Part shown: positions 1 through 64,000 of the stretch, one piece after another
How positions within the stretch are numbered: the first letter of the stretch is position 1
How the letters are laid out: each line of letters starts with the position of its first letter
DNA from: Anas platyrhynchos
Taxonomy: Eukaryota; Chordata; Aves; Anseriformes; Anatidae
Length of the DNA: 64,000 nucleotides
Assembly (NCBI RefSeq): GCF_047663525.1
Contig: NC_092604.1
Coordinates: 14,405,001-14,469,000, forward strand
Direction of reading: 5' to 3'
Notes under the pieces: model-generated
Seen by the model: only the letters and a program-made list of their open reading frames with translations
Database searches by the model: none
Told to the model about the DNA's origin: nothing
Made by a program: the position numbers and the translations under genes

Positions 1-530
1 CCCTCTCCCTCTCTGGGATGGGGGAGAGAAATGGGAAAGTAAAGACTGTGAGTTGAGATAAAGACAGTTTATTAAGACAGGAAAATAATAATAACAATAA
101 TAATAATAACAATAATGATGATAATAGTACTACTAATAATAATTTTGTACAAAACAAGTGATGCACAGTGCAATTGCTCACCACCCTAGCTCACCATGCC
201 CAGCCTAACCCCGAGCAGTCCGGCCCTCCTCCCCCGGCTAGCCACCCCTATATATTGTTTAGCATGACATCAGATGGTATGGAATACCCCTTTGGCTAGT
301 TTGGGTCAGCTGTTCTGGGTCTGTCCCCTCCCAGTTCTTGCTGCACCCCCAGCCTGCCCGTTGGCAGGACAGAGCAAGAAGCTGAAATGTCCTTGGCTTA
401 GTGTAAGCACTGCTCTGCAACAATTAAAACATCGGTGTGTTATCAGCACTCTTCTCATCCTAAACCAAAACATAGCATTCTACCAACTACTAGGAAGAAA
501 ATTAACTGTTCTAACTGAAAACAGGACAAA
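1..530. mobile_element. Avian endogenous retrovirus LTR, 5'-truncated by the window edge
   Basis: The stretch has the features of an LTR family I recognise from many bird genomes: a GGGATGGGGGAGAGA start region, a GAGATAAAGACAGTTTATTAAG block, an AT-rich TAA/TAC microsatellite at about 84-140, a TATATATTG box followed by a CRE-like GCATGACATCAGATGG at about 251-275, and a terminal AAGAAAATTAACTGTTC...ACAGGACA near 494-528. The outermost bases lie before position 1. The same family recurs at 20788-21335. No internal retroviral sequence follows, so it is probably a solo LTR. Assignment is from remembered family appearance, not a library search. Confidence 0.7.
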
Positions 531-3500
531 TCTTAACTGCAAGCATCAAGAATGGTGATCAGTGATGGCACACTAACCAAAGAACAACCGTGCATGTAAA
601 GAAGTGATTTTGGGGTGGGTGGTTGTGTGTGGTTTTGTTTGTGTGTGTGGTGTTTTGTTTTGTTGTTGTTGTTTTTTACTTCATTAGTAGCCCTTTCCCC
701 TTAAAAGGGAATAAACTGGTCTGTCTTAAATGTAAGCTAAATTTAAAATGGAATGCTCATTGGCATAATGTGCATATATATTAGAACACCAATAGCATAT
801 TTTCCAGCATATTGTAATTGATATAAACTAATGGATGTCATGACAAATTTCAGTTATGTCTAACAAGCTTCACGTGGAAAGAAGAATGATATGGCTGTAC
901 ACACTCAGAACTTAATAGCTTTTAGAATTTAAGGGTATTTAAAGCATATTTGTTACTGTATTTGCAAGGGGCATATTTTTATTTTCTTCAAAGATACACT
1001 TTTACTCAAAATTATGAAATAATGAGCCATAGAGCTTGTTGGAGTAGTTACAAAAGGGTCTATTTTCACTTATTTTAAAAAAGATTTCCAACTAAAAAGG
1101 AAACATCTTTACCAGAAAAGATCCAAAATAATGTAGCATGAATGAATTAAAACATTTATGAATGATTCTTACATCTAGTCATTTGTCACTGGAATATGTA
1201 TTTGCAGAGAAATAAAACTTTTCAAATAATCCTACTGAGAACCTTGGAATTTGGAAATGTGTCAGAAGAACTTGAAATCATTCACATTATTATAAAAATA
1301 TAAATATATATGTATATATAAGGTAGATGAAAGTAGCAGATAATAGACTTACACAATAGTCAGGTAAAGTCTTTTCAGTATAGCAAAATTGTGAAATTAC
1401 TGTACAATATAAAAAAAGATTCAGAATGATGGAGCAGTTTAAGAATATTATTAAAAATAGCTTGAACCAATTTTAAATTAATTTATAAATATTAAACAGT
1501 TTGTGGCTACTTGTTTGGGATTTTTTGCTGTCATCTGACAGCATTTGCTGTCCTCAGGTACTTTTAATGTGAATTGAAAGCTGCTATTGACATACAACAC
1601 ATTGCAAACAGGTACTGGTTAATACACCATTTTCAAAAAAAAAAAAGTCATAAACCATGCAAGTTTCATCTATCAAAGGGAATAACTGCAATAGTTGTGT
1701 AGGAGCAAACATTACCTTAGAATGACTCCAGAATTGTGAAGGTATACAATGTATTCAGGCAATATTAACTACTTAATCTACGATTTTAATGTTACTCAGT
1801 GCCAAAATGCATGTTTTTCCAAATAGCACTACAATGAGGCAAAGATAGTCCTTTTCAAATTGCAATTTACTTGTCATATTATAATCTAAACCAATTTCAA
1901 CACTGGTTTGTTTTGTGTGAAAACTGTTGCACTATTTTTGGCCGTATTTTTCAGCAGTCCACTGCATGCCATTTGTGTAAGGATTCTTTCTCTAATTCTT
2001 GTGAAGTGTCTCACCTGTAATAACCACTAAACCCTAGCATTGGAATCTAGGTTTTTCGCAAAGTATTTTGTTACCTCAGTCTTGTATCAATTTGCTGTAT
2101 TTTTCAGCTTGTTACATTGATAATGATTGTTTCATTAATTAAATACTTCAAGGTTAAAAAAAAAAAAAAAGTTTGTTTACTTTGACAGCAATTACATTTG
2201 GTTGTAAGTTTAAAAATGTGTGAAGTGTGTATGCTGTTAACAATAAAATATTTTAAAAAGGAATAGTAGAGGTACAGAATGAATTTTTCAGCTCAAACAC
2301 AGCCAACGTTTTATTTGTGAATGAATGGTAATACAATCGAACAGATTTTATAGTGCCCACCATGCAGCCATTTGATAGCTTAAATACAACAGAATCATAG
2401 TTTCTAACAGAAAATTGAAAATTCCTCCAGATTTTCAGTTCTGGGTTTGGAAAGTCCAAAGTAGAGACATTTATCGTAGTGTTTTCCAAATGAAAGTATT
2501 TAATCACAGCCAAACACGCATATTGACTTGGACAGCAAAGTAGATTTATTTGCACTTATCATTAAACACTATTTAGACACCTGGGTTCCCATTTCCTGTC
2601 TGCTGAAATCAATAGGACGTTATATTTCATCCAGTAATAAAACTATCTGCCCTACATTACACAGTATATCAGTTTTGACATTTGTAATAATACCTTCTGG
2701 TTTGAGATCTGAAATATTCTTTCTTATTTCAGTGATGAAATCAGGGTTCACTCAGAACCTTGAAACACTGAGCACTGATAGGGAAATCATAATAATCAAG
2801 TATTCAGTAGAAAATTCTCTTGGAGAAGACCAACATGGAAGTGTTGGCTAGGGTCTGTCCTTTTCTGATAATTTTTTGTGTTATAAGCACCATTGGAAGC
2901 AGGCTTCATATTGTGACTGGTAAGTAGGGTGTTTTAGCTGTAGAATAGTAATTTTATAAGAAATTACCTGAGAGATGAGACATTACCTAATGTGAATGTA
3001 AGAGCAAAGCAAGATAGCAAAATAAATAAATAAATAATAGCTGCTTTCAGGGCTGAAAATGAAAGCACATATTCTTTTCCTGAAATTGACTCATTTTCCT
3101 GTTTTCCCCCAGAAACAGGAAGACTTGTTCAAGACTTTAGTACTTTGTAGTCTTGGAAATCACTTGGATCTGTACAGTTTTCCTCCAGGGCTATATCCAA
3201 TGTTTGATTATAAATATTTTATAAATTAAGCATCAGTGAATCTCTTACATCTACCAAATGGTTCTTTTCACTGATAGCATTAATAGAAATGGAAGAAGGA
3301 AATTTGAATTCTTTTCCCAGTGGGCAAAAGGATAGAAATTACACTAAAAAAAACACATTAGGAAGGAAGAACAATTATACTCATTATACTCCAGAATGTC
3401 ATTGTATTATACAGAGGCAAATTTCATGGAGAGAGAGAACTACTTTCTACATTGCAGTATTTCACTGTAATGCAACATGTTTCTGTCATAGTACACCTAA

Positions 3501-6500
3501 GGATGAGTACTGAAGAGCTCATTAAATGTTTGTTATGTCCAAGCTTCTTGTTTTGTAGTCTGAGACGAAAAAAGAAAAAAGTTGATTGTTCCTACTTCAG
3601 ATGTCAGGCATCAGCGGGTGGTATGCAAGTGAGGTATTGAGGTCACTGGTAAATTATGTTCATTTTTTTTTTTCTGAACTCATAAAGATTGTTGTGGTAT
3701 TTCTATAGTTGTGATCTATTAATAGCAACATTTATTTATCACATCCTGAAAATACGCCAGACCTTTCCTTAGGGTGCAAAGAGAAAAGAAAGTTAGTCAA
3801 AGTTTGTGTCTCTGTAGACCTCAGATGTGAAAGCAAGTCAGATAAGCATATTGGAAAGGATGAAAACTCCCATTTTATGTCAGCTCAGCACAGTTGTTCA
3901 TGAGGAAAGTGCAGATAGTAATGAATTGGAGGAAGTAGCCTTTATACTTCTGGACTTTGTAGACTTGCTCTTACTGCCAGAAATCAGCTTTTCAGCTTTA
4001 AGGAAGAGTAGATCTAGTTCCAAGTGATTATTTGGTTTATGTGATCCATGGTTTGGGTTTGAAAGTGTGCAGTAGCTGGAAAATCAGAAAACAAATTCAT
4101 TCATTCTGGCATCTGTACAGAGAAAAGTCTATGCAATTTTGCAGAATAAAAAAGTAGACAAACAGATAATTGATTTTACATGATTTTTTAATTGATACCA
4201 CTACCTTAATAAAGTAAATATAACTTTTGAATATATGAGAACACTTTAGACCTCTAGAAACGCTGGCAATTATTTGTAGCCAAATGGTTAACATTTCCTG
4301 AAGTAATACAAAATATTGATGTGAACTTGTTTGACACAAAAGTATAAAATGGATGTATGCCTTGTCTGTTAGAGGGTGATGTCATGGTCTTTCACAGGGC
4401 ACAGAAGACTGAAAGTAGAAAGCAAGGGAAGAGGCAGCTTGCTATATAGAAATGAATGGCTGAAGATTCAAAAAGATTTTTTTTTCTTTTAGGTTGCAAA
4501 GTGTCCTTTGCTGCTTTCAAGTACTGCAATAAATTTAAGCCTAACCACTCCTGTCTGCATTGTTTAGTAGTGCAATTGTGCAATTACTTTATTTCAACAA
4601 ATATGTATCATTTGGAGAATGGGAGGGAATACAGTTTTATTTCATAGACCATGTGACGATAAGACCTAGCATTTCCTGAGCAGTGAATGTGCTGATTTAC
4701 CGTTAGGGGAAGCATCTGTGGCTATGCAGTTTGTTAGACATCTTGGAGTTCAAGCTGCCTTTGTCTTGCTGCCTACTCTGTGCTTTGAGGAGGCAAAGAA
4801 AGAGGGAAAATCATTTAATGTCATAGCTAGCCAATGTCTGAACCAGCCCTTAATTTATTGCTATTCCATGGCAAGGGCACATTGGCTTCAATCAATTGTC
4901 TCACTTTGGAGAAGGACAACAGGATGCTGTGACGTTGTAAAAGGTAGGAAGCAAAAAAAGGCTAGATGCTAAGGTGGAGTATGTATGACGCAGGGGAAAC
5001 TCAGATGGTGGCTGATTAAGGCTCTCAGTTAAGCCTTAAGATCATTGTATAAAACTAGAAGCATTCTGATGGTGATTGAAACCAGCATGTTTATCTTGCA
5101 TTTTTTTCACAGTTTGTAAGGTTGCTAAGATTCTGTCTCTGTGGTGAATTGGTTTAGGACAAATGTCTTCACTCTAATCCCTTAGCACTATGATGTACAG
5201 GCAGTCTAGATTAAGTTGTTTGCTAACTTTTTTTTTCTTTGCTAATTCTGTGTGTGAAATTTTGCTTCAGTATTTAGAGAAGATTGGGTCTGGGCTTCTG
5301 TGATTTTATTCTATTAAATGCTTGTGGGTTTTATTCATGTTACTACTGCTGTTACTTAATTTTCTAATGGTGACTGGTTCCTTAGATAGTTTTGTTTCTG
5401 TTTAGTCTTTACAACATATAGAGGCTGGCGTTTGTACTTTTTTTTCTTTTTAAACTCATTTTGTTTCCTTATAGATCTGATAGTCATAAAAAATCATTTG
5501 CTTGTCTCTATTTCTATTACCATGCCATTCAATGAGTGAGATGCTGCATAGATTTAGCTTTATAATTGAACGAGGATTTTTTTTTACCCAAGATTCTGGT
5601 GCCAAAGTAAGGCAAAAGTGGCAGTGCAATTCTTCACTTACGAAGTGTAGGGAACCTGTTATGTTTTCAGCTGGTGGTAACTATATGTGGAGTATCACTG
5701 AAATCCTGTTCTGGTTCTTTTCTTTATTCAAAGGAGAAAAAGAAAAATCCTGCAGATGTTGTTTGAATACGGACATAACAGTGTCTGAGTGAAAAGCAAG
5801 CTTAGTGTAGTCTGATAGCCTGTCTTCATTAATGACTGGTCTCAGCTGCCTTCTAAGAAGCACCAAGAAATCCCATACCTGCCATTAGGGGCTATTCAGA
5901 TTGTAAGATAATTCTTTCCTGTCTTGTTATTTGGTAGGTACCCAACTGAAGTGTTGCAGTAAATTGAAGAGAATTTTTTGGTTGTTTGTCTTTTTTACAT
6001 AAATTATTAATGCAAGTCTAATTCTTAATCTCAAAGGTATTTTGTGATCAAGAGTTCTGTAAGATTTTGTAATGGCCTCAGGAGTTGTAGGTAATGTATA
6101 GCAGTGTTCCAAGGTGGTTCAGATGTTGTATCAAAAAGCTATAGGGCAAAACTAAACCAGAAACAGGAAGGCAAGGCCAGAAAAGAGACAAGAATGTACT
6201 ATGTAAGCAAAATATTTGTGTGTATGTGCATATTTTCTGGTCAGGTTTCTTTGCTATTCGTTTTAGCACACATACAGCCATTCGTATTTTAAAGTATGAG
6301 GAAATTATTGACACTGAGAAACAAGAATGTGGTCTGTTGCAAGCTTATACTGCACAGGTTACAATTCCAATATACATATACTGTGTCCTCACGCACTATA
6401 GGTTAGGGTTACTTTGCCATGTCTTGTATACTTGTGGTTTGTAGCAGGGCTTTAAACTGGTTGCATTTTTTTTTTTTTTAAAGTCTCTAGCATGCTAAAG

Positions 6501-9500
6501 TCTCTAGGCCTGCTAAAGCAAAATTATATTTTATTCTGTGTATATTCTTTGAAAGGGAGAGGTGATGGGGGCACACAGACAGTGAACACAATTTATATGC
6601 AGTCTATGCCCAACTGCCAACATGTGCATGTGCTGTGAGGACATACGGGTCTGTCAGCCATGAGGAGATTGCCATGTGATGATAAAAACAATAAAAATCT
6701 GAATTTGCTGAATTTTGAACTGAGAAAAGGGAAAATGAGAGAATAAAGGGCCTGACGGTTTGTTTTTGTTGATGATATTTTTAGTTTTCTCCTACCTTTA
6801 TTTTGTAAATCTCATTTATAAGCTAATTTCATTCCTATCCTTTAAGATAAATGGGCCGGTGATTCCTTTTTGTCTTTACATGAAAGTATCTCTGGTCCTT
6901 TAGTCTCCCTTGTTACCTGTCTCTGAACTTCATTGTTTATCTCTTACCTTTATTAAGTAGAATAAACAGAAGTGTTCAGTGAATTTTCTTTTTCCTTAGA
7001 AACACCCGAAACTTGTCAGTGTATTTCAGGATGTTTTTAACATGTTCAAACATTCCTCTCTCTCTAGTTAATTAACAGTTAATGTAGCCACCAAGGGAAG
7101 CTGTGCCAGGGAAGGACACATCAGTGCCAGTCCAGTTCACAAGGGGATGGTTCCTTCTGCCATTTACACAAAGCCACAACTGATCAGATAGAGACACCTC
7201 TCTTGCTGATCCCCACTCTTCTGTCACTTTAGTAATGTACTGTCACCAGGATAGGGGCCAGGAGAAGAGACCCTCTAGAATGGAGATTTTACTGAAGAAA
7301 CTAGAAGACAAAGGTATATATAGGAGCGTGGAGTCACTTCTGTTTATGACGTGACCCCTGGAAAGGAGAAAAGGATTCTAGGTGCAAGCACAAGCCTGGA
7401 AAAATCCATGGTAACTTGGGCAAATTCATGCAGCACTGTTTTAGTACATTTTTATGAAAGTAAATGGGATGTCTTAAAGGCAAAAGACATTTTTTTCATA
7501 TCGTTTTGTTTTCTAAGTAGCAAAAAAGCTGCAGATATCTAATTAAAATGAGCTTAGTGCAGATTTTCCTAGTTCTCATGCTAAAGTCAAGAGACCTGTT
7601 GAGATGTTAAGATTTCCAGTCAGGTGGCTACAGTGTTTGCCTGACCATTCTACAGAAGTGACTGTGTGCACACTGCAGCCCTTGGTGATCAAGTGCTTCA
7701 CAACCTGAATTTACTCTAGAAGGAGAAAAATAAATAAATAAATAAAAGACTATAGTGCTTTTAGGGTGGAGCCCTTCCTTACATTAATCTACTAAAGTTT
7801 ATAATTAATATTACAGACAGCTGTAGTTTGAGTCACTCTAAACCTAAAAAAAGAGAAAGGGGGAGAGGGGTGGGAAAGGACCCTAAAATAACCCTTACGT
7901 AAAACTCTTACCTGAAAATTCAGTGACAGGAAAAAAAGATGGAAGGCAGGAAGGAAGGAAAAGAAAGTATTTCTTGGTCTGATTTGGAAAGTGTCTTTTT
8001 TGTATATGAGAAATTCACAGATTATGATGGTTTATCAGTAACATGTTTCTGAGCAGCAGGATAACTATATAACTTGATAACTATACAAGACCACTCCTAT
8101 TCTAGTTTATATATCTGGTGTTTGTACAGGCTCTGGGAGCAGAAAGACAGCCTGCTAAGTATTGAGTAATGTGTACTGCAGCTACTCTACTATCTTCTCA
8201 CTCAAAAACATTAAATAGGCAAGTCACATACTACTTTCATAACAATACCTGTAAGTATAGCAATAGCATTAAAATAATAATAATAATAAATATTACTCCC
8301 CCTTCCATCCAGATGACTTCTTTTGAAGTGATTAGTAACTGCAAATTCAGGGACTCCTTTTGGAAATATCTCCCATAACAACTCAATAAATAAGATTAAT
8401 TATCTGTTTTAGAACTCAGGGAACTTTAACAACATACAAGTTTGAAAATGTTGGCCTAGATAGAAGCTCATCTGACAAAGTGTGTTGTTGAAGGGCATTG
8501 AAATTTCTAATATTGAACTGAACTCATTCAGTGTGTGGCAAAGGGAAATGAACATTAATTGTGTAATAATCAAACTTACTGATGGAGGTCTGGGGCTACC
8601 TTAGATCTTGTTGATGCTATCTTGTTTTACTTGAAAAAAAAATGTGTATGAAGATATATTACTTGTTAATATTAGTGGTTCATGGAGACTAGTTATCAAC
8701 TGCGCACAACCACATGACACAACCAGCCTCAGTTCAAGAAGGAGCAGCAGTGGACATTTATTTCTGTTTGTTTTACTCTTAGATAGTGAAAGAAACAAAG
8801 AAATTCTCGAGCAGGTGAAAATTGCATAATTCTCCTGTTGATTTTTATATTTATTTTTTTTTTGGTGCTGGTGCATGAGGGTAGAGAAACAAATATGTGT
8901 AAATAGTATAATTCAACTGAAATCAAGCCTCTTCTGCGATTTCAGTTTTTCCCACTGTAAAAATGCTTGTATTTCCATGGAAATAAAATTTACTTAAAAT
9001 GGAAATCGCAAGCACCACATTCCTATTAAGAGAAAGATTTTTTTCTCTCTCTCTAAATAGATAACAAAGAAAGCTAATGCACTTTGCCCCGAAAGAATAT
9101 TTTTTTTTTCATGTTTCCCCATCCAGAGGACTCCTCCCACTGAAGAAAACATTTATGTTAGCTACTAGCATAGCTCCAACAGCCAATCAAGTGTTGACTG
9201 AAGTTATATCCACCTACAATTTCAGACAGTCATGATACATTAAAATATGGTATGATTAAATACTGAGCTTTATTTTTTGGTCTAACAACTGGGCATATAA
9301 TTGTTGTGCTTGATTTTTATGTCATTATAAAGTGCAAAAGACCATTCTTAACTAAGTTTACATGAAAGTTTTCTGAAAAATACAATGGATTATTTAAGAT
9401 TGATCATTGAAACACACTACGTTACATTTAATCTAATGGAAAATATCCTGATCTAGATAAGAAGATCTACAAGAACAGATACGCAGGCACCATTATAGAG

Positions 9501-10993
9501 GAAAATGGTCATCTATCATTTTCCCAGTTAATACAACTGTTTGAGAGCCTGAGGTAGTATAAGCATCACCTGTCATTCAATTAAAGCAAAGTTGTTAATC
9601 TGAAAAAAAAAAAAAGAAAAAAAAAGAAAAGAAAGAAAAAAAAAAAACAGCAGAACAGAAAGCAAACTGATCTTCAGTACAGGAAGCTAACCAAGTCACG
9701 CGATTTCCCACAGATGGCCAGAAGTACTAGCGTAATTGCAGAGGAAGCAGATGTTGGGGGGACAAGCGGGTTTGCAAGGTCTCTCATTTCAATGCGCAAA
9801 TCAGGCTGGGCTGAAGTACTGGAAAGCATGAAGTGCTAGACAAGGAGGCTAGAAACTGTGAGTAAGTACATTATCATTTGATTCCTCATATGTTCAGGAG
9901 GGCATAATTTTGCACATTCTGGTGAAGTGCCAAGACTGCACCTAACGACCATTGATTCCATTACAAATTATTTTCTCCTTATGTAACAAATGAAAAATAT
10001 TGAGGTTTTGTCTAACTATTCCATGCAAAATGGGTTACAGTGTTTTAGAAAGCTCATCTAAAGCAGCTATACAAGCAAGGCTCTTACTGTTTTGATGGAA
10101 GAAGTTGTTTTTACTTTGTTGATACATCTTGCTGTAAAACATCATCTTCTGGTTTCTGCTCTGTAACGCAAGTAGTATTAATCTAAACAGGCAGAGATGG
10201 TCTATACTTGCTAATGTACTTTAAAATTTCTCTTTTAGACAGGAGGGATATTTTTCATTTTCAGAGCACACAAATTATTTTTTTCAGTAACTAAAACAGA
10301 CTGTAGTGATATCAGACAGTAAAATAGTGGTCGTTTTCTTGACATCAGAATGTCATCTGATATGAAGTGAGGCTTTGCCAACATATGCTCATTAAAAAAA
10401 AAGGGGGGGGGGGGGGGACGACACAATACCAAGCACAACAATAAGTATCTCTTAAGAAGCCTGCATGTAGAGTCTTTTTTCAGAATGACAGTGGCTACTC
10501 TTGTTCAAATATATTTGCTCTGACAACAGCTGAGAAGAATGTTTTTTTTTCTAGCTGGGACAGTATCATTAAAGAGAAACTACGTTTTTAGCCACCTTGT
10601 TCAGTGGACACCAGGTAATGGTTTTAGCCTGTGGATTCCAACAGAACTGGCACACACTTGAACACAAAATCATATTTCATATTTAGGAATTGATGCCATG
10701 TCTTTCTCAGAAAATTGTACCAACTAGTCTTCCTGAGAACAGGTCAAAATTAGACCAATATGATCAGGGTCAGGCGTCACTAGAAGTTTCCAGAAGCTAA
10801 ACAAGTCTTTGACGGGAAAACAGTATGTTATTTAAATAAATTTTATATATATTTGTATGTGTCTCTATAGCTATTATAGACAACATATAAGAAAAGGGGC
10901 TTACTTGTTTCTTTATGTTCCCTATATATATAGTTTTATTCACAGTCACTGTTCATGCCCTAGGTCTGTTTTCAAATACAAGTGCTATTTTAC

Positions 10994-11024
<31 letters not shown>

Positions 11025-13247
11025 CAAGTGGATGATAATACTTCTGGCATGCTAAAACTACTAATTTGAGGTAGCAGACCAGCTGCTTCTGTTCCTCATA
11101 GGCCCGTTGTTTGTCTAAAAGTACACTACAGGGATGAATTTTAGTTTGCACTAATTTGGTAATATATGCATACAACATTTGTGAAAAGAAACTGTATTAA
11201 GTTTGTTTGCACATAGTTAAGAACAGACAAGATTGCTGTGCTTAGATGTGAGGTACAAGGTAACGTGTAAGTGAACTTCCTGCTTAGTGTAATGTGCATG
11301 TAAAACTAAAATGGCGACTTCTGTGCCGGGGGGGGGAGGGCGGAGAGGATGTGCAGGAATTGCTCTTTTACATTGGCTAGAAAGGAAGCACAGGTAAACA
11401 AGTGCTTGCCCATAGTGGATTTTAACACTGGGGCTCTGTTGCAGGAAGAGACTATTAATATGTCTTCAATTTAAAAACAATGCCTTTTCCATGTAAATTT
11501 CCCAAGCCTGATTTAACAGGAAATTTTTAAGGCATAGACCCGCCTGGTGTAACACTAATGCAGTAAATCATCCCTCCAGAAGAGTAATTAAATTTATATC
11601 AGGGTCCTGTGATCTTCTCTACCTTTCTCAATCACATTATTGTTCTCCTGGATGGAAAGAAAAACCCATAAACTATTCTACTTTTAGAAATTGAGGTTAC
11701 TGTAGTAGTTACATATATTAAAGTTGCTGTTAAATGCATCTTGGTCCCATCTGTTGATTACAAGAGAACACTGACAGCTAAATCTTCCAGAGTGTTAAAA
11801 AAATATATATTTTTTAAGTTTATTTAAAAAACAAACAAACAAGCAAACAAACACCGAGAACAAGAACTTGGACTGACTCTTTTTCTGTGCTGTTGTCAAC
11901 TTCTTTTTCTTTATTTATTTTCAAGAATTTTTCTGTAACTATTTTTCAATTCCCTTTCTCAATTATGAAAAAGCTTCAATCTAAAATATTCCCTCTTAGT
12001 TTTCTAAGACAACATATTAGTAATTGTAAATGGTGTATAATCCAAAAATAAAAATAACAATAATTATCTGAAGAACTTTGGTGCAAGTTAATTAACAGCT
12101 GATTATGGTGATACAGATAGATCTCTTGGTCTGAATTATATGACAGCAGATGAGATATTTTCTGTAGAACCATGTGTTACCGTAAAAGTCAGTCAGTGAA
12201 ACTGTCTAAGACTCAATTTGGAGCTTTAGAAAACAGGCATTCTTTAATTGAGGAGACAGACGCACAGGGGATCACTCTACCTAGTGTGCATGCTGAATTT
12301 TTCAGGTTACAGGGGTTATATGCAATCAGAATATATATATATTCATTAGGTTTTCAATAAATAATTAACATATTCATGATATTTCCTGTAAGCCACTAAA
12401 ATACGTAAATATCCCTGACACATGCACATTTTTATCTACTGGTGGTCTTTCAGGGTCCTCTGGTCATCAGTAGTCTTCCTCACTATGTTTGCTGTTTGAA
12501 CCCAGTTCTTCGGCATGCTTAGGCCATCTCCTTCTTTCTTATCTTTTTGTTTCAATTTAGGCATGCATACTAAGCGACATTATTTACACATCCAAGGACA
12601 CATGCCTAACATGAGTTCCCCACCTATTCTTTTCAGACACCTCCTTCAGGCCCAAGCTATCTTACTCCCCACCCCTGTCCTTAGATACAATTCTGTATGG
12701 TCTTGAAAATAAGGCTGACTAACTAGTGAGTAAGGTAGCATCAGGGATATGAAGTTTCTAGACTTCCTCCTATCTAACTAAACATAGTGAATGTTTGGCC
12801 TATCTGTTCATAAAACATTTCAGTTTTGGTTCTATCAGGGAGAGAACCATATGTCCTTCTGACTATGTATCAATCCACTCTTTTCTTTTGAGGGTTTGTA
12901 GTGAGCAAGCTGCAACTCTTAGCTTACTCTCTAACTAAACTCTCATATTAGTTTACTGTAAGCTCCGACAGAGGTTGGAGCAACAATTATAACATTGTAT
13001 CATTATACAAGCCATTATATACAGCCATAACAAAAATGATTAACAAATGATTCCCATTTCCAAAATGATTGTCTTTTCCAGACCCTTAATTTTGAACAAC
13101 AATTGAAGATAAATTGAACTAATACATATATAAAACTAAAAAAAAAAATAAAAAATAGTGTAATTACTACAGCTAAAATTTTCTTCATCCATAACTTTAA
13201 ATCAGGCAACCAGGAAGTCATATAATTCCTCATTTCAAAAACTCCTA
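531..13247. other. AT-rich intergenic DNA, no supported gene
   Basis: No recognisable protein domain, exon series or RNA gene is visible. The many short ORFs of 60-107 codons have no familiar motifs and no convincing splice context. Low-complexity tracts include a purine-rich A tract at about 9602-9650, a G run at about 10404-10417, a T run at about 10996-11019, and A/T runs near 2158-2170. The segment at about 1500-2250 reads like a plus-strand 3'UTR, with an AATAAA at 2242-2247, but no coding exon can be attached to it. Confidence 0.5.
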
Positions 13248-14215
13248 GAATCATAGAATATCTGAGTTGGAAGGGACCCAACAGGATTGTCAAATCCAAC
13301 TTCTGGGTCCTCAAAGGACCACCCAGAATATCAGACCATGTGTCTAAGATGTGTCCAAATGCTTCTTAAACTCCAGCAGGCTCAATGTCATGACCATTTC
13401 CTGGGGAACCTGTTCCAGTGCTTGACCACCCTCTCAGTGAAGAACTTTTTCCTGATACCCAGTCTGAACCTGCACACAGCACTCAAAGTGAGGCCCCACT
13501 AGTGCCTAGCAGAGTGGGACAATCATTTCCCTTACAAGCTAGCAAAGCCACTTCAGATGCACCCCAAGATACAGTTGACCCTCCTGGCCACGAAGGCACA
13601 CTGCTGGCTCGTGTTCAGCTTGTTGTTGATCAAAACCCCCAGATTCCTTTTTTCGGGGCTGCTCTCCAGCATCTTGTCCCCAAGTCTGTACTAGGGTTGC
13701 CCCTTTCCAGGTTCAGAATTCTGACACTTGCTTTCGTTAAACTTCATATTATTGGTAACTGCCCAGCTCTAATTTGTCCAGATCTCTCTGCAAAGAACTC
13801 ACCACCCTCAATGGAGTCAACAGCTCCACCCAGTTTGGTATCATCCATGAAGCTGCTCGAAAAACCTTCAAGGCCTTCATCCAAATCATTTATAAAAACA
13901 CTGAAGAGGACGGGTCTTAAAATGAAGCTCTGGGGAACCCCACTAGTGAGAGGTCTCCAGCCTGATGTAACCCTCAGTTACAAGAACCCTCTGGTCCTGA
14001 CCCATCAGCCAATTGTTCACCGATCTTATTATGCTTTTTTCTAACTGTGTTCTGGTCATTTTTGTCCAGAAAGATACTGTGAGAGCCAGTATCGAAAGCT
14101 TTATGGAAATCCATAATCAACTCCATATAATGTATCATCCCAGTGAATCTTGTGTAAAATTTTGATCTGCTTCTAGATTTCATTCAAGTCTGTCGTCATT
14201 CTTCCAGTCTGATCC
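13248..14215 (-). mobile_element. CR1 LINE, 3' part, minus strand
   Basis: The plus strand begins TAGAATCATAGAATATCTGA, the reverse complement of a CR1 3' terminus. It continues with the usual GTTGGAAGGGACC block and, further in, the reverse complement of the C-terminal reverse-transcriptase region; a short minus-strand stretch near 14100 reads as DFHKAFDT, a CR1 RT motif. The copy is about 970 bp, so it is a typical 5'-truncated insertion. It carries several stop codons and frameshifts. A 208-codon plus-strand ORF over 13418-14044 is only antisense to it. Confidence 0.85.
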
Positions 14216-14229
14216 ACATACACACAGCT

Positions 14230-16235
14230 GGCCTAACTAAGTCTTAAGAGTAAAATTCATTTTTTCTTCTCTGCTACTAGACTAGGGCAGATCCCATCTA
14301 ATACCTAACAGTCTGCTTATTTCAGTTGTTATCTTGGCTATAAAATGTGGAATTCTACCTGATGACGTTCCCAAAGGTATCCCAAATCTTGGAATTATTT
14401 CTTCTAACAAAGCTTTTACTACTTCGCTTGCCTTATTCAGGCCAACCTGTATATATGTCCACGAGGACTAACAAATACTTTAGGCGCCTCTCCTCCCCCC
14501 CCCCCGCCCCACCCTTTTCTTGTCAATTTGGTAAAGTCTATTTGTTGATACTCTCCAGGTACCTGCCCTCAGTAGTGTGGAGACTTTTTTTTTTTTTTTT
14601 TGTATCCTTCCAAATTGAATTTTATTCTGTGTTTGGATTATTCCTACAACATATTTCACACCTCTTGGTGACTGGCCTCAATAGTCTCTACCGTATTCCT
14701 GCTAATAGCTGATATCTGTAAATGCTTTAACAAATTTTCTGTTCCCCAGTGCAAAGAATTATGCTCTTTCTTCACTAGATTATAGGGAAATAAGGGGAAA
14801 GGGTACTACTACTAGACGTGAGGGTGTAACTGCACATCCATTCTCCCATTTTTCCACTTTTAATGTTTCAGTTAATCTTAAATCTTGCTTATTGTAAATA
14901 GGGTTCTTTTGAAGAGTTTTTCCTCTGGCACTATAGCTAGTACTTCTTTTTCCATGCCTTTTTCTGCAGCCCATTCTGTGGCTAAATCAGACAGCTTATT
15001 TCCTCTTTCTTGGGTGATTCACCCCAATTGGTGAGCTTTACAATGCATAATAGCTACAGCAAGAGGAATTTGTATACTTGCAAGCAAACTAAAAATCTCT
15101 TCCTTATTCTTTATTTCTGTCCCTTTTGTAGACAGTGGTCCTCTCCCTTTCTAAATGGCTCCATGTACATGGACTATTCCAAAGGCATATTTTGAGTTAG
15201 TCCAGATGTTTATGCATTTGCCTTTGCTTAACTGCAAAGCTTGAGTGAGGGCAATGAATTTGGACTTCTGGGCTGATGTGCTGGTAGGTAGTGTTTGAGC
15301 TTCCACTACCATCTCAACAGTAGTGACTGCATATCCAGCCTTCATAAAACTGATACAATTCCAAATCTGTGTCTTGCAAAAGAGTATACTTCAGGTTGGG
15401 TCTACTTGAATAGACCTCCTCCTGTAAGCAATCATGCTCAGGTTTACTTTCTTCATGCTGAGGTGAGAGAAACGTAGCAGGGTTGACCACAGCTGTTGTC
15501 TTTAGGGTCACATAATCTGGTTCTATCAGTAACGCCTGAAACTTTAACGTTCTGCTAGGGGAGAGCCAATGTCTACCCTTCTGATCCAATACTGTAGTTA
15601 CCACGTGTGGAACATAAACAGGTATTTTCTGTCCCATGGTGAGCTTCCAGGCCTCTTATATTAACAATACTATAGCAGCCACTGCTTTTAAGCATTCAGG
15701 CCATCACTGACATACTAGGTCCAGTTGCTTGGAAAAGTATGCCACAGCTTGCTTATATTCCCCCAAGTGCTGAGTAAAGACACTGAGAGCTACAGCCTGC
15801 CTTTCATATGTGACGAATTTGAAGGTGTTTTCTAAAATTAGGTAGTCCTGAAGCTGGGGCTTTCATCCAGGCTCTTTTAAGCTGATTCTGTGTTTCATTG
15901 GTCCAATGAAGGGAGCCCTCGGATAACTTCAACAATTCATTCCACTATTCCCACTATTCATTTCTATTCCCAAGAAAGCTTCTAATTCATGAACACTTTG
16001 AGGTTCTGAGCATTGGCAAATAGTTTCCTTCCTGGCATTACTTAACTGTCTCTGTCCCTTTAAGATTTCAAAACCTAAATATGTTACAATTTCTTGTGCA
16101 ATTTGAGCCTTCTCCTCTGACACTGGATACCCACTGAGTGCAAAAAAATTTAATAGGCTAATTGTCAGTTCCAGACATTCTTCCTGGAAGTTGCCAGCTA
16201 GCAGTATATTGTTAATATATTGTGGTATCATTATA
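14230..16235 (-). pseudogene. Decayed retroviral pol fragment (RT, RNase H, integrase)
   Basis: Read on the minus strand, the pieces fall in the order of a gammaretrovirus-like (class I) pol. Reverse transcriptase is at about 16231-15929, with a TYLGFEILKG motif. RNase H is at about 15640-15150, with an ALTQALQLSKGK motif. An integrase segment at about 14580-14280 has a VDIYTGWPE-like motif. It is broken: the reading frame jumps between short ORFs with internal stops, the RT catalytic YxDD position reads YINN, and an expected RNase H aspartate in the WTDSKYAF-type motif reads asparagine (WTNSKYAF). No gag, env or paired LTRs are visible next to it, and the CR1 at 13248-14215 abuts it. It is an inactive relic just upstream of GT92 copy 1. 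Confidence 0.85.
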
Positions 16236-16710
16236 TGTGTTTTAAAATAATTCTTACTTTTTTTTATTATTATTTTATTTTTTTACCAATAAATAAATAA
16301 ACAAAAAGAACAGTTGAACAATATCTTGATTTGCAAATTACACCAGGCAGCAGTGCTTTCATTAAGTTCTTCAAAGCTAGAACTCTGAAGTCAGAATAGA
16401 GATGTAACTAAAGTGACAATTTTGTAAGCAATTTGAAAACTGTTCAACTGTAGAGTTAAATAAAATGAAGCTTGCTTCATTATTCAAAATGCCAAGACTA
16501 TATGAAAGGTCTTAATATTAAGTTTAAAGTATCAGAAGTATAGCTACTGTCTGTAAGAGAATACAGCTCAGTGCAAAACATATCTTGTTTATTTTTATTT
16601 TATTTTATTCTGGCAAGTCACTGAAAGTTTTTTTTTTTTTCTTTTTTAGAGAAAGTAAATAGAACACTGTGTGTAAAGGTGTGTTAATTTCCAAACTGTG
16701 AAGCTCAGCA
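16236..16710 (+). other. Upstream flank and 3' splice site of GT92 copy 1
   Basis: This is AT-rich DNA containing a long T-rich tract that ends in CTTTTTTAG at 16641-16649, a good 3' splice site. If used, it would start an exon at 16650 holding about 60 bases of 5'UTR and then the whole coding sequence from 16711. That matches copy 2, where TTTCTTTCCTGCAG ends at 26715, 60 bases before its ATG. The upstream non-coding exon and promoter for copy 1 are not evident; I see no CpG island between 1 and 16650. Confidence 0.5.
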
Positions 16711-18027
16711 ATGATACACAGTGGAAAAAAACATATTTGTACTATTGTGTGTGTTCTTATTTCTGGAATTATTTTCATCTACTCCTGGAAAAGTCATCAG
16801 CTACAAAATAATATATCCAGGAAAATCTTCCCACCAGCAAAAGCTGTCACTCCAGGAGGTCAGCTCTGTAGGGGAAAACCTGCCAAAAATACAATAACGC
16901 CATTAGAAGATAACAGAACTTTTATTATATCCCCATACTTTGATGACAGAGAAGGCAAAGTCACTCGCGTGATTGGGATTGTTCACCATGAAGATGTAAA
17001 AGAACTTTACTGCTGGTTTTGCTGCCAGCCCCATAGTGAAATACAAGTGACCAGCTCAGAGATCGATGTTCACTCAGATAGATTTGGATTCCCTTATGGT
17101 GCAGCAGATATAGTTTGTGTGGAACCTGAAAACTGCGATCCAACACATGTATCAATTCATCAGTCTCCGCATGGAAATATTGACCAGCTACCAAGGTTTG
17201 AAATTAAAAACCGCAAGGCTGAGACCTTCTCTGTTGACTTCACTGTATGCATCTCTGCCATGTTTGGAAATTACAACAATGTCTTACAGTTTATACAAAG
17301 TATGGAAATGTACAAGATTCTTGGGGTACAGAAAGTTGTAGTCTATAAGAACAGCTGCAGCCAGCTGATGGAGAAAGTCTTGAAGTTTTATATGAAAGAA
17401 GGAACTGTGGAGATCATTCCTTGGCCAATAAACTCATATCTCAAGGTGTCCTCTAAATGGCACTTTTCTATGGATGCAAAAGACATCGGCTACTATGGAC
17501 AAATCACAGCTCTAAATGACTGTATATACCGTAACATGCAGAGGAGCAGGTTTGTGGTTCTTAATGATGCTGATGAAATAATTCTTCCCCTTAAGCACCC
17601 AGACTGGAAAACGATGATGAGCAGTCTTCAGGAGCAAAATCCAGGGACTGGCATTTTTCTCTTTGAGAACCATATCTTCCCAGAAACCATATCGACTCCT
17701 GTGTTCAATGTTTCATCTTGGAATACCGTGCCAGGTGTTAACATACTACAGCATGTGCACAGAGAACCTGACAGGAAGGAGGTTTTTAATCCCAAAAAAA
17801 TGATAATTGATCCAAGAAGGGTGATTCAGACTTCCGTCCACTCTGTCCTACGCGCTTATGGGACCAGTGTGAATGTTCCAATGGATGTGGCCCTCATTTA
17901 TCACTGTCGGGTACCCCTTCAAGGGAACCTTCCTAAAGAATCCCTCATCAGGGATACGTCACTGTGGAAATATAACTCATCATTAATCATGAATGTCAAC
18001 AAAGTGCTACGTCAAGCAGTCCTGTAA
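16711..18027 (+). CDS. GT92-family beta-1,4-galactosyltransferase-like protein, copy 1 (438 aa)
   Basis: This is an intact single-exon coding sequence. The protein is predicted to be a type II Golgi membrane protein: short basic cytoplasmic tail (GKKH, residues 5-8), one membrane helix at about 9-26, a stem to about 60, then a glycosyltransferase family 92 (DUF23) catalytic domain. Family features seen are YYGQITALNDCIYR at about 261-274, the metal/nucleotide-sugar DxD-type motif D286-A-D288-E in VVLNDADEIILP, and a C-terminal HVHREPDRKE segment near 349-357. Sequons NRT, NVS and NSS are present. GT92 includes C. elegans GALT-1 and the pigeon enzyme that adds beta-1,4-galactose to galactose on N-glycans; that activity is inferred here from family membership. 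From residue 61 onward it is nearly identical to copy 2 at 26776. Vertebrate databases usually list such genes as galt-1-like. Confidence 0.88.
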   Translation: MIHSGKKHICTIVCVLISGIIFIYSWKSHQLQNNISRKIFPPAKAVTPGGQLCRGKPAKNTITPLEDNRTFIISPYFDDREGKVTRVIGIVHHEDVKELYCWFCCQPHSEIQVTSSEIDVHSDRFGFPYGAADIVCVEPENCDPTHVSIHQSPHGNIDQLPRFEIKNRKAETFSVDFTVCISAMFGNYNNVLQFIQSMEMYKILGVQKVVVYKNSCSQLMEKVLKFYMKEGTVEIIPWPINSYLKVSSKWHFSMDAKDIGYYGQITALNDCIYRNMQRSRFVVLNDADEIILPLKHPDWKTMMSSLQEQNPGTGIFLFENHIFPETISTPVFNVSSWNTVPGVNILQHVHREPDRKEVFNPKKMIIDPRRVIQTSVHSVLRAYGTSVNVPMDVALIYHCRVPLQGNLPKESLIRDTSLWKYNSSLIMNVNKVLRQAVL

Positions 18028-18222
18028 GCTCAAAAGCGAAACTTTGTAAGGAGGAAAAGTGGAGAGTTGTCTGTGTGTCAGGGAGGCACTGGATATCATT
18101 CAGAGATCACATTAAAAATCTCTTGCACCTGAAGATTACATCCTGTAATCTTTGTACAATCTTTGGGAGAACAGCCCTTTTATGTACCATCCAAACGTAA
18201 ATGCATTTTAGCTGTGAAATGA
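18028..18222 (+). other. 3'UTR segment shared exactly with GT92 copy 2
   Basis: The 195 bases after the stop match 28072-28266 base for base as far as I can compare, with no indel. Identity ends after GCTGTGAAATGA; copy 1 then reads AGCAAGG and copy 2 reads GATATGG. An ATTAAA at about 18112 could serve as a weak polyadenylation signal. UTR identity across a gene pair with strongly diverged N-termini marks the 3' edge of the homogenised block. Confidence 0.8.
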
Positions 18223-18429
18223 AGCAAGGTATCCAGGGAATCAATTTTCAGAACTGCTTAAAATGTTTTTGATTCAAGAAGGGTGATTTTTTTAATTGTT
18301 TGGCTTTTTGAAAGTACAATGACTTGCTTGTCTTTCTGTTTCATGCATGTTAATTATATGATCTGTCATTTAAATTTGAAGTAGAGCTCTGATCCCACTC
18401 CAACAAGGTATAGCACTGTTGTGGTCTCT

Positions 18430-19470
18430 CGTTTGCAGTTGCGCTCTCTTTGATGTTCATTCCCGGGATGCTGGTGTGGGAGCATGTCCCGGTGCACGGC
18501 ATCTGGACCAGGGCAGACTGCGCTGCGGGGACGGGCCTGGCGCGGGATGGGCAAGCCCTGTTCGGCCCGGCACTTCTCCAGACGATTGGGCAGACCGGCG
18601 GCCCCGTTTTGCTCCCGGGACCGGTGCTGGCCGAGACACGGCCCCGCCCGTGTCAGCGTCCTGGGACTGGCCTCCGCGTAACCCAGGCTTGCAGGGAGCC
18701 ACCCCGATGAATGCCCCGGCGAACCTCCGGAGGTGAGGGGAACGAAGGCATTTCGCCAGGACCGGCCAGAGGCACAAGCGGTGCGGCGCTCGCCGCAGTG
18801 ATCTGGCCGGCTGCCTGGAGCCCTGCTCCGCTGGAGCGGCTGCCCGGTGGCCCTCGCGGCCCGCCGATACCGGCGCCGTGCGCGGCGCCCCGCGTGTGGC
18901 GGCGCCAGAGCGGGCCGGCGCCCCGCGACCCCAGCCCCGCGCGAGCGGTGCTGTGGAGTGCGGAGTCTGCTCCACGCTGGTCGGCGGGGGTGGGGGCGCA
19001 AGAACGGGAGCGAGCGCGGCAGGGGCCCTGCCGGTGGCTCGTCTAGTGCCGCAGCCGCTCACGGGGCGTCCCGCGGGGCGGGGGCGAGCCGCGCCTCTCG
19101 CTGCCCCGCCCGCAGCTGCCGCACCTTCCCAGGTGGGAGGTGAAGGGGCCAGGCGACCCCGCCTTTCCTGGGGCTGCGGAGACGGAGGCTCTGGCGTAGC
19201 CGCCACGGAGGTAATAGCTGCTGGTTTCGGTGTCGCGAGTTTGGGGGCAGGAAGGGGGACAGAGCTCCGCTAGCGCCGGCGCTCCGCCGTGGTTCAGCTT
19301 CGCGCCGTGCTGCGTTTACAGTCGTGCCGGCAGCGACGCTCCGGCGTCAGCCTGCGCTAGGAAAGGCGAACCTACGGGACGAGGACCGGAGGCAGCAGGG
19401 AGAGGGGCGTGTTGCTGTCGGATATTTGGTAAACTGCTGGGCACAGTGAGGGTGTCAGGCTGCAGCGCCC
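18430..19470. promoter_or_regulatory. CpG island between the two GT92 genes
   Basis: About 1 kb is extremely GC-rich and dense in CpG, against AT-rich DNA on both sides. GC-box-like GGGGCGGGG, CCCCGCCC and GGGGCGTCC runs occur, for example near 18640 and 19070-19110. No long ORF in it resembles a known protein; the 249-codon minus-strand ORF is a by-product of high GC. The simplest reading is a promoter with a non-coding first exon serving copy 2, whose coding exon has a 3' splice site ending at 26715. Possible 5' splice sites on the plus strand are GGAG/GTAATA near 19209 and GCAA/GTAAGA near 19552. It lies only about 400 bp past the stop of copy 1, so an antisense or independent transcript is also possible. 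Confidence 0.65.
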
Positions 19471-19737
19471 GCTTGGGATCCTGTAACTGGCATCACTTGC
19501 AAAAGAGACTCGCCATGCTCAGGATTTTTATTTCCACCCACAAAAGAGCAAGTAAGATATCGGTCAGCTATAACATCATTTTGGGGTACTGATGTTGGCC
19601 TCTGGATGGTAAGTTTGAGGTGTTTATTAATTGTAAAACACAATTTTTGAAGTCTCTATCTGAATGCACTACAAGCATGGGAGTTTAATTTTAGATTTAA
19701 AAAATGCATAACTTCTTGAAGGAATGGTTTCAGTGTG

Positions 19738-20787
19738 TGTTGTGGGTTAACCCTGCGTATTGGGTTTACATGGCAGGGGCTTTGGGGGTGGTGTTGGTGG
19801 AGAGGTCTACAAGGGTGGCCTCTCTGAGCAGAGTCCAGAAGCTGCCCCATGTCAGATAAGAGCCAGCTCCAGTTGGCATCAAAAGAGACCCATCGCTGGC
19901 CTGAGCTGAGTCAGTGAGCAATGCTGGTTGTGTCTCTGTGAGAGTGTATTTAAGAAAGGGAAAAACAAACAACAAAAAAACTGCCGCACAACAGCAGCTG
20001 TCAGAGAGGAGTGAGAAACAGCCCTGCATACACCAACATCAGTGAAAAAGGAGGGCAGGGGCTACTCCAGGCTCCACAGCAGAACTTCCCCTGCAGCCTG
20101 TGGAGAGGACCATGGTGGAGCAGATTGTCCCCTGGCAGCCCATGGAGGAGCCCAAGGTGGAGCTGGTGAATATGTCCTGAAGGAGGCTGTGGCCCACAGA
20201 GAGCACCTGCCAAAGCAGATTCCAGGCTGGACCTGTAGCCTGTGGAGAGGAGTCGACGCAGTAGCAGGTGATCTGGCAGGAGCTGCCACTCCTGCAGAAT
20301 CCCTGTTGCAGCAGTTTGCTCCTGAAAAATGGATCCTATGGTACAGACCCATATAGGACAGTTCTCGAAGCATCTGTCTGTGGGAATCCCATGTAGGATT
20401 AGTTCAGGAAGGATGGCATCCTATGGCAGGGACCCCATGCTGGAGCAGAGGGGATGTGTTGTGGACTGACTGTAGCCCCAGTTCCCTGGTCCCCTGTACC
20501 ACTTGAGGGGAGGACATAGAAGAGGGTGGATGGGGGGGGAAATGGTTTTAGTTTGCTTTTAGTTTCTCACTGTTCTGGTCTGGTAGTGATAGGCAATAAA
20601 TTATTTTAATCTCCCTATGCCAAGTTTATTTTGCCTGTGACAATAATGGGTGAGGGACCTTCCTGTCCTTATCTCAACCCTTGAGCCTCTTCCATCATAT
20701 TTTTTCACCCTTTTTCTTTGAGGAGGGGGAGTGAGAGAGTGGCTGTGGTGGAGTTCAGCTGTCCAACAGGGTAAAACCACCACAACC
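19738..20787 (+). mobile_element. Avian LTR, GC-rich internal repeat type
   Basis: It starts TGTTGTGGGTTAACCC and ends near GTAAAACCACCACAAC, an inverted-repeat-like pair of LTR ends. The interior has loosely repeated units of about 35-40 bp built on GTGGAGAGGACCATGGTGG and CCTGGCAGCCCATGG (about 20085-20460). An AATAAA at about 20596 is followed by a U5-like GCCTGTGACAATAATGGGTGAG segment, which sets the orientation as plus. I recognise this as a common bird LTR with a repeat-bearing body. No internal retroviral genes adjoin. Confidence 0.75.
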
Positions 20788-21335
20788 TGGTAGGCAGCAG
20801 GGCCCCACACAGCCACTTCTTACTCATCCCACCACCCCCAGTAGGATGGGGAAATGAAGCAGAAGGGCAAAAATGAGAAAACACGTGGGTTGCATTAAAG
20901 ACAGTTTAATGGATATTGCAAAGCTGCATGAACAAGCAATACAAAACAAGGAATTCATTCACTACTTTCCATCAGCAGACAGGTGTTCAGCCATTTATGG
21001 AAAAGACTGGCCTCTTTACACCTAACAGTTGAGAAGATGAACACCATAACCCAAAGTGTTCTCCCCCTCCTTTCCTCTAGCTTCTTCCTTTTGTTGGTTT
21101 GGTTCAGCTCTCTCATCTGTGTCCACTCCAAGCTTCTTGTGTACCCTCAGACTACTCACAGGGACCCAATGTGTGAAGCAGAAAAAGCCTTGACCCTGTG
21201 TAAGCACTGTTCAGCAGTAGCTAAAACATTGTGTGTTATTAACACTGTTTTGGTCACAAATAGCACCATATGAGATGCAAATAAGAAAATTAACTCCCTT
21301 CCAGCCAAAACCAATACAGTGATAAAAACAATAAG
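20788..21335. mobile_element. Avian LTR, same family as the element at 1-530, abutting the preceding LTR
   Basis: It contains AGGATGGGGAAATGAAG, a GACAGTTTAATGG block, CAAGGAATTCATTCACTAC, GTGTAAGCACTGTTCAGCAGT, and a terminal AAGAAAATTAACTCCC...CCAAAACCAATACAG, which matches the layout of the LTR at 1-530. Its first roughly 20 bases are missing or fused into the end of the preceding LTR. The TATA/CRE region is deleted or strongly diverged compared with the first copy. Confidence 0.65.
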
Positions 21336-24300
21336 TTGAAACAACACTCTTTAAATACTGTCATGCAACTTTTATTTTACCTGACCTATTTCTGTTCAAA
21401 GGATACAAAGTCTAATTGTTTACAATGGGTTTATGGGTGTATGGCAGATTTTTTGTGTGTGTACAGGGACATGTGTGCTTGACAAGTCTCATGGCTCAAA
21501 CTAAGTTAATGGAATTACTCTCTGGTTCACCTTCATTGCTTTTAAAATAGAAATTGCCAGTTTAATTCTTCAAGAGCAATATTCTAGCAACAGTGAAATA
21601 ATACTATCATCAGTTTAACCCTTAAAAAATTATTCTTCTGACTTTGGATCATGTAAGATCATGGAATGCCAGAACTCTGGCATTTGAAAGAGAAGAAGCT
21701 GAACTATCAAAAGTTTAGTGACAGAATCCAGATTAAGATGGCAAAATTATTGTTAGTCTTTGGAATTTTTATTTAAGCACTGTTGGTATGTGTGGTTGCT
21801 TTTGGCAAAGCCATAAAGCAAAGAAGAGGGAATAAATTTTATGAAAAACAATAAATTAATAAAGCTATCCATTAATAGTAGCTTGCTTTCAGTTAAACCC
21901 CAAAGAAGCCAAGTTTTAGGCTGTGTAGTGTTCCTCTACTTCTGATGCTAATACTGTTTATTAGTGACTGAAATTTTGTAATCACATCTGTCAGCTGACC
22001 CCTGAAATAGATTTATTTTGCCACCCTCCACCTCTGCCCCACCCCATTTTGAGAGGTAGAAGAGTAAGGTGAGAATTTTAAAAACAAACAAAAAAACAAC
22101 CACCCTTAATATAGATGTCTTTGTGAAGATACTGAAATGAGCAGGATAAAAGATCTTCACCTGTCTCAATACAAAGAAAATAAATTAAGGAGGAAAGACA
22201 CAACACAGGGAAGATGTGGGTGAGATTAATAATGATCTGTGAAGGGCTGTTGAACTAAATTAGCTCTTTGTTCCACATATTAGTAAGGATAATGCTAATT
22301 GTGGAGACTTCAGGAAAATAAGGTCTGAAAATAGGAGTTGTACTGCAAAGGTAAAAACAACACTCCATTTAGAGGCCAGTATTGAATAATTTCCATTACA
22401 AAATTCTAAGATAGACAAGTTACTGAAGAACCAGTGACAGGTGTTTAATAAATATGTTGTGATCATATTGGTACAATGTGGCAAAGAAAGCACAAGTAGT
22501 TCCCTTTTTTAGGAAGGAAAAAAAAAAAAAAAGACTATTTAAGTGTGTGGAAGTTTCTAAGTGCAATCTTATCACACACAGGGTTTTAGAGCATTTTTAT
22601 TTTTATTATTTTATTTTTATCTTTTATTTTTTTTGAGGACTGTAAGTAAAGAGATAAAGAGAAATGTAATTAATTTAGTCAGCTGGGATAGACGCTCTTT
22701 ATTACAACTTTGCAGCAGAAGAAAGCATGTTGTGTAACTGCAGTTGGCTGGAAAACTGAGTCATGACAAGCTCAGATGTATCAGTCCAATGTGATGTGTG
22801 TGCAAAAAAAAAAAAGTAGTCTTAGCACATATTAAGAAAGAATATATCCAGTATGTGAGGGCTTGCAACTCTCATTTACAAATGTATTTCTGATCACCTG
22901 TGCTAGAGAGGAACTGAAACTGGACCAACTGTGCAAAAGCAACTGATCAGGGAAGAATGCTTCTTATAAGAAGAAACTAGAACATCCTGCCTTATTTAAT
23001 GAAAAAAGTGTTAAAAGTGTAGATTAGGAGGGGATATGACTGCAGTCCATAAATGTAGGGAGGAAGAAAGGCTTTTTGCTCTTAATGGGAATACTGAAAA
23101 AGAACAATTTAGTGTGAAGTAGTCATTGATACCATTAGCTTAATTTAGTATTAAAGCAAATCTGTATGATTTGTATCATATTCTACTTGAATACTAATTG
23201 GAATTAAAGTAAAAAAATGAATTAATTATTATTATTAAAAGAAAACAAGCTCTTTAAAATACTCTGGATACATATTTTTGAAGTTAAAATTTACCATGTG
23301 CTCTCAGTAGTGAGAGAATATAAAAAATGCACATTTCCTCATTAATCTGACTTCATGTATTTCCTGACTAGATTTCTGTTCTATTAATTTCAGGAGGTAA
23401 AAATTCATGAGTCACATATCAGGAAAACTGTGAATTTAACTCCTAAATATTTATTTTCTTTAAGATTCAGTTCTCTGGTGTGTCTTGACTTTTATATTTT
23501 GCTCTTTGTGTCTGCTTCTAGAAACTGCTGTTGTTTCAGATCTCTCTCACACTTTGTCATCTGAATCTGTTTTTGCCTATCTTAATTAAGCCTATAGTAC
23601 TTTACTGAAAAAAATGTACATTACTGAAAAAAAATCAAACAAAACCAATTATAGAGTATATTTTTAAAGCTCTCTTTAAGTATGCATGCGAACCACAGAT
23701 ATATCAACATGCATGATTAATTTCCATAAGAAAACCAATTGGCTTTAAAATACCTATGTGCCTAGGTTTGATTTGCTTGGACAACTCCATATTCAAGTTT
23801 GTAATGTAAAATAAGTTCTTGGGAAGCAACTGTATGCTTTGCTCAAGAGAAGGAAAACTTGTTTTTCTGGTAGGTGTGGCCACTATTATGCACATTAAAG
23901 AACACTAGTCATTTGAAGTAGAATGTGTTGGCATGTGTCTTAGGTATTGTACCAACTTTTTCTTCTCCTCAGTATTGTTCTGTATAGAACATTTCTTGCA
24001 GATTATCTTAAAAAAAAAAAAAAAAAGTGCTTTTATCTGATGAGAATAAACAATTAGTAGATACATTTTAGCAAAAAAAAAAAATCAGTTGTTGAGCAGA
24101 ACAAAACTTCACTCAGGTGTCTGCTTTAAAAGGTACTTTTTCTTTCAGATGTTCACTATTCAAAACAAAATTGAAACGATAACTTTTTGTTGTCCATTTA
24201 TAGTCAGCAAAAGAAGAAGAAATAACAGGTAATAAACGGCTTCTATACTTTTAATGATGATATGTTGGGATATTTATTAAAAACTAATTAGCCTATAAGA

Positions 24301-26775
24301 GTGAACAATATTTTAAGAAATAAATAAGATTGACAGAAAGACAAACTGTGTTGTAAGGCTGCTAAAGCATATAACAGTTTGGGAATAAGAACACTAAATG
24401 CTTCAGGGAAATTTCTTGGCTGTTTTCAAAATGTTTGATAAAGAGACACATCAAATTTGAGTTTTTCTCAATCACAAATCTTCATCACTGAATTGCATAA
24501 CTGTAGCAGGCTCTTAATCATGTATTTAATTGCAGTTCTGCTCTAAATTATAAGGACTTCCATGGGGGATTCTCCACCTCATATTCAGAACGGAGTCAGT
24601 ATTGTCAGTATGGTCTGCTGCTGCTGTTCTGCTTTCTGAGTAGTGAAAGACAGTGAGCTTTTTGATGCCCTGTGACAGTTCTGCTCTGCAAAGAAGTTTC
24701 TTGATAGCTATAAAAGTATAACATAAAAAATACCAGCCTTGGCAAATCGGGCACTTTAAGGTTTTTATTGTGAATACATCTCTCCCGTGCTTTTTGAGGA
24801 AAGGACAATTGGGAAAATTCTGCACACAATTCTGAAGGCTTGGGCAATTATTTTTTTCCTTGGAGACACAGAAGCTAGATTGCTATACTAAGAAGCTAGA
24901 TTTTTATTATTATTATTATTTATTTTTTCCCCCTCTGTCTAGAAAGCACTGTCTTTAAGCAGAAAAACAGACCATAGGGGAATTTTTCAAGCCAAACAGT
25001 AAAGTTGCTAGAGCATTTAGGGACTTCCAAAGCTGTGAAGTTGCTGAGTGTGGTAACTGGATCAAAACTATGAATTTATGTGTTTAGGTACTTTCTAGTT
25101 CTCTTTTTTGCATTTCTTTAAACATGATAGTATTTTGTTCCATCATAAAATAATATTGAACTAGATGCTCTCAAAATAGATCTAGGCAATATGTGAAATG
25201 TGAAAAAAAAAGTGTGAAATAATAGGTGTAATTATTATTTTACAATAGACTGAGTAATATGCTATGGAAAAAGTATTGTTAGAGATCTAGCACTTTCAGA
25301 AGATGCCAGATCCCTCCAAAAATGCAAGTGATTTTTATTAAGATCCTTGAGAAGAAAATGGAAGGATAAGAAGTAGGAGAGTCTTCTAATATCTACTAAA
25401 CCTATGGCATTGGTACTTATTTTTTCTATAAATAATACACATGGAAATCTGTCTCTTTTATTTATTTGTTTGTTTGCTTATGAACAGCTAGCTTTTTGCA
25501 GTAATAACTGGGCCTGTAGATACATTTTCTTCGTCTTATGCAATAGGATTGGTTTATTCTATCTTGGCATTTTATCCCACTCTTCTTGCTGGAATTCAGG
25601 GATATTTTTTTTCTACCAGTCTAGTTTTCTGGCCTAACATTAATATGATTAATCTGTGTCATGCTTCTTCGAAGAATCATTGCAGCACAAGCAGGCCTTT
25701 GAAGAGACTTGCCGTCACCTTACTATTTGTGGATCGCATCTGGATGGCTAAAGGTAAATTTATAAGGAAAAATGTAATTTTAGCTCCATTTGCAGAAATT
25801 ACTGATTGAGAGTGCCATGGGCTGCCAGTCATATGTTAACACTTGCTCACAGTAGAGTGCTGCAAGAGACTTTGGCCAGCTAGATGCTCAGAGATGCATC
25901 TGTCCCTGTAGCAGCAGAAGATCAAGAGCTGACCCCTCCCCAGCCATGCTAGGAGCAGTACCAGCATTAATGCAGTGTCAGAAGACACAGATCTCTGGTA
26001 ATAGTAATAATATGAGGCAGCCTTCCCTGCAAGCTCTGCCTTGTGCAGTGCTAAGTAGTGTAGAGCTGGTAACTGAGAAGCTAAGATTTTTTTCACCCCC
26101 CAGCTATACATTCGCTTGTCTTCTGATAAATTGTACAAACTGACCTTCCTCTGTATGTATTGCCTCATTTGTGGTGAAACACAAGTTAGGGAATTTACAC
26201 ATTATAGACTATATATGGACCATCATGTGTAATAATCCCTGATTGATATATTTATTCTCTGATCAATTCTGCATATATTTCATTTATATGTCTGCCCCTT
26301 ACTTTGTGAGAAGGCCAACTGAGTTCAGTTCGTGTGTCATCTGCATGTATACTACGTAGATTTTTTTTTTTTTTGCTTTAAAAATTATGTACTATTTAAT
26401 GTTCTAAAAATATTCTTTATGAAAAAATAATGCATAATGGCTCCCTGTTCTCCAATATATACACCTCTATCATATTTTTTCACATCTGGTACCCAAAGAA
26501 CCCTGCATTAACAAAAATTATTCCAAACATCTGAAATATAGGTGCATTCAGAGTGTCACAGACAGTACCAGCCATTCATTTAAAGTTTTTTTTTTTTTGT
26601 TTTTTCTTCTGCACAGTGACAGAGATTTGTCCCCCTCCCCAATATTGTTTCCAAAATTCTTCAGCAATGAACATGAGTCAATATTATCTTATTCTAAATA
26701 TTTTCTTTCCTGCAGATACAGCAGCATAAACTGCAAGGACAAAGAAATTTGCATCTACATTTAGATACATTCAAA
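21336..26775. other. AT-rich interval upstream of GT92 copy 2, probable 5'UTR intron
   Basis: No coding exon, RNA gene or recognisable transposon is evident. There are A runs near 22518-22533, 22805-22815 and 24010-24026. The right end holds a strong 3' splice site, TTTCTTTCCTGCAG, ending at 26715, followed by 60 bases of 5'UTR and the ATG at 26776. If the CpG island at 18430-19470 is the promoter, most of this interval is the first intron. Confidence 0.5.
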
Positions 26776-28071
26776 ATGTTTTGTGGTGGGAAAAAATCAT
26801 ACTTTGCTGCCACTGTGTGCATTATTACTCTAACTTCAATGGTCACATTTTCATATATTAGATTACAGAGACTTGCTCACCTGCCAAAAATAATACAGGA
26901 AGGTAGAAGATGTAGAGGGGAAATTGCAAATAAAACAATAACGCCATTAAAGGATAACAGAACTTTTATTATATCCCCATACTTTGATGACAGAGAAGGC
27001 AAAGTCACTCGCGTGATTGGGATTGTTCACCATGAAGATGTAAAAGAACTTTACTGCTGGTTTTGCTGCCAGCCCCATGGAAAGATATATGTATCAAAAG
27101 CAAAAATTGATGTTCACTCAGATAGATTTGGATTCCCTTATGGTGCAGCAGATATAGTTTGTGTGGAACCTGAAAACTGCGATCCAACACATGTATCAAT
27201 TCATCAGTCTCCGCATGGAAATATTGACCAGCTACCAAGGTTTGAAATTAAAAACCGCAAGGCTGAGACCTTCTCTGTTGACTTCACTGTATGCATCTCT
27301 GCCATGTTTGGAAATTACAACAATGTCTTACAGTTTATACAAAGTATGGAAATGTACAAGATTCTTGGGGTACAGAAAGTTGTAGTCTATAAGAACAGCT
27401 GCAGCCAGCTGATGGAGAAAGTCTTGAAGTTTTATATGAAAGAAGGAACTGTGGAGATCATTCCTTGGCCAATAAACTCATACCTCAAGGTGTCCTCTAA
27501 ATGGCACTTCATGCAGGATGGAACACACATCGGCTACTATGGACAAATCACAGCTCTAAATGACTGTATATACCGTAACATGCAGAGGAGCAGGTTTGTG
27601 GTTCTTAATGATGCTGATGAAATAATTCTTCCCCTTAAGCATCCAGACTGGAAAACGATGATGAGCAGTCTTCAGGAGCAAAATCCAGGGACTGGCATTT
27701 TTCTCTTTGAGAACCATATCTTCCCAGAAACCATATCGACTCCTGTGTTCAATGTTTCATCTTGGAATACCGTGCCAGGTGTTAACATACTACAGCATGT
27801 GCACAGAGAACCTGACAGGAAGGAGGTGATCAATCCCAAAAAAATGATAATTGATCCAAGAAGGGTGTTTCAGACTTCCGTCCACTCTGTCCTACGCGCT
27901 TATGGGACCAGTGTGAATGTTCCAATGGATGTGGCCCTCATTTATCACTGTCGGGTACCCCTTCAAGGGAACCTTCCTAAAGAATCCCTCATCAGGGATA
28001 CGTCACTGTGGAAATATAACTCATCATTAATCATGAATGTCAACAAAGTGCTACGTCAAGCAGTCCTGTAA
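26776..28071 (+). CDS. GT92-family beta-1,4-galactosyltransferase-like protein, copy 2 (431 aa)
   Basis: This is an intact single-exon coding sequence. The frame is open upstream to a TTG at 26749, but the first ATG is at 26776; I chose it because it gives a short basic tail (GGKK) followed by a membrane helix at about residues 8-28, as in copy 1. The stem is followed by the GT92 domain with the same YYGQITALNDC and NDADEIILP (DxD) motifs. The first 50 or so residues are clearly diverged from copy 1. The rest differs only at three residue clusters (copy 1 numbering 65, 109-118 and 253-258) and at two single sites, 359 and 372, where F and I are swapped. Likely role by family: Golgi galactosyltransferase extending N-glycan galactose. 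The identity of this block with copy 1 means short reads and probes will not separate the two genes well. Confidence 0.88.
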   Translation: MFCGGKKSYFAATVCIITLTSMVTFSYIRLQRLAHLPKIIQEGRRCRGEIANKTITPLKDNRTFIISPYFDDREGKVTRVIGIVHHEDVKELYCWFCCQPHGKIYVSKAKIDVHSDRFGFPYGAADIVCVEPENCDPTHVSIHQSPHGNIDQLPRFEIKNRKAETFSVDFTVCISAMFGNYNNVLQFIQSMEMYKILGVQKVVVYKNSCSQLMEKVLKFYMKEGTVEIIPWPINSYLKVSSKWHFMQDGTHIGYYGQITALNDCIYRNMQRSRFVVLNDADEIILPLKHPDWKTMMSSLQEQNPGTGIFLFENHIFPETISTPVFNVSSWNTVPGVNILQHVHREPDRKEVINPKKMIIDPRRVFQTSVHSVLRAYGTSVNVPMDVALIYHCRVPLQGNLPKESLIRDTSLWKYNSSLIMNVNKVLRQAVL

Positions 28072-31000
28072 GCTCAAAAGCGAAACTTTGTAAGGAGGAA
28101 AAGTGGAGAGTTGTCTGTGTGTCAGGGAGGCACTGGATATCATTCAGAGATCACATTAAAAATCTCTTGCACCTGAAGATTACATCCTGTAATCTTTGTA
28201 CAATCTTTGGGAGAACAGCCCTTTTATGTACCATCCAAACGTAAATGCATTTTAGCTGTGAAATGAGATATGGTACCTTGTAAAAATTGGCTGAGTGCTG
28301 ATGAAGAGTTGGGTTCCTCAGATGAAGTCTGTGCTGCAACCTTCTTAGATGGAAGAGCTGAGGCGTAGTGAGATGAGTGCTTTTACCTGTCCCTAACTAT
28401 AAAAGGATATTATTAAATGCATAGGAAATGAACATGCAGAAATTAGAATAAATACTGATTTCCAGCTTTCTTTTTCTTTTGTCACCTTCCTATATGTGTT
28501 ACCATGTACAAGAAACCTGCCTGAAGAATGAATGTATGTTTGGCTCTTTGTATCTCTGAAGAACTGGGTGGATTAAAAAAATACATCTGTATTTAGCAAT
28601 GCTTATTAAGTAATAGCATGGGACAACATCTGCCAGATGAATAGCTACATTGAAATTAACACTGCAGTTCATTAAAAATCTCAGACAGGATGAGAAAACA
28701 TATCAGCTACAGCACTAGAATTGTCACCTATTAAATGAGTCGCTTTTTAAGGGAAACAGGAACTTTTAGCAAAACCCTAAGCCATTTAATGAGTGCAAGG
28801 ATCAATACAGATGGTATTACCTCTTCTGGAAAAAAATATGAGTTTGCTTTAAACTAAAAAGAATAAAATAGTCTCTCTCAACTGATTTAAATAATGTTAT
28901 GATCCATTTGCATTTTTTTTTTACCTACGTACAAAAAAAGTAACTACAGTGTTTAGCAGTAAAACTAACGCTTAATTCTTGCAGTTCCTATGTCATGATT
29001 TGCACCACGTTTTTATGCACCACGTTATATAAGAAAATGCATTGTGAAAAATAACCAAGCAGAAATTACCTGTTTCAGTAATGGGGGGGTGGAGGGGAAG
29101 GGAGGTTTTGGTAATAATTTCAAAAAGTATTATTGGAAATAGAATAGGTTTTGTTAAAGTGTTAATATATTGCAATACTAAACATAGTTGGAGTTATGCT
29201 AAGTCAAAAAGCTCTTTGACTGTTTTTTTTTTTTTTTTTTTTTTTTTTGTGTGACCTGTAACTTTAAGAAGTCCATTTTTGCTACCCAGAGCTTTTATGA
29301 GTTAGTAAGAATGTGCTGTGTCTCGTTGGAGAGCTTTAAAACAGAGGGAAGGTATATAGCCTGATGTTGATGAAAAAAATAGGTGTCTGTGAACTGAAGA
29401 CTATTTCGTCAGAATAATTGAAGGGAAAAAGGACCGCTTATGATACATGATAACTTTGGTATGTGATCGTTTTTTTGTTCTTTTCCCAGCACCTTAAAGC
29501 CTCTTAACAAACTGTTTCTTTGTTCAGCAAAATTAGCAGATGATTTTGCTATTTTATGTGGTGGGGTGAGTTTTTTTGTGTTCCTGCCTTATGTTGGTAT
29601 AAAGGTAGAGAAGACACTTTTTTTTCCCCCCAATCCCTATCTAAAAAGGAAAAAAAAAAAAAGTAAAATGTATCATTCATTTCTATTGAATGGTCAGATA
29701 GGAAGGAGAAAAAAAATATATGCTCACTGTACTTTTACAATTTCAGTCATTTTTCATTTTTGCTAAACCCCGGTAAGCTCATTGTACTACAGCTACTGAT
29801 CTGGCAATATCCTGGAACTTTCCTGTGAAGGGGCAGAAGTATTAGTCTGATGTGAGAGAGAGCAGGAGATATGTGTGGGAGTAGGCTTTCATTTATTTAT
29901 CTTCTATGCCAAAATCATATTTTAATTCTTTCATCAGTTTTATGGTTGCACATACCTCTGAAGGAGCTCTGTCATGAGTTGCTTAGGTTCGGGTGGAACT
30001 TTTACTTGGAAGCCTTCAAGAGTCAGAGTGTAAGTAAATGCCTGCTTGCTAATTATGTTTAAAATAAACATCAGCTGCCTTGTATAGGCTAAAAGTTTTG
30101 TTTTTTTTTCTCTCTCTCTCTCTTTCTAGTAAAACTAAAAGGGTAGAACAGCAGTATACTCTGTACTGGATGCTGCCTGTCATACATTTCTGCTTGCACA
30201 CTCTGGCACAATGCTGAGAAGAATTTAGTGCTTGGCAAGAGGTCCATTGAGAATTATGGATTCATAATTTAGAAGGGTCAGCTGGAAGTCTCCATTCCAA
30301 CTCCCTGCTCAAAGGAGGGTAAGGAAGCAGGTGTTCTTCGGGTTTTTGTTTAGGTTAGCTAAACACACAACCTCTCTGGGCTACCTGTTGTAGTGTTAAA
30401 CTGCCCTCACAGTGGAGAGCATATTTTCATTAAAGCTAGCCAGAACTCTTATTGCACAGTTTGTGACCATTGGCCCTTATCTTGCTGCAAGATGCTGGAA
30501 TGTCTGATTTTGTCTTCTCTACACCATGTTAACAGATAGCTGGTGACTGTAATAGTTCATACCAACTTTTCCACCCCCAGCCCTCCCTTCTCACGTATTC
30601 TGTCTGGAAGGTTGAATTCAGTTTTCACAGGTTTTCAGACATCTTGTGCTTCAGCTCGCTGTCCATCTCTGCAGCCTCTCACTGGACCTGTTCCAATGCA
30701 TAATTGTCTATTTTGTACTGGAGAGCTCAACACTGAATGTGGTTGCAGATGTTCTCTTGAATGTTGAACATAAGTTAAGAATCTCTTCCCTTGAACTACC
30801 AGCTATGTACTTGGTAGAATGTTAGTGTACAGTTGGCCTTCTGTGTCATAAGGGCATACTACTGATTAATGTTCAATTTGCTGTACAATAGCACCCCCGG
30901 GTCCATTCCTGTAAAGCCATTGAGTTGTCTCCAGCTATCCCTTTGTGTAGGATGACTCTCAGATGCAGAATAGTGCATTTGCTTTGGTTAAACCCAAGAC

Positions 31001-33249
31001 TTCTGCCAGCCCATTTGTCCAGTCAGTTTGTCCCTCAGAACAGCATTCCCCATTCCCTTGCATATTGACTCTTCCCCTTCCTCTGGGTTCCCACCTTGCA
31101 CCTCCCATTTAGAATTGTTATAAACATGCTGAGAAGGCACTCTGCATCATCAGGGCCACTAATAAAAAAAAAATAACCAATTCTGTCCCTTGAAGAATAC
31201 TATTAACTGGATAGCAGTTGGATTTCATATCGCTAATGACCACTCTTCAAGCTTTTCATTCATCTTGCAGTCCAAATATTCAATTCACATTTCATCAACT
31301 TGAGTAGAATGGCATTTTTGGCATGTTCCTGCCTAAACTCCTGTGAAGGAATCTTAATTAAACTTTCAAGGTTAATGCAATGTTTTATACATGTCCCATC
31401 TTCACACAGCTTGTTTAACATGAGTTACTGCACACATCAACACACAGCATAGTTACGCTCACCTTAGGAATAATGAGACCTGCATTTCCAGACAGGTTAT
31501 TGCAAGCTCTCTCTTTGATGCTGGTTTTGTTTTTCACTTTTGAGTGAGATAGCAAAAGCTGTAAGAGATCATCACATGTGCCCCACTTGGCATTGTTTAA
31601 ATAAAGTGCTGTGAATTTGGCTTCTACCTGGTAAAATCCTTAACTACAAGCCTAATTTCAAAGTAAATTGGCATGAATAAAGGTGGAAAACTGGGTAAAG
31701 ACTCCAGCCTTGTATTCAAGAGATGCTGCTCCACCATGAATTCATGCAATTCCTACCACGTCATTCCAGTATTGATTCTTGCCTATAAAAATTCTTCTTC
31801 CGTTGCTGCAATTCATACTATATACCTTTGTTCATTACTACACAAGGAACTATGTCTCCACAGGTAAATACTGGAAAGAAAAATCATCACACTTAAAATA
31901 CTAGTGCTAGGCAAATTCATCTTTTCAGGGACCTGAGCCAATCTTCATGAAAACACCTGTTTTCAGCTTGTGTAAAAATAGACACTAAGGGGAGATTTTA
32001 TTGTAAGGAAAACAAAAACAAAACAAAGAAACCACCTCAAAGTACTTCTAAAGCACGGGAGTTGAGATGTCATTGATACAGCTTTTAAGTACAAGTCATA
32101 CACCACAAAAATATGTTGAGTATTGCTACTCGATAGTTAACTCATCTGTTTATCAGGTCTCTTACAGCTGATCAAAGTAGATGTTTTTCCACTCCTATGC
32201 TTGTTTTTTTTTTTTTTTCCAAAATTTTGATTTTTTTTTTCTTTTCAGAGATGTACCGTTCACATATGCCCCTGTTTTCTAAATCTAGATGCAACAACTA
32301 CTTTAAGTGTGTAATTATATTAACTTCAACTTTCTGGGAAAAGTGTATGGCTGCTAGACATCAATTGATATAAGTGTGATTCTTGGTGTACGCATTGAAC
32401 ACCATCTTCTGATTCATTTAATTTCTAACTATCTGCAAACTAAATTACATTCTCACACAAGCCATAGGAAACGTGAACTATAAAATACTGATCAAATCAT
32501 TCTGAGTGAGAAAACCACCAGTAAATATGATAATACTGTCAGATGTTCTCTAAGGTTAATTGCTGTGGCAAGCTCTATCAGATAGATGAAAAGTTGGTTC
32601 ATTCTGTCTGAGGAAAGCTCACATCGACATATTCCTGAGCTTAAATTATTATTGTTAGCATCTGACCCTAGTTAAAGGACTGTGTTGATTCCCAATGTCA
32701 AAGATAGGTGCTTAAAGCTATCTCAAGGAAAAAAACATTTTGACAAAAATCAGTACTAGGGAGAGAAAGGGTCCATGTTCGCATTCAAGTTAAAAAAGCA
32801 GCCATGCACTGTAACCAGTATTTGCTGATACATATATATATATAAAAAATAAACAAACACAAAAGTCTACTCTAAAATAGTAGCTTCATCCACCTTCTGT
32901 TCCAACAGCCAAAAAAAAAAAACAAAAAAAAAACAGGGCAGAAGTCAGGTACAAGCATTATTTCATTTTAGACTTAATGGTGGATTTGAATGGTTTAAAC
33001 ATTACAAGCTATGCTTCAGAGCCCATAAAGGTATGCTTAAACATGAGTAAAAGACAAATTTAGTGGCGAATACTGTTAGCATGCTGTGTTGCATTATGTC
33101 AAAAACAACTCATTCCCAAATGCCCAAACAAAAGTAAATGATTGTGCACTGCATGGTGATACCACTAGGTGTGCAACTTTGGTTCATGCAAAGTTTCATT
33201 TTATGGATACACTGCTGATAGTCCTGAAGAATCTGCATACGTGATCTTT
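28072..33249. other. 3' flank of GT92 copy 2 and FBXW2 downstream region
   Basis: The first 195 bases repeat the copy 1 3'UTR. The rest is AT-rich, with a T run at 29224-29248, a CT-rich run near 30100-30125, and a TA run near 32830. An old CR1 occupies about 30245-31310. The right-hand part probably holds the FBXW2 3'UTR on the minus strand. A TTTATT near 31996 would read AATAAA on that strand, but I cannot confirm use. No other gene is visible. Confidence 0.45.
30245..31310 (-). mobile_element. Old, diverged CR1 LINE, minus strand
   Basis: The order of blocks is that of a reverse-complemented CR1: GTCAGCTGGAAGTCTCC near the 3' end, then CTGGACCTGTTCC, TTTTGTACTGGAGAGCTCAA (about 30710) and AGCCCATTTGTCCAGTCAG (about 31010). 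Divergence is much higher than in the CR1 at 57579-58575. The exact ends are uncertain. Confidence 0.6.
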
Positions 33250-36200
33250 TCAGCCATGTTCTTTCCATAACACCAAATGGATACTGTGGTCTGGCATACT
33301 GGTGGCAAAAACCAAGCCCATATCATTTTGGCCATTTAATCCATTTAACCAAGACATTTCACCAGCTAAAAAACTTGAACCTCTCTTTGATTTTCTGTAC
33401 TCCGGTAGAGGCCAGCGGCTTATCAATTTTTCTGTCCTCAAGTCCATTATATACAGGTATCTGTTATCAAATAGTAGAGCAAATATCTCTCCAAAGCCCA
33501 GCAAGGACACGTTTGAGAAGTCAGGAGGCTTGATAACCCTGGAAGATAAAAGTGTTGTTAGAAACTCTGTCACTACACAGTCATGAACCAGCATTATTAA
33601 AACAAATTCTTATGTGTCTACAGAGAGGAAGTATCTAAACTCATCTTTTCTAAATTATTCAAGAAGAACTAGATGAAAATTTTTCAAATCAAGGAAGTGA
33701 GCACTCAAGTCAGGCCTGTGGTTTCAGTGTAGGCTTTCTGCATTCAGGACAGACACTTCTAAAGATAAATAAATGTTAAGGTTTGAAAGGGATTCTGCAC
33801 AGCAGAAGAAAAAAGAAGTCAATTTCCAGATATACACACAAGAGCAGATGTACTTGTATTTTACAGAAAATTTTCATAGGGATTTCACACCTAAATGTCT
33901 ATAAAAAGGTACAAGGTCTCATACTATTCTTTTGACCACTCTTTCAAAAGTTGGAAATAAAGCACAGAAAGGTCTTTTTGTGACAATACAATAAATCATT
34001 CAGCACTGGTCCTTACAAGAATGTTGCTTTACTGACCCTTTATGTAAGTTAAATATTTTTACTTTAGGGAGAAATAACTGAATATATTAGTTCCACTAAA
34101 CCTTTGGGATTTTGTTGCCTTAATAAACACAACTTGAACAAAAATTAAAGAGGATGTTTTCCACAGCTGACTGAGTGTTTGATCATAGCATTACATAAAG
34201 CACAGAACTAAGGCACAAAAACATATGGAGATGAAAAACTGTTCTCAGCAGTGAGAGAAAATCTTTCTCTTTTGAAGAAGCAGCTCTCCTGAAGTAGATC
34301 TTCCTACAGTAGGTACTCTTCCAATATTCGTGACATTTCAATTGAGTCTGCTAACAGTTTTAGAATGCACTTTTTTGATAAGTTACAATCTTTGATGACA
34401 CCATTTCCAACAGACAGAACCTCGTTCTCTTTTTTGAAACAGAATACTTGATCCTTTTTTGCAGTCCCATTGATTTTACTGTCATTCCACACTGTTATTG
34501 AGAATAACAGATTTCAGTTCAGTAGTCCTATATAAGGGAAAAGTGTCTTTTTAATACCTTGTACTGTCTAATGACCTGCAGAAATGGCCTTCTGGTTTGC
34601 TGCAGAGCAATTTGGGTAGCAACATTAGTCACTAGTTTTATGTTCACAACTACAGCAATAAAGTCTGATTTAAGTCTATTTTGAAAATCTGTAGCTCATG
34701 TATTGAAAATAAGAGGAGTAGTTAGTGGCCCGAAAGCAAAACAGCAATCAAATGGTTGGTATTAACAGGTGATAAATTACAACAAAATCTGGTCAATACA
34801 AACAGAATGAAACCAAGCCAAGCCAAGCCTCCCTCCATCGTATTTGAAGTCCTGGAAGTTAGGTGAAGTCCCTGGTAACTGGAAAAAAGGAAACATCACT
34901 CCCATTTTTAGAAAGGGTAGAAAAAGAGGACTCGGGGAACTACAGACCGGTGAGCCTCACTTCTGTGCCTGGGAGGATCACGGAAAAGATCCTCCTGGAA
35001 GCAATGTCAAGGCACATGCAAGACAAAGAGTTATTCCAAGAGACCCAGCATGGCTTCACCAAGCATAAATCATGCCTGACCAATCTGGTGGCCTCCTACG
35101 ATGGAGTGACTGCATCAGTTGACAAAGGAAAACCAACTGATGTCATCTGCCTGGACTTCTGTAAGGCCTTTGACATGGTCCCACATGACATCCTGATCTT
35201 CAGCTTGGAGAGCTACAGATTTGAAAGGTGGACCTTTCAGTGGATAAGGAATTGGCTTGAGGGTCGCACCCAGAGAGTGGTGGTCAATGGCTCCATGTCT
35301 GGGTGGAGTCTGTTGATGAGTGATGTCCCTCAAGAGTTTATCCTGGGACTGGTACTGTTTAATATCTTTATCAGTGACATAGAAAATGGGATTGAGTGCA
35401 CCCTTAGCAAATTTGCAATGACACCAAGTTGAGTGGTGCAGTTGATACCAAAGAGGGAACGGATGCCATCCAAAGGGACCTGGACAAGCTAGAAAAGTGG
35501 GCCCATTTGAGCCGCATGAGGTTCAACAAGTCCAAGTGCAAGGTGCTGCACCTGGGTCAGGGAAATCCCAGACATGAGACTGGGAAAACTCATTGAGAGC
35601 AGCCTTGCAGAGGACTTGGTAGTTCTAGCGGACAAAAAGCTTGACACGAGCCAGCAACGTGCGCTTGCAGCCCAGAAGGCCAAGTACAAGGATGTGGATC
35701 TGTTAGAATGGGTCCAGTGGAAGGCCACAAAGCTGATCAGAGGGCTGGAGCACCCCTCCTGTGAAGAAAGGCTGAGAGAGCTGGGGCTGTTCAGCCTAAA
35801 GAAGAGAAGGCTCCAGGGTGACCTTATTGCAACCTTTAAGTACTTCAAGGGGACTTAAAAAGATGGAGAACAAATTCCCGCTTTGTTTAGTAACGATAGG
35901 ACAAGGGGGAATGGCTTTAAATTAAAAGAGGGGAGATTTAGATTAAAGGTTAGGAAGAAATTCTTCACTCAGAGGGTGGTGAGGCACTGGTTGCCCAGAG
36001 AAGTTGTGGATGCCCCATCCCTGGAGGTGTTCCAGACTAGGCTGGATGAGGCCCTGGGCAACTTGATCTAGTGGGTGGCATCCCTGCCCATGGCATGGGG
36101 GTTGGAACTAGATGATCTTAAAGGTCCCTTCCAACCCAAGCCATTTGATGATTCTATGAATATGTGTGAAGAAAGATGTAATTCAAAAGGATCTTGATAA

Positions 36201-39200
36201 AAAATCTTTACACATCTAAAGAAAGTTATTAAAACCAATACGTTTCATATAATACTTTCACAGAATACTTTATATTTTCTTCAAAGTACACCACTGGAAT
36301 AAGTTCTACACATTTTAAGACGAAAGATTTACCTGAGAATATCATAGCTGGCAAAGTCCCACTGGTATAATCCTAGTGCTGAACTGCACACTATGTATTT
36401 ACCATCGAAGTGCAGCCTGGGCTGCAGGGATATGCTGCGATCTTCAGAAACAGACAGTGTTTTCAAACATTTGCAGTTTATTTCCCTTCCAATAGGCCAA
36501 ATCTAGAATTAAAAAGCAAAAAACATGTTAAGACCACAAAACATTTAAGTGATAAACCATTACTCAAATAGGCTCAGTCTCTTGTTAAACAGCAGGTGAA
36601 TGTATGAATGTTTTTCAGAAATACTTATCTTCTTTATTTTCTTTAAACAGCAGTATTTGCCCCAAGTGTTTCACTGTCACATTAGCACATTAGGCATGAA
36701 AAAAATACTTATTTTTTTAAATTACCATTCATGTCAAGCTACCATTTGATTCTAAACATGATGGAAAGCATTGAAAAGTTAGCTTCCAAAGAGTTTCTTG
36801 TCTTGAACACAACTTTACAAGTAAGGACTATGAGAGAAAAAGTCCTATATTAATTGTCAATCAGCAGAGCACTCAAGTATTCTATTTCCCTAGGAAGAAC
36901 AATGATGTGTTCGTGACATATGGTACATACCTTGATTTCATACTTATCTGCACTTAGAAGAATATAATCCCCAGGACTATGCATAAGAGATTTGACTTTG
37001 CACTTCTGCAAAACTACCTGTAATTGAAGGATGTAATGACTTATTCTGATGCTGTTAACCAAGCATTCATTTGTATTTTCCATTTCATTATACAGGAGTA
37101 TGCTACAGAGATTGTTAAAGGCAATACAGATACTTTTAGCAACTGAAGGGAAACTGCTGTTTACACTTTTTTTGCTCCTACTAGTGAGAACTTACTGTAC
37201 TAATACATTAAGATAATTCTCACTCCAGCACACATTCCAAATTCTGAAATGCTCACAAGGAAAATACTGTTTCTCAACTTCAGAACACTTGTCATGCTTA
37301 GACTTTGGTTATCAAGATCATTACTTTTTCTACATAATTTTTAGAGTAGCTTTCTTTCAGAACCACTGTATTCATTTGGTCTTTGAATTGAACACCAATT
37401 CCTAGTAGTATTCCAGCTTCTTTGGAACAGAAATCTCTTCAATGTTCTGAAAGGTTTAGTTACAGCTTAAGTATTTTTTCTTTTAAAATGTTGTTTTGCA
37501 CTATCTACATTTCTTGATATTTTTCAGGTTCTGCACTTAGGGACAAGGTTGCAATTAAGATACAGAAATTCAGAACATGCTAAAAACTTCACGCAAGGCA
37601 GTCTTTTGCAAGTGTTTTTATTTAAAAAATCAATATTCCCACCTTAGTGACCCATTCTGTGTGTCCAGTAAGGGTATTCAGGCATGTTCCTGTTGATAAG
37701 GCCCACACTTTCACAGTGAAGTCTGCAGAGCCACTGACCAGAATGTCAAGTTCATCATTGTAATCCACACTAAAAACTACAAACAGAGCGGGTTTTAAAT
37801 AAGGAATACCAGTCTCTGTGCATGTGTTTTTCTGAGACACTAACTGGGTGAAAATGCATAAGCTACTACAGTTTTAACTGTTGTTCTTGAACTGTATACA
37901 TGAATTATCAGTGCATCTCCAAACGTACACTACAAAACTACCATTTGCTCAAATTAAAAGCATGTAGATCAGTGGTTCTATTATGACTGGATTACAGTGA
38001 AGTGTAACATCACCGTAGTTCCTAAGATAATAGTTCTAAGAAGTCAATTTCAGCAGGATTAGTACAACTGGTATGTCATACAAGAACAGACCTACAGCTG
38101 AGTTGAGGGTATTTTGTGGTAGAGGACAGATAATTAAGACAGAAATGCACATAGAGATTCCCAGGATCTATTGTGCTCTCTCCTGTAAGACCATCTCCAG
38201 TTTGGGGGTATAAAGATCTCCTGTTGACACGTGCTCCCTGTTATATATGGTTTGCCTCTTTTATTCAGAACTCTAGAGCACTACATCACCACTGCACTTA
38301 GTATTATTTTCCTGCAAAAAACTATATTACTATGCCTTGGCATTATCCAAGAACGGACAGATCTAGATCTGTTCTGGCCACTTCCCTCACAAAAAGTGAT
38401 TAGGGACAGAGCTTTAAAACAATACACTACTGTACAGAAAGCTAACTTAAATTATAATGTGTTCTATTATATGTGATGTACATTACTTGACTGGTGAAAT
38501 TAAAAACTGGGAAGTTCAACATACCTGCACCAGTGTGTCCTCTGAAATGCTGTGTCTTTGCCCCAGAGCTCCACTCCCAACAGGCTACTGTGTTATCAAA
38601 AGATCCTGTTACAAGCTTTTGTTCATCAAACTTCACCGTAGCACAAGTGTGTGTCTGGATCCCATAGATGCACTGACCTGTGCTTACATCCCACAGTTTT
38701 GCAGACAAGTCATCTGATCCTAGAATATAAAGTATCAGGATAATTGCAAGCAAATAATATATACAATTTTCAAGCCTTTACTAGTATTTCATTTCTGTCT
38801 TAAACATAGTATTTTCACAGAATCACAGAACAGTTGAGGCTGGAATGGACCTCCGGAGATCAACCCCCCTGACTCAAGCAGGGCCATGTAGAGCCAGTTG
38901 CCCAGGATCGTGACCAGATGGCTTTTGAGTATCTCCAAGGAGGCAGACTCTACAACCATTCTGGGCAACCTGTGTCAGTGCTCCATCACCTGCACAGTAA
39001 AATCAAACTAAAACAAAACAAACAAAAACACAAAAAAAACACAAGGGTTTCCTGACGTTCAGATGGAACCTCTGGTGTTTCAGTTTCTGCTGACTGCCTC
39101 TTGTCCTGTCACTGGGCACCTTTGATGAAACTGGTTCTACCCTCCATTTAGGTATTTATGCATATTGTTAGGATTCTCCCAGGCCTTCTCTTCTCCAGAG

Positions 39201-40255
39201 AAAATAGTCCCAGCTCTCTCATCTTTTCCTCACAGGAAAGAATTAACCATCTTAATTATGTTGCTAGATGTCTGCCTTCCATTTTCCCTTCCACAGATAC
39301 CAGCACCCACACCTGGAAGCTTTATAAGATAGATCATGCTCAGGTTTGGGGAGCCACTGATTATACTGTGTTTTAGTTTGTTTCAGGTAGGAAAGGAGTC
39401 CATCAAATCTCTCCATAGATAAAGATGGAAAGACAGCAGATGAATACCAGATCCCCGCATCTGCCATTTTTATTTCTTTCTCTGTATGTTTTTTTTTTTT
39501 AAAAAAAGCAAATAAACTTATAACAATAACTCAAGTCTGCTGGTTTTAGAGAGCAGGAAAAAGAGCCCAGACCATTCTCTCTCTTTTATTCTCCTGTAGT
39601 TTCAGCACATAAATGTGCCACTTTTCAGTAACATTTGACAATGCTGCTTCGTGTGGATTTTCCTTCCCTGCTGACTAGGAAAGTGAAAGACTGGCCAGCA
39701 TCTAGTTGCTAGTTTCTAGTAAACATCCTAATGTACCAGCTGATGCGAAGGTACTTAGCCACTATTTCTAACTTATTCTATAATACCGTGATCTCAAGTC
39801 ATTGGGAAATCCTTGGAATATACTCTGACAGCAGTTACCATTCTTTTGTACTTAATGTTTCATATTTGTTCTGGCTGTATTTCTGAGTTCAAACTGAAAT
39901 CTTGAAGTCTGCACTCTTCAGGAACGAAGCTGAAACCACCAATACAATATGCAAGTCAGATTAGTAGCAAGGTTAAATCTACTTTATGGTTCTTTACACA
40001 AGAGCTTAGATTATGTTAAGAACTGAAAGTGCTTATGAATATATCAGAGAAATTGTCACAAGGAAGACACTTTGCCTCATACAGCTTGAGAGACTGCAGT
40101 GACCATACAGTCAGCCCAATCAAGGTCCCTTTAACCTAACATATCTTCTAAAGGATAACTAACATAGCTGTACTTCTCAAATGTGCTTGCTAATACAAAG
40201 AATGATATGCAACAATGATACCATCTTTTTTTTGACTGGTAAAGAAATTGGTGTC

Positions 40256-40286
<31 letters not shown>

Positions 40287-40970
40287 AATATTAAAGTGAC
40301 TAGTGAGTTTACTAGATCCAGAAGCTTCAGAAACCGCAAAATAAATTTATTTTTGAATCACATTGAACTGAGTTAGCACTATGAAAATAACCTGTCTGGT
40401 CAAGGAAAATTAACTTGTAATTATTCAAATGAGGCTGTGTAGAAGATAACAAAGGACTACAAGTTTTCTGAACTTCCTACCTGTGCACAGAAGACCGTCT
40501 TTATAGTAAAGTGCATATACTCTGGCACTGTGTCCAATTAAAGATGATGTCTCAAAGGCTTCATGGTCCTTCAGCTGCTTCATCCTTGAAATAGCCTTTA
40601 GGTAAACCTTCTTCCAGTGTAGAGGATCCTGAACAGAGTCATCTATTTGCCAACCCAAATTCTTACATGCAGTCTGCCAGACCTCTGTACAGGCACTTAT
40701 AACCTTATTCCATTGCTTAGAGACGAGGCAACATGTGAGTAAGGTCTGAGGATCAAGCCATTTTAACAGATAAAAACTCAGTTCCAATGGAAGGAGTTTG
40801 AGGAAGTCCCTCTTGAGAAGAATCTCTAGATTATTGGAGAGGTGCCTGAGCTGGACTGCTCCACTCAAGCTAATCAGGTGATCCAGAGTTTCATTTTTCT
40901 GCAAGTCCGTCAGAGAAAGAAATGTAATAGAAATGTTATCAAGCCATGCTTCAAAGTCCTTTTTCTCCAT
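33250..40970 (-). CDS. FBXW2: F-box/WD repeat-containing protein 2 (454 aa)
   Basis: Six coding exons on the minus strand: 40970-40481, 38719-38525, 37776-37643, 37017-36931, 36502-36333 and 33538-33250. All junctions have AG/GT and the phases join to exactly 454 codons plus stop, the length I expect for human FBXW2. The N-terminal region carries an F-box at about residues 54-101 ([20 protein letters not shown]), which binds SKP1. WD repeats follow from about residue 145 and form the beta-propeller that holds the substrate, for example GHTEWVTK and [13 protein letters not shown]. The protein ends LVLWKEHG. It acts as the substrate receptor of an SCF (SKP1-CUL1-F-box) ubiquitin ligase. The gene is head to head with SLC2A8. 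The long last intron contains a plus-strand CR1 and the first coding intron a minus-strand CR1. Confidence 0.96.
34826..36162 (+). mobile_element. CR1 LINE, 3' half with part of the reverse transcriptase
   Basis: The plus strand encodes CR1 RT motifs in order: [39 protein letters not shown] and [17 protein letters not shown], within an ORF at 34863-35432. The frame then shifts exactly where the catalytic FADD-type motif should follow. Later frames give the CR1 C-terminus ([19 protein letters not shown]) and the 3' end with GGTCCCTTCCAACCC...GATTCTATGA at about 36125-36160. It is a 5'-truncated, inactive copy in the last intron of FBXW2 and antisense to it. Confidence 0.92.
38816..39380 (-). 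mobile_element. CR1 LINE, 3' fragment, minus strand
   Basis: It begins CAGAATCACAGAACAGTTGA, followed by GGCTGGAATGGACCTCCGGA, the reverse complement of a CR1 3' end. It continues through TTCTCTTCTCCAGAG and CAGCTCTCTCATC...TTTTCCTCACAGGAAAG, typical of CR1 internal sequence. It lies in the FBXW2 intron between coding exons 1 and 2. An A-rich insertion (AAACAAAACAAAC) interrupts it near 39010. Confidence 0.8.
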
Positions 40971-42229
40971 AAGGTTATGGAAAAATTTACCTGTGATACA
41001 TCAAAATACTGTATTAGTTCTATTCAGAAAGCAAGGTAAGCATCACATCTTTATTATTGGTACATCAGTATTCCATTGGTTAAAGCATAGACTGAAGTAA
41101 CCAAACAAAACATAAAATATTCATGAGGCTAGTAAAGAGCATTTGCACAAACTTTGAACTATTGTCTGACCTGTATAAGACTTAGAAGTTAGCTGTACAG
41201 AGCAAGCGCATGTTAGCGTTCATTATGAATATTTACATCTTTCTTGTTACAGGTTAACATTTTTAAGTTCTGAATCCAGTAAGGGTTGATTCAAGTTTTA
41301 AACCTACTACAGCAAATAAACACTGTCTTACAGTTTACTCATGGTTTAACTCAAAAAGGGAAGAGAACAAAACATACAGAGGGATAAGAAGCTAGTTACT
41401 GACAGAATTTATTCAGACTTTTGTCCTGAACTACTTTATGGGAAAGAGAAAAAAAAAAAAGTTAGCTGCTTTATTTTTAAAGAAGATACAAAGATATGTC
41501 TGGAGAATTGTATTGAAGAATGTTAGTCATCTTTTGTATCTCTCTGACCTCTTTAATTTTTTCCCTATTTTCCAGTTTATTTCCAATGAACAGAATTAAC
41601 CATGAAACCGAAGGCTTCAAATGGTACTTCTTAAACTCTGTGATCTGTAAGCATTTATACTATGCTGTAGCATTCTCAGGTTTCTAAAATATGTTTGAAA
41701 CATCGGGCAAACAGTTAAAAAGCTTTATTTATATGTATTTTCTTTGGAAGAACTCACTCCACTCATTAGATAACTAACCAAATTTAATTAATAGAAGCTC
41801 CCAAATCCAAAAAACTGAGGAATCTGAATGGGAGCCAAATATGTTTATTTCCGTACAGAAATGTATTTCTGTTTACCTTTACAGAATAAAACCTTAAAGA
41901 ACACCTCTTAACGTGACATAGTAGCACTGAAAAGTAGAGTCTTCACTATGAGAAGCTGCACGTGGCCTGCAGAGAAGTATCAATTCTTGATAAAAACACA
42001 GGAAGGCACTGGGCATTAAATGCACAAAATCAGCTGCTTCTGTCGAGTCACAAGTTCATGCAGTCACTGTTACTGTTGACAGCACGTAAGGGCTTTCCTC
42101 AGCAAGTATGGCAGAAAGCGTAGCTGCTGCTGCTCTATAACAGGCACACGTTCTTTTTAGAACAAACAGTTTTCTAACAGTCTCCCTAACGATAAAAAAT
42201 ACGTGAGCTCTAAGGTGTGTGTTGCATTC

Positions 42230-43230
42230 AGCACATGACGCTACTGCTGAAACCAACAGCAGCCGCGAGGGCCCGGAACCGGCGCTGCGTGCACAGGGCT
42301 CTTTCCTAGGCGATATCTGACAACCGCGCCGCTCCCCCACCCGTTCCCATTTCCCTCCACACGCAAAGCACGGCGAGGACCGGAGACCTTTAGCGCAGCT
42401 GTAGCCACCAGCAGCCGCCTGAACAACTCCCGCTCACCTCAGGTAGCGGCCAGGCGCGGAGCGTCCTTCGGCAGGCAGCCGCCACGGCTCGCTCGGTCCC
42501 CCAGGGCCCGCCAGGGACTGGGGCTTCCCCGCAGCCATCGCTCCCGCAGCAAAGGACAGGCTCCCGCCACTTCCGCAGCCCGCACCACAACCTGCAGGCA
42601 CCCGCGGGAGCGGCCGCCCTCGGATACTGCTGTGCGCCTCAGCCACGCCCGACGCGGGAGGGGAGCCGGGAGGGGGGAGAGGGCGCGGAGAGAAGGCGAG
42701 CCCCGCGCCGTGGCAGCTGCGCCGGGCGAACCGGCCGGCACCCGGAGGGAAGGCACTCGGCCGGAGCCCACGGCTCTCCGTAGTCGGGCAGCTTCCGGCG
42801 CATCCTCCAAACGTCATCGCGCCCCGCTGCCGCACTCCCGCCGCCTCCGTCTGAACTAGGGCTCGCAAGAGGCGCGGTGTCCCTCTGGGGTCGGCGTTGT
42901 CCTGAGGGCCGGTGCCTGCCCGGTAGCGCGGCCGGTTCGTGCAGAAGTGCTTAGGGCTGGCCGCGCCGAGGCGCTCCCCGCGGTAGGGGCATGGCGGCAG
43001 AGGAGTCGCGGTACCTGCTGGGTTACCCGGCTTCGGACGCTTACCAGAGGTGAGCGCGGGCGCTGCGGCCCTGCCGCCTTGGCTGGCTCGGGGACAGCGC
43101 TCACTGCCCTGGAGATAGTCTGCGGCCGGTATCGGGGCGGGGGGCGGGGAACGTGACGGATGCGAGCTCGGGGTCGGGACCTCTGTCAGGCCCGTCTGGG
43201 CATTAGCGGCCCTTGTGAGAGGGGCTGGAG
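42230..43230. promoter_or_regulatory. CpG-island bidirectional promoter of FBXW2 and SLC2A8
   Basis: About 1 kb of GC- and CpG-rich DNA holds the 5' exons of both genes in opposite directions. The FBXW2 first exon donor is at 42438 on the minus strand and the SLC2A8 start codon is at 42991 on the plus strand, so the two starts are within roughly 0.4-0.5 kb. There is no clear TATA box, as expected for CpG-island promoters. A CRE-like ACGTCATCGCG near 42809 and several GC boxes lie between them. Confidence 0.8.
42438..42600 (-). other. FBXW2: FBXW2 5'UTR first exon (upstream edge approximate)
   Basis: On the minus strand, GCTACCTGAG/GTGAGCGG gives a strong 5' splice site, with the last exon base at 42438. 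The matching 3' splice site lies at 40991-40992, giving an exon that starts at 40990, 20 bases before the FBXW2 ATG. The exon lies inside the CpG island. The transcription start is not visible directly; I placed it near 42600 because that is the core of the island. Confidence 0.55.
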
Positions 43231-46200
43231 GCGGCGCGATCCTTCTCATCCGTCTCTTCTGCCTCAGAGTGCAAAACAAGAAGCTGTACCTGGCCACGTT
43301 TGCTGCTGTCTTAGGACCACTTAGCTTTGGCTTCGTGCTAGGCTATAGCTCACCTGTTATACCAGAGCTGAGGGAAATCAATGATCCTACATTAAGATTA
43401 GACAGCAGTCAAGCATCATGGTTTGGGGTAAGTTTCTGTATGATGAAGTGTTACTGTTATGTGATTTCAATTTAAAGTGTAGGTAAAGAAGACACTGTTT
43501 ACATGAGGGGGTCTTACTCCTCTTAAGAACAAGGATAAATGTGGATCTTGTTAATGAGTTTTTTTTTTTTTTTTTTTTTTTTTGTGAGATCAGTGATTGA
43601 TTCAGACTTTTCCTGAATGACGGTGATGTTGTGCTGCGATGACCCTCAATTAGCATATATTAGTAAATGCCCATGTTATTTGAACTTACTTTTGATGATA
43701 AAAAATCTTGTGAGAATTCTCAGCTTTCTCAGTTGAGCCTGTCAGGGGACCACAGAAAATCAACTCTTTAGTAGATTAGGTGTAATCTGTCAACATAGGG
43801 AATATTTGCTTTTGGTACAGGTTGGACTTCAGGTTATTCAAGATAATATTCTTCAGGGCTTTAAAACAGTTTGAAGGCCCGTTTGTGAATGGATGGCTTT
43901 GTAGACAGATTACAAAGGTTACTGCTGTTTTATTTTCTTCGTTGAAAGAGCTTTGTACATGTATGTGATCTGAAAATTATTTGCTGCTCAGTTGTGGTGA
44001 GTAGTGCTTCTTGGCTATGGTTTGATTAGGAATTTAGTGTTTATTTTGGTTTTCAAAACACCTGCATGCTCTTGTACAATTTTCTTTTTCAGAAGCTGCT
44101 ATTTACTTTAAAAACAAAAACAACAAAAATGTTTTTATTTATATGCATATATGTATAAATATATGCATACGTATTTTTAAACTTCTTTTTTTGAAGTCTG
44201 TAGTAACATTAGGAGCTGCTGCTGGAGGAATACTGGGAGGCTATCTTGTGGATAGAGTTGGGAGAAAGCTGAGTCTAATGCTGTGCTCAATACCGTATGT
44301 CTCTGGATATGTAGTTATTATTTCAGCTCAGAATGTCTGGATGCTTTATTTTGGACGAATACTGACTGGCTTAGCCAGCGGAATTACTTCACTTGTTGTT
44401 CCGGTAAGTAAGGCATTATTTCTGTTGGTGAGTGGTTTGTTTGTTTTATTTGTTTTTAAAGCTTTTCTAGGAGAATGTTTGTTATTTCATAATGTTATCA
44501 TAAGTTGCTTGGATGCAGTCACTAACTCTAGCCTCAGTCTGTGGATTTAAAATAAACTGATTTTTACAGGATCATATTTTTGCATGTTTTTAGTCATGAA
44601 GAAAATACAGAAATGTTTTATTTATTCTAATAGCACTTCTGCATTATGCATTCTTAGTACAGTCATATGATCCTTCAGATTTTTAGTCTGTCCTTACTAT
44701 CTGATTGCTTCTGTTTGTTTTAATATTGTGTAGCTATATCTCTTGAAGTTGGATTTTTGTTTGCTTGTTTTTGCTATTACCATCTACTTCTAATAGTCTT
44801 GTATCTCACCAAACTTCTTAGGTTTTCAAATTAACTATGCTCACTCACTCATTCTAGCGCAATACCAAGCAGTGACTACTCCTTCCATTTAACAGCTGTC
44901 TTTGAAACATTAACTTTTCACATGCATTCAGAAATATCCGTGCACTAGGTTAATGGAAAGAATTCATTCTCTTGTTGTCTTCTTTATTTCTGTATAATTT
45001 GCCTATTGGATCTAGTGGCAGTATGAAATAAGCTATCTAGAATTTCAGAATTCAAGCTTGTTTCTTTTCTGGTGGTTCCAGCATTTCTTGCTTTTGAAGT
45101 AAAAAGCAAACTGAAAATAAAAGGGAAAGGGAAAGAAGTCATCGTGAAGTGCAGAATAAATGTTCAGTTACCAATCTGGATAGTTATAAAAACAAACAAA
45201 CAAAAAAAATATTTAATCAGTGGGATCTAAATTATAATCTTGTACAACGTTCTCCATTGCTGAATGCAATCTGCTGTGCTAATGCCTATGAAAGAACTCT
45301 GTTTTCTTTATGAACGACTGCTTTCTCTTTGTTTCCTGGAGCCAAGCTTTAAGTTCCCGTTTGCAAAGGCATTCATCCACAGCCAACAGTAAAAGATCTA
45401 TATGACTGCAGTGATGAGGGAGGAAAATGTTATCTGTAATACCATGGTTTTGTAGCTGTAAACTATTCCTGACCTAAGGATTACTTATTTTTCTTCTTGA
45501 AAAACTTAAAATTGTAACTTTGGAAAAACAAATGCATCTGTAAACATGAGGGATTTCTCTTCTATGTTTCTGTGTATACTGGTGAGCTGTAGCTGTTGAC
45601 TTAGGATCAGCGTTTTTTTTTTTTTTTTAACGAACTAAAAAATTTAAGTTGTTCCCTAATTTTGGAGGAGATATGTTTGCTGTTCATGTATGTTAAGATG
45701 AGCGACTGTCAGTTGAGGACTTCATGGAGAATGCCAAATACGCAGTCTTTATGTTGAACGAAAAATTTTCAACTTTCATTTGCAAAGAGTTTTATAGGTG
45801 ATGTGGGCCATGTGTTCATACAAGACTGTCCCAAGCACCAGAATGCTTTTGTTGTTGATATGGCTAACAAAAGAAGCCCTTACTAATGCAAGTTTGGTCA
45901 TATGTGGGATGCTGATACATCAGCATTTTTCTGTTTTAGGGCCTCCCCTTTCTCCATGTTTTTTCCATAATGCCAATGTGCATTTCTGTGGTAGTACTTT
46001 TCTACTCACGCCATTTTACTTAAGGCTTTTTTTTTTTTAAAGAGGGGAGTCACTAGAAAGTATGTCTGTATTTCAGAAATGAATTACTTCTCAAATTCTT
46101 GATCCAAAACTGGGTAGAAGTAATTAGATTTTTCTCCTTGTTTTAGGTATATATATCTGAAATATCTCATACAAAAGTCCGTGGTATGCTTGGCTCTTGT

Positions 46201-49200
46201 GTTCAGCTGATGGTGGTAACTGGCATACTTGGAGCCTACATTGCAGGTATTGGGGTTAGGGGTCTAAAATGACAATAAAGAGTTAGTACATGTAATGAAA
46301 GAACTACACTAAGGAATCGAAACTAGCTAATGTTCACAGTCTCTTTTTTTTCTTTCTTTTTTTCTTTTCTTTTTTTTTTTTTCACCAGGAATAACACTGA
46401 AATGGCACTGGCTGGCAGTGTTGTGTTCTTTTCCACCCTGCATAATGCTTTTGTTGATGTCCTTCATGCCTGAAACACCAAGATTTCTGCTGAATCAGAA
46501 CAAACATGCAGAAGCCATAGCTTCTTTACAGTTTCTGCGGGGACCATATATGGACCATGAATGGGAATGTAGGCAGATCAAAGCTAATGTTGAGGAGGAG
46601 GTGATGAGAATCTGATTACATTAAATTTTTTTTGAATACTATCTGAAAGCAAACAGTGTAATTAAAAGGTTTTTTTTACTGTTGCTTGCCTAGTAGCCTT
46701 TTCTAAAAACATCAGTCCAAACCTGTTTTCTCATACAAACAAAATTTAAGAATCAGTGAGATTTAGAGCCTTTTTTTCCACTACCTTTCAGCTGCAACTA
46801 TCACTGTTGGCTGCCATTGGTATGCCTGAGTAGCAGTCAAGCTCATGATCTTGGTAATTATCTATTCTGATTGATATCTAGTTTTTCTTTTTCTAGCAGT
46901 TTTGTTGGATTGTTCAACATCTCTAACACTGATTTCCTATTGTTTGTGTTATATAAAAGCACTTCCTCTTGCACCTGTCCAAATGCATCATTTGTTGGTG
47001 ATCTCTAATTTAAAATATTGAACTTTTCATGGAATCATTACTTCATCTTTTTAACAGGGACTAAATCTCTATGAATTTAAGAATCCTTCAATCTACAGGC
47101 CACTTCTTATTGGTATGGCTCTGATGTTCCTTCAGCAAGTAACAGGCATTAATGCAGTTATGTTTTATGCAGAAATTATCTTTGAAGATGCAAACTTCAA
47201 GGTAATCAGTTTGTGTTGCCAGATTGGTAAATGTCTGTTGTTTGAGTTTAGTAGGTACTGAGTAAGTCTAAAATGTAGCAAACTGACTTGACGCCGATCC
47301 TGCCTGCATCATAGATAACAGTTTGGGTTTTGGGTTATAGATACCCTCTTGACTATGTTACTCTGGCATATCTGAATGTGACTTTTTGGGGGGGAAGTAT
47401 GTTGTGTGTGAAACTTTGCTACTGATAGAAATTCTTGTTATAGTCATCTTAATTCATAACTTTTTTAGTACAGTTACAAATCCAATGCTTCAGAGAAAGT
47501 CAAACTCTTGTGAGAAGCTGTGACGTGTTTTAAAGTTTATTAAGAGACCAGTATGTTATGTTAATTAATCTTGACATTGTCATTTTTATTTATTTATTTA
47601 TTTAAGGTTCTGTCTCTCCCCCCCTCCCCTCCCCATTGATTTCTGTGGGATAGCTTTTCTTCCTCCAGAGTCAAGAAACAAATGCATCTTTAATGCTTAA
47701 TAAGTGATCCTGTTATCAGCCTGAAAAAGCAAATTCTTCTCCCGGCCTCTTACTTTATTTCAGGACAGCAGAATGGCTTCTGTTGTTGTGGGTGCTGTAC
47801 AAGTATGTTTCACTGCTGTGGCCGCACTTATCATAGATAAAACTGGACGGAAAGTGCTGCTTTACATGTCTGGTAAAACATACTACTGACTTCAGTTAGA
47901 AAAAGAACTATATAGAGTACCAGAAAGTCTCGTAACTGTTGGGGGAATTAAGTGTTACAATTTATGTATCTTAAGTGGTTTGCTTTATAATTTAACTATG
48001 GACTTAAACTCTTAATTCATAAGAGGAAATCGTCACAATTTATGTACACAATCTGATTGTTTGACTTCGATTGGCCATAGCCATATCACAGTATCACCTG
48101 GGTTGGAAGAGACCTCCAGGATCATCTAGTCCAACCTCTAACCTAACACTAACAAGTCCTCCACTAAACCATATCACTAAGCTCTAAATCTAAATATCTT
48201 TTAAAGACCTCGGCAGGCTATTCCAATGCCTAACAACCCTTTCAGTAAAGAAGTTCTTCCTAATATCTAACTAAAACCTAATACTAGTGTTTATAGTGTA
48301 TGGTATTTAACCTAATATATTCTTTGGACACAATTTCTGATTGATTGTCAGAACTCATTGTAGGTGGTGCCCCTTAAACCTGTGTATGGCTATCCTTTTT
48401 GTCATTTTACCAGGCCAGATCATACTTTGGAGTAGCTAGGTCATGAAGACACAATACAAATTTCTGCTACCTAAGGTGTCTAAAAGTGGACATTTCAAGT
48501 AGCTTCTCCATAGCTGCAGCTACATTCACGGAGTGTTGTGCTGCTTACACAAGGCTGCATGTAGTTTAAAGAAATTTAACTTTACGAATAAATATGCCAC
48601 CCCCCCAGTTGTTTGATATAGTTGTTGCATTGTACACTCAATAGCAATGACTGCTTTTAAGGACTTTTGTTTGTCTAATGCATGGAATGATTTTCTGGTA
48701 TCTTTCACTCTTATCTAAGCCAATGTTTGTTTCCAAGAACACTATCTTTTTAGAAACACTTTGCTAGGACCAGCATATCTTGCATTTGGCTGAGCACCTG
48801 TGTTTTGGCTCTCAGAAAGAAGAGTACTTAAGCAGTGATCAGTGACAACATGGTTATTGCTTACTTTTCAGGGATCATCATGGCTGTCAGTACTGCATTA
48901 TTTGGGCTTTACTTTAAAATGGTCCTTCCACATGGGAACAACTCATCAAATGCTAATGTGTGTTTCACTCTAAACTCAGTATCCCCAGGAACAGAAAACA
49001 GCCTATCCTGGCTTGCAGTAGTAAGCCTAGGGCTCTTTGTTGCTGGTGAGTGGAACAAGCTTCTAAGCAGACATTACATGACACTCATAATTGCTGTTGA
49101 ATGTGACAAATTTGTGCCATATTGTCATATTATTGATAAATGGAGTTCTGTTTGACAGAGCTTTTTAGTGTATGAGACAAAATTAGGCTGGGAATTCATA

Positions 49201-50078
49201 ACCCTGCTGATCAAGCCAGCAGTAAAGTAATTAAGCTGATGTCATGGAAAATCAATTTATACCTCCTTCTTGTAATACTAAGTAGTAATCACTCAGTTTG
49301 AATTACTCTGTAGTCATTAATGGAACGAAGAGTCTTTGGTAGTATCTGAGCCATACTGAATTCTGTGACAGTACAAGGAAGCAGCAGTAAGAAACAAGGT
49401 TAATTTTTAAGTAGCTTCAGAAGCTTCTCAATAAGAAATTTTGCTTGTTAAGACTATTGTAAGAAATTTGACATAAAGTGCAATAGCATATAGTAGGCCA
49501 CACTCCAGGCTTTTGCTAGAGGCACTTTTTTGCAGAATCAGCCTAGAATGTGGAGTTACTTGCCTAACTTGACCATCATTCAGTTTTCCCTTTGAAATAT
49601 ACTTAACTTGCATTTAATCTCTTCTGTTTGTAATTTCAGGTTTTGCTGTTGGCTGGGGTCCTGTTCCATGGCTGGTGATGTCTGAAATTTTCCCACTTAA
49701 AGCTAGGGGAATATCTAGTGGTGCCTGTGTGTTAACAAACTGGGTTATGGCATTCTTGGTAACTAAGGAATTTCATGATTTGATAGTAAGCATCATAAAT
49801 TACAATCCAGTATTTCTTTTCATAAGAAAATTTATTTAAGATGATTCTGAGAGAGCACTGGGCCAGTCTTCTCTGGTGGCCCAGACTGTAGTTGCACAGT
49901 AACAATTTATCATAATATTTTGCTGTTGTTTCCCTTCCCTCAGGCTTTAATATCCTATGGCACATTCTGGCTCTTCTCTGCCTTCTGCTGCCTCAGTGTG
50001 ATTTTTACAGCCTTTTATGTACCTGAAACAAAAGGACAGACCCTGGAACAGATTGAAGCCCACTTCAGAAGATCTTAA
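42991..50078 (+). CDS. SLC2A8: Solute carrier family 2 member 8, GLUT8 hexose transporter (481 aa)
   Basis: Ten exons, all with consistent splice sites and phase: 42991-43049, 43268-43427, 44197-44403, 46147-46246, 46389-46600, 47058-47201, 47764-47872, 48872-49045, 49640-49785 and 49944-50078. They give 481 codons, close to human GLUT8 at 477. Sugar-porter signatures are GRK at 95-97 and 322-324, PETPR at 203-207, QQVTGIN at 272-278, GPVPW at 395-399 and PETKG at 464-468, in a 12-helix frame. An N-terminal dileucine signal E5-S-R-Y-L9-L10 fits the known endosomal/lysosomal retention of GLUT8. Sequons at N353/N354 lie in the large loop 9, as in GLUT8. [13 protein letters not shown] favours SLC2A8 over its close relative SLC2A6. 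It shares a promoter with FBXW2. Confidence 0.95.
48083..48340 (-). mobile_element. CR1 LINE, short 3' fragment, minus strand
   Basis: ATCACAGTATCACCTGGGTT, then GGAAGAGACCTCCAGGATCA and TCTAGTCCAACC, are the reverse complement of a CR1 3' end, continuing through a CCTAACACTAACAAGTCC block. It lies in SLC2A8 intron 7 (between exons 7 and 8). The far edge is uncertain. Confidence 0.8.
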
Positions 50079-50437
50079 GTCTGAGACTGTTATCGATATG
50101 AAAGCTTTATATCATGAACTATGGTGCTGTTGCTAAAACTGACTCACGTGGCAGATAGTTACACAACTTCCTATCAAATTGTTTTAATGAATTTTTGTAA
50201 AATGTTTTTTTTCCTTCTCCTCCCATGTTGCATGTAGGTATGTACATGCAACTTGATTATCTCTGTATGTTCACTGTAGTGTATCTTCCTTGTATAAGTC
50301 TTAAACATAGTCTTTCTTAAATTGCCATGTTTTTTTGTTTATTTTCCCCTACCTTGTGCAGACTGACTGTAATGGAAATGTATTAGCTGGTATCTTTTTC
50401 TCTAATAGCTAAATTAAGATCTAATTTTATAAATAAT

Positions 50438-50443
50438 AATAAA
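50438..50443 (+). promoter_or_regulatory. SLC2A8: Likely SLC2A8 polyadenylation signal
   Basis: AATAAA lies 360 bases after the SLC2A8 stop, followed by a T/C-rich stretch (TTCCTTCTTCTGTACC) that could be the downstream element. No better AATAAA occurs between the stop codon and this site. Confidence 0.6.
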
Positions 50444-51846
50444 AACAATTCCTTCTTCTGTACCTTTTCCTGATGGCATATGAAGAAACTAATGATAGTC
50501 TGGATAATTTTTATTTCAGACTGTGACTTTTCCCTTTTGTGTGTTACTACTTCAGCATCTGGGATACCTGACCAAGGAAATAAGTCTAGATCTCAAAGGG
50601 AGATGAAGGCATTATCTGTCCTAGTGCTGTCAGGTTGGCTAGGAATGCATTTAAATCACGAGATGGGTTGTAACTCTCAGCAGAATGTATTTTGGAGTCT
50701 CTTTTACAAAAAGAATCAATAGATCTTGTAGACTAAGACAATATACCTATATAAAGCCAGAAAAATGGAGGAAATCCATCTTTTGTAGCCTTAAGTTAAG
50801 GGGTAAAGATCTACAACTGGAGAGTCCCAAAAGACTTAAAAGCCCAGAAACACAAACCAATGCTGAATTATAGCTCTCGTCAAAGATGGGTAATGCTTAA
50901 GATACAAGCACCAATCTCAGCAGCTGTGACAGTACTTAAGTGAATGACATGTTTGAAACACTTTCTACAGAACTCAACTAGAAGTAGTAATCGATCACTG
51001 TTGGCAGCCATACTACCTCTTTTCTTTTTAAATTTGGTTCATCAGTCAAGAGAAATTAGAGAAGCCATTAGTCCTGTAACTGTGAAAGAAAGAATAGATG
51101 TAAAGTTTATTACATATGTAGGAATAAGTCTTCTCTTCCTCCTTCACAAAAACAATAAATTGCACTTAAAACAGTTCCAGCTGTGATAGGAATGTTTCTA
51201 TTTGGATGCTACATCTAAAACACAAACCATACGCACTATCACATGACATTAAAAACAATGATAATACATCAGTATTTTAGACAAGTGGTATTAAAGAGGT
51301 TTTGATCACAAACTCAGCAACTTAGCAATATCAGTCATAAAATTACAAAAACAGTCTGCCAACATTCAAAGACTTTGTTAAAATTGACACTGCAGGTTGG
51401 TAATACTGTCTGCATAAACCTTTAGAGAATTTTCCATCCAACTGTATATATATCTAGTAGAGTTATAAATACACACAAAAATAACCTCTTACTTTTTTTT
51501 CCTGAAATCATAGGCTAATATGGTTTCACTAGCAAACAGGGTGTCAGTTGCAGGTCAGCAACAACAAAGTGAAACAGCTAGGCATTAAACAGCCTGGTGA
51601 AGTGGCTGTGCTCAACTGTAATAATACATACTTTCTACCCTGCATGCTAGTACAGATGTTTACTGTCTATTGGCATAAGAGCTCCTTGTATTATTTATTA
51701 GTATTATTTAGTTCTCAGGGTGTAATTTATTTCTCCACAAATTCAGACTATCCCTAAGTATCCGAGAAAACTGCTTTAACAGAATTAGCAAGCACTGGGC
51801 AAATGAACCATGACATCAAAATTGTTAATAATGACACTAGTCAGTA

Positions 51847-51891
<45 letters not shown>

Positions 51892-54800
51892 AAAAAATCC
51901 AAATCCAAGGACTAGGTTTCAAATGCAGACTAAGCCACAGCTCTGGGGACACTCCTGCATCTGCAAGCACAAGCCATAAATACAAATCAGGAAAGCCTGC
52001 AAGAGCTTGAAACTGGCTTGTCCAAGTACACCTAGAACAGCAGAGAAGAAATGGCAGGCGCAGCAGCCTTGGCCATATATAACGATGCTACACTTCCTAT
52101 GCGTGCAACCTAACCTATTACCTGCCCTACTAGGAACTGTTTAAATATATATATAGTTGACCAGCCCAGTACTCCAAAAAAGTTTTAATTTTAATCTACC
52201 CATCAGTTACAAATGCTTGCACACGTATAGGGACAGATAGATGAATGCAGACAACAAAACTGCTACTCATTCTGAGTGACACTTCACATCCTGTCACGGA
52301 CTGAAAAAAAGAAAGAAAAAGGCCAGAAAAAATGAAAAATCCTCATTCCCCAGTCTAGGAAACAATTGTAATCAGAAGAGGCCCCACTTGTTCCTGGCAA
52401 ACGAAGCAACTGGAGTTATTATTCACATGTCCATTAAACCTAGAGTCTGCATTTTTGCCATCATGAGAGCACCCAGCCCTTCCAAAGTTGCTCGGGTCTT
52501 TATCTCCTCAGAATGAAACATTCCATTGCTTTCAGTTTCAAACATTTTAAAAATTTATTTGTACTCCATTGCCACTTGAGGAAAGCATTAGGAAGAAATG
52601 ACTGTTAGTCTGGAACACAAGTAGGTTTATCTCTCTTCAAAGTTCTTACATGTCAAACTGGTATAGTTCATAACTGGCCTTCAGTTTAGCTTAGCTTGAT
52701 AGCAACTGTTCAAAAGCTGGTAACAATTATTCCTTTGTGGAAGGAATTTATTAACCCTTCTGTTGAAGGTGGTAGCAAGCTTTATTCAGTAATCTTCTTC
52801 ATTAGAAAACACATCTACCCATCATAGCTGTAGTTTTAAAGATTTTCTTTTTTCTCATGCATATGATGATCAGCCAACACTAAGAACACAGGCTACTAGT
52901 AGCCGTTTTAACACAAGATGTGAAAGTGGGAAAGGTTGTGCTTAGGGTGGACACGGCTGCTATTTGTGTCCAAGGCTAATTTCTAAGCTTTAATGAGTAG
53001 ACGCATGTTACAAAGAAGAGAAAAAACATGATTCTAAGGGGCCAGAGTAAAGAACGGTATACCTGTCCATCTCAGTAGCCTTCCAATAAGCCATTTCATA
53101 TTTCCTGGTCACCTGACACTGGTTTGAAGACAGATTACACAGATGAAAAACGTGGCCTTTAGAAATGACAAACAAGAACCTATCCATCAATACCAACAGT
53201 TGGCTTTTGTTTTGATCAAGAGCCTGAATAGAATGGATCTAAGACACTACTTTTAGACAGTCAATGTCTAGAAGCTAGTTCAGAGAACAATGTCTCATCA
53301 CACTAAGATGCATGTAATTCATGCCACAGTCTGACAAAGACTACTTGTATAGTGGCTATTTGTCCAGTTTTCCCAGCAGTTTCATATTATTGTATGGTAC
53401 TTTGTCTTTTAGATAAGACAAATGTGAAAAAGAACTTTACACACTTTGGTTCTTGTGGCTTGTGTCAAACAAAACTCAAGCATAACTGCCATGTTCCCTG
53501 CCTTCTACCTACACTCCAGGCTGCTCTTGTATGGTAAGTAGAGAGTAAACTACACATACATGATCCTAAAGCCTCAGTTACCATACCTAGGAGTCATAAA
53601 ACAAAATAATTTTGCATGATCCCTCCTTCACCTCCTTTTGCTAGGTCTAATATTATTCCTCCATGCCTGCATGACATGCTGGTTGACCGCAGAAGTAAAT
53701 ACTCAAGAAGTGACAGCACTGTTAAGGCACTTACTGCATACCTAAGGAATGAAGACAGGTCATTTTCTCCAGTGTTCAGATCCTGCCTGTCCTGTATGAG
53801 TAATATTATTTTAGGTCTGGTAGTTCCCAATGTGACCTGCATAACAGTTTGCATCAGACACATTACACTATACCATAAAATTCAGACTGGAGGGGAGAGA
53901 CAAGCCAATTGATATGGGATCTATGCTTCCTCCCTCCTCAAACTCTTCCAACATCCTGTTCCAGATAAAATAAATACCATGAAGCTAGTCTGATCCTTTT
54001 TTTTTTTTTTCTTTTTTCTTTTTCAACTAGCTTAAGCAGTCAGACTTTTGCTGTATTCCTTACAGTACTTTTGCTGCTTGTTAGTATTTGCTAGATGTCA
54101 TCAATGCTATTACAGGCAGAACTCCACACAGACTTCATAGCAATACTTTATTGCCACTGCTGTGGTTTTTCATCCTATCACCCTAGGTCAGTTATAGTCA
54201 AACTTTCTGCATTCTTCTTGATCTCTCTACTGCTCCATCTAAAAGGTCTTTCTATGTCTTTCAGGATACCTAAATATGTGTTTGTTCAGGTTCTTCAAAC
54301 AAGTTTTCTAATCAACATATGTATACACGTGTATTCAACTACTATCAAACTATCATTTAATCATGTGAAATCATGCTAGAATAGCAGAAGTGAACCTCTG
54401 CAATACATTTAAAATCTGATATTCTAAAAGTTCAAAAAAAACTTTCCAGTTCAAATTTTATTAAATTGAAATTAAAGCCTGAGTTTTGCAGCACACTAGT
54501 AGTCTTCAAAAACACCCACACAACAGAAATAAAAATACTACACTGAGAAACGTGTTTATGGAAAAAGGTGATGCTTCTGCTTTCTAAAAATACCCAAGCC
54601 CAAACAGTGCTTCCCCTAAAATTGATTTGATGAGTCCACACAAGTGGTTACACAATACTACAAGTGACTACACAATACTTTGAGAGTGTTTTTTTTTTAA
54701 ACCATAGCTAACCAGGTATGTAGAACAGAGAAAATGGATACTGTTCCTCCCTCCTCCCCCCAAGACATTCTCAAAAAGAATTACAAGTTCTTGCAAAGAC

Positions 54801-56374
54801 TCTGAGGTGGCACTTCCAGGTGTTTACGAAGGTTCACTCCATACATATTTAGGTGCAAAAATACTAAAGTACAAGTAGCCACTGGTTAATACTGCTTCTG
54901 TTTCTGTACTAATTAATGTTTAAAATATTGCTTCTTTTCTTGATCAGCCGCTCTGACTGTGAATAAGAAGTAATCCTTTCAGTTAAGGCCTTGCATATTT
55001 TCTTAGACGGAGAAATAAAGTCATCATATACCATTAAACTTTGCAAAAAAAAAAAAAAAGTTTTACATTCAGACAGACTGAAGCAAAAGGCACAAATCAC
55101 CAGATGTCGTGCTTGGACAGGGGAAATCATGACACATAAATGGTATTACAAAATAAATCAAGGATACAGAAATATTTCTACATAAAGAGCAAGAAATACC
55201 CTAATAAAGCCCATAAATAGGGCTTTAATAAAGTTCCTTCATATATAAAAAGCCTGGAAGCATCACTTTTCCATGAAAAACAGCAAACCCGTTCAAAACA
55301 TTGTAGAAAATTGATTTTTGGCATGGAGGAAAGGGTTAAAAAAAAAATCAAGCTTTAATGATGAAATACTGTCCTTTAACAAAACAAAAGATCTAATATG
55401 ACTATTTCATCATAGAAAACTAGTTTCTTGGCAGTAAAACTTCAGCCTGGTCCATTTAGAAAAATATGTTTACTTGGAGCAACGAATTCTATTGTTGGTG
55501 TAAAAGCAGACAACAATTAATTCTGATGCCAGCACAGGAATCTTTGTGTAGTCAGAAAGAAAATCAGGGCATGGGCTTCTGCCTGTAATGAAATCTGCAG
55601 TTGCACTACAGAAACAGCATTCCCTTTGTGGAGAAATACAATGTATTTTTTACTTCCAATTTTATGGAAGATTTGAAAGCTTGTATTTTCTTATAAAAAG
55701 TCCTTCTACTCAAAGATTCTTAATGCCAAAACAGTTTTCAAGTTTCTCTTAAAAAAAAAAAAAAAAAAAAAAGTGCAAGGACAGGTCAGAGAAAAGAAAA
55801 CTGCACGTTCGTGTTACCTGATCTTTATAGAGTAACCATCATTCCTCAGTGAATAAAACACAGCTCCATCATTTCAAGGACAGACTGCACTTGCGTTGTC
55901 TGGAAAGACCTTGTCTAAAAGCTTTTTTTTTTTTTTTTTTTTTTAAGAAAAAACAAAATGAGTGATTTACATCATCAATTTCTTCTTTCTACACGGTGCA
56001 CACTTGTAAAACAGCTCAAGATATTAGTAACAGCAATTAACTGAATGCCACTTTCATTCAGGTACTTCAATTATAAGAAGCTCAGAATAAATAATACTTT
56101 TTACTTCATTTTCAGCCTGAAGCTCTCATTGATTACCTACCTTTAGAATGCCACAAAAAGTAATGTTTCATGAACCGAGATAAGAAAATATACATATGTC
56201 AAAGATGTAAGCATCACCAAATCAGGCTAAGCGAGCCAGAATAACATGGGATCTATAAAGATTAATCACCAATACTTCCAGCCACATTTTACCACTAGAA
56301 GCAGTGTTTGTGACATTCCTACAGAGCTCACAGATGTGTAAGAAAAGGTGAAGTAAGGAACAGTCTGTCTGTCT
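50444..56374. other. Convergent intergenic region between SLC2A8 and GARNL3
   Basis: This interval contains the GARNL3 3'UTR on the minus strand, of unknown length. A TTTATT at about 54459 would be AATAAA on that strand. A CA microsatellite is at 51848-51887, A runs are near 55044-55060 and 55751-55772, and a T run is at about 55923-55944. No established gene is recognised. Three minus-strand open segments at 53.8, 53.2 and 52.5 kb have tolerable splice context and are described under findings as a weak candidate. Confidence 0.45.
51848..51887. repeat. (CA)n microsatellite
   Basis: About 20 uninterrupted CA dinucleotides are followed by an AAACAAAAAAA tail. Short ORFs crossing it in both strands (poly-TH or poly-VC) are artefacts of the repeat. 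Confidence 0.95.
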
Positions 56375-59300
56375 TCACTTCAAGTCAATGATGTCCTCAT
56401 CGTATAAAGAAGTCAGATGGAACGGATAGCTAGATGGTGAGCTCTCCTCTCTGTTTGCTACAGTATCAGGATCTGAACTAGTGGAAAGATGACGACTCTC
56501 AGAAAAGCTTTCAAAAGAGGCTGAGATTATTCTGCAAAGATGAAGACAAAAGTTACTAAGAAACAATACACAGGTAAGGGCAAGCAGGGTCAGTGGCTAT
56601 TTCTGCATACAATCAAGTTATCCTAAAGGCAGAGACAAACCATTAAAACTGAATTTCTCTCTGTTTTACTCTGCTTCCACACCAGGCTAGCACTGAACCA
56701 GAGCCTTGATAACAACTCATATTAAAACAGAGATTACATACATCAGATTATTGCCCGAAGGTAATGTTAATGAATGCTCCCCTCCATATAATTTTCCAAT
56801 AGTGGAATAAATATAATAAAGTTTTACATTGCAGTGGATTGAAAAAAAATAATCTACTGTATCTTGGCTGAATTCTGCTGCTACTTATCACAAATGCAGG
56901 TTATAAAAACAATGAAAAAAACACAATGGCAGGGGGTCTGATAGGCAGATACAAACAGACATATGCAATAGTGTTTCTTTACAAAATTTATTTTGGAGAT
57001 AACGAGACACAAGGATATGAAGAAAATAGCAAGTGAGTCTGCACAGTGCAGACGCTGTAGGCCTGCTGACTGTTTCAAGTGCACCAGGTCCCCACAAAGT
57101 CCCATTTAGTCTTGCTTTGCTCATAACATATCTTTAGCAAGAGGTATAACCATTTCAGTACTGATAATATTTAGATACTCTAATACACAGTAGGATGAAA
57201 TTCACAGTAATATACAAGGGCCTCAGTCAGTCTATACCAAACTAAGATTAGAATAAAAAGGTTGAGAGACAATCAATTCCCAAAATACTTACAGCTTAAC
57301 TTAGGTTATTTTCTAAAGCCCATATATTTACCTGTCACTACTAGTTGATCTTACCGCTCCCTGCTTGGGATCTGACTGTCTTCGAGGAGCCTTTTTTTGC
57401 TTCTGTGCACCTTCTGTCTTGGGAATAGGTTCATCCAAAAGGCCTCAATAAAGGAATAAAAGTCTTAATACTCTCAAAAGGAAATAAAACGTTCACAAAA
57501 AACATTGTGATCTCTCTTGATGGTTTTCATTACTAACTAAAAAGTTCCTAGCTGGCTTAGAATATGGTTACCTTATAATAGAATCATCACAGAATGGCTT
57601 GTGTCACAAGGGATCTTAAAGATCATCTAACTCCAACCCCCCTGCCATAAATAGGGATGCTACCCACTAGATCAGGTTGGCCAAAGCCCCATCCAGCCTT
57701 GCCTTGAACACCTCCAGTTATGAGGCATCGACTTCTCTTGGCAACATGTTCCAGTGCCTCACTACCCTTACAGTGAAGCATTTCCTCCTAGTCTAGTCTA
57801 AATCTATCTTCTTTTAGTTTAAGACCACTTCCCACATCCTATCATTATCTATCCGAGTAAAGAGTCCTTCTCCATCTGTTTTACAAGACTCCTTTAATTA
57901 TTGAAAGGTCATGGTGAGGTCCTCCCTGTAACCTTCTCTCCTCCAGGCTGAACAGTCCCAGCTCTCTCAGCCTTTCTTCACAGGAGGGGTGCTCCAGTTC
58001 TCTGATCATCTTTGTAGCCCCTTCTCTGTACTCGCACTAACAGGTCCAAATCTTTCTTGTGCTGGGGGTCCAGACCTGGATGCAATACTCCAAGTGAGGC
58101 CTCAGAAGGGCGGAGTAGAGGGGGGACAATCCCCTCCCTTAACTGGCTGGCCACTCCTCTGTTGATTCAGCCCAGGATGCAGTTGGCCTTTTGGCCTGCA
58201 AGTGCACACTGCTGGTTCATGTCGAGCCTTTTGTCCACCACAACTCCCAAGTCCTTCTCTGCAGGTCCGCTCTCAATGAGTGCTTCTCCTAGTCTGTCCT
58301 CATGTCTGGGATTTCCCTGACCCAGGTGCAGCACCTTGCACTTGGATTAGTAGAACCTCATTAGGTTCCTGTGGGCCCACTTCTCCAGCCTGTCCAAATC
58401 CCTTTGAATGGCATCTCTTCCTTCTTTGGTATCAACTGCACCACTCAGCTTGGTGTCATCTGCAATTTTGCTAAGGGTGCACTCAATCCCATTTTCTATG
58501 TCACTGATAAAGATATTAAACAGTACTGGTTCCAAGACAGACCCCTCTGAGGGACACCAATCGTCACCAGCCTCCATGTGGACATAATTTGACGAGATGC
58601 TATCTAGAGTACTTGCAAATAACATTTTCACACTGGTTTATTTGTTTCGTTGTATTAATTACTTATGAACACTGGTTGCATATCACTAATCTGACTGTGA
58701 CTGTCCAAAAAATAGAAATTACATACTTGGTAATTGGTATATATATATACAGAAGACAAGGGAAGTTTACCTAGCAATTCTTTACGTGTTCTGCTTGCAA
58801 TTTCTTTAATTTCCATACGAGATAAGGATAGTGAGTGAGTAACAGGAAGAGAGGTAACACCACTAGATGTTGGAGTAGTGATGACTTTGGGAGTCAAAGG
58901 TGACTTCAGAGGTCGTTCAATGCTTCGCCCAACCAGATTACTGAGAGGAATTTTGTACAGGTTTTTGCCTGGAACTTCACCTGAAATGCAGAAGGAAAAA
59001 AGAATGTTACACTTTCATACCAGTATCAGTTCTAAATACTTCCAATGAAAAGTTATACAGAAAAGTTATAAACATTATGTGGGGTGCTTTTTAACCCAGG
59101 TAACAAAGATCTTCCTTGTGCTGTATCTTTCACTATAAATAGGCTAGGAGGAGGAAGAAATACGGCCACATTTTGCAGACTGACAACTTGGCTTACTGAG
59201 AAAAAGCATATTGCCTGTCTTAAAAACAGAAATTCAGATTCCTTTCTCTTTTCCCCTTCTGCAGCAGATTTAAATACATCTAAATGAACAAGATCTACAT

Positions 59301-62300
59301 ACATCTTGCATTATCTAGTTGATGTTCCTTTGTTTCTCCATTATTTATCCCTTGTAGATCAATTGTTCACATATCATGTTACACCAAATTTACTGTGCAT
59401 TTTTTAACTTTAAATTTATTAACTCTTTTGAGACTAGAAATACTTCTTGCCCTTAGTTTGCATTAGTTTAATTAGCCATAGATAGTTTAGCTGTTCATAA
59501 ATGAAAGGAATGGCATACATGAAGTCTGAAAGTTTTCCCACAATTTTATACCTCTTTTTGCTTTATAGTCTTGGCCATATTGCCAAAGACTCACTAAGCT
59601 AGTGAAGCTTAATTCTTCCTCTCCTACAGACATGATTTCTTCAAAAACAGTGCTGCTGTGCATTCAGAAGAGATACTATGGGGCAAAAGCTCAGCCAGGT
59701 GTTTCAGATCTATGGATAAGGTTTCCATCTTCCAGACTCTCAGCCATGAAAACAAAATCTTTTAACTGATTGATTTCATTTTTACTAAAGATAATAATCA
59801 AAGCTTCAAGCAGCCTGGAAACCATGTTACCTTCTGAAGAAAGAGGACATTCTGGTATTTCATAAGCTGTCGGTGTTTGAGGAGAACTTGAACTCATTTC
59901 CTTAGAACTGCTATGAGATGATCCCGTTACTGCAGCAGTAGCTTTAAAATAAATATCTGACTGAAATCACAAAGAACTCATCATTAGTACAGCAAAACTT
60001 TCTTAAACACTTGCTGAATAAGAGCTCAAATGTTTGTCCACTATGTTCTATTACCACTGTTACTGTATTGCTGCTAAGTTAACTACAGCTGGCCACAGAA
60101 AGGCTATCTCACTGTAAATGGGGAAAACTTCTGTGATGTTCAGAAGAGCATTTGCCCTGTAAATAATCAAATACTTCAGCTCTGCATTACTGCAAGTAAT
60201 AAAGGACAGTTAGATCAATTCTGATTCTCACTGTACTCACTACAAGCTAAGAGCACACAAATTAACAGTTAATGCAAATCAGAAAATGTGTCAGTTTTGG
60301 TTTAGTTTGGGCTTCAGCAACTCTTTATGTGAATTAGGTCCCAACACCTCACAAATAGTCAAACATGCTTTTCTTGTGTCTTACCCTTGATGCTACAAGC
60401 TGAAGCTCAGGCACAACTGCTGTGTGGACTAAGTTTCCATTCACCACTAATCGGATCTCAATGGAATCAGTAGTGAACGCAAGGATATAAGGGAAAGCAC
60501 AGACTGCAATGAAACAAAAATTATTTTGCAAGGAAGAATGATTAATGTAAATGTTTCTCAGATGCTCCCTGAAAACAGTTCTTGAGCATCTGACCTACTC
60601 TGGTATCTCCCTTTCCTATGACAAGATTTGTCTACTGTACTGATGGACATTCAGATACAACAAGCCTGAAGAAAACTTCACTTTCTATGCCTGGCAGAAT
60701 ATAAACTGAATGGAAAATAAAAAACAGAAAAAAGATAGAGAAAAAAAAAATTATCAGAGGAAAAACTTGGCCCCAAGGCTCCACTTATCAAAGATACCAT
60801 ATGCAGAATCTTAGCTGAAGTGGCATCATGAATGCAACACGCTTACAGAATCACAGAATCATCTAGGTTGGAAAAAACCTTCAAGTTCAACAATCAAACT
60901 GACCTACCAAGTTCCATCACTATGTCCCTTGGTGTTATGTCAACACCTCTCCAGGGATAGGGATTCCACCACTTCCCTGGGCAGTCCATTCTAATGGTTA
61001 ACCACCTTCTCCATGAAGAAATTCTTATTTATAGGAATTTATTAACCCATATTTATTAAATTTTAATATATTACATATAGATTTATGTATGTTAAATTAT
61101 TTTTAATTTTATATTTATTCTTATATATTCCTAGCACACATGCTGCAATTCCACCAACAGCCAAGTGCAAGCCTAAATAGTAATGAAAAAAGGGTAAAAA
61201 GAGGTATGTTCTTACCAACAGCATAAGGAACTTGATTCCAGCTAAAGTGAAAGTCGTAAGCCGATGACTGGACGAGTGGAGAACCTCCATTAAAAGGATA
61301 CACCTTTCTATATTGGCAAACATCTGTAACAAAAAAAGGAAAAAAAGAAACCTCCAATATCTCACAGCATAAAATGACAAACACCAACATTATAGGTAGA
61401 TTTTACAGAAGTGTGGATAATACACAGATAAATATCAAACACTTATGTAGAAGTCCCTCTATATCTAAACAGGCCATAAGGGAAACGTGCTTCCTTTGTG
61501 AATATATTTACAAGATAAAAATAATAGAGCTACATTTTAATAACTTGTCAGATTTCACAAAGTAAGTATTGTTCTGTTTCAGCAATCATCAGCTCCTTAC
61601 TTTATCTATGGATAGAGGAATAGTTAAGAACTTTTCTGAAAGTGATGTAAGCAGAGCTGTACCTCTCTGACTGTAAGAACTACCCTTCAAGCAGCCACAT
61701 ACTAGCACAGTTTGTGTTCTTTGAGGATTGTAATACACATGGGATACTACAAATACCAAGATTTCATTAACCATATAACTTGTGAATCTACTACTTCTCT
61801 ATTTTTAGGTAAAATCCTTTTTTTTTTTTTTTTCTTTCTGTAATTGGTGTCCTTAAACTTAAACTAACTTTATATCCACAAGAGTAAAAAAAAAGGTCTT
61901 GTTTGAAATCCAAACTTAGAACACTGTCAAATCATGTGTTTTCATACTTGTTCCACGATGATACTTTCATAATTTTAAAACTGTCACAAGACCAAAAGAG
62001 GTTTCCCTGTGACAGGGCCCTACAAATAGGGATTCAAGTTGCTGCAACCCTGTGCAACAGGCTTTAGGACCTTAGGATCAAACAAGTTTGTTAGCTTTGG
62101 CTCTGTGACGAGCCTATTAGAGTAGAACTGATTCTGCACAGAAGTACAGGTTTGGGAATTCACACTACTCTGTCTCAGACCTTTTAGTTCTGAAGCAGTA
62201 CTGAGTGAACCAGAACTAGGTAGGATTTGTTAAACTACCAAAACCAATGAGGCCTCACAGGGCATAGAAAGATACGCTTTAGAGACTTTTTCCCTGTGGT

Positions 62301-63015
62301 ACCAATCTAACGGCCAATGCTAGAATACGTAGATGTATTTATATTGTTTCCATCAATGCTCTCTTTGGAAAGGCAAATAAGACATGCCATCTGAAACAGA
62401 AAGTTGTGCTTTGTCCTTCAGCATCACCTCATAAAGGACGTTTCATACTCATAACTTTGATTTTCCTGAGGACTGAAAGCAAAACTACACATGTACAGCA
62501 CAGAAAAGCATATGCATATTAAATCCAAGGCCGTTTTATAAAAAGAGATTAAGAGAATTATAATTTTAAAATGTGCCAGCATAAAGAAGTGTGCAGAAGG
62601 AAAGAAAGCACAATAACAGAATGGGAAAGCACAAAGAAGAAAAGGGGTGGAATACAAATTTGTACATGTCCTAGAAACACCCAGAGTGAGACTAGGCAAA
62701 GAATAAGATAGATCTGAAGTAATAGGACTTTTGTGAGTAAGGTGGTAATGTCTGTCCAATTACACACACCACAATGAAACAATACTTCCATTTCTAGTCC
62801 TTCTAACATGCACTTAAATTGAAAAAAAAAATGTATTTTGAAATACTTTCCATGAAACACTGAAACTTTAAAATACAGATCTAAACTCCAATGAAGAAAG
62901 AATTACATATTGAGATATTATTATTTCCAGTCTTCCCTAACTACTTACAGTTATAACATAACAGTAGGCCAGCTTCACCATCTTCATATACATCAATAGC
63001 TGCAACAAAATTTAC
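56375..63015 (-). CDS. GARNL3: GTPase-activating Rap/Ran-GAP domain-like 3, C-terminal part (300 aa visible)
   Basis: Seven 3' coding exons on the minus strand join in frame: 63015-62949, 61323-61216, 60503-60385, 59960-59831, 58980-58771, 57443-57332 and 56531-56375. The 5' part of the gene continues past the window end. The first three exons encode the end of a citron-homology (CNH) domain, from [20 protein letters not shown] to ELQLVASR. The rest is a low-complexity, Ser/Pro-rich tail with [38 protein letters not shown] and the terminus DEDIIDLK, which matches my recollection of GARNL3. GARNL3 combines a RapGAP domain and a CNH domain; its catalytic half is outside the window. It is a neighbour of SLC2A8 in mammals too, which supports the call. 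The 57443 acceptor (CTTTATTGAG) is weaker than the others. Confidence 0.88.
57579..58575 (-). mobile_element. CR1 LINE, 3' part, minus strand
   Basis: It starts AGAATCATCACAGAATGGCT, then GGGATCTTAAAGATCATCTA, the reverse complement of the CR1 3' end. It ends inside the reverse-transcriptase coding region; minus-strand frames show [19 protein letters not shown] and DDTKLSG. About 1 kb, 5'-truncated, in the GARNL3 intron between exons 57443 and 58771. Its RT segment is the same region as in the CR1 at 34826-36162. Confidence 0.92.
60846..61025 (-). mobile_element. CR1 LINE, short 3' fragment, minus strand
   Basis: CAGAATCACAGAATCATCTA, then GGTTGGAAAAAACCTTCAAG, followed by CACTATGTCCCTTGG and CCACTTCCCTGGGCAG, is a typical reverse-complemented CR1 3' end of the subfamily with a tandem AGAATCA start. 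It lies in a GARNL3 intron between exons 60503 and 61216. Confidence 0.85.
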
Positions 63016-64000
63016 CTGCAATGATAACAGGAAAGGGTAATGATCAGGCAGATAGGATACTGATGTTACTATGACCAGGTTTTGACTAAGAAGCAATCAA
63101 ATCAGTTGGTGCACAATTACAGATAAAAGAAAAAAAACAAAACAAAACAAAACACTATTTGTCTTTTGTGATTCATTTTCAGGATGCCGATAGGATGGAA
63201 ATCAATTTCTTTTGTATTCAATGCTGTATTTCAGTAATGCATATTCAATTCTGTACCTTCAGTATAAATACATACCTACAGTATAAAATGATACAAACAT
63301 ACCTAACTTACTTGACAATATAAATTTTGGGAAACTGAGTTATTTCAGTATAGCTTTGAACTAACATGCTATGCTAAAAATAGCAATTCTTTCCAAAAAG
63401 TGAAATCTAAAAAGCTTGACTGAAAATCATGACTAGCAGAAAGATCAAAAGTGCCAATTACTGGATCAAAACCACTAACATGTACATTGACTGACGTGGA
63501 TGTACTTCAAGAATTACTGAATAAGCTGAATTTAGAAACTGAAAACCACTGCTGGATAAACTGAAATGTTTTTTGCATAGCATAGGCTACTTATATTCTC
63601 ATACGTTAATCCTGTATTTGTCTTTTACAGTTAAATTAAAAGAAAAACAAGACACCCATAAGTAGTAGTATATACATTCAGAAAAGGAGACCTCCCTGAT
63701 GAAATACTTAAGACTGGATTAGACAAATGTCTCCTAGACCACACTATTTGCAACTTGGGCAGGGCTGGAGATTGACTTCATGAACTTCATGGCTTTCCTT
63801 TGTGCAATAAAGTAGATGTTCTCTTGATTTAAGACAAATATAAAGCAAGAACTGTTAAACAGACCTGGAAGCTTATATATATCTATACAAAACACATTTT
63901 GACCCATCCTTTGTAGCAACTGAAAGACATTTCTGCTTTGTGACCTGTGGAAATAATTTGGTAACCAATTTCAACAACACAAAAATCACTGGCACAGATC
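63016..64000 (-). other. GARNL3: GARNL3 intronic sequence to the window end
   Basis: No exon that joins in phase with the exon at 63015 was found. A possible acceptor, TTATTTCCACAG ending at about 63946 on the minus strand, leads into a short open stretch, but its downstream donor gives the wrong phase. The next upstream GARNL3 exon is therefore probably outside the window. Confidence 0.4.

Follow-up and report, generated by a model that had tools for sequence, protein, structure and literature searches.

Tandem GT92 genes in the duck window

The window, a 64-kb stretch of the duck (Anas platyrhynchos) genome, contains two GT92 galactosyltransferase-like genes in tandem (Table 1), and no third GT92 stretch was found within it. 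Both open reading frames are intact and match the Pfam family Glyco_transf_92 (PF01697) well above its cut-off of 23 bits (135.5 and 136.4). The N-terminus of copy 1 is of type A, like that of 15 of the 29 bird representatives, and the protein of copy 2, which is of type B, shares 95% identity with Cygnus olor P0011. The reading frame of copy 2 stays open 5' of ATG 26776, to 26749. Between the two genes lies a CpG island, which could possibly be the promoter of copy 2. A search for RNA families gave no match at gathering score.

Table 1. Features of the two tandem GT92 genes, with positions in the 64-kb window
Feature	Position	Strand	Evidence or remark
GT92 galactosyltransferase-like gene of type A (copy 1), one coding exon, 438 aa	16711..18027	+	ORF; PF01697 E 3e-39
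Non-homogenised N-terminal segment of copy 1 (tail, membrane helix, stem; residues 1-61)	16711..16893	+	helix 6-36 in the structure model
Homogenised block, copy 1: catalytic region and 195 bp of 3'UTR	16891..18222	+	32 differences/1332 bp
Difference at codon 66, on the 5' margin of the block: E (copy 1) vs K (copy 2)	16906..16908	+	
Island 1, copy 1, residues 109-118 (partner 27079-27108)	17035..17064	+	15/32 differences
Island 2, copy 1, residues 252-258, KD form	17464..17484	+	9/32 differences
Island 3, copy 1, codons 358-359 (F359)	17782..17787	+	3/32 differences
Lone paralogue difference, codon 372, I (copy 1) vs F (copy 2, 27868-27870)	17824..17826	+	
Sharply ending 3'UTR portion of the block, 195 bp with the same sequence as 28072-28266	18028..18222	+	0/195 differences
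CpG island between the two genes	18501..19500	.	GC 0.70-0.75; CpG observed/expected 0.91-0.93
GT92 galactosyltransferase-like gene of type B (copy 2), 431 aa counted from ATG 26776	26776..28071	+	ORF; PF01697 E 1.7e-39
Non-homogenised N-terminal segment of copy 2 (tail, membrane helix, stem)	26776..26937	+	50/54 residues as in Cygnus B
Homogenised block, copy 2	26935..28266	+	same alignment, 32 differences/1332 bp
Island 1, copy 2, B-form	27079..27108	+	each of 14 bird B rows differs at no more than 3/10 residues
Island 2, copy 2, GTH form	27508..27528	+	
Island 3, copy 2 (I359)	27826..27831	+	

Judging from their family, both copies are putative beta-1,4-galactosyltransferases. Residues D286, D288 and E289 belong to a DxD-type motif that is invariant in 66 rows of alignment A2, and which we take to be the metal site. 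A fold search with the structure model gave a clear match to a solved GT92 enzyme, the poplar beta-1,4-galactan synthase GalS1 (PDB 8d3t, 8d3z), a plant protein of only 13-14% identity whose substrate, going by its name, is presumably beta-1,4-galactan. By sequence, a profile search of solved structures yielded no match up to an E-value of 0.1, and a single-sequence search reached GalS1 with an E-value no better than 0.4. Among bird enzymes, pigeon beta4GalT(Gal) was reportedly described as a GT92 member by Suzuki and Yamamoto in 2010. This UDP-galactose:beta-galactoside beta1,4-galactosyltransferase resembles the duck pair in being an avian galactosyltransferase of CAZy family GT92 (PMC3602017; PMC3522684), and its epitope has been detected on duck IgG (PMC3602017), but two paralogues are not described in the available portions of these sources.

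The N-terminal segments of the two copies share 15 of 53 residues, with a saturated dS of 3.1, a dN of 0.64 and a pS of 0.74, which bears out the loose alignment reported for them beforehand. The 5' coding parts are nevertheless homologous, since their alignment scores 93, whereas 500 shuffles averaged 33.8 with an s.d. of 8.7 and never exceeded 61. For the 300 bp 5' of the ATGs, the score of 93 between the copies was close to the shuffled 89 (s.d. 11, 200 shuffles).

A homogenised block with islands of divergence

The preliminary description had given an alignment of 1,332 bp that is free of indels and keeps its offset fixed at 10,044, about 32 differences counted by eye and mostly clustered, and two isolated silent changes. 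The alignment was recovered in full, the differences number exactly 32 and the silent changes are those at 17439 and 17598. With a 20-bp linkage, the differences fall into seven clusters (copy 1 positions 16906/16908, 17035-17064 with 15 differences, 17439, 17466-17482 with nine, 17598, 17784-17787 with three, and 17824), while 32 random positions formed 20.0 clusters on average and at least 11, none of 20,000 draws reaching seven. The islands are flanked by identical runs (126, 374, 26, 115, 185, 36 and 398 bp in the block), and outside the islands dS is 0.009 and dN is 0 (352 codons, residues 67-438, with residues 62-66 in neither class of the count), the dS values and run lengths all being taken from one genome. 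The borders of identity are sharp, near 16891 and 18222, and local alignment widens the block to about 16870-18222, with 97.2% identity over 1353 columns. In the 300 bp 3' of 18222, the score between the copies (89) was similar to that of shuffled sequences (77, s.d. 12, 200 shuffles).

The islands have a dN of 0.56 and a pS of 0.77 and are thus as deep as the N-terminus, although their contrast with the rest of the block is exaggerated, the islands having been picked for their differences. Of the codons that encode the same amino acid in both copies, 4 of 12 in or beside the islands differ silently, whereas elsewhere the count is 2 among 346 (Fisher test, p 1e-5). Copy 1 shares three of the ten residues of island 1 with copy 2, and six of ten with each of Crypturellus A P0006 and Penelope A P0003. 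Because of their saturated silent change and their letters resembling the A and B forms of distant birds, the clusters predate the homogenisation, and we read them from these comparisons as old paralogue-specific islands at residues 109-118, 252-258 and 359. In the structure model, island 1 is placed on strand 110-120 of the N-terminal beta region, and island 2 forms a loop ahead of helix 262-274 and the DxD motif (286-288), with a mean pLDDT of 62 over residues 251-260. Residue 372 was also considered as an island and was dropped, as Cuculus B P0027 is the only other bird row with F372; the residue is still part of the island sets in the site-association, tree, AU and sign test, pair, coupling and dS analyses.

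Trees and islands across birds

Alignment A2 covers 64 of at least 126 proteins, 22 from birds, and a regional search with the N-terminus returned four proteins, one of them new (P0127). P0022 and P0031 were left out of all counts, P0021, which is without the N-terminus, out of the type counts, and P0021 and P0028 out of the trees and the AU and sign tests. P0040, P0047, P0048, P0049, P0060, P0090, P0099 and the turtle sequence P0035 were read but stand outside trees and counts.

A conflict between the N-terminal and catalytic trees had been predicted in the preliminary description and proposed as a check, and such a conflict was found. In the N-terminal tree, the bird sequences of types A and B are split by one change in 100% of 200 bootstrap trees, with a branch support of 89/94 from only 57 columns. 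The catalytic tree without the islands requires 10 changes of the A/B label, compared to a shuffled mean of 10.4, and the AU test rejected A as one clade for the catalytic part (p = 0.0001). Both types are mixed in supported clades of anseriforms, for which copy 1 of the window is the sole A sequence compared, tinamous, hoopoes and woodhoopoes, parrots, and passerines. In the catalytic part, paralogues are therefore closer within a lineage than orthologues are between lineages, which is not the case for the N-terminus.

The islands recur in a distant pair of birds. Between Crypturellus A and Eudromia B, both tinamous, 13 of 33 differences fall within the 19 island residues defined in the window, residue 372 included (hypergeometric p 3e-11). 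Residues 359, 257 and 258 rank highest among 377 sites for association with type by permutation z, each unmatched in 500 permutations of the 29 non-window bird rows, relatedness being ignored; residue 359 is the most strongly associated (z 7.0). Five of the 11 top type-associated sites, namely 339, 210, 366, 283 and 356, lie outside the islands, which counts against the main reading given below. Tree-corrected sign tests of island against type were not significant, with few pairs available (at most 6, p at least 0.06), and on average just 0.0-0.1 pairs pointed in the opposite direction.

The islands can also be overwritten: of the 15 non-window A rows, just 3 have an A-like island 1, the other 12 being B-like, and 10 carry the KD form of island 2, which also occurs in 2 of 13 B rows. 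Upupa A and B are identical over residues 67-438 and share 14 of 54 residues at the N-terminus, so that no island is kept. This full identity could be due to an annotation or assembly fault, and the placement of the pair on one contig is itself inferred. As each bird row represents a 90% cluster, Upupa is the only A/B pair from a single species, the other pairs crossing genera. In the Lathamus/Pezoporus and Sakesphorus/Neopelma pairs, residue 359 is the only island residue that differs, no more than expected by chance (p 0.53 and 0.73), and fragments from Pitta and Calonectris carry mixed island 2 letters.

Across tetrapods, residue 359 is coupled with the state of island 2 (Fisher p 8e-4, 57 rows), the two states having been defined after inspection of the alignment. 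Exceptions are nine rows with GT and an aromatic residue and six with KD and an aliphatic one. Of nine independent pairs on the starred branches, 5.6 on average pointed in one direction and 0.1 in the opposite one (p 0.016-0.375, median 0.03).

Conversion, possible selection and alternative explanations

The sequences give strong support to gene conversion between two ancient GT92 paralogues arranged in tandem. The preliminary description had favoured conversion over a simple recent duplication, and this part stands, given the drop in dS from 3.1 to 0.009 within one exon and the tree conflict, but it was incomplete in treating the clusters as residual differences of a single covering tract. 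Many conversions sparing the islands are the better explanation, because the clusters are paralogue-specific, as deep as the N-terminus and partly common to other birds. Our main reading, to which we assign a probability of about 75%, is that conversion recurs and that selection counteracts it at the islands.

According to this reading, copies 1 and 2 would be ancient tandem paralogues, types A and B, for a GT92 galactosyltransferase of the Golgi, with activity and location as expected from the family. Repeated non-reciprocal conversion would keep the ectodomain exon and the proximal 3'UTR near-identical within each bird lineage, ending at about 16890, where the membrane and stem segments would be too diverged, and at 18222. 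Conversions between the islands would become fixed and overwrite the rest, while those over residues 109-118, 252-258 or 359 would be purged by selection, so that the islands and the N-terminus would retain the original divergence. The reason for purging may be that island residues set differing acceptor or partner preferences, and they probably mark what makes the two enzymes different.

Alternatively, the islands may protect themselves without any functional selection, since short stretches that are already diverged could block heteroduplex formation and escape an otherwise real conversion. Dense mismatches do reduce conversion, as has been discussed for GOT1 (PMC3728101), and the N-terminus is itself a diverged barrier of that type. 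However, islands of 6 to 30 bp amid identical runs of 26 to 398 bp should often be swept along, they are not immune, having been converted in some lineages (all of them in Upupa, island 1 in most A rows), and the same residues are retained in the tinamou pair and the window. We therefore consider self-protection unlikely, although it deserves more weight than the explanations that follow. It is very unlikely that the pattern is an artefact of assembly or polishing, in which the reads of one copy corrected the other and differences survived only at places that reads failed to map across. Mis-polishing might produce almost no difference apart from dense residual clusters, but the A and B proteins of other assemblies show the same tree conflict, and both copies have unique flanks, distinct N-termini and full ORFs.

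Two further scenarios would give the islands another origin. After the copies had been made identical, short conversions from a third GT92 gene could have restored the islands, and some squamates are recorded with several GT92 proteins, with both forms of island 2 in Sphaerodactylus. This would require several exact short events, and the window offers no third gene as a donor, which makes such a mosaic highly improbable. If the 3' 1.35 kb had recently been copied onto an older gene as a partial duplication and the clusters had then evolved fast under positive selection, this would account for the fact that most codon changes in the clusters alter amino acids. Such a duplication is rejected, since the silent sites there are saturated as well and the resemblance to forms in distant birds makes the clusters older than the homogenisation; moreover, swapping the 3' part of an existing gene for a copy is gene conversion in effect.

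Selection against conversion at islands has precedents. In human red and green opsins and in RHCE/RHD, divergence islands are held by selection against conversion, according to a review (PMC3924837) and as reportedly shown by Innan 2003 and Teshima and Innan 2008. The duck pair resembles these cases in its linked, mostly near-identical paralogues with narrow divergence peaks at presumed selected sites (PMC3924837). In the duck, by contrast, a single exon carries several islands, each 6 to 30 bp long and jointly as deep as the N-terminus; the same islands recur in a palaeognath pair, and a functional difference is a candidate. GOT1p1 and GOT1p2 of Tigriopus californicus are also linked intronless coding sequences with conversion, within-exon islands and occasional removal of islands by conversion (PMC3728101); there, the islands concern populations of one species, whereas those of GT92 appear to be shared between bird orders. 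The pigeon Gb3/CD77 synthase paralogues, likewise avian glycosyltransferases, have 93% nucleotide identity and differing acceptor preferences, but the enzyme is A4GALT and gene conversion is not mentioned in the main text of the source (PMC8466213). Among the matches listed in a literature search, no title joined GT92 with gene conversion, which is a weak negative.

The islands might, as a tentative suggestion that we would not favour at present, be the remnant of a catalytic module with two states, KD plus F359 and GT[HQ] plus I359, that predates the divergence of birds, turtles and squamates. The states would still correspond to two clean paralogue clades in squamates, and in turtles and birds conversion would have erased the paralogue history nearly everywhere in the ectodomain except for the module, leaving a few residues alone to carry enzyme identity.

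The process is already known from opsins, RH and GOT1, and the duck GT92 pair is a clean new case of it, which provides the gene conversion field with islands that appear to recur in distant bird orders. Ordinary gene trees will mis-assign the orthology of the pair in birds. Conversion can be regarded here as a natural mutagenesis screen, in which nearly all ectodomain sequence that can be shared is already shared. The remainder, perhaps 15 residues and the membrane and stem part, may define the difference between the A and B enzymes, so that for GT92 galactosyltransferases the candidate determinants of specificity form a short list that can be tested.

The paired GT92 genes and their surroundings

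The main finding is the set of difference clusters, here called islands, which interrupt a homogenised block of two GT92 genes: copy 1 (type A) and copy 2 (type B), the types being set by the N-terminus. In each copy, a single unbroken ORF spans tail, membrane helix, stem and catalytic part, and a 5' exon further upstream is suggested by pyrimidine-rich tracts with a terminal AG before 16650 (copy 1) and 26716 (copy 2).

Features of the window
Feature	Position	Strand	Remarks
Copy 1, intact GT92 gene, 438 aa	16711-18027	+	ORF, head to tail with copy 2
Copy 2, intact GT92 gene, 431 aa	26776-28071	+	ORF, head to tail with copy 1
20-bp direct repeat (95%)	17807-17826, 18269-18288		in the coding end of copy 1 and just past the block's 3' edge; possibly due to chance
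CpG island	18501-19500		GC 0.70-0.75, CpG o/e 0.91-0.93; intergenic, just beyond the block's 3' end
Reverse-transcriptase ORF	34863-35429		PF00078
Inverted stretches	34863-36157, 57578-58576		76-84% alike; presumably CR1-type LINE copies
F-box ORF, 181 aa	40428-40970	-	PF12937, E 5e-9
Second CpG island	42001-43500		followed by the sugar-transporter ORF
Sugar-transporter ORF	44143-44547	+	PF00083

Copy 2 may have its promoter or its first exon in the intergenic CpG island; P0023 and P0027, both B proteins from other birds, carry additional N-terminal sequence with much P, G, A and R, as would be expected from a GC-rich first exon. A turtle GT92 entry (P0035) carries the name SLC2A8, which, together with the putative sugar-transporter ORF, suggests conserved GT92-SLC2A8 linkage.

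Realignment confirmed the preliminary description of an indel-free alignment of 1332 bp (16891 to 18222 in copy 1, offset 10,044) with clustered differences. The 32 differing positions form 7 clusters, whereas random placement gave at least 11 (20,000 draws). Identical runs of 126, 374, 26, 115, 185, 36 and 398 bp are separated by islands of 6 to 30 bp, and the 195 bp of 3'UTR contain no difference. Between the copies, the N-terminus (53 aligned codons) has a dN of 0.64 and a saturated dS of 3.1, and residues 67-438 minus islands (352 codons) a dN of 0 and a dS of 0.009. The island codons (n = 20, including 358 and 372) have a dN of 0.56 and a pS of 0.77, a contrast that is inflated because the islands were picked by their differences. 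In a milder test, silent changes in amino-acid-identical codons numbered 4/12 in or beside islands and 2/346 elsewhere (p = 1e-5). By these values the islands appear as old as the N-terminal segment, rather than being fresh change within converted sequence.

Conflict between N-terminal and catalytic trees

Relatives were taken from two whole-protein searches (best 120 of 519 and best 120 of 657). The 29 bird representatives with an N-terminus comprise 15 of type A and 14 of type B. As the preliminary description had predicted, the trees conflict. In the N-terminal tree (57 columns; 28 birds, both window copies and five reptiles), the A/B label switches once, as it does in every one of 200 bootstrap trees; the A/B branch has a support of 89/94, with a program warning on few columns and a long Turnix branch. 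In the catalytic tree without islands the label switches 10 times, against a shuffled mean of 10.4 (264/500 shuffles as low), and a single A clade is rejected (p = 0.0001). There, Cygnus B falls with both window copies (98/94), Eudromia B clusters with Crypturellus A (99/92) and Rhinopomastus B joins the two Upupa proteins, A and B (100/97); the parrot (100/99) and passerine (98/95) clades likewise mix A and B. The Cygnus olor protein is 95% identical to copy 2, which by itself makes an anseriform bird the most likely source of the window. This conflict supports the proposed gene conversion between the copies.

Islands in birds and beyond

Between the tinamous Crypturellus (A) and Eudromia (B), 33 of 372 residues differ, and the 19 island residues defined on the window account for 13 of these differences (p = 3e-11). 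Identities are 3/10 in island 1 (residues 109-118) and 2/7 in island 2 (252-258), exactly as between the two window copies. When 377 sites were ranked by permutation z against N-terminal type in the 29 bird rows without the window, sites 359 (island 3), 257 and 258 came first (each 0/500 permutations); 256, 253 and 254 were also among the top eleven, as were five sites outside islands (339, 210, 366, 283, 356). Residue 359 is F/Y in 12/15 A rows and I in 11/14 B rows. Island 1 differs from the others: of the 15 A rows from outside the window, just 3 keep its A form. The parrot and suboscine A/B pairs show no excess, with 14 (p = 0.53) and 24 differences (p = 0.73), respectively, and residue 359 as the only island difference in each. 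Sign tests of island against type on independent pairs, of which there were too few, were non-significant, and the opposite direction almost never occurred.

In both hoopoe (Upupa) copies, islands 2 and 3 are A-like and island 1 is B-like; islands can therefore be lost. Residues 67-438 of the Upupa epops A and B proteins (P0005, P0017) are identical, islands included, reflecting either complete conversion or an annotation or assembly fault. Around residues 252-258, Pitta (P0048) and Calonectris (P0060) combine letters of both island 2 forms, as if by recombination or point change within the island.

In the 66-row alignment of GT92 proteins, island 2 has a KD form in 38 rows, a GT form in 26 and neither in 2, the forms being defined after inspection of the rows. 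With nine rows of other letter or form set aside (n = 57), KD rows have an aromatic residue 359 in 26 cases and an aliphatic one in 6, and GT rows an aliphatic one in 16 and an aromatic one in 9 (p = 8e-4; within subsets, 0.035 for the 34 non-birds and 0.024 for the 21 birds other than the window copies). Independent pairs on the catalytic tree (starred branches, n = 9) agree in a mean of 5.6 and oppose in 0.1 (median p 0.03, range 0.016-0.375). Squamate-side KD rows (15) and squamate GT rows (7) form two separate clades (100/99 each), and the states are intermixed inside clades of turtles, birds and frogs. A dimorphism older than these groups would be allowed, not proven, by these sequences; repeated switching between the states is a possible alternative.

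Proposed mechanism and function

Recurrent conversion between A and B would homogenise the block outside the islands, and conversions crossing islands would be purged, which would explain the identical runs, the age of the islands and their recurrence. Opsins and RH genes are described as cases of conversion with purging across selected islands (PMC3924837), and for GOT1 the same process is discussed beside a neutral alternative (PMC3728101). Neutral shielding of diverged stretches from conversion is likewise a possible account of the islands here.

Regarding function, Gal-beta1-4-Gal, made by a beta4GalT(Gal) activity, is reported on N-glycans of several birds, where duck IgG was found to carry it and chicken to lack it (PMC3602017); two pigeon A4GALT paralogues reportedly have unlike acceptor preference (PMC8466213). 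Because of these N-glycans and the acceptor difference of the pigeon paralogues, our preferred guess is that acceptors or tissues may be divided between A and B. The process itself is already known, and the duck GT92 pair is an unusually clean example of it, in which the islands give a short list of residues for testing.
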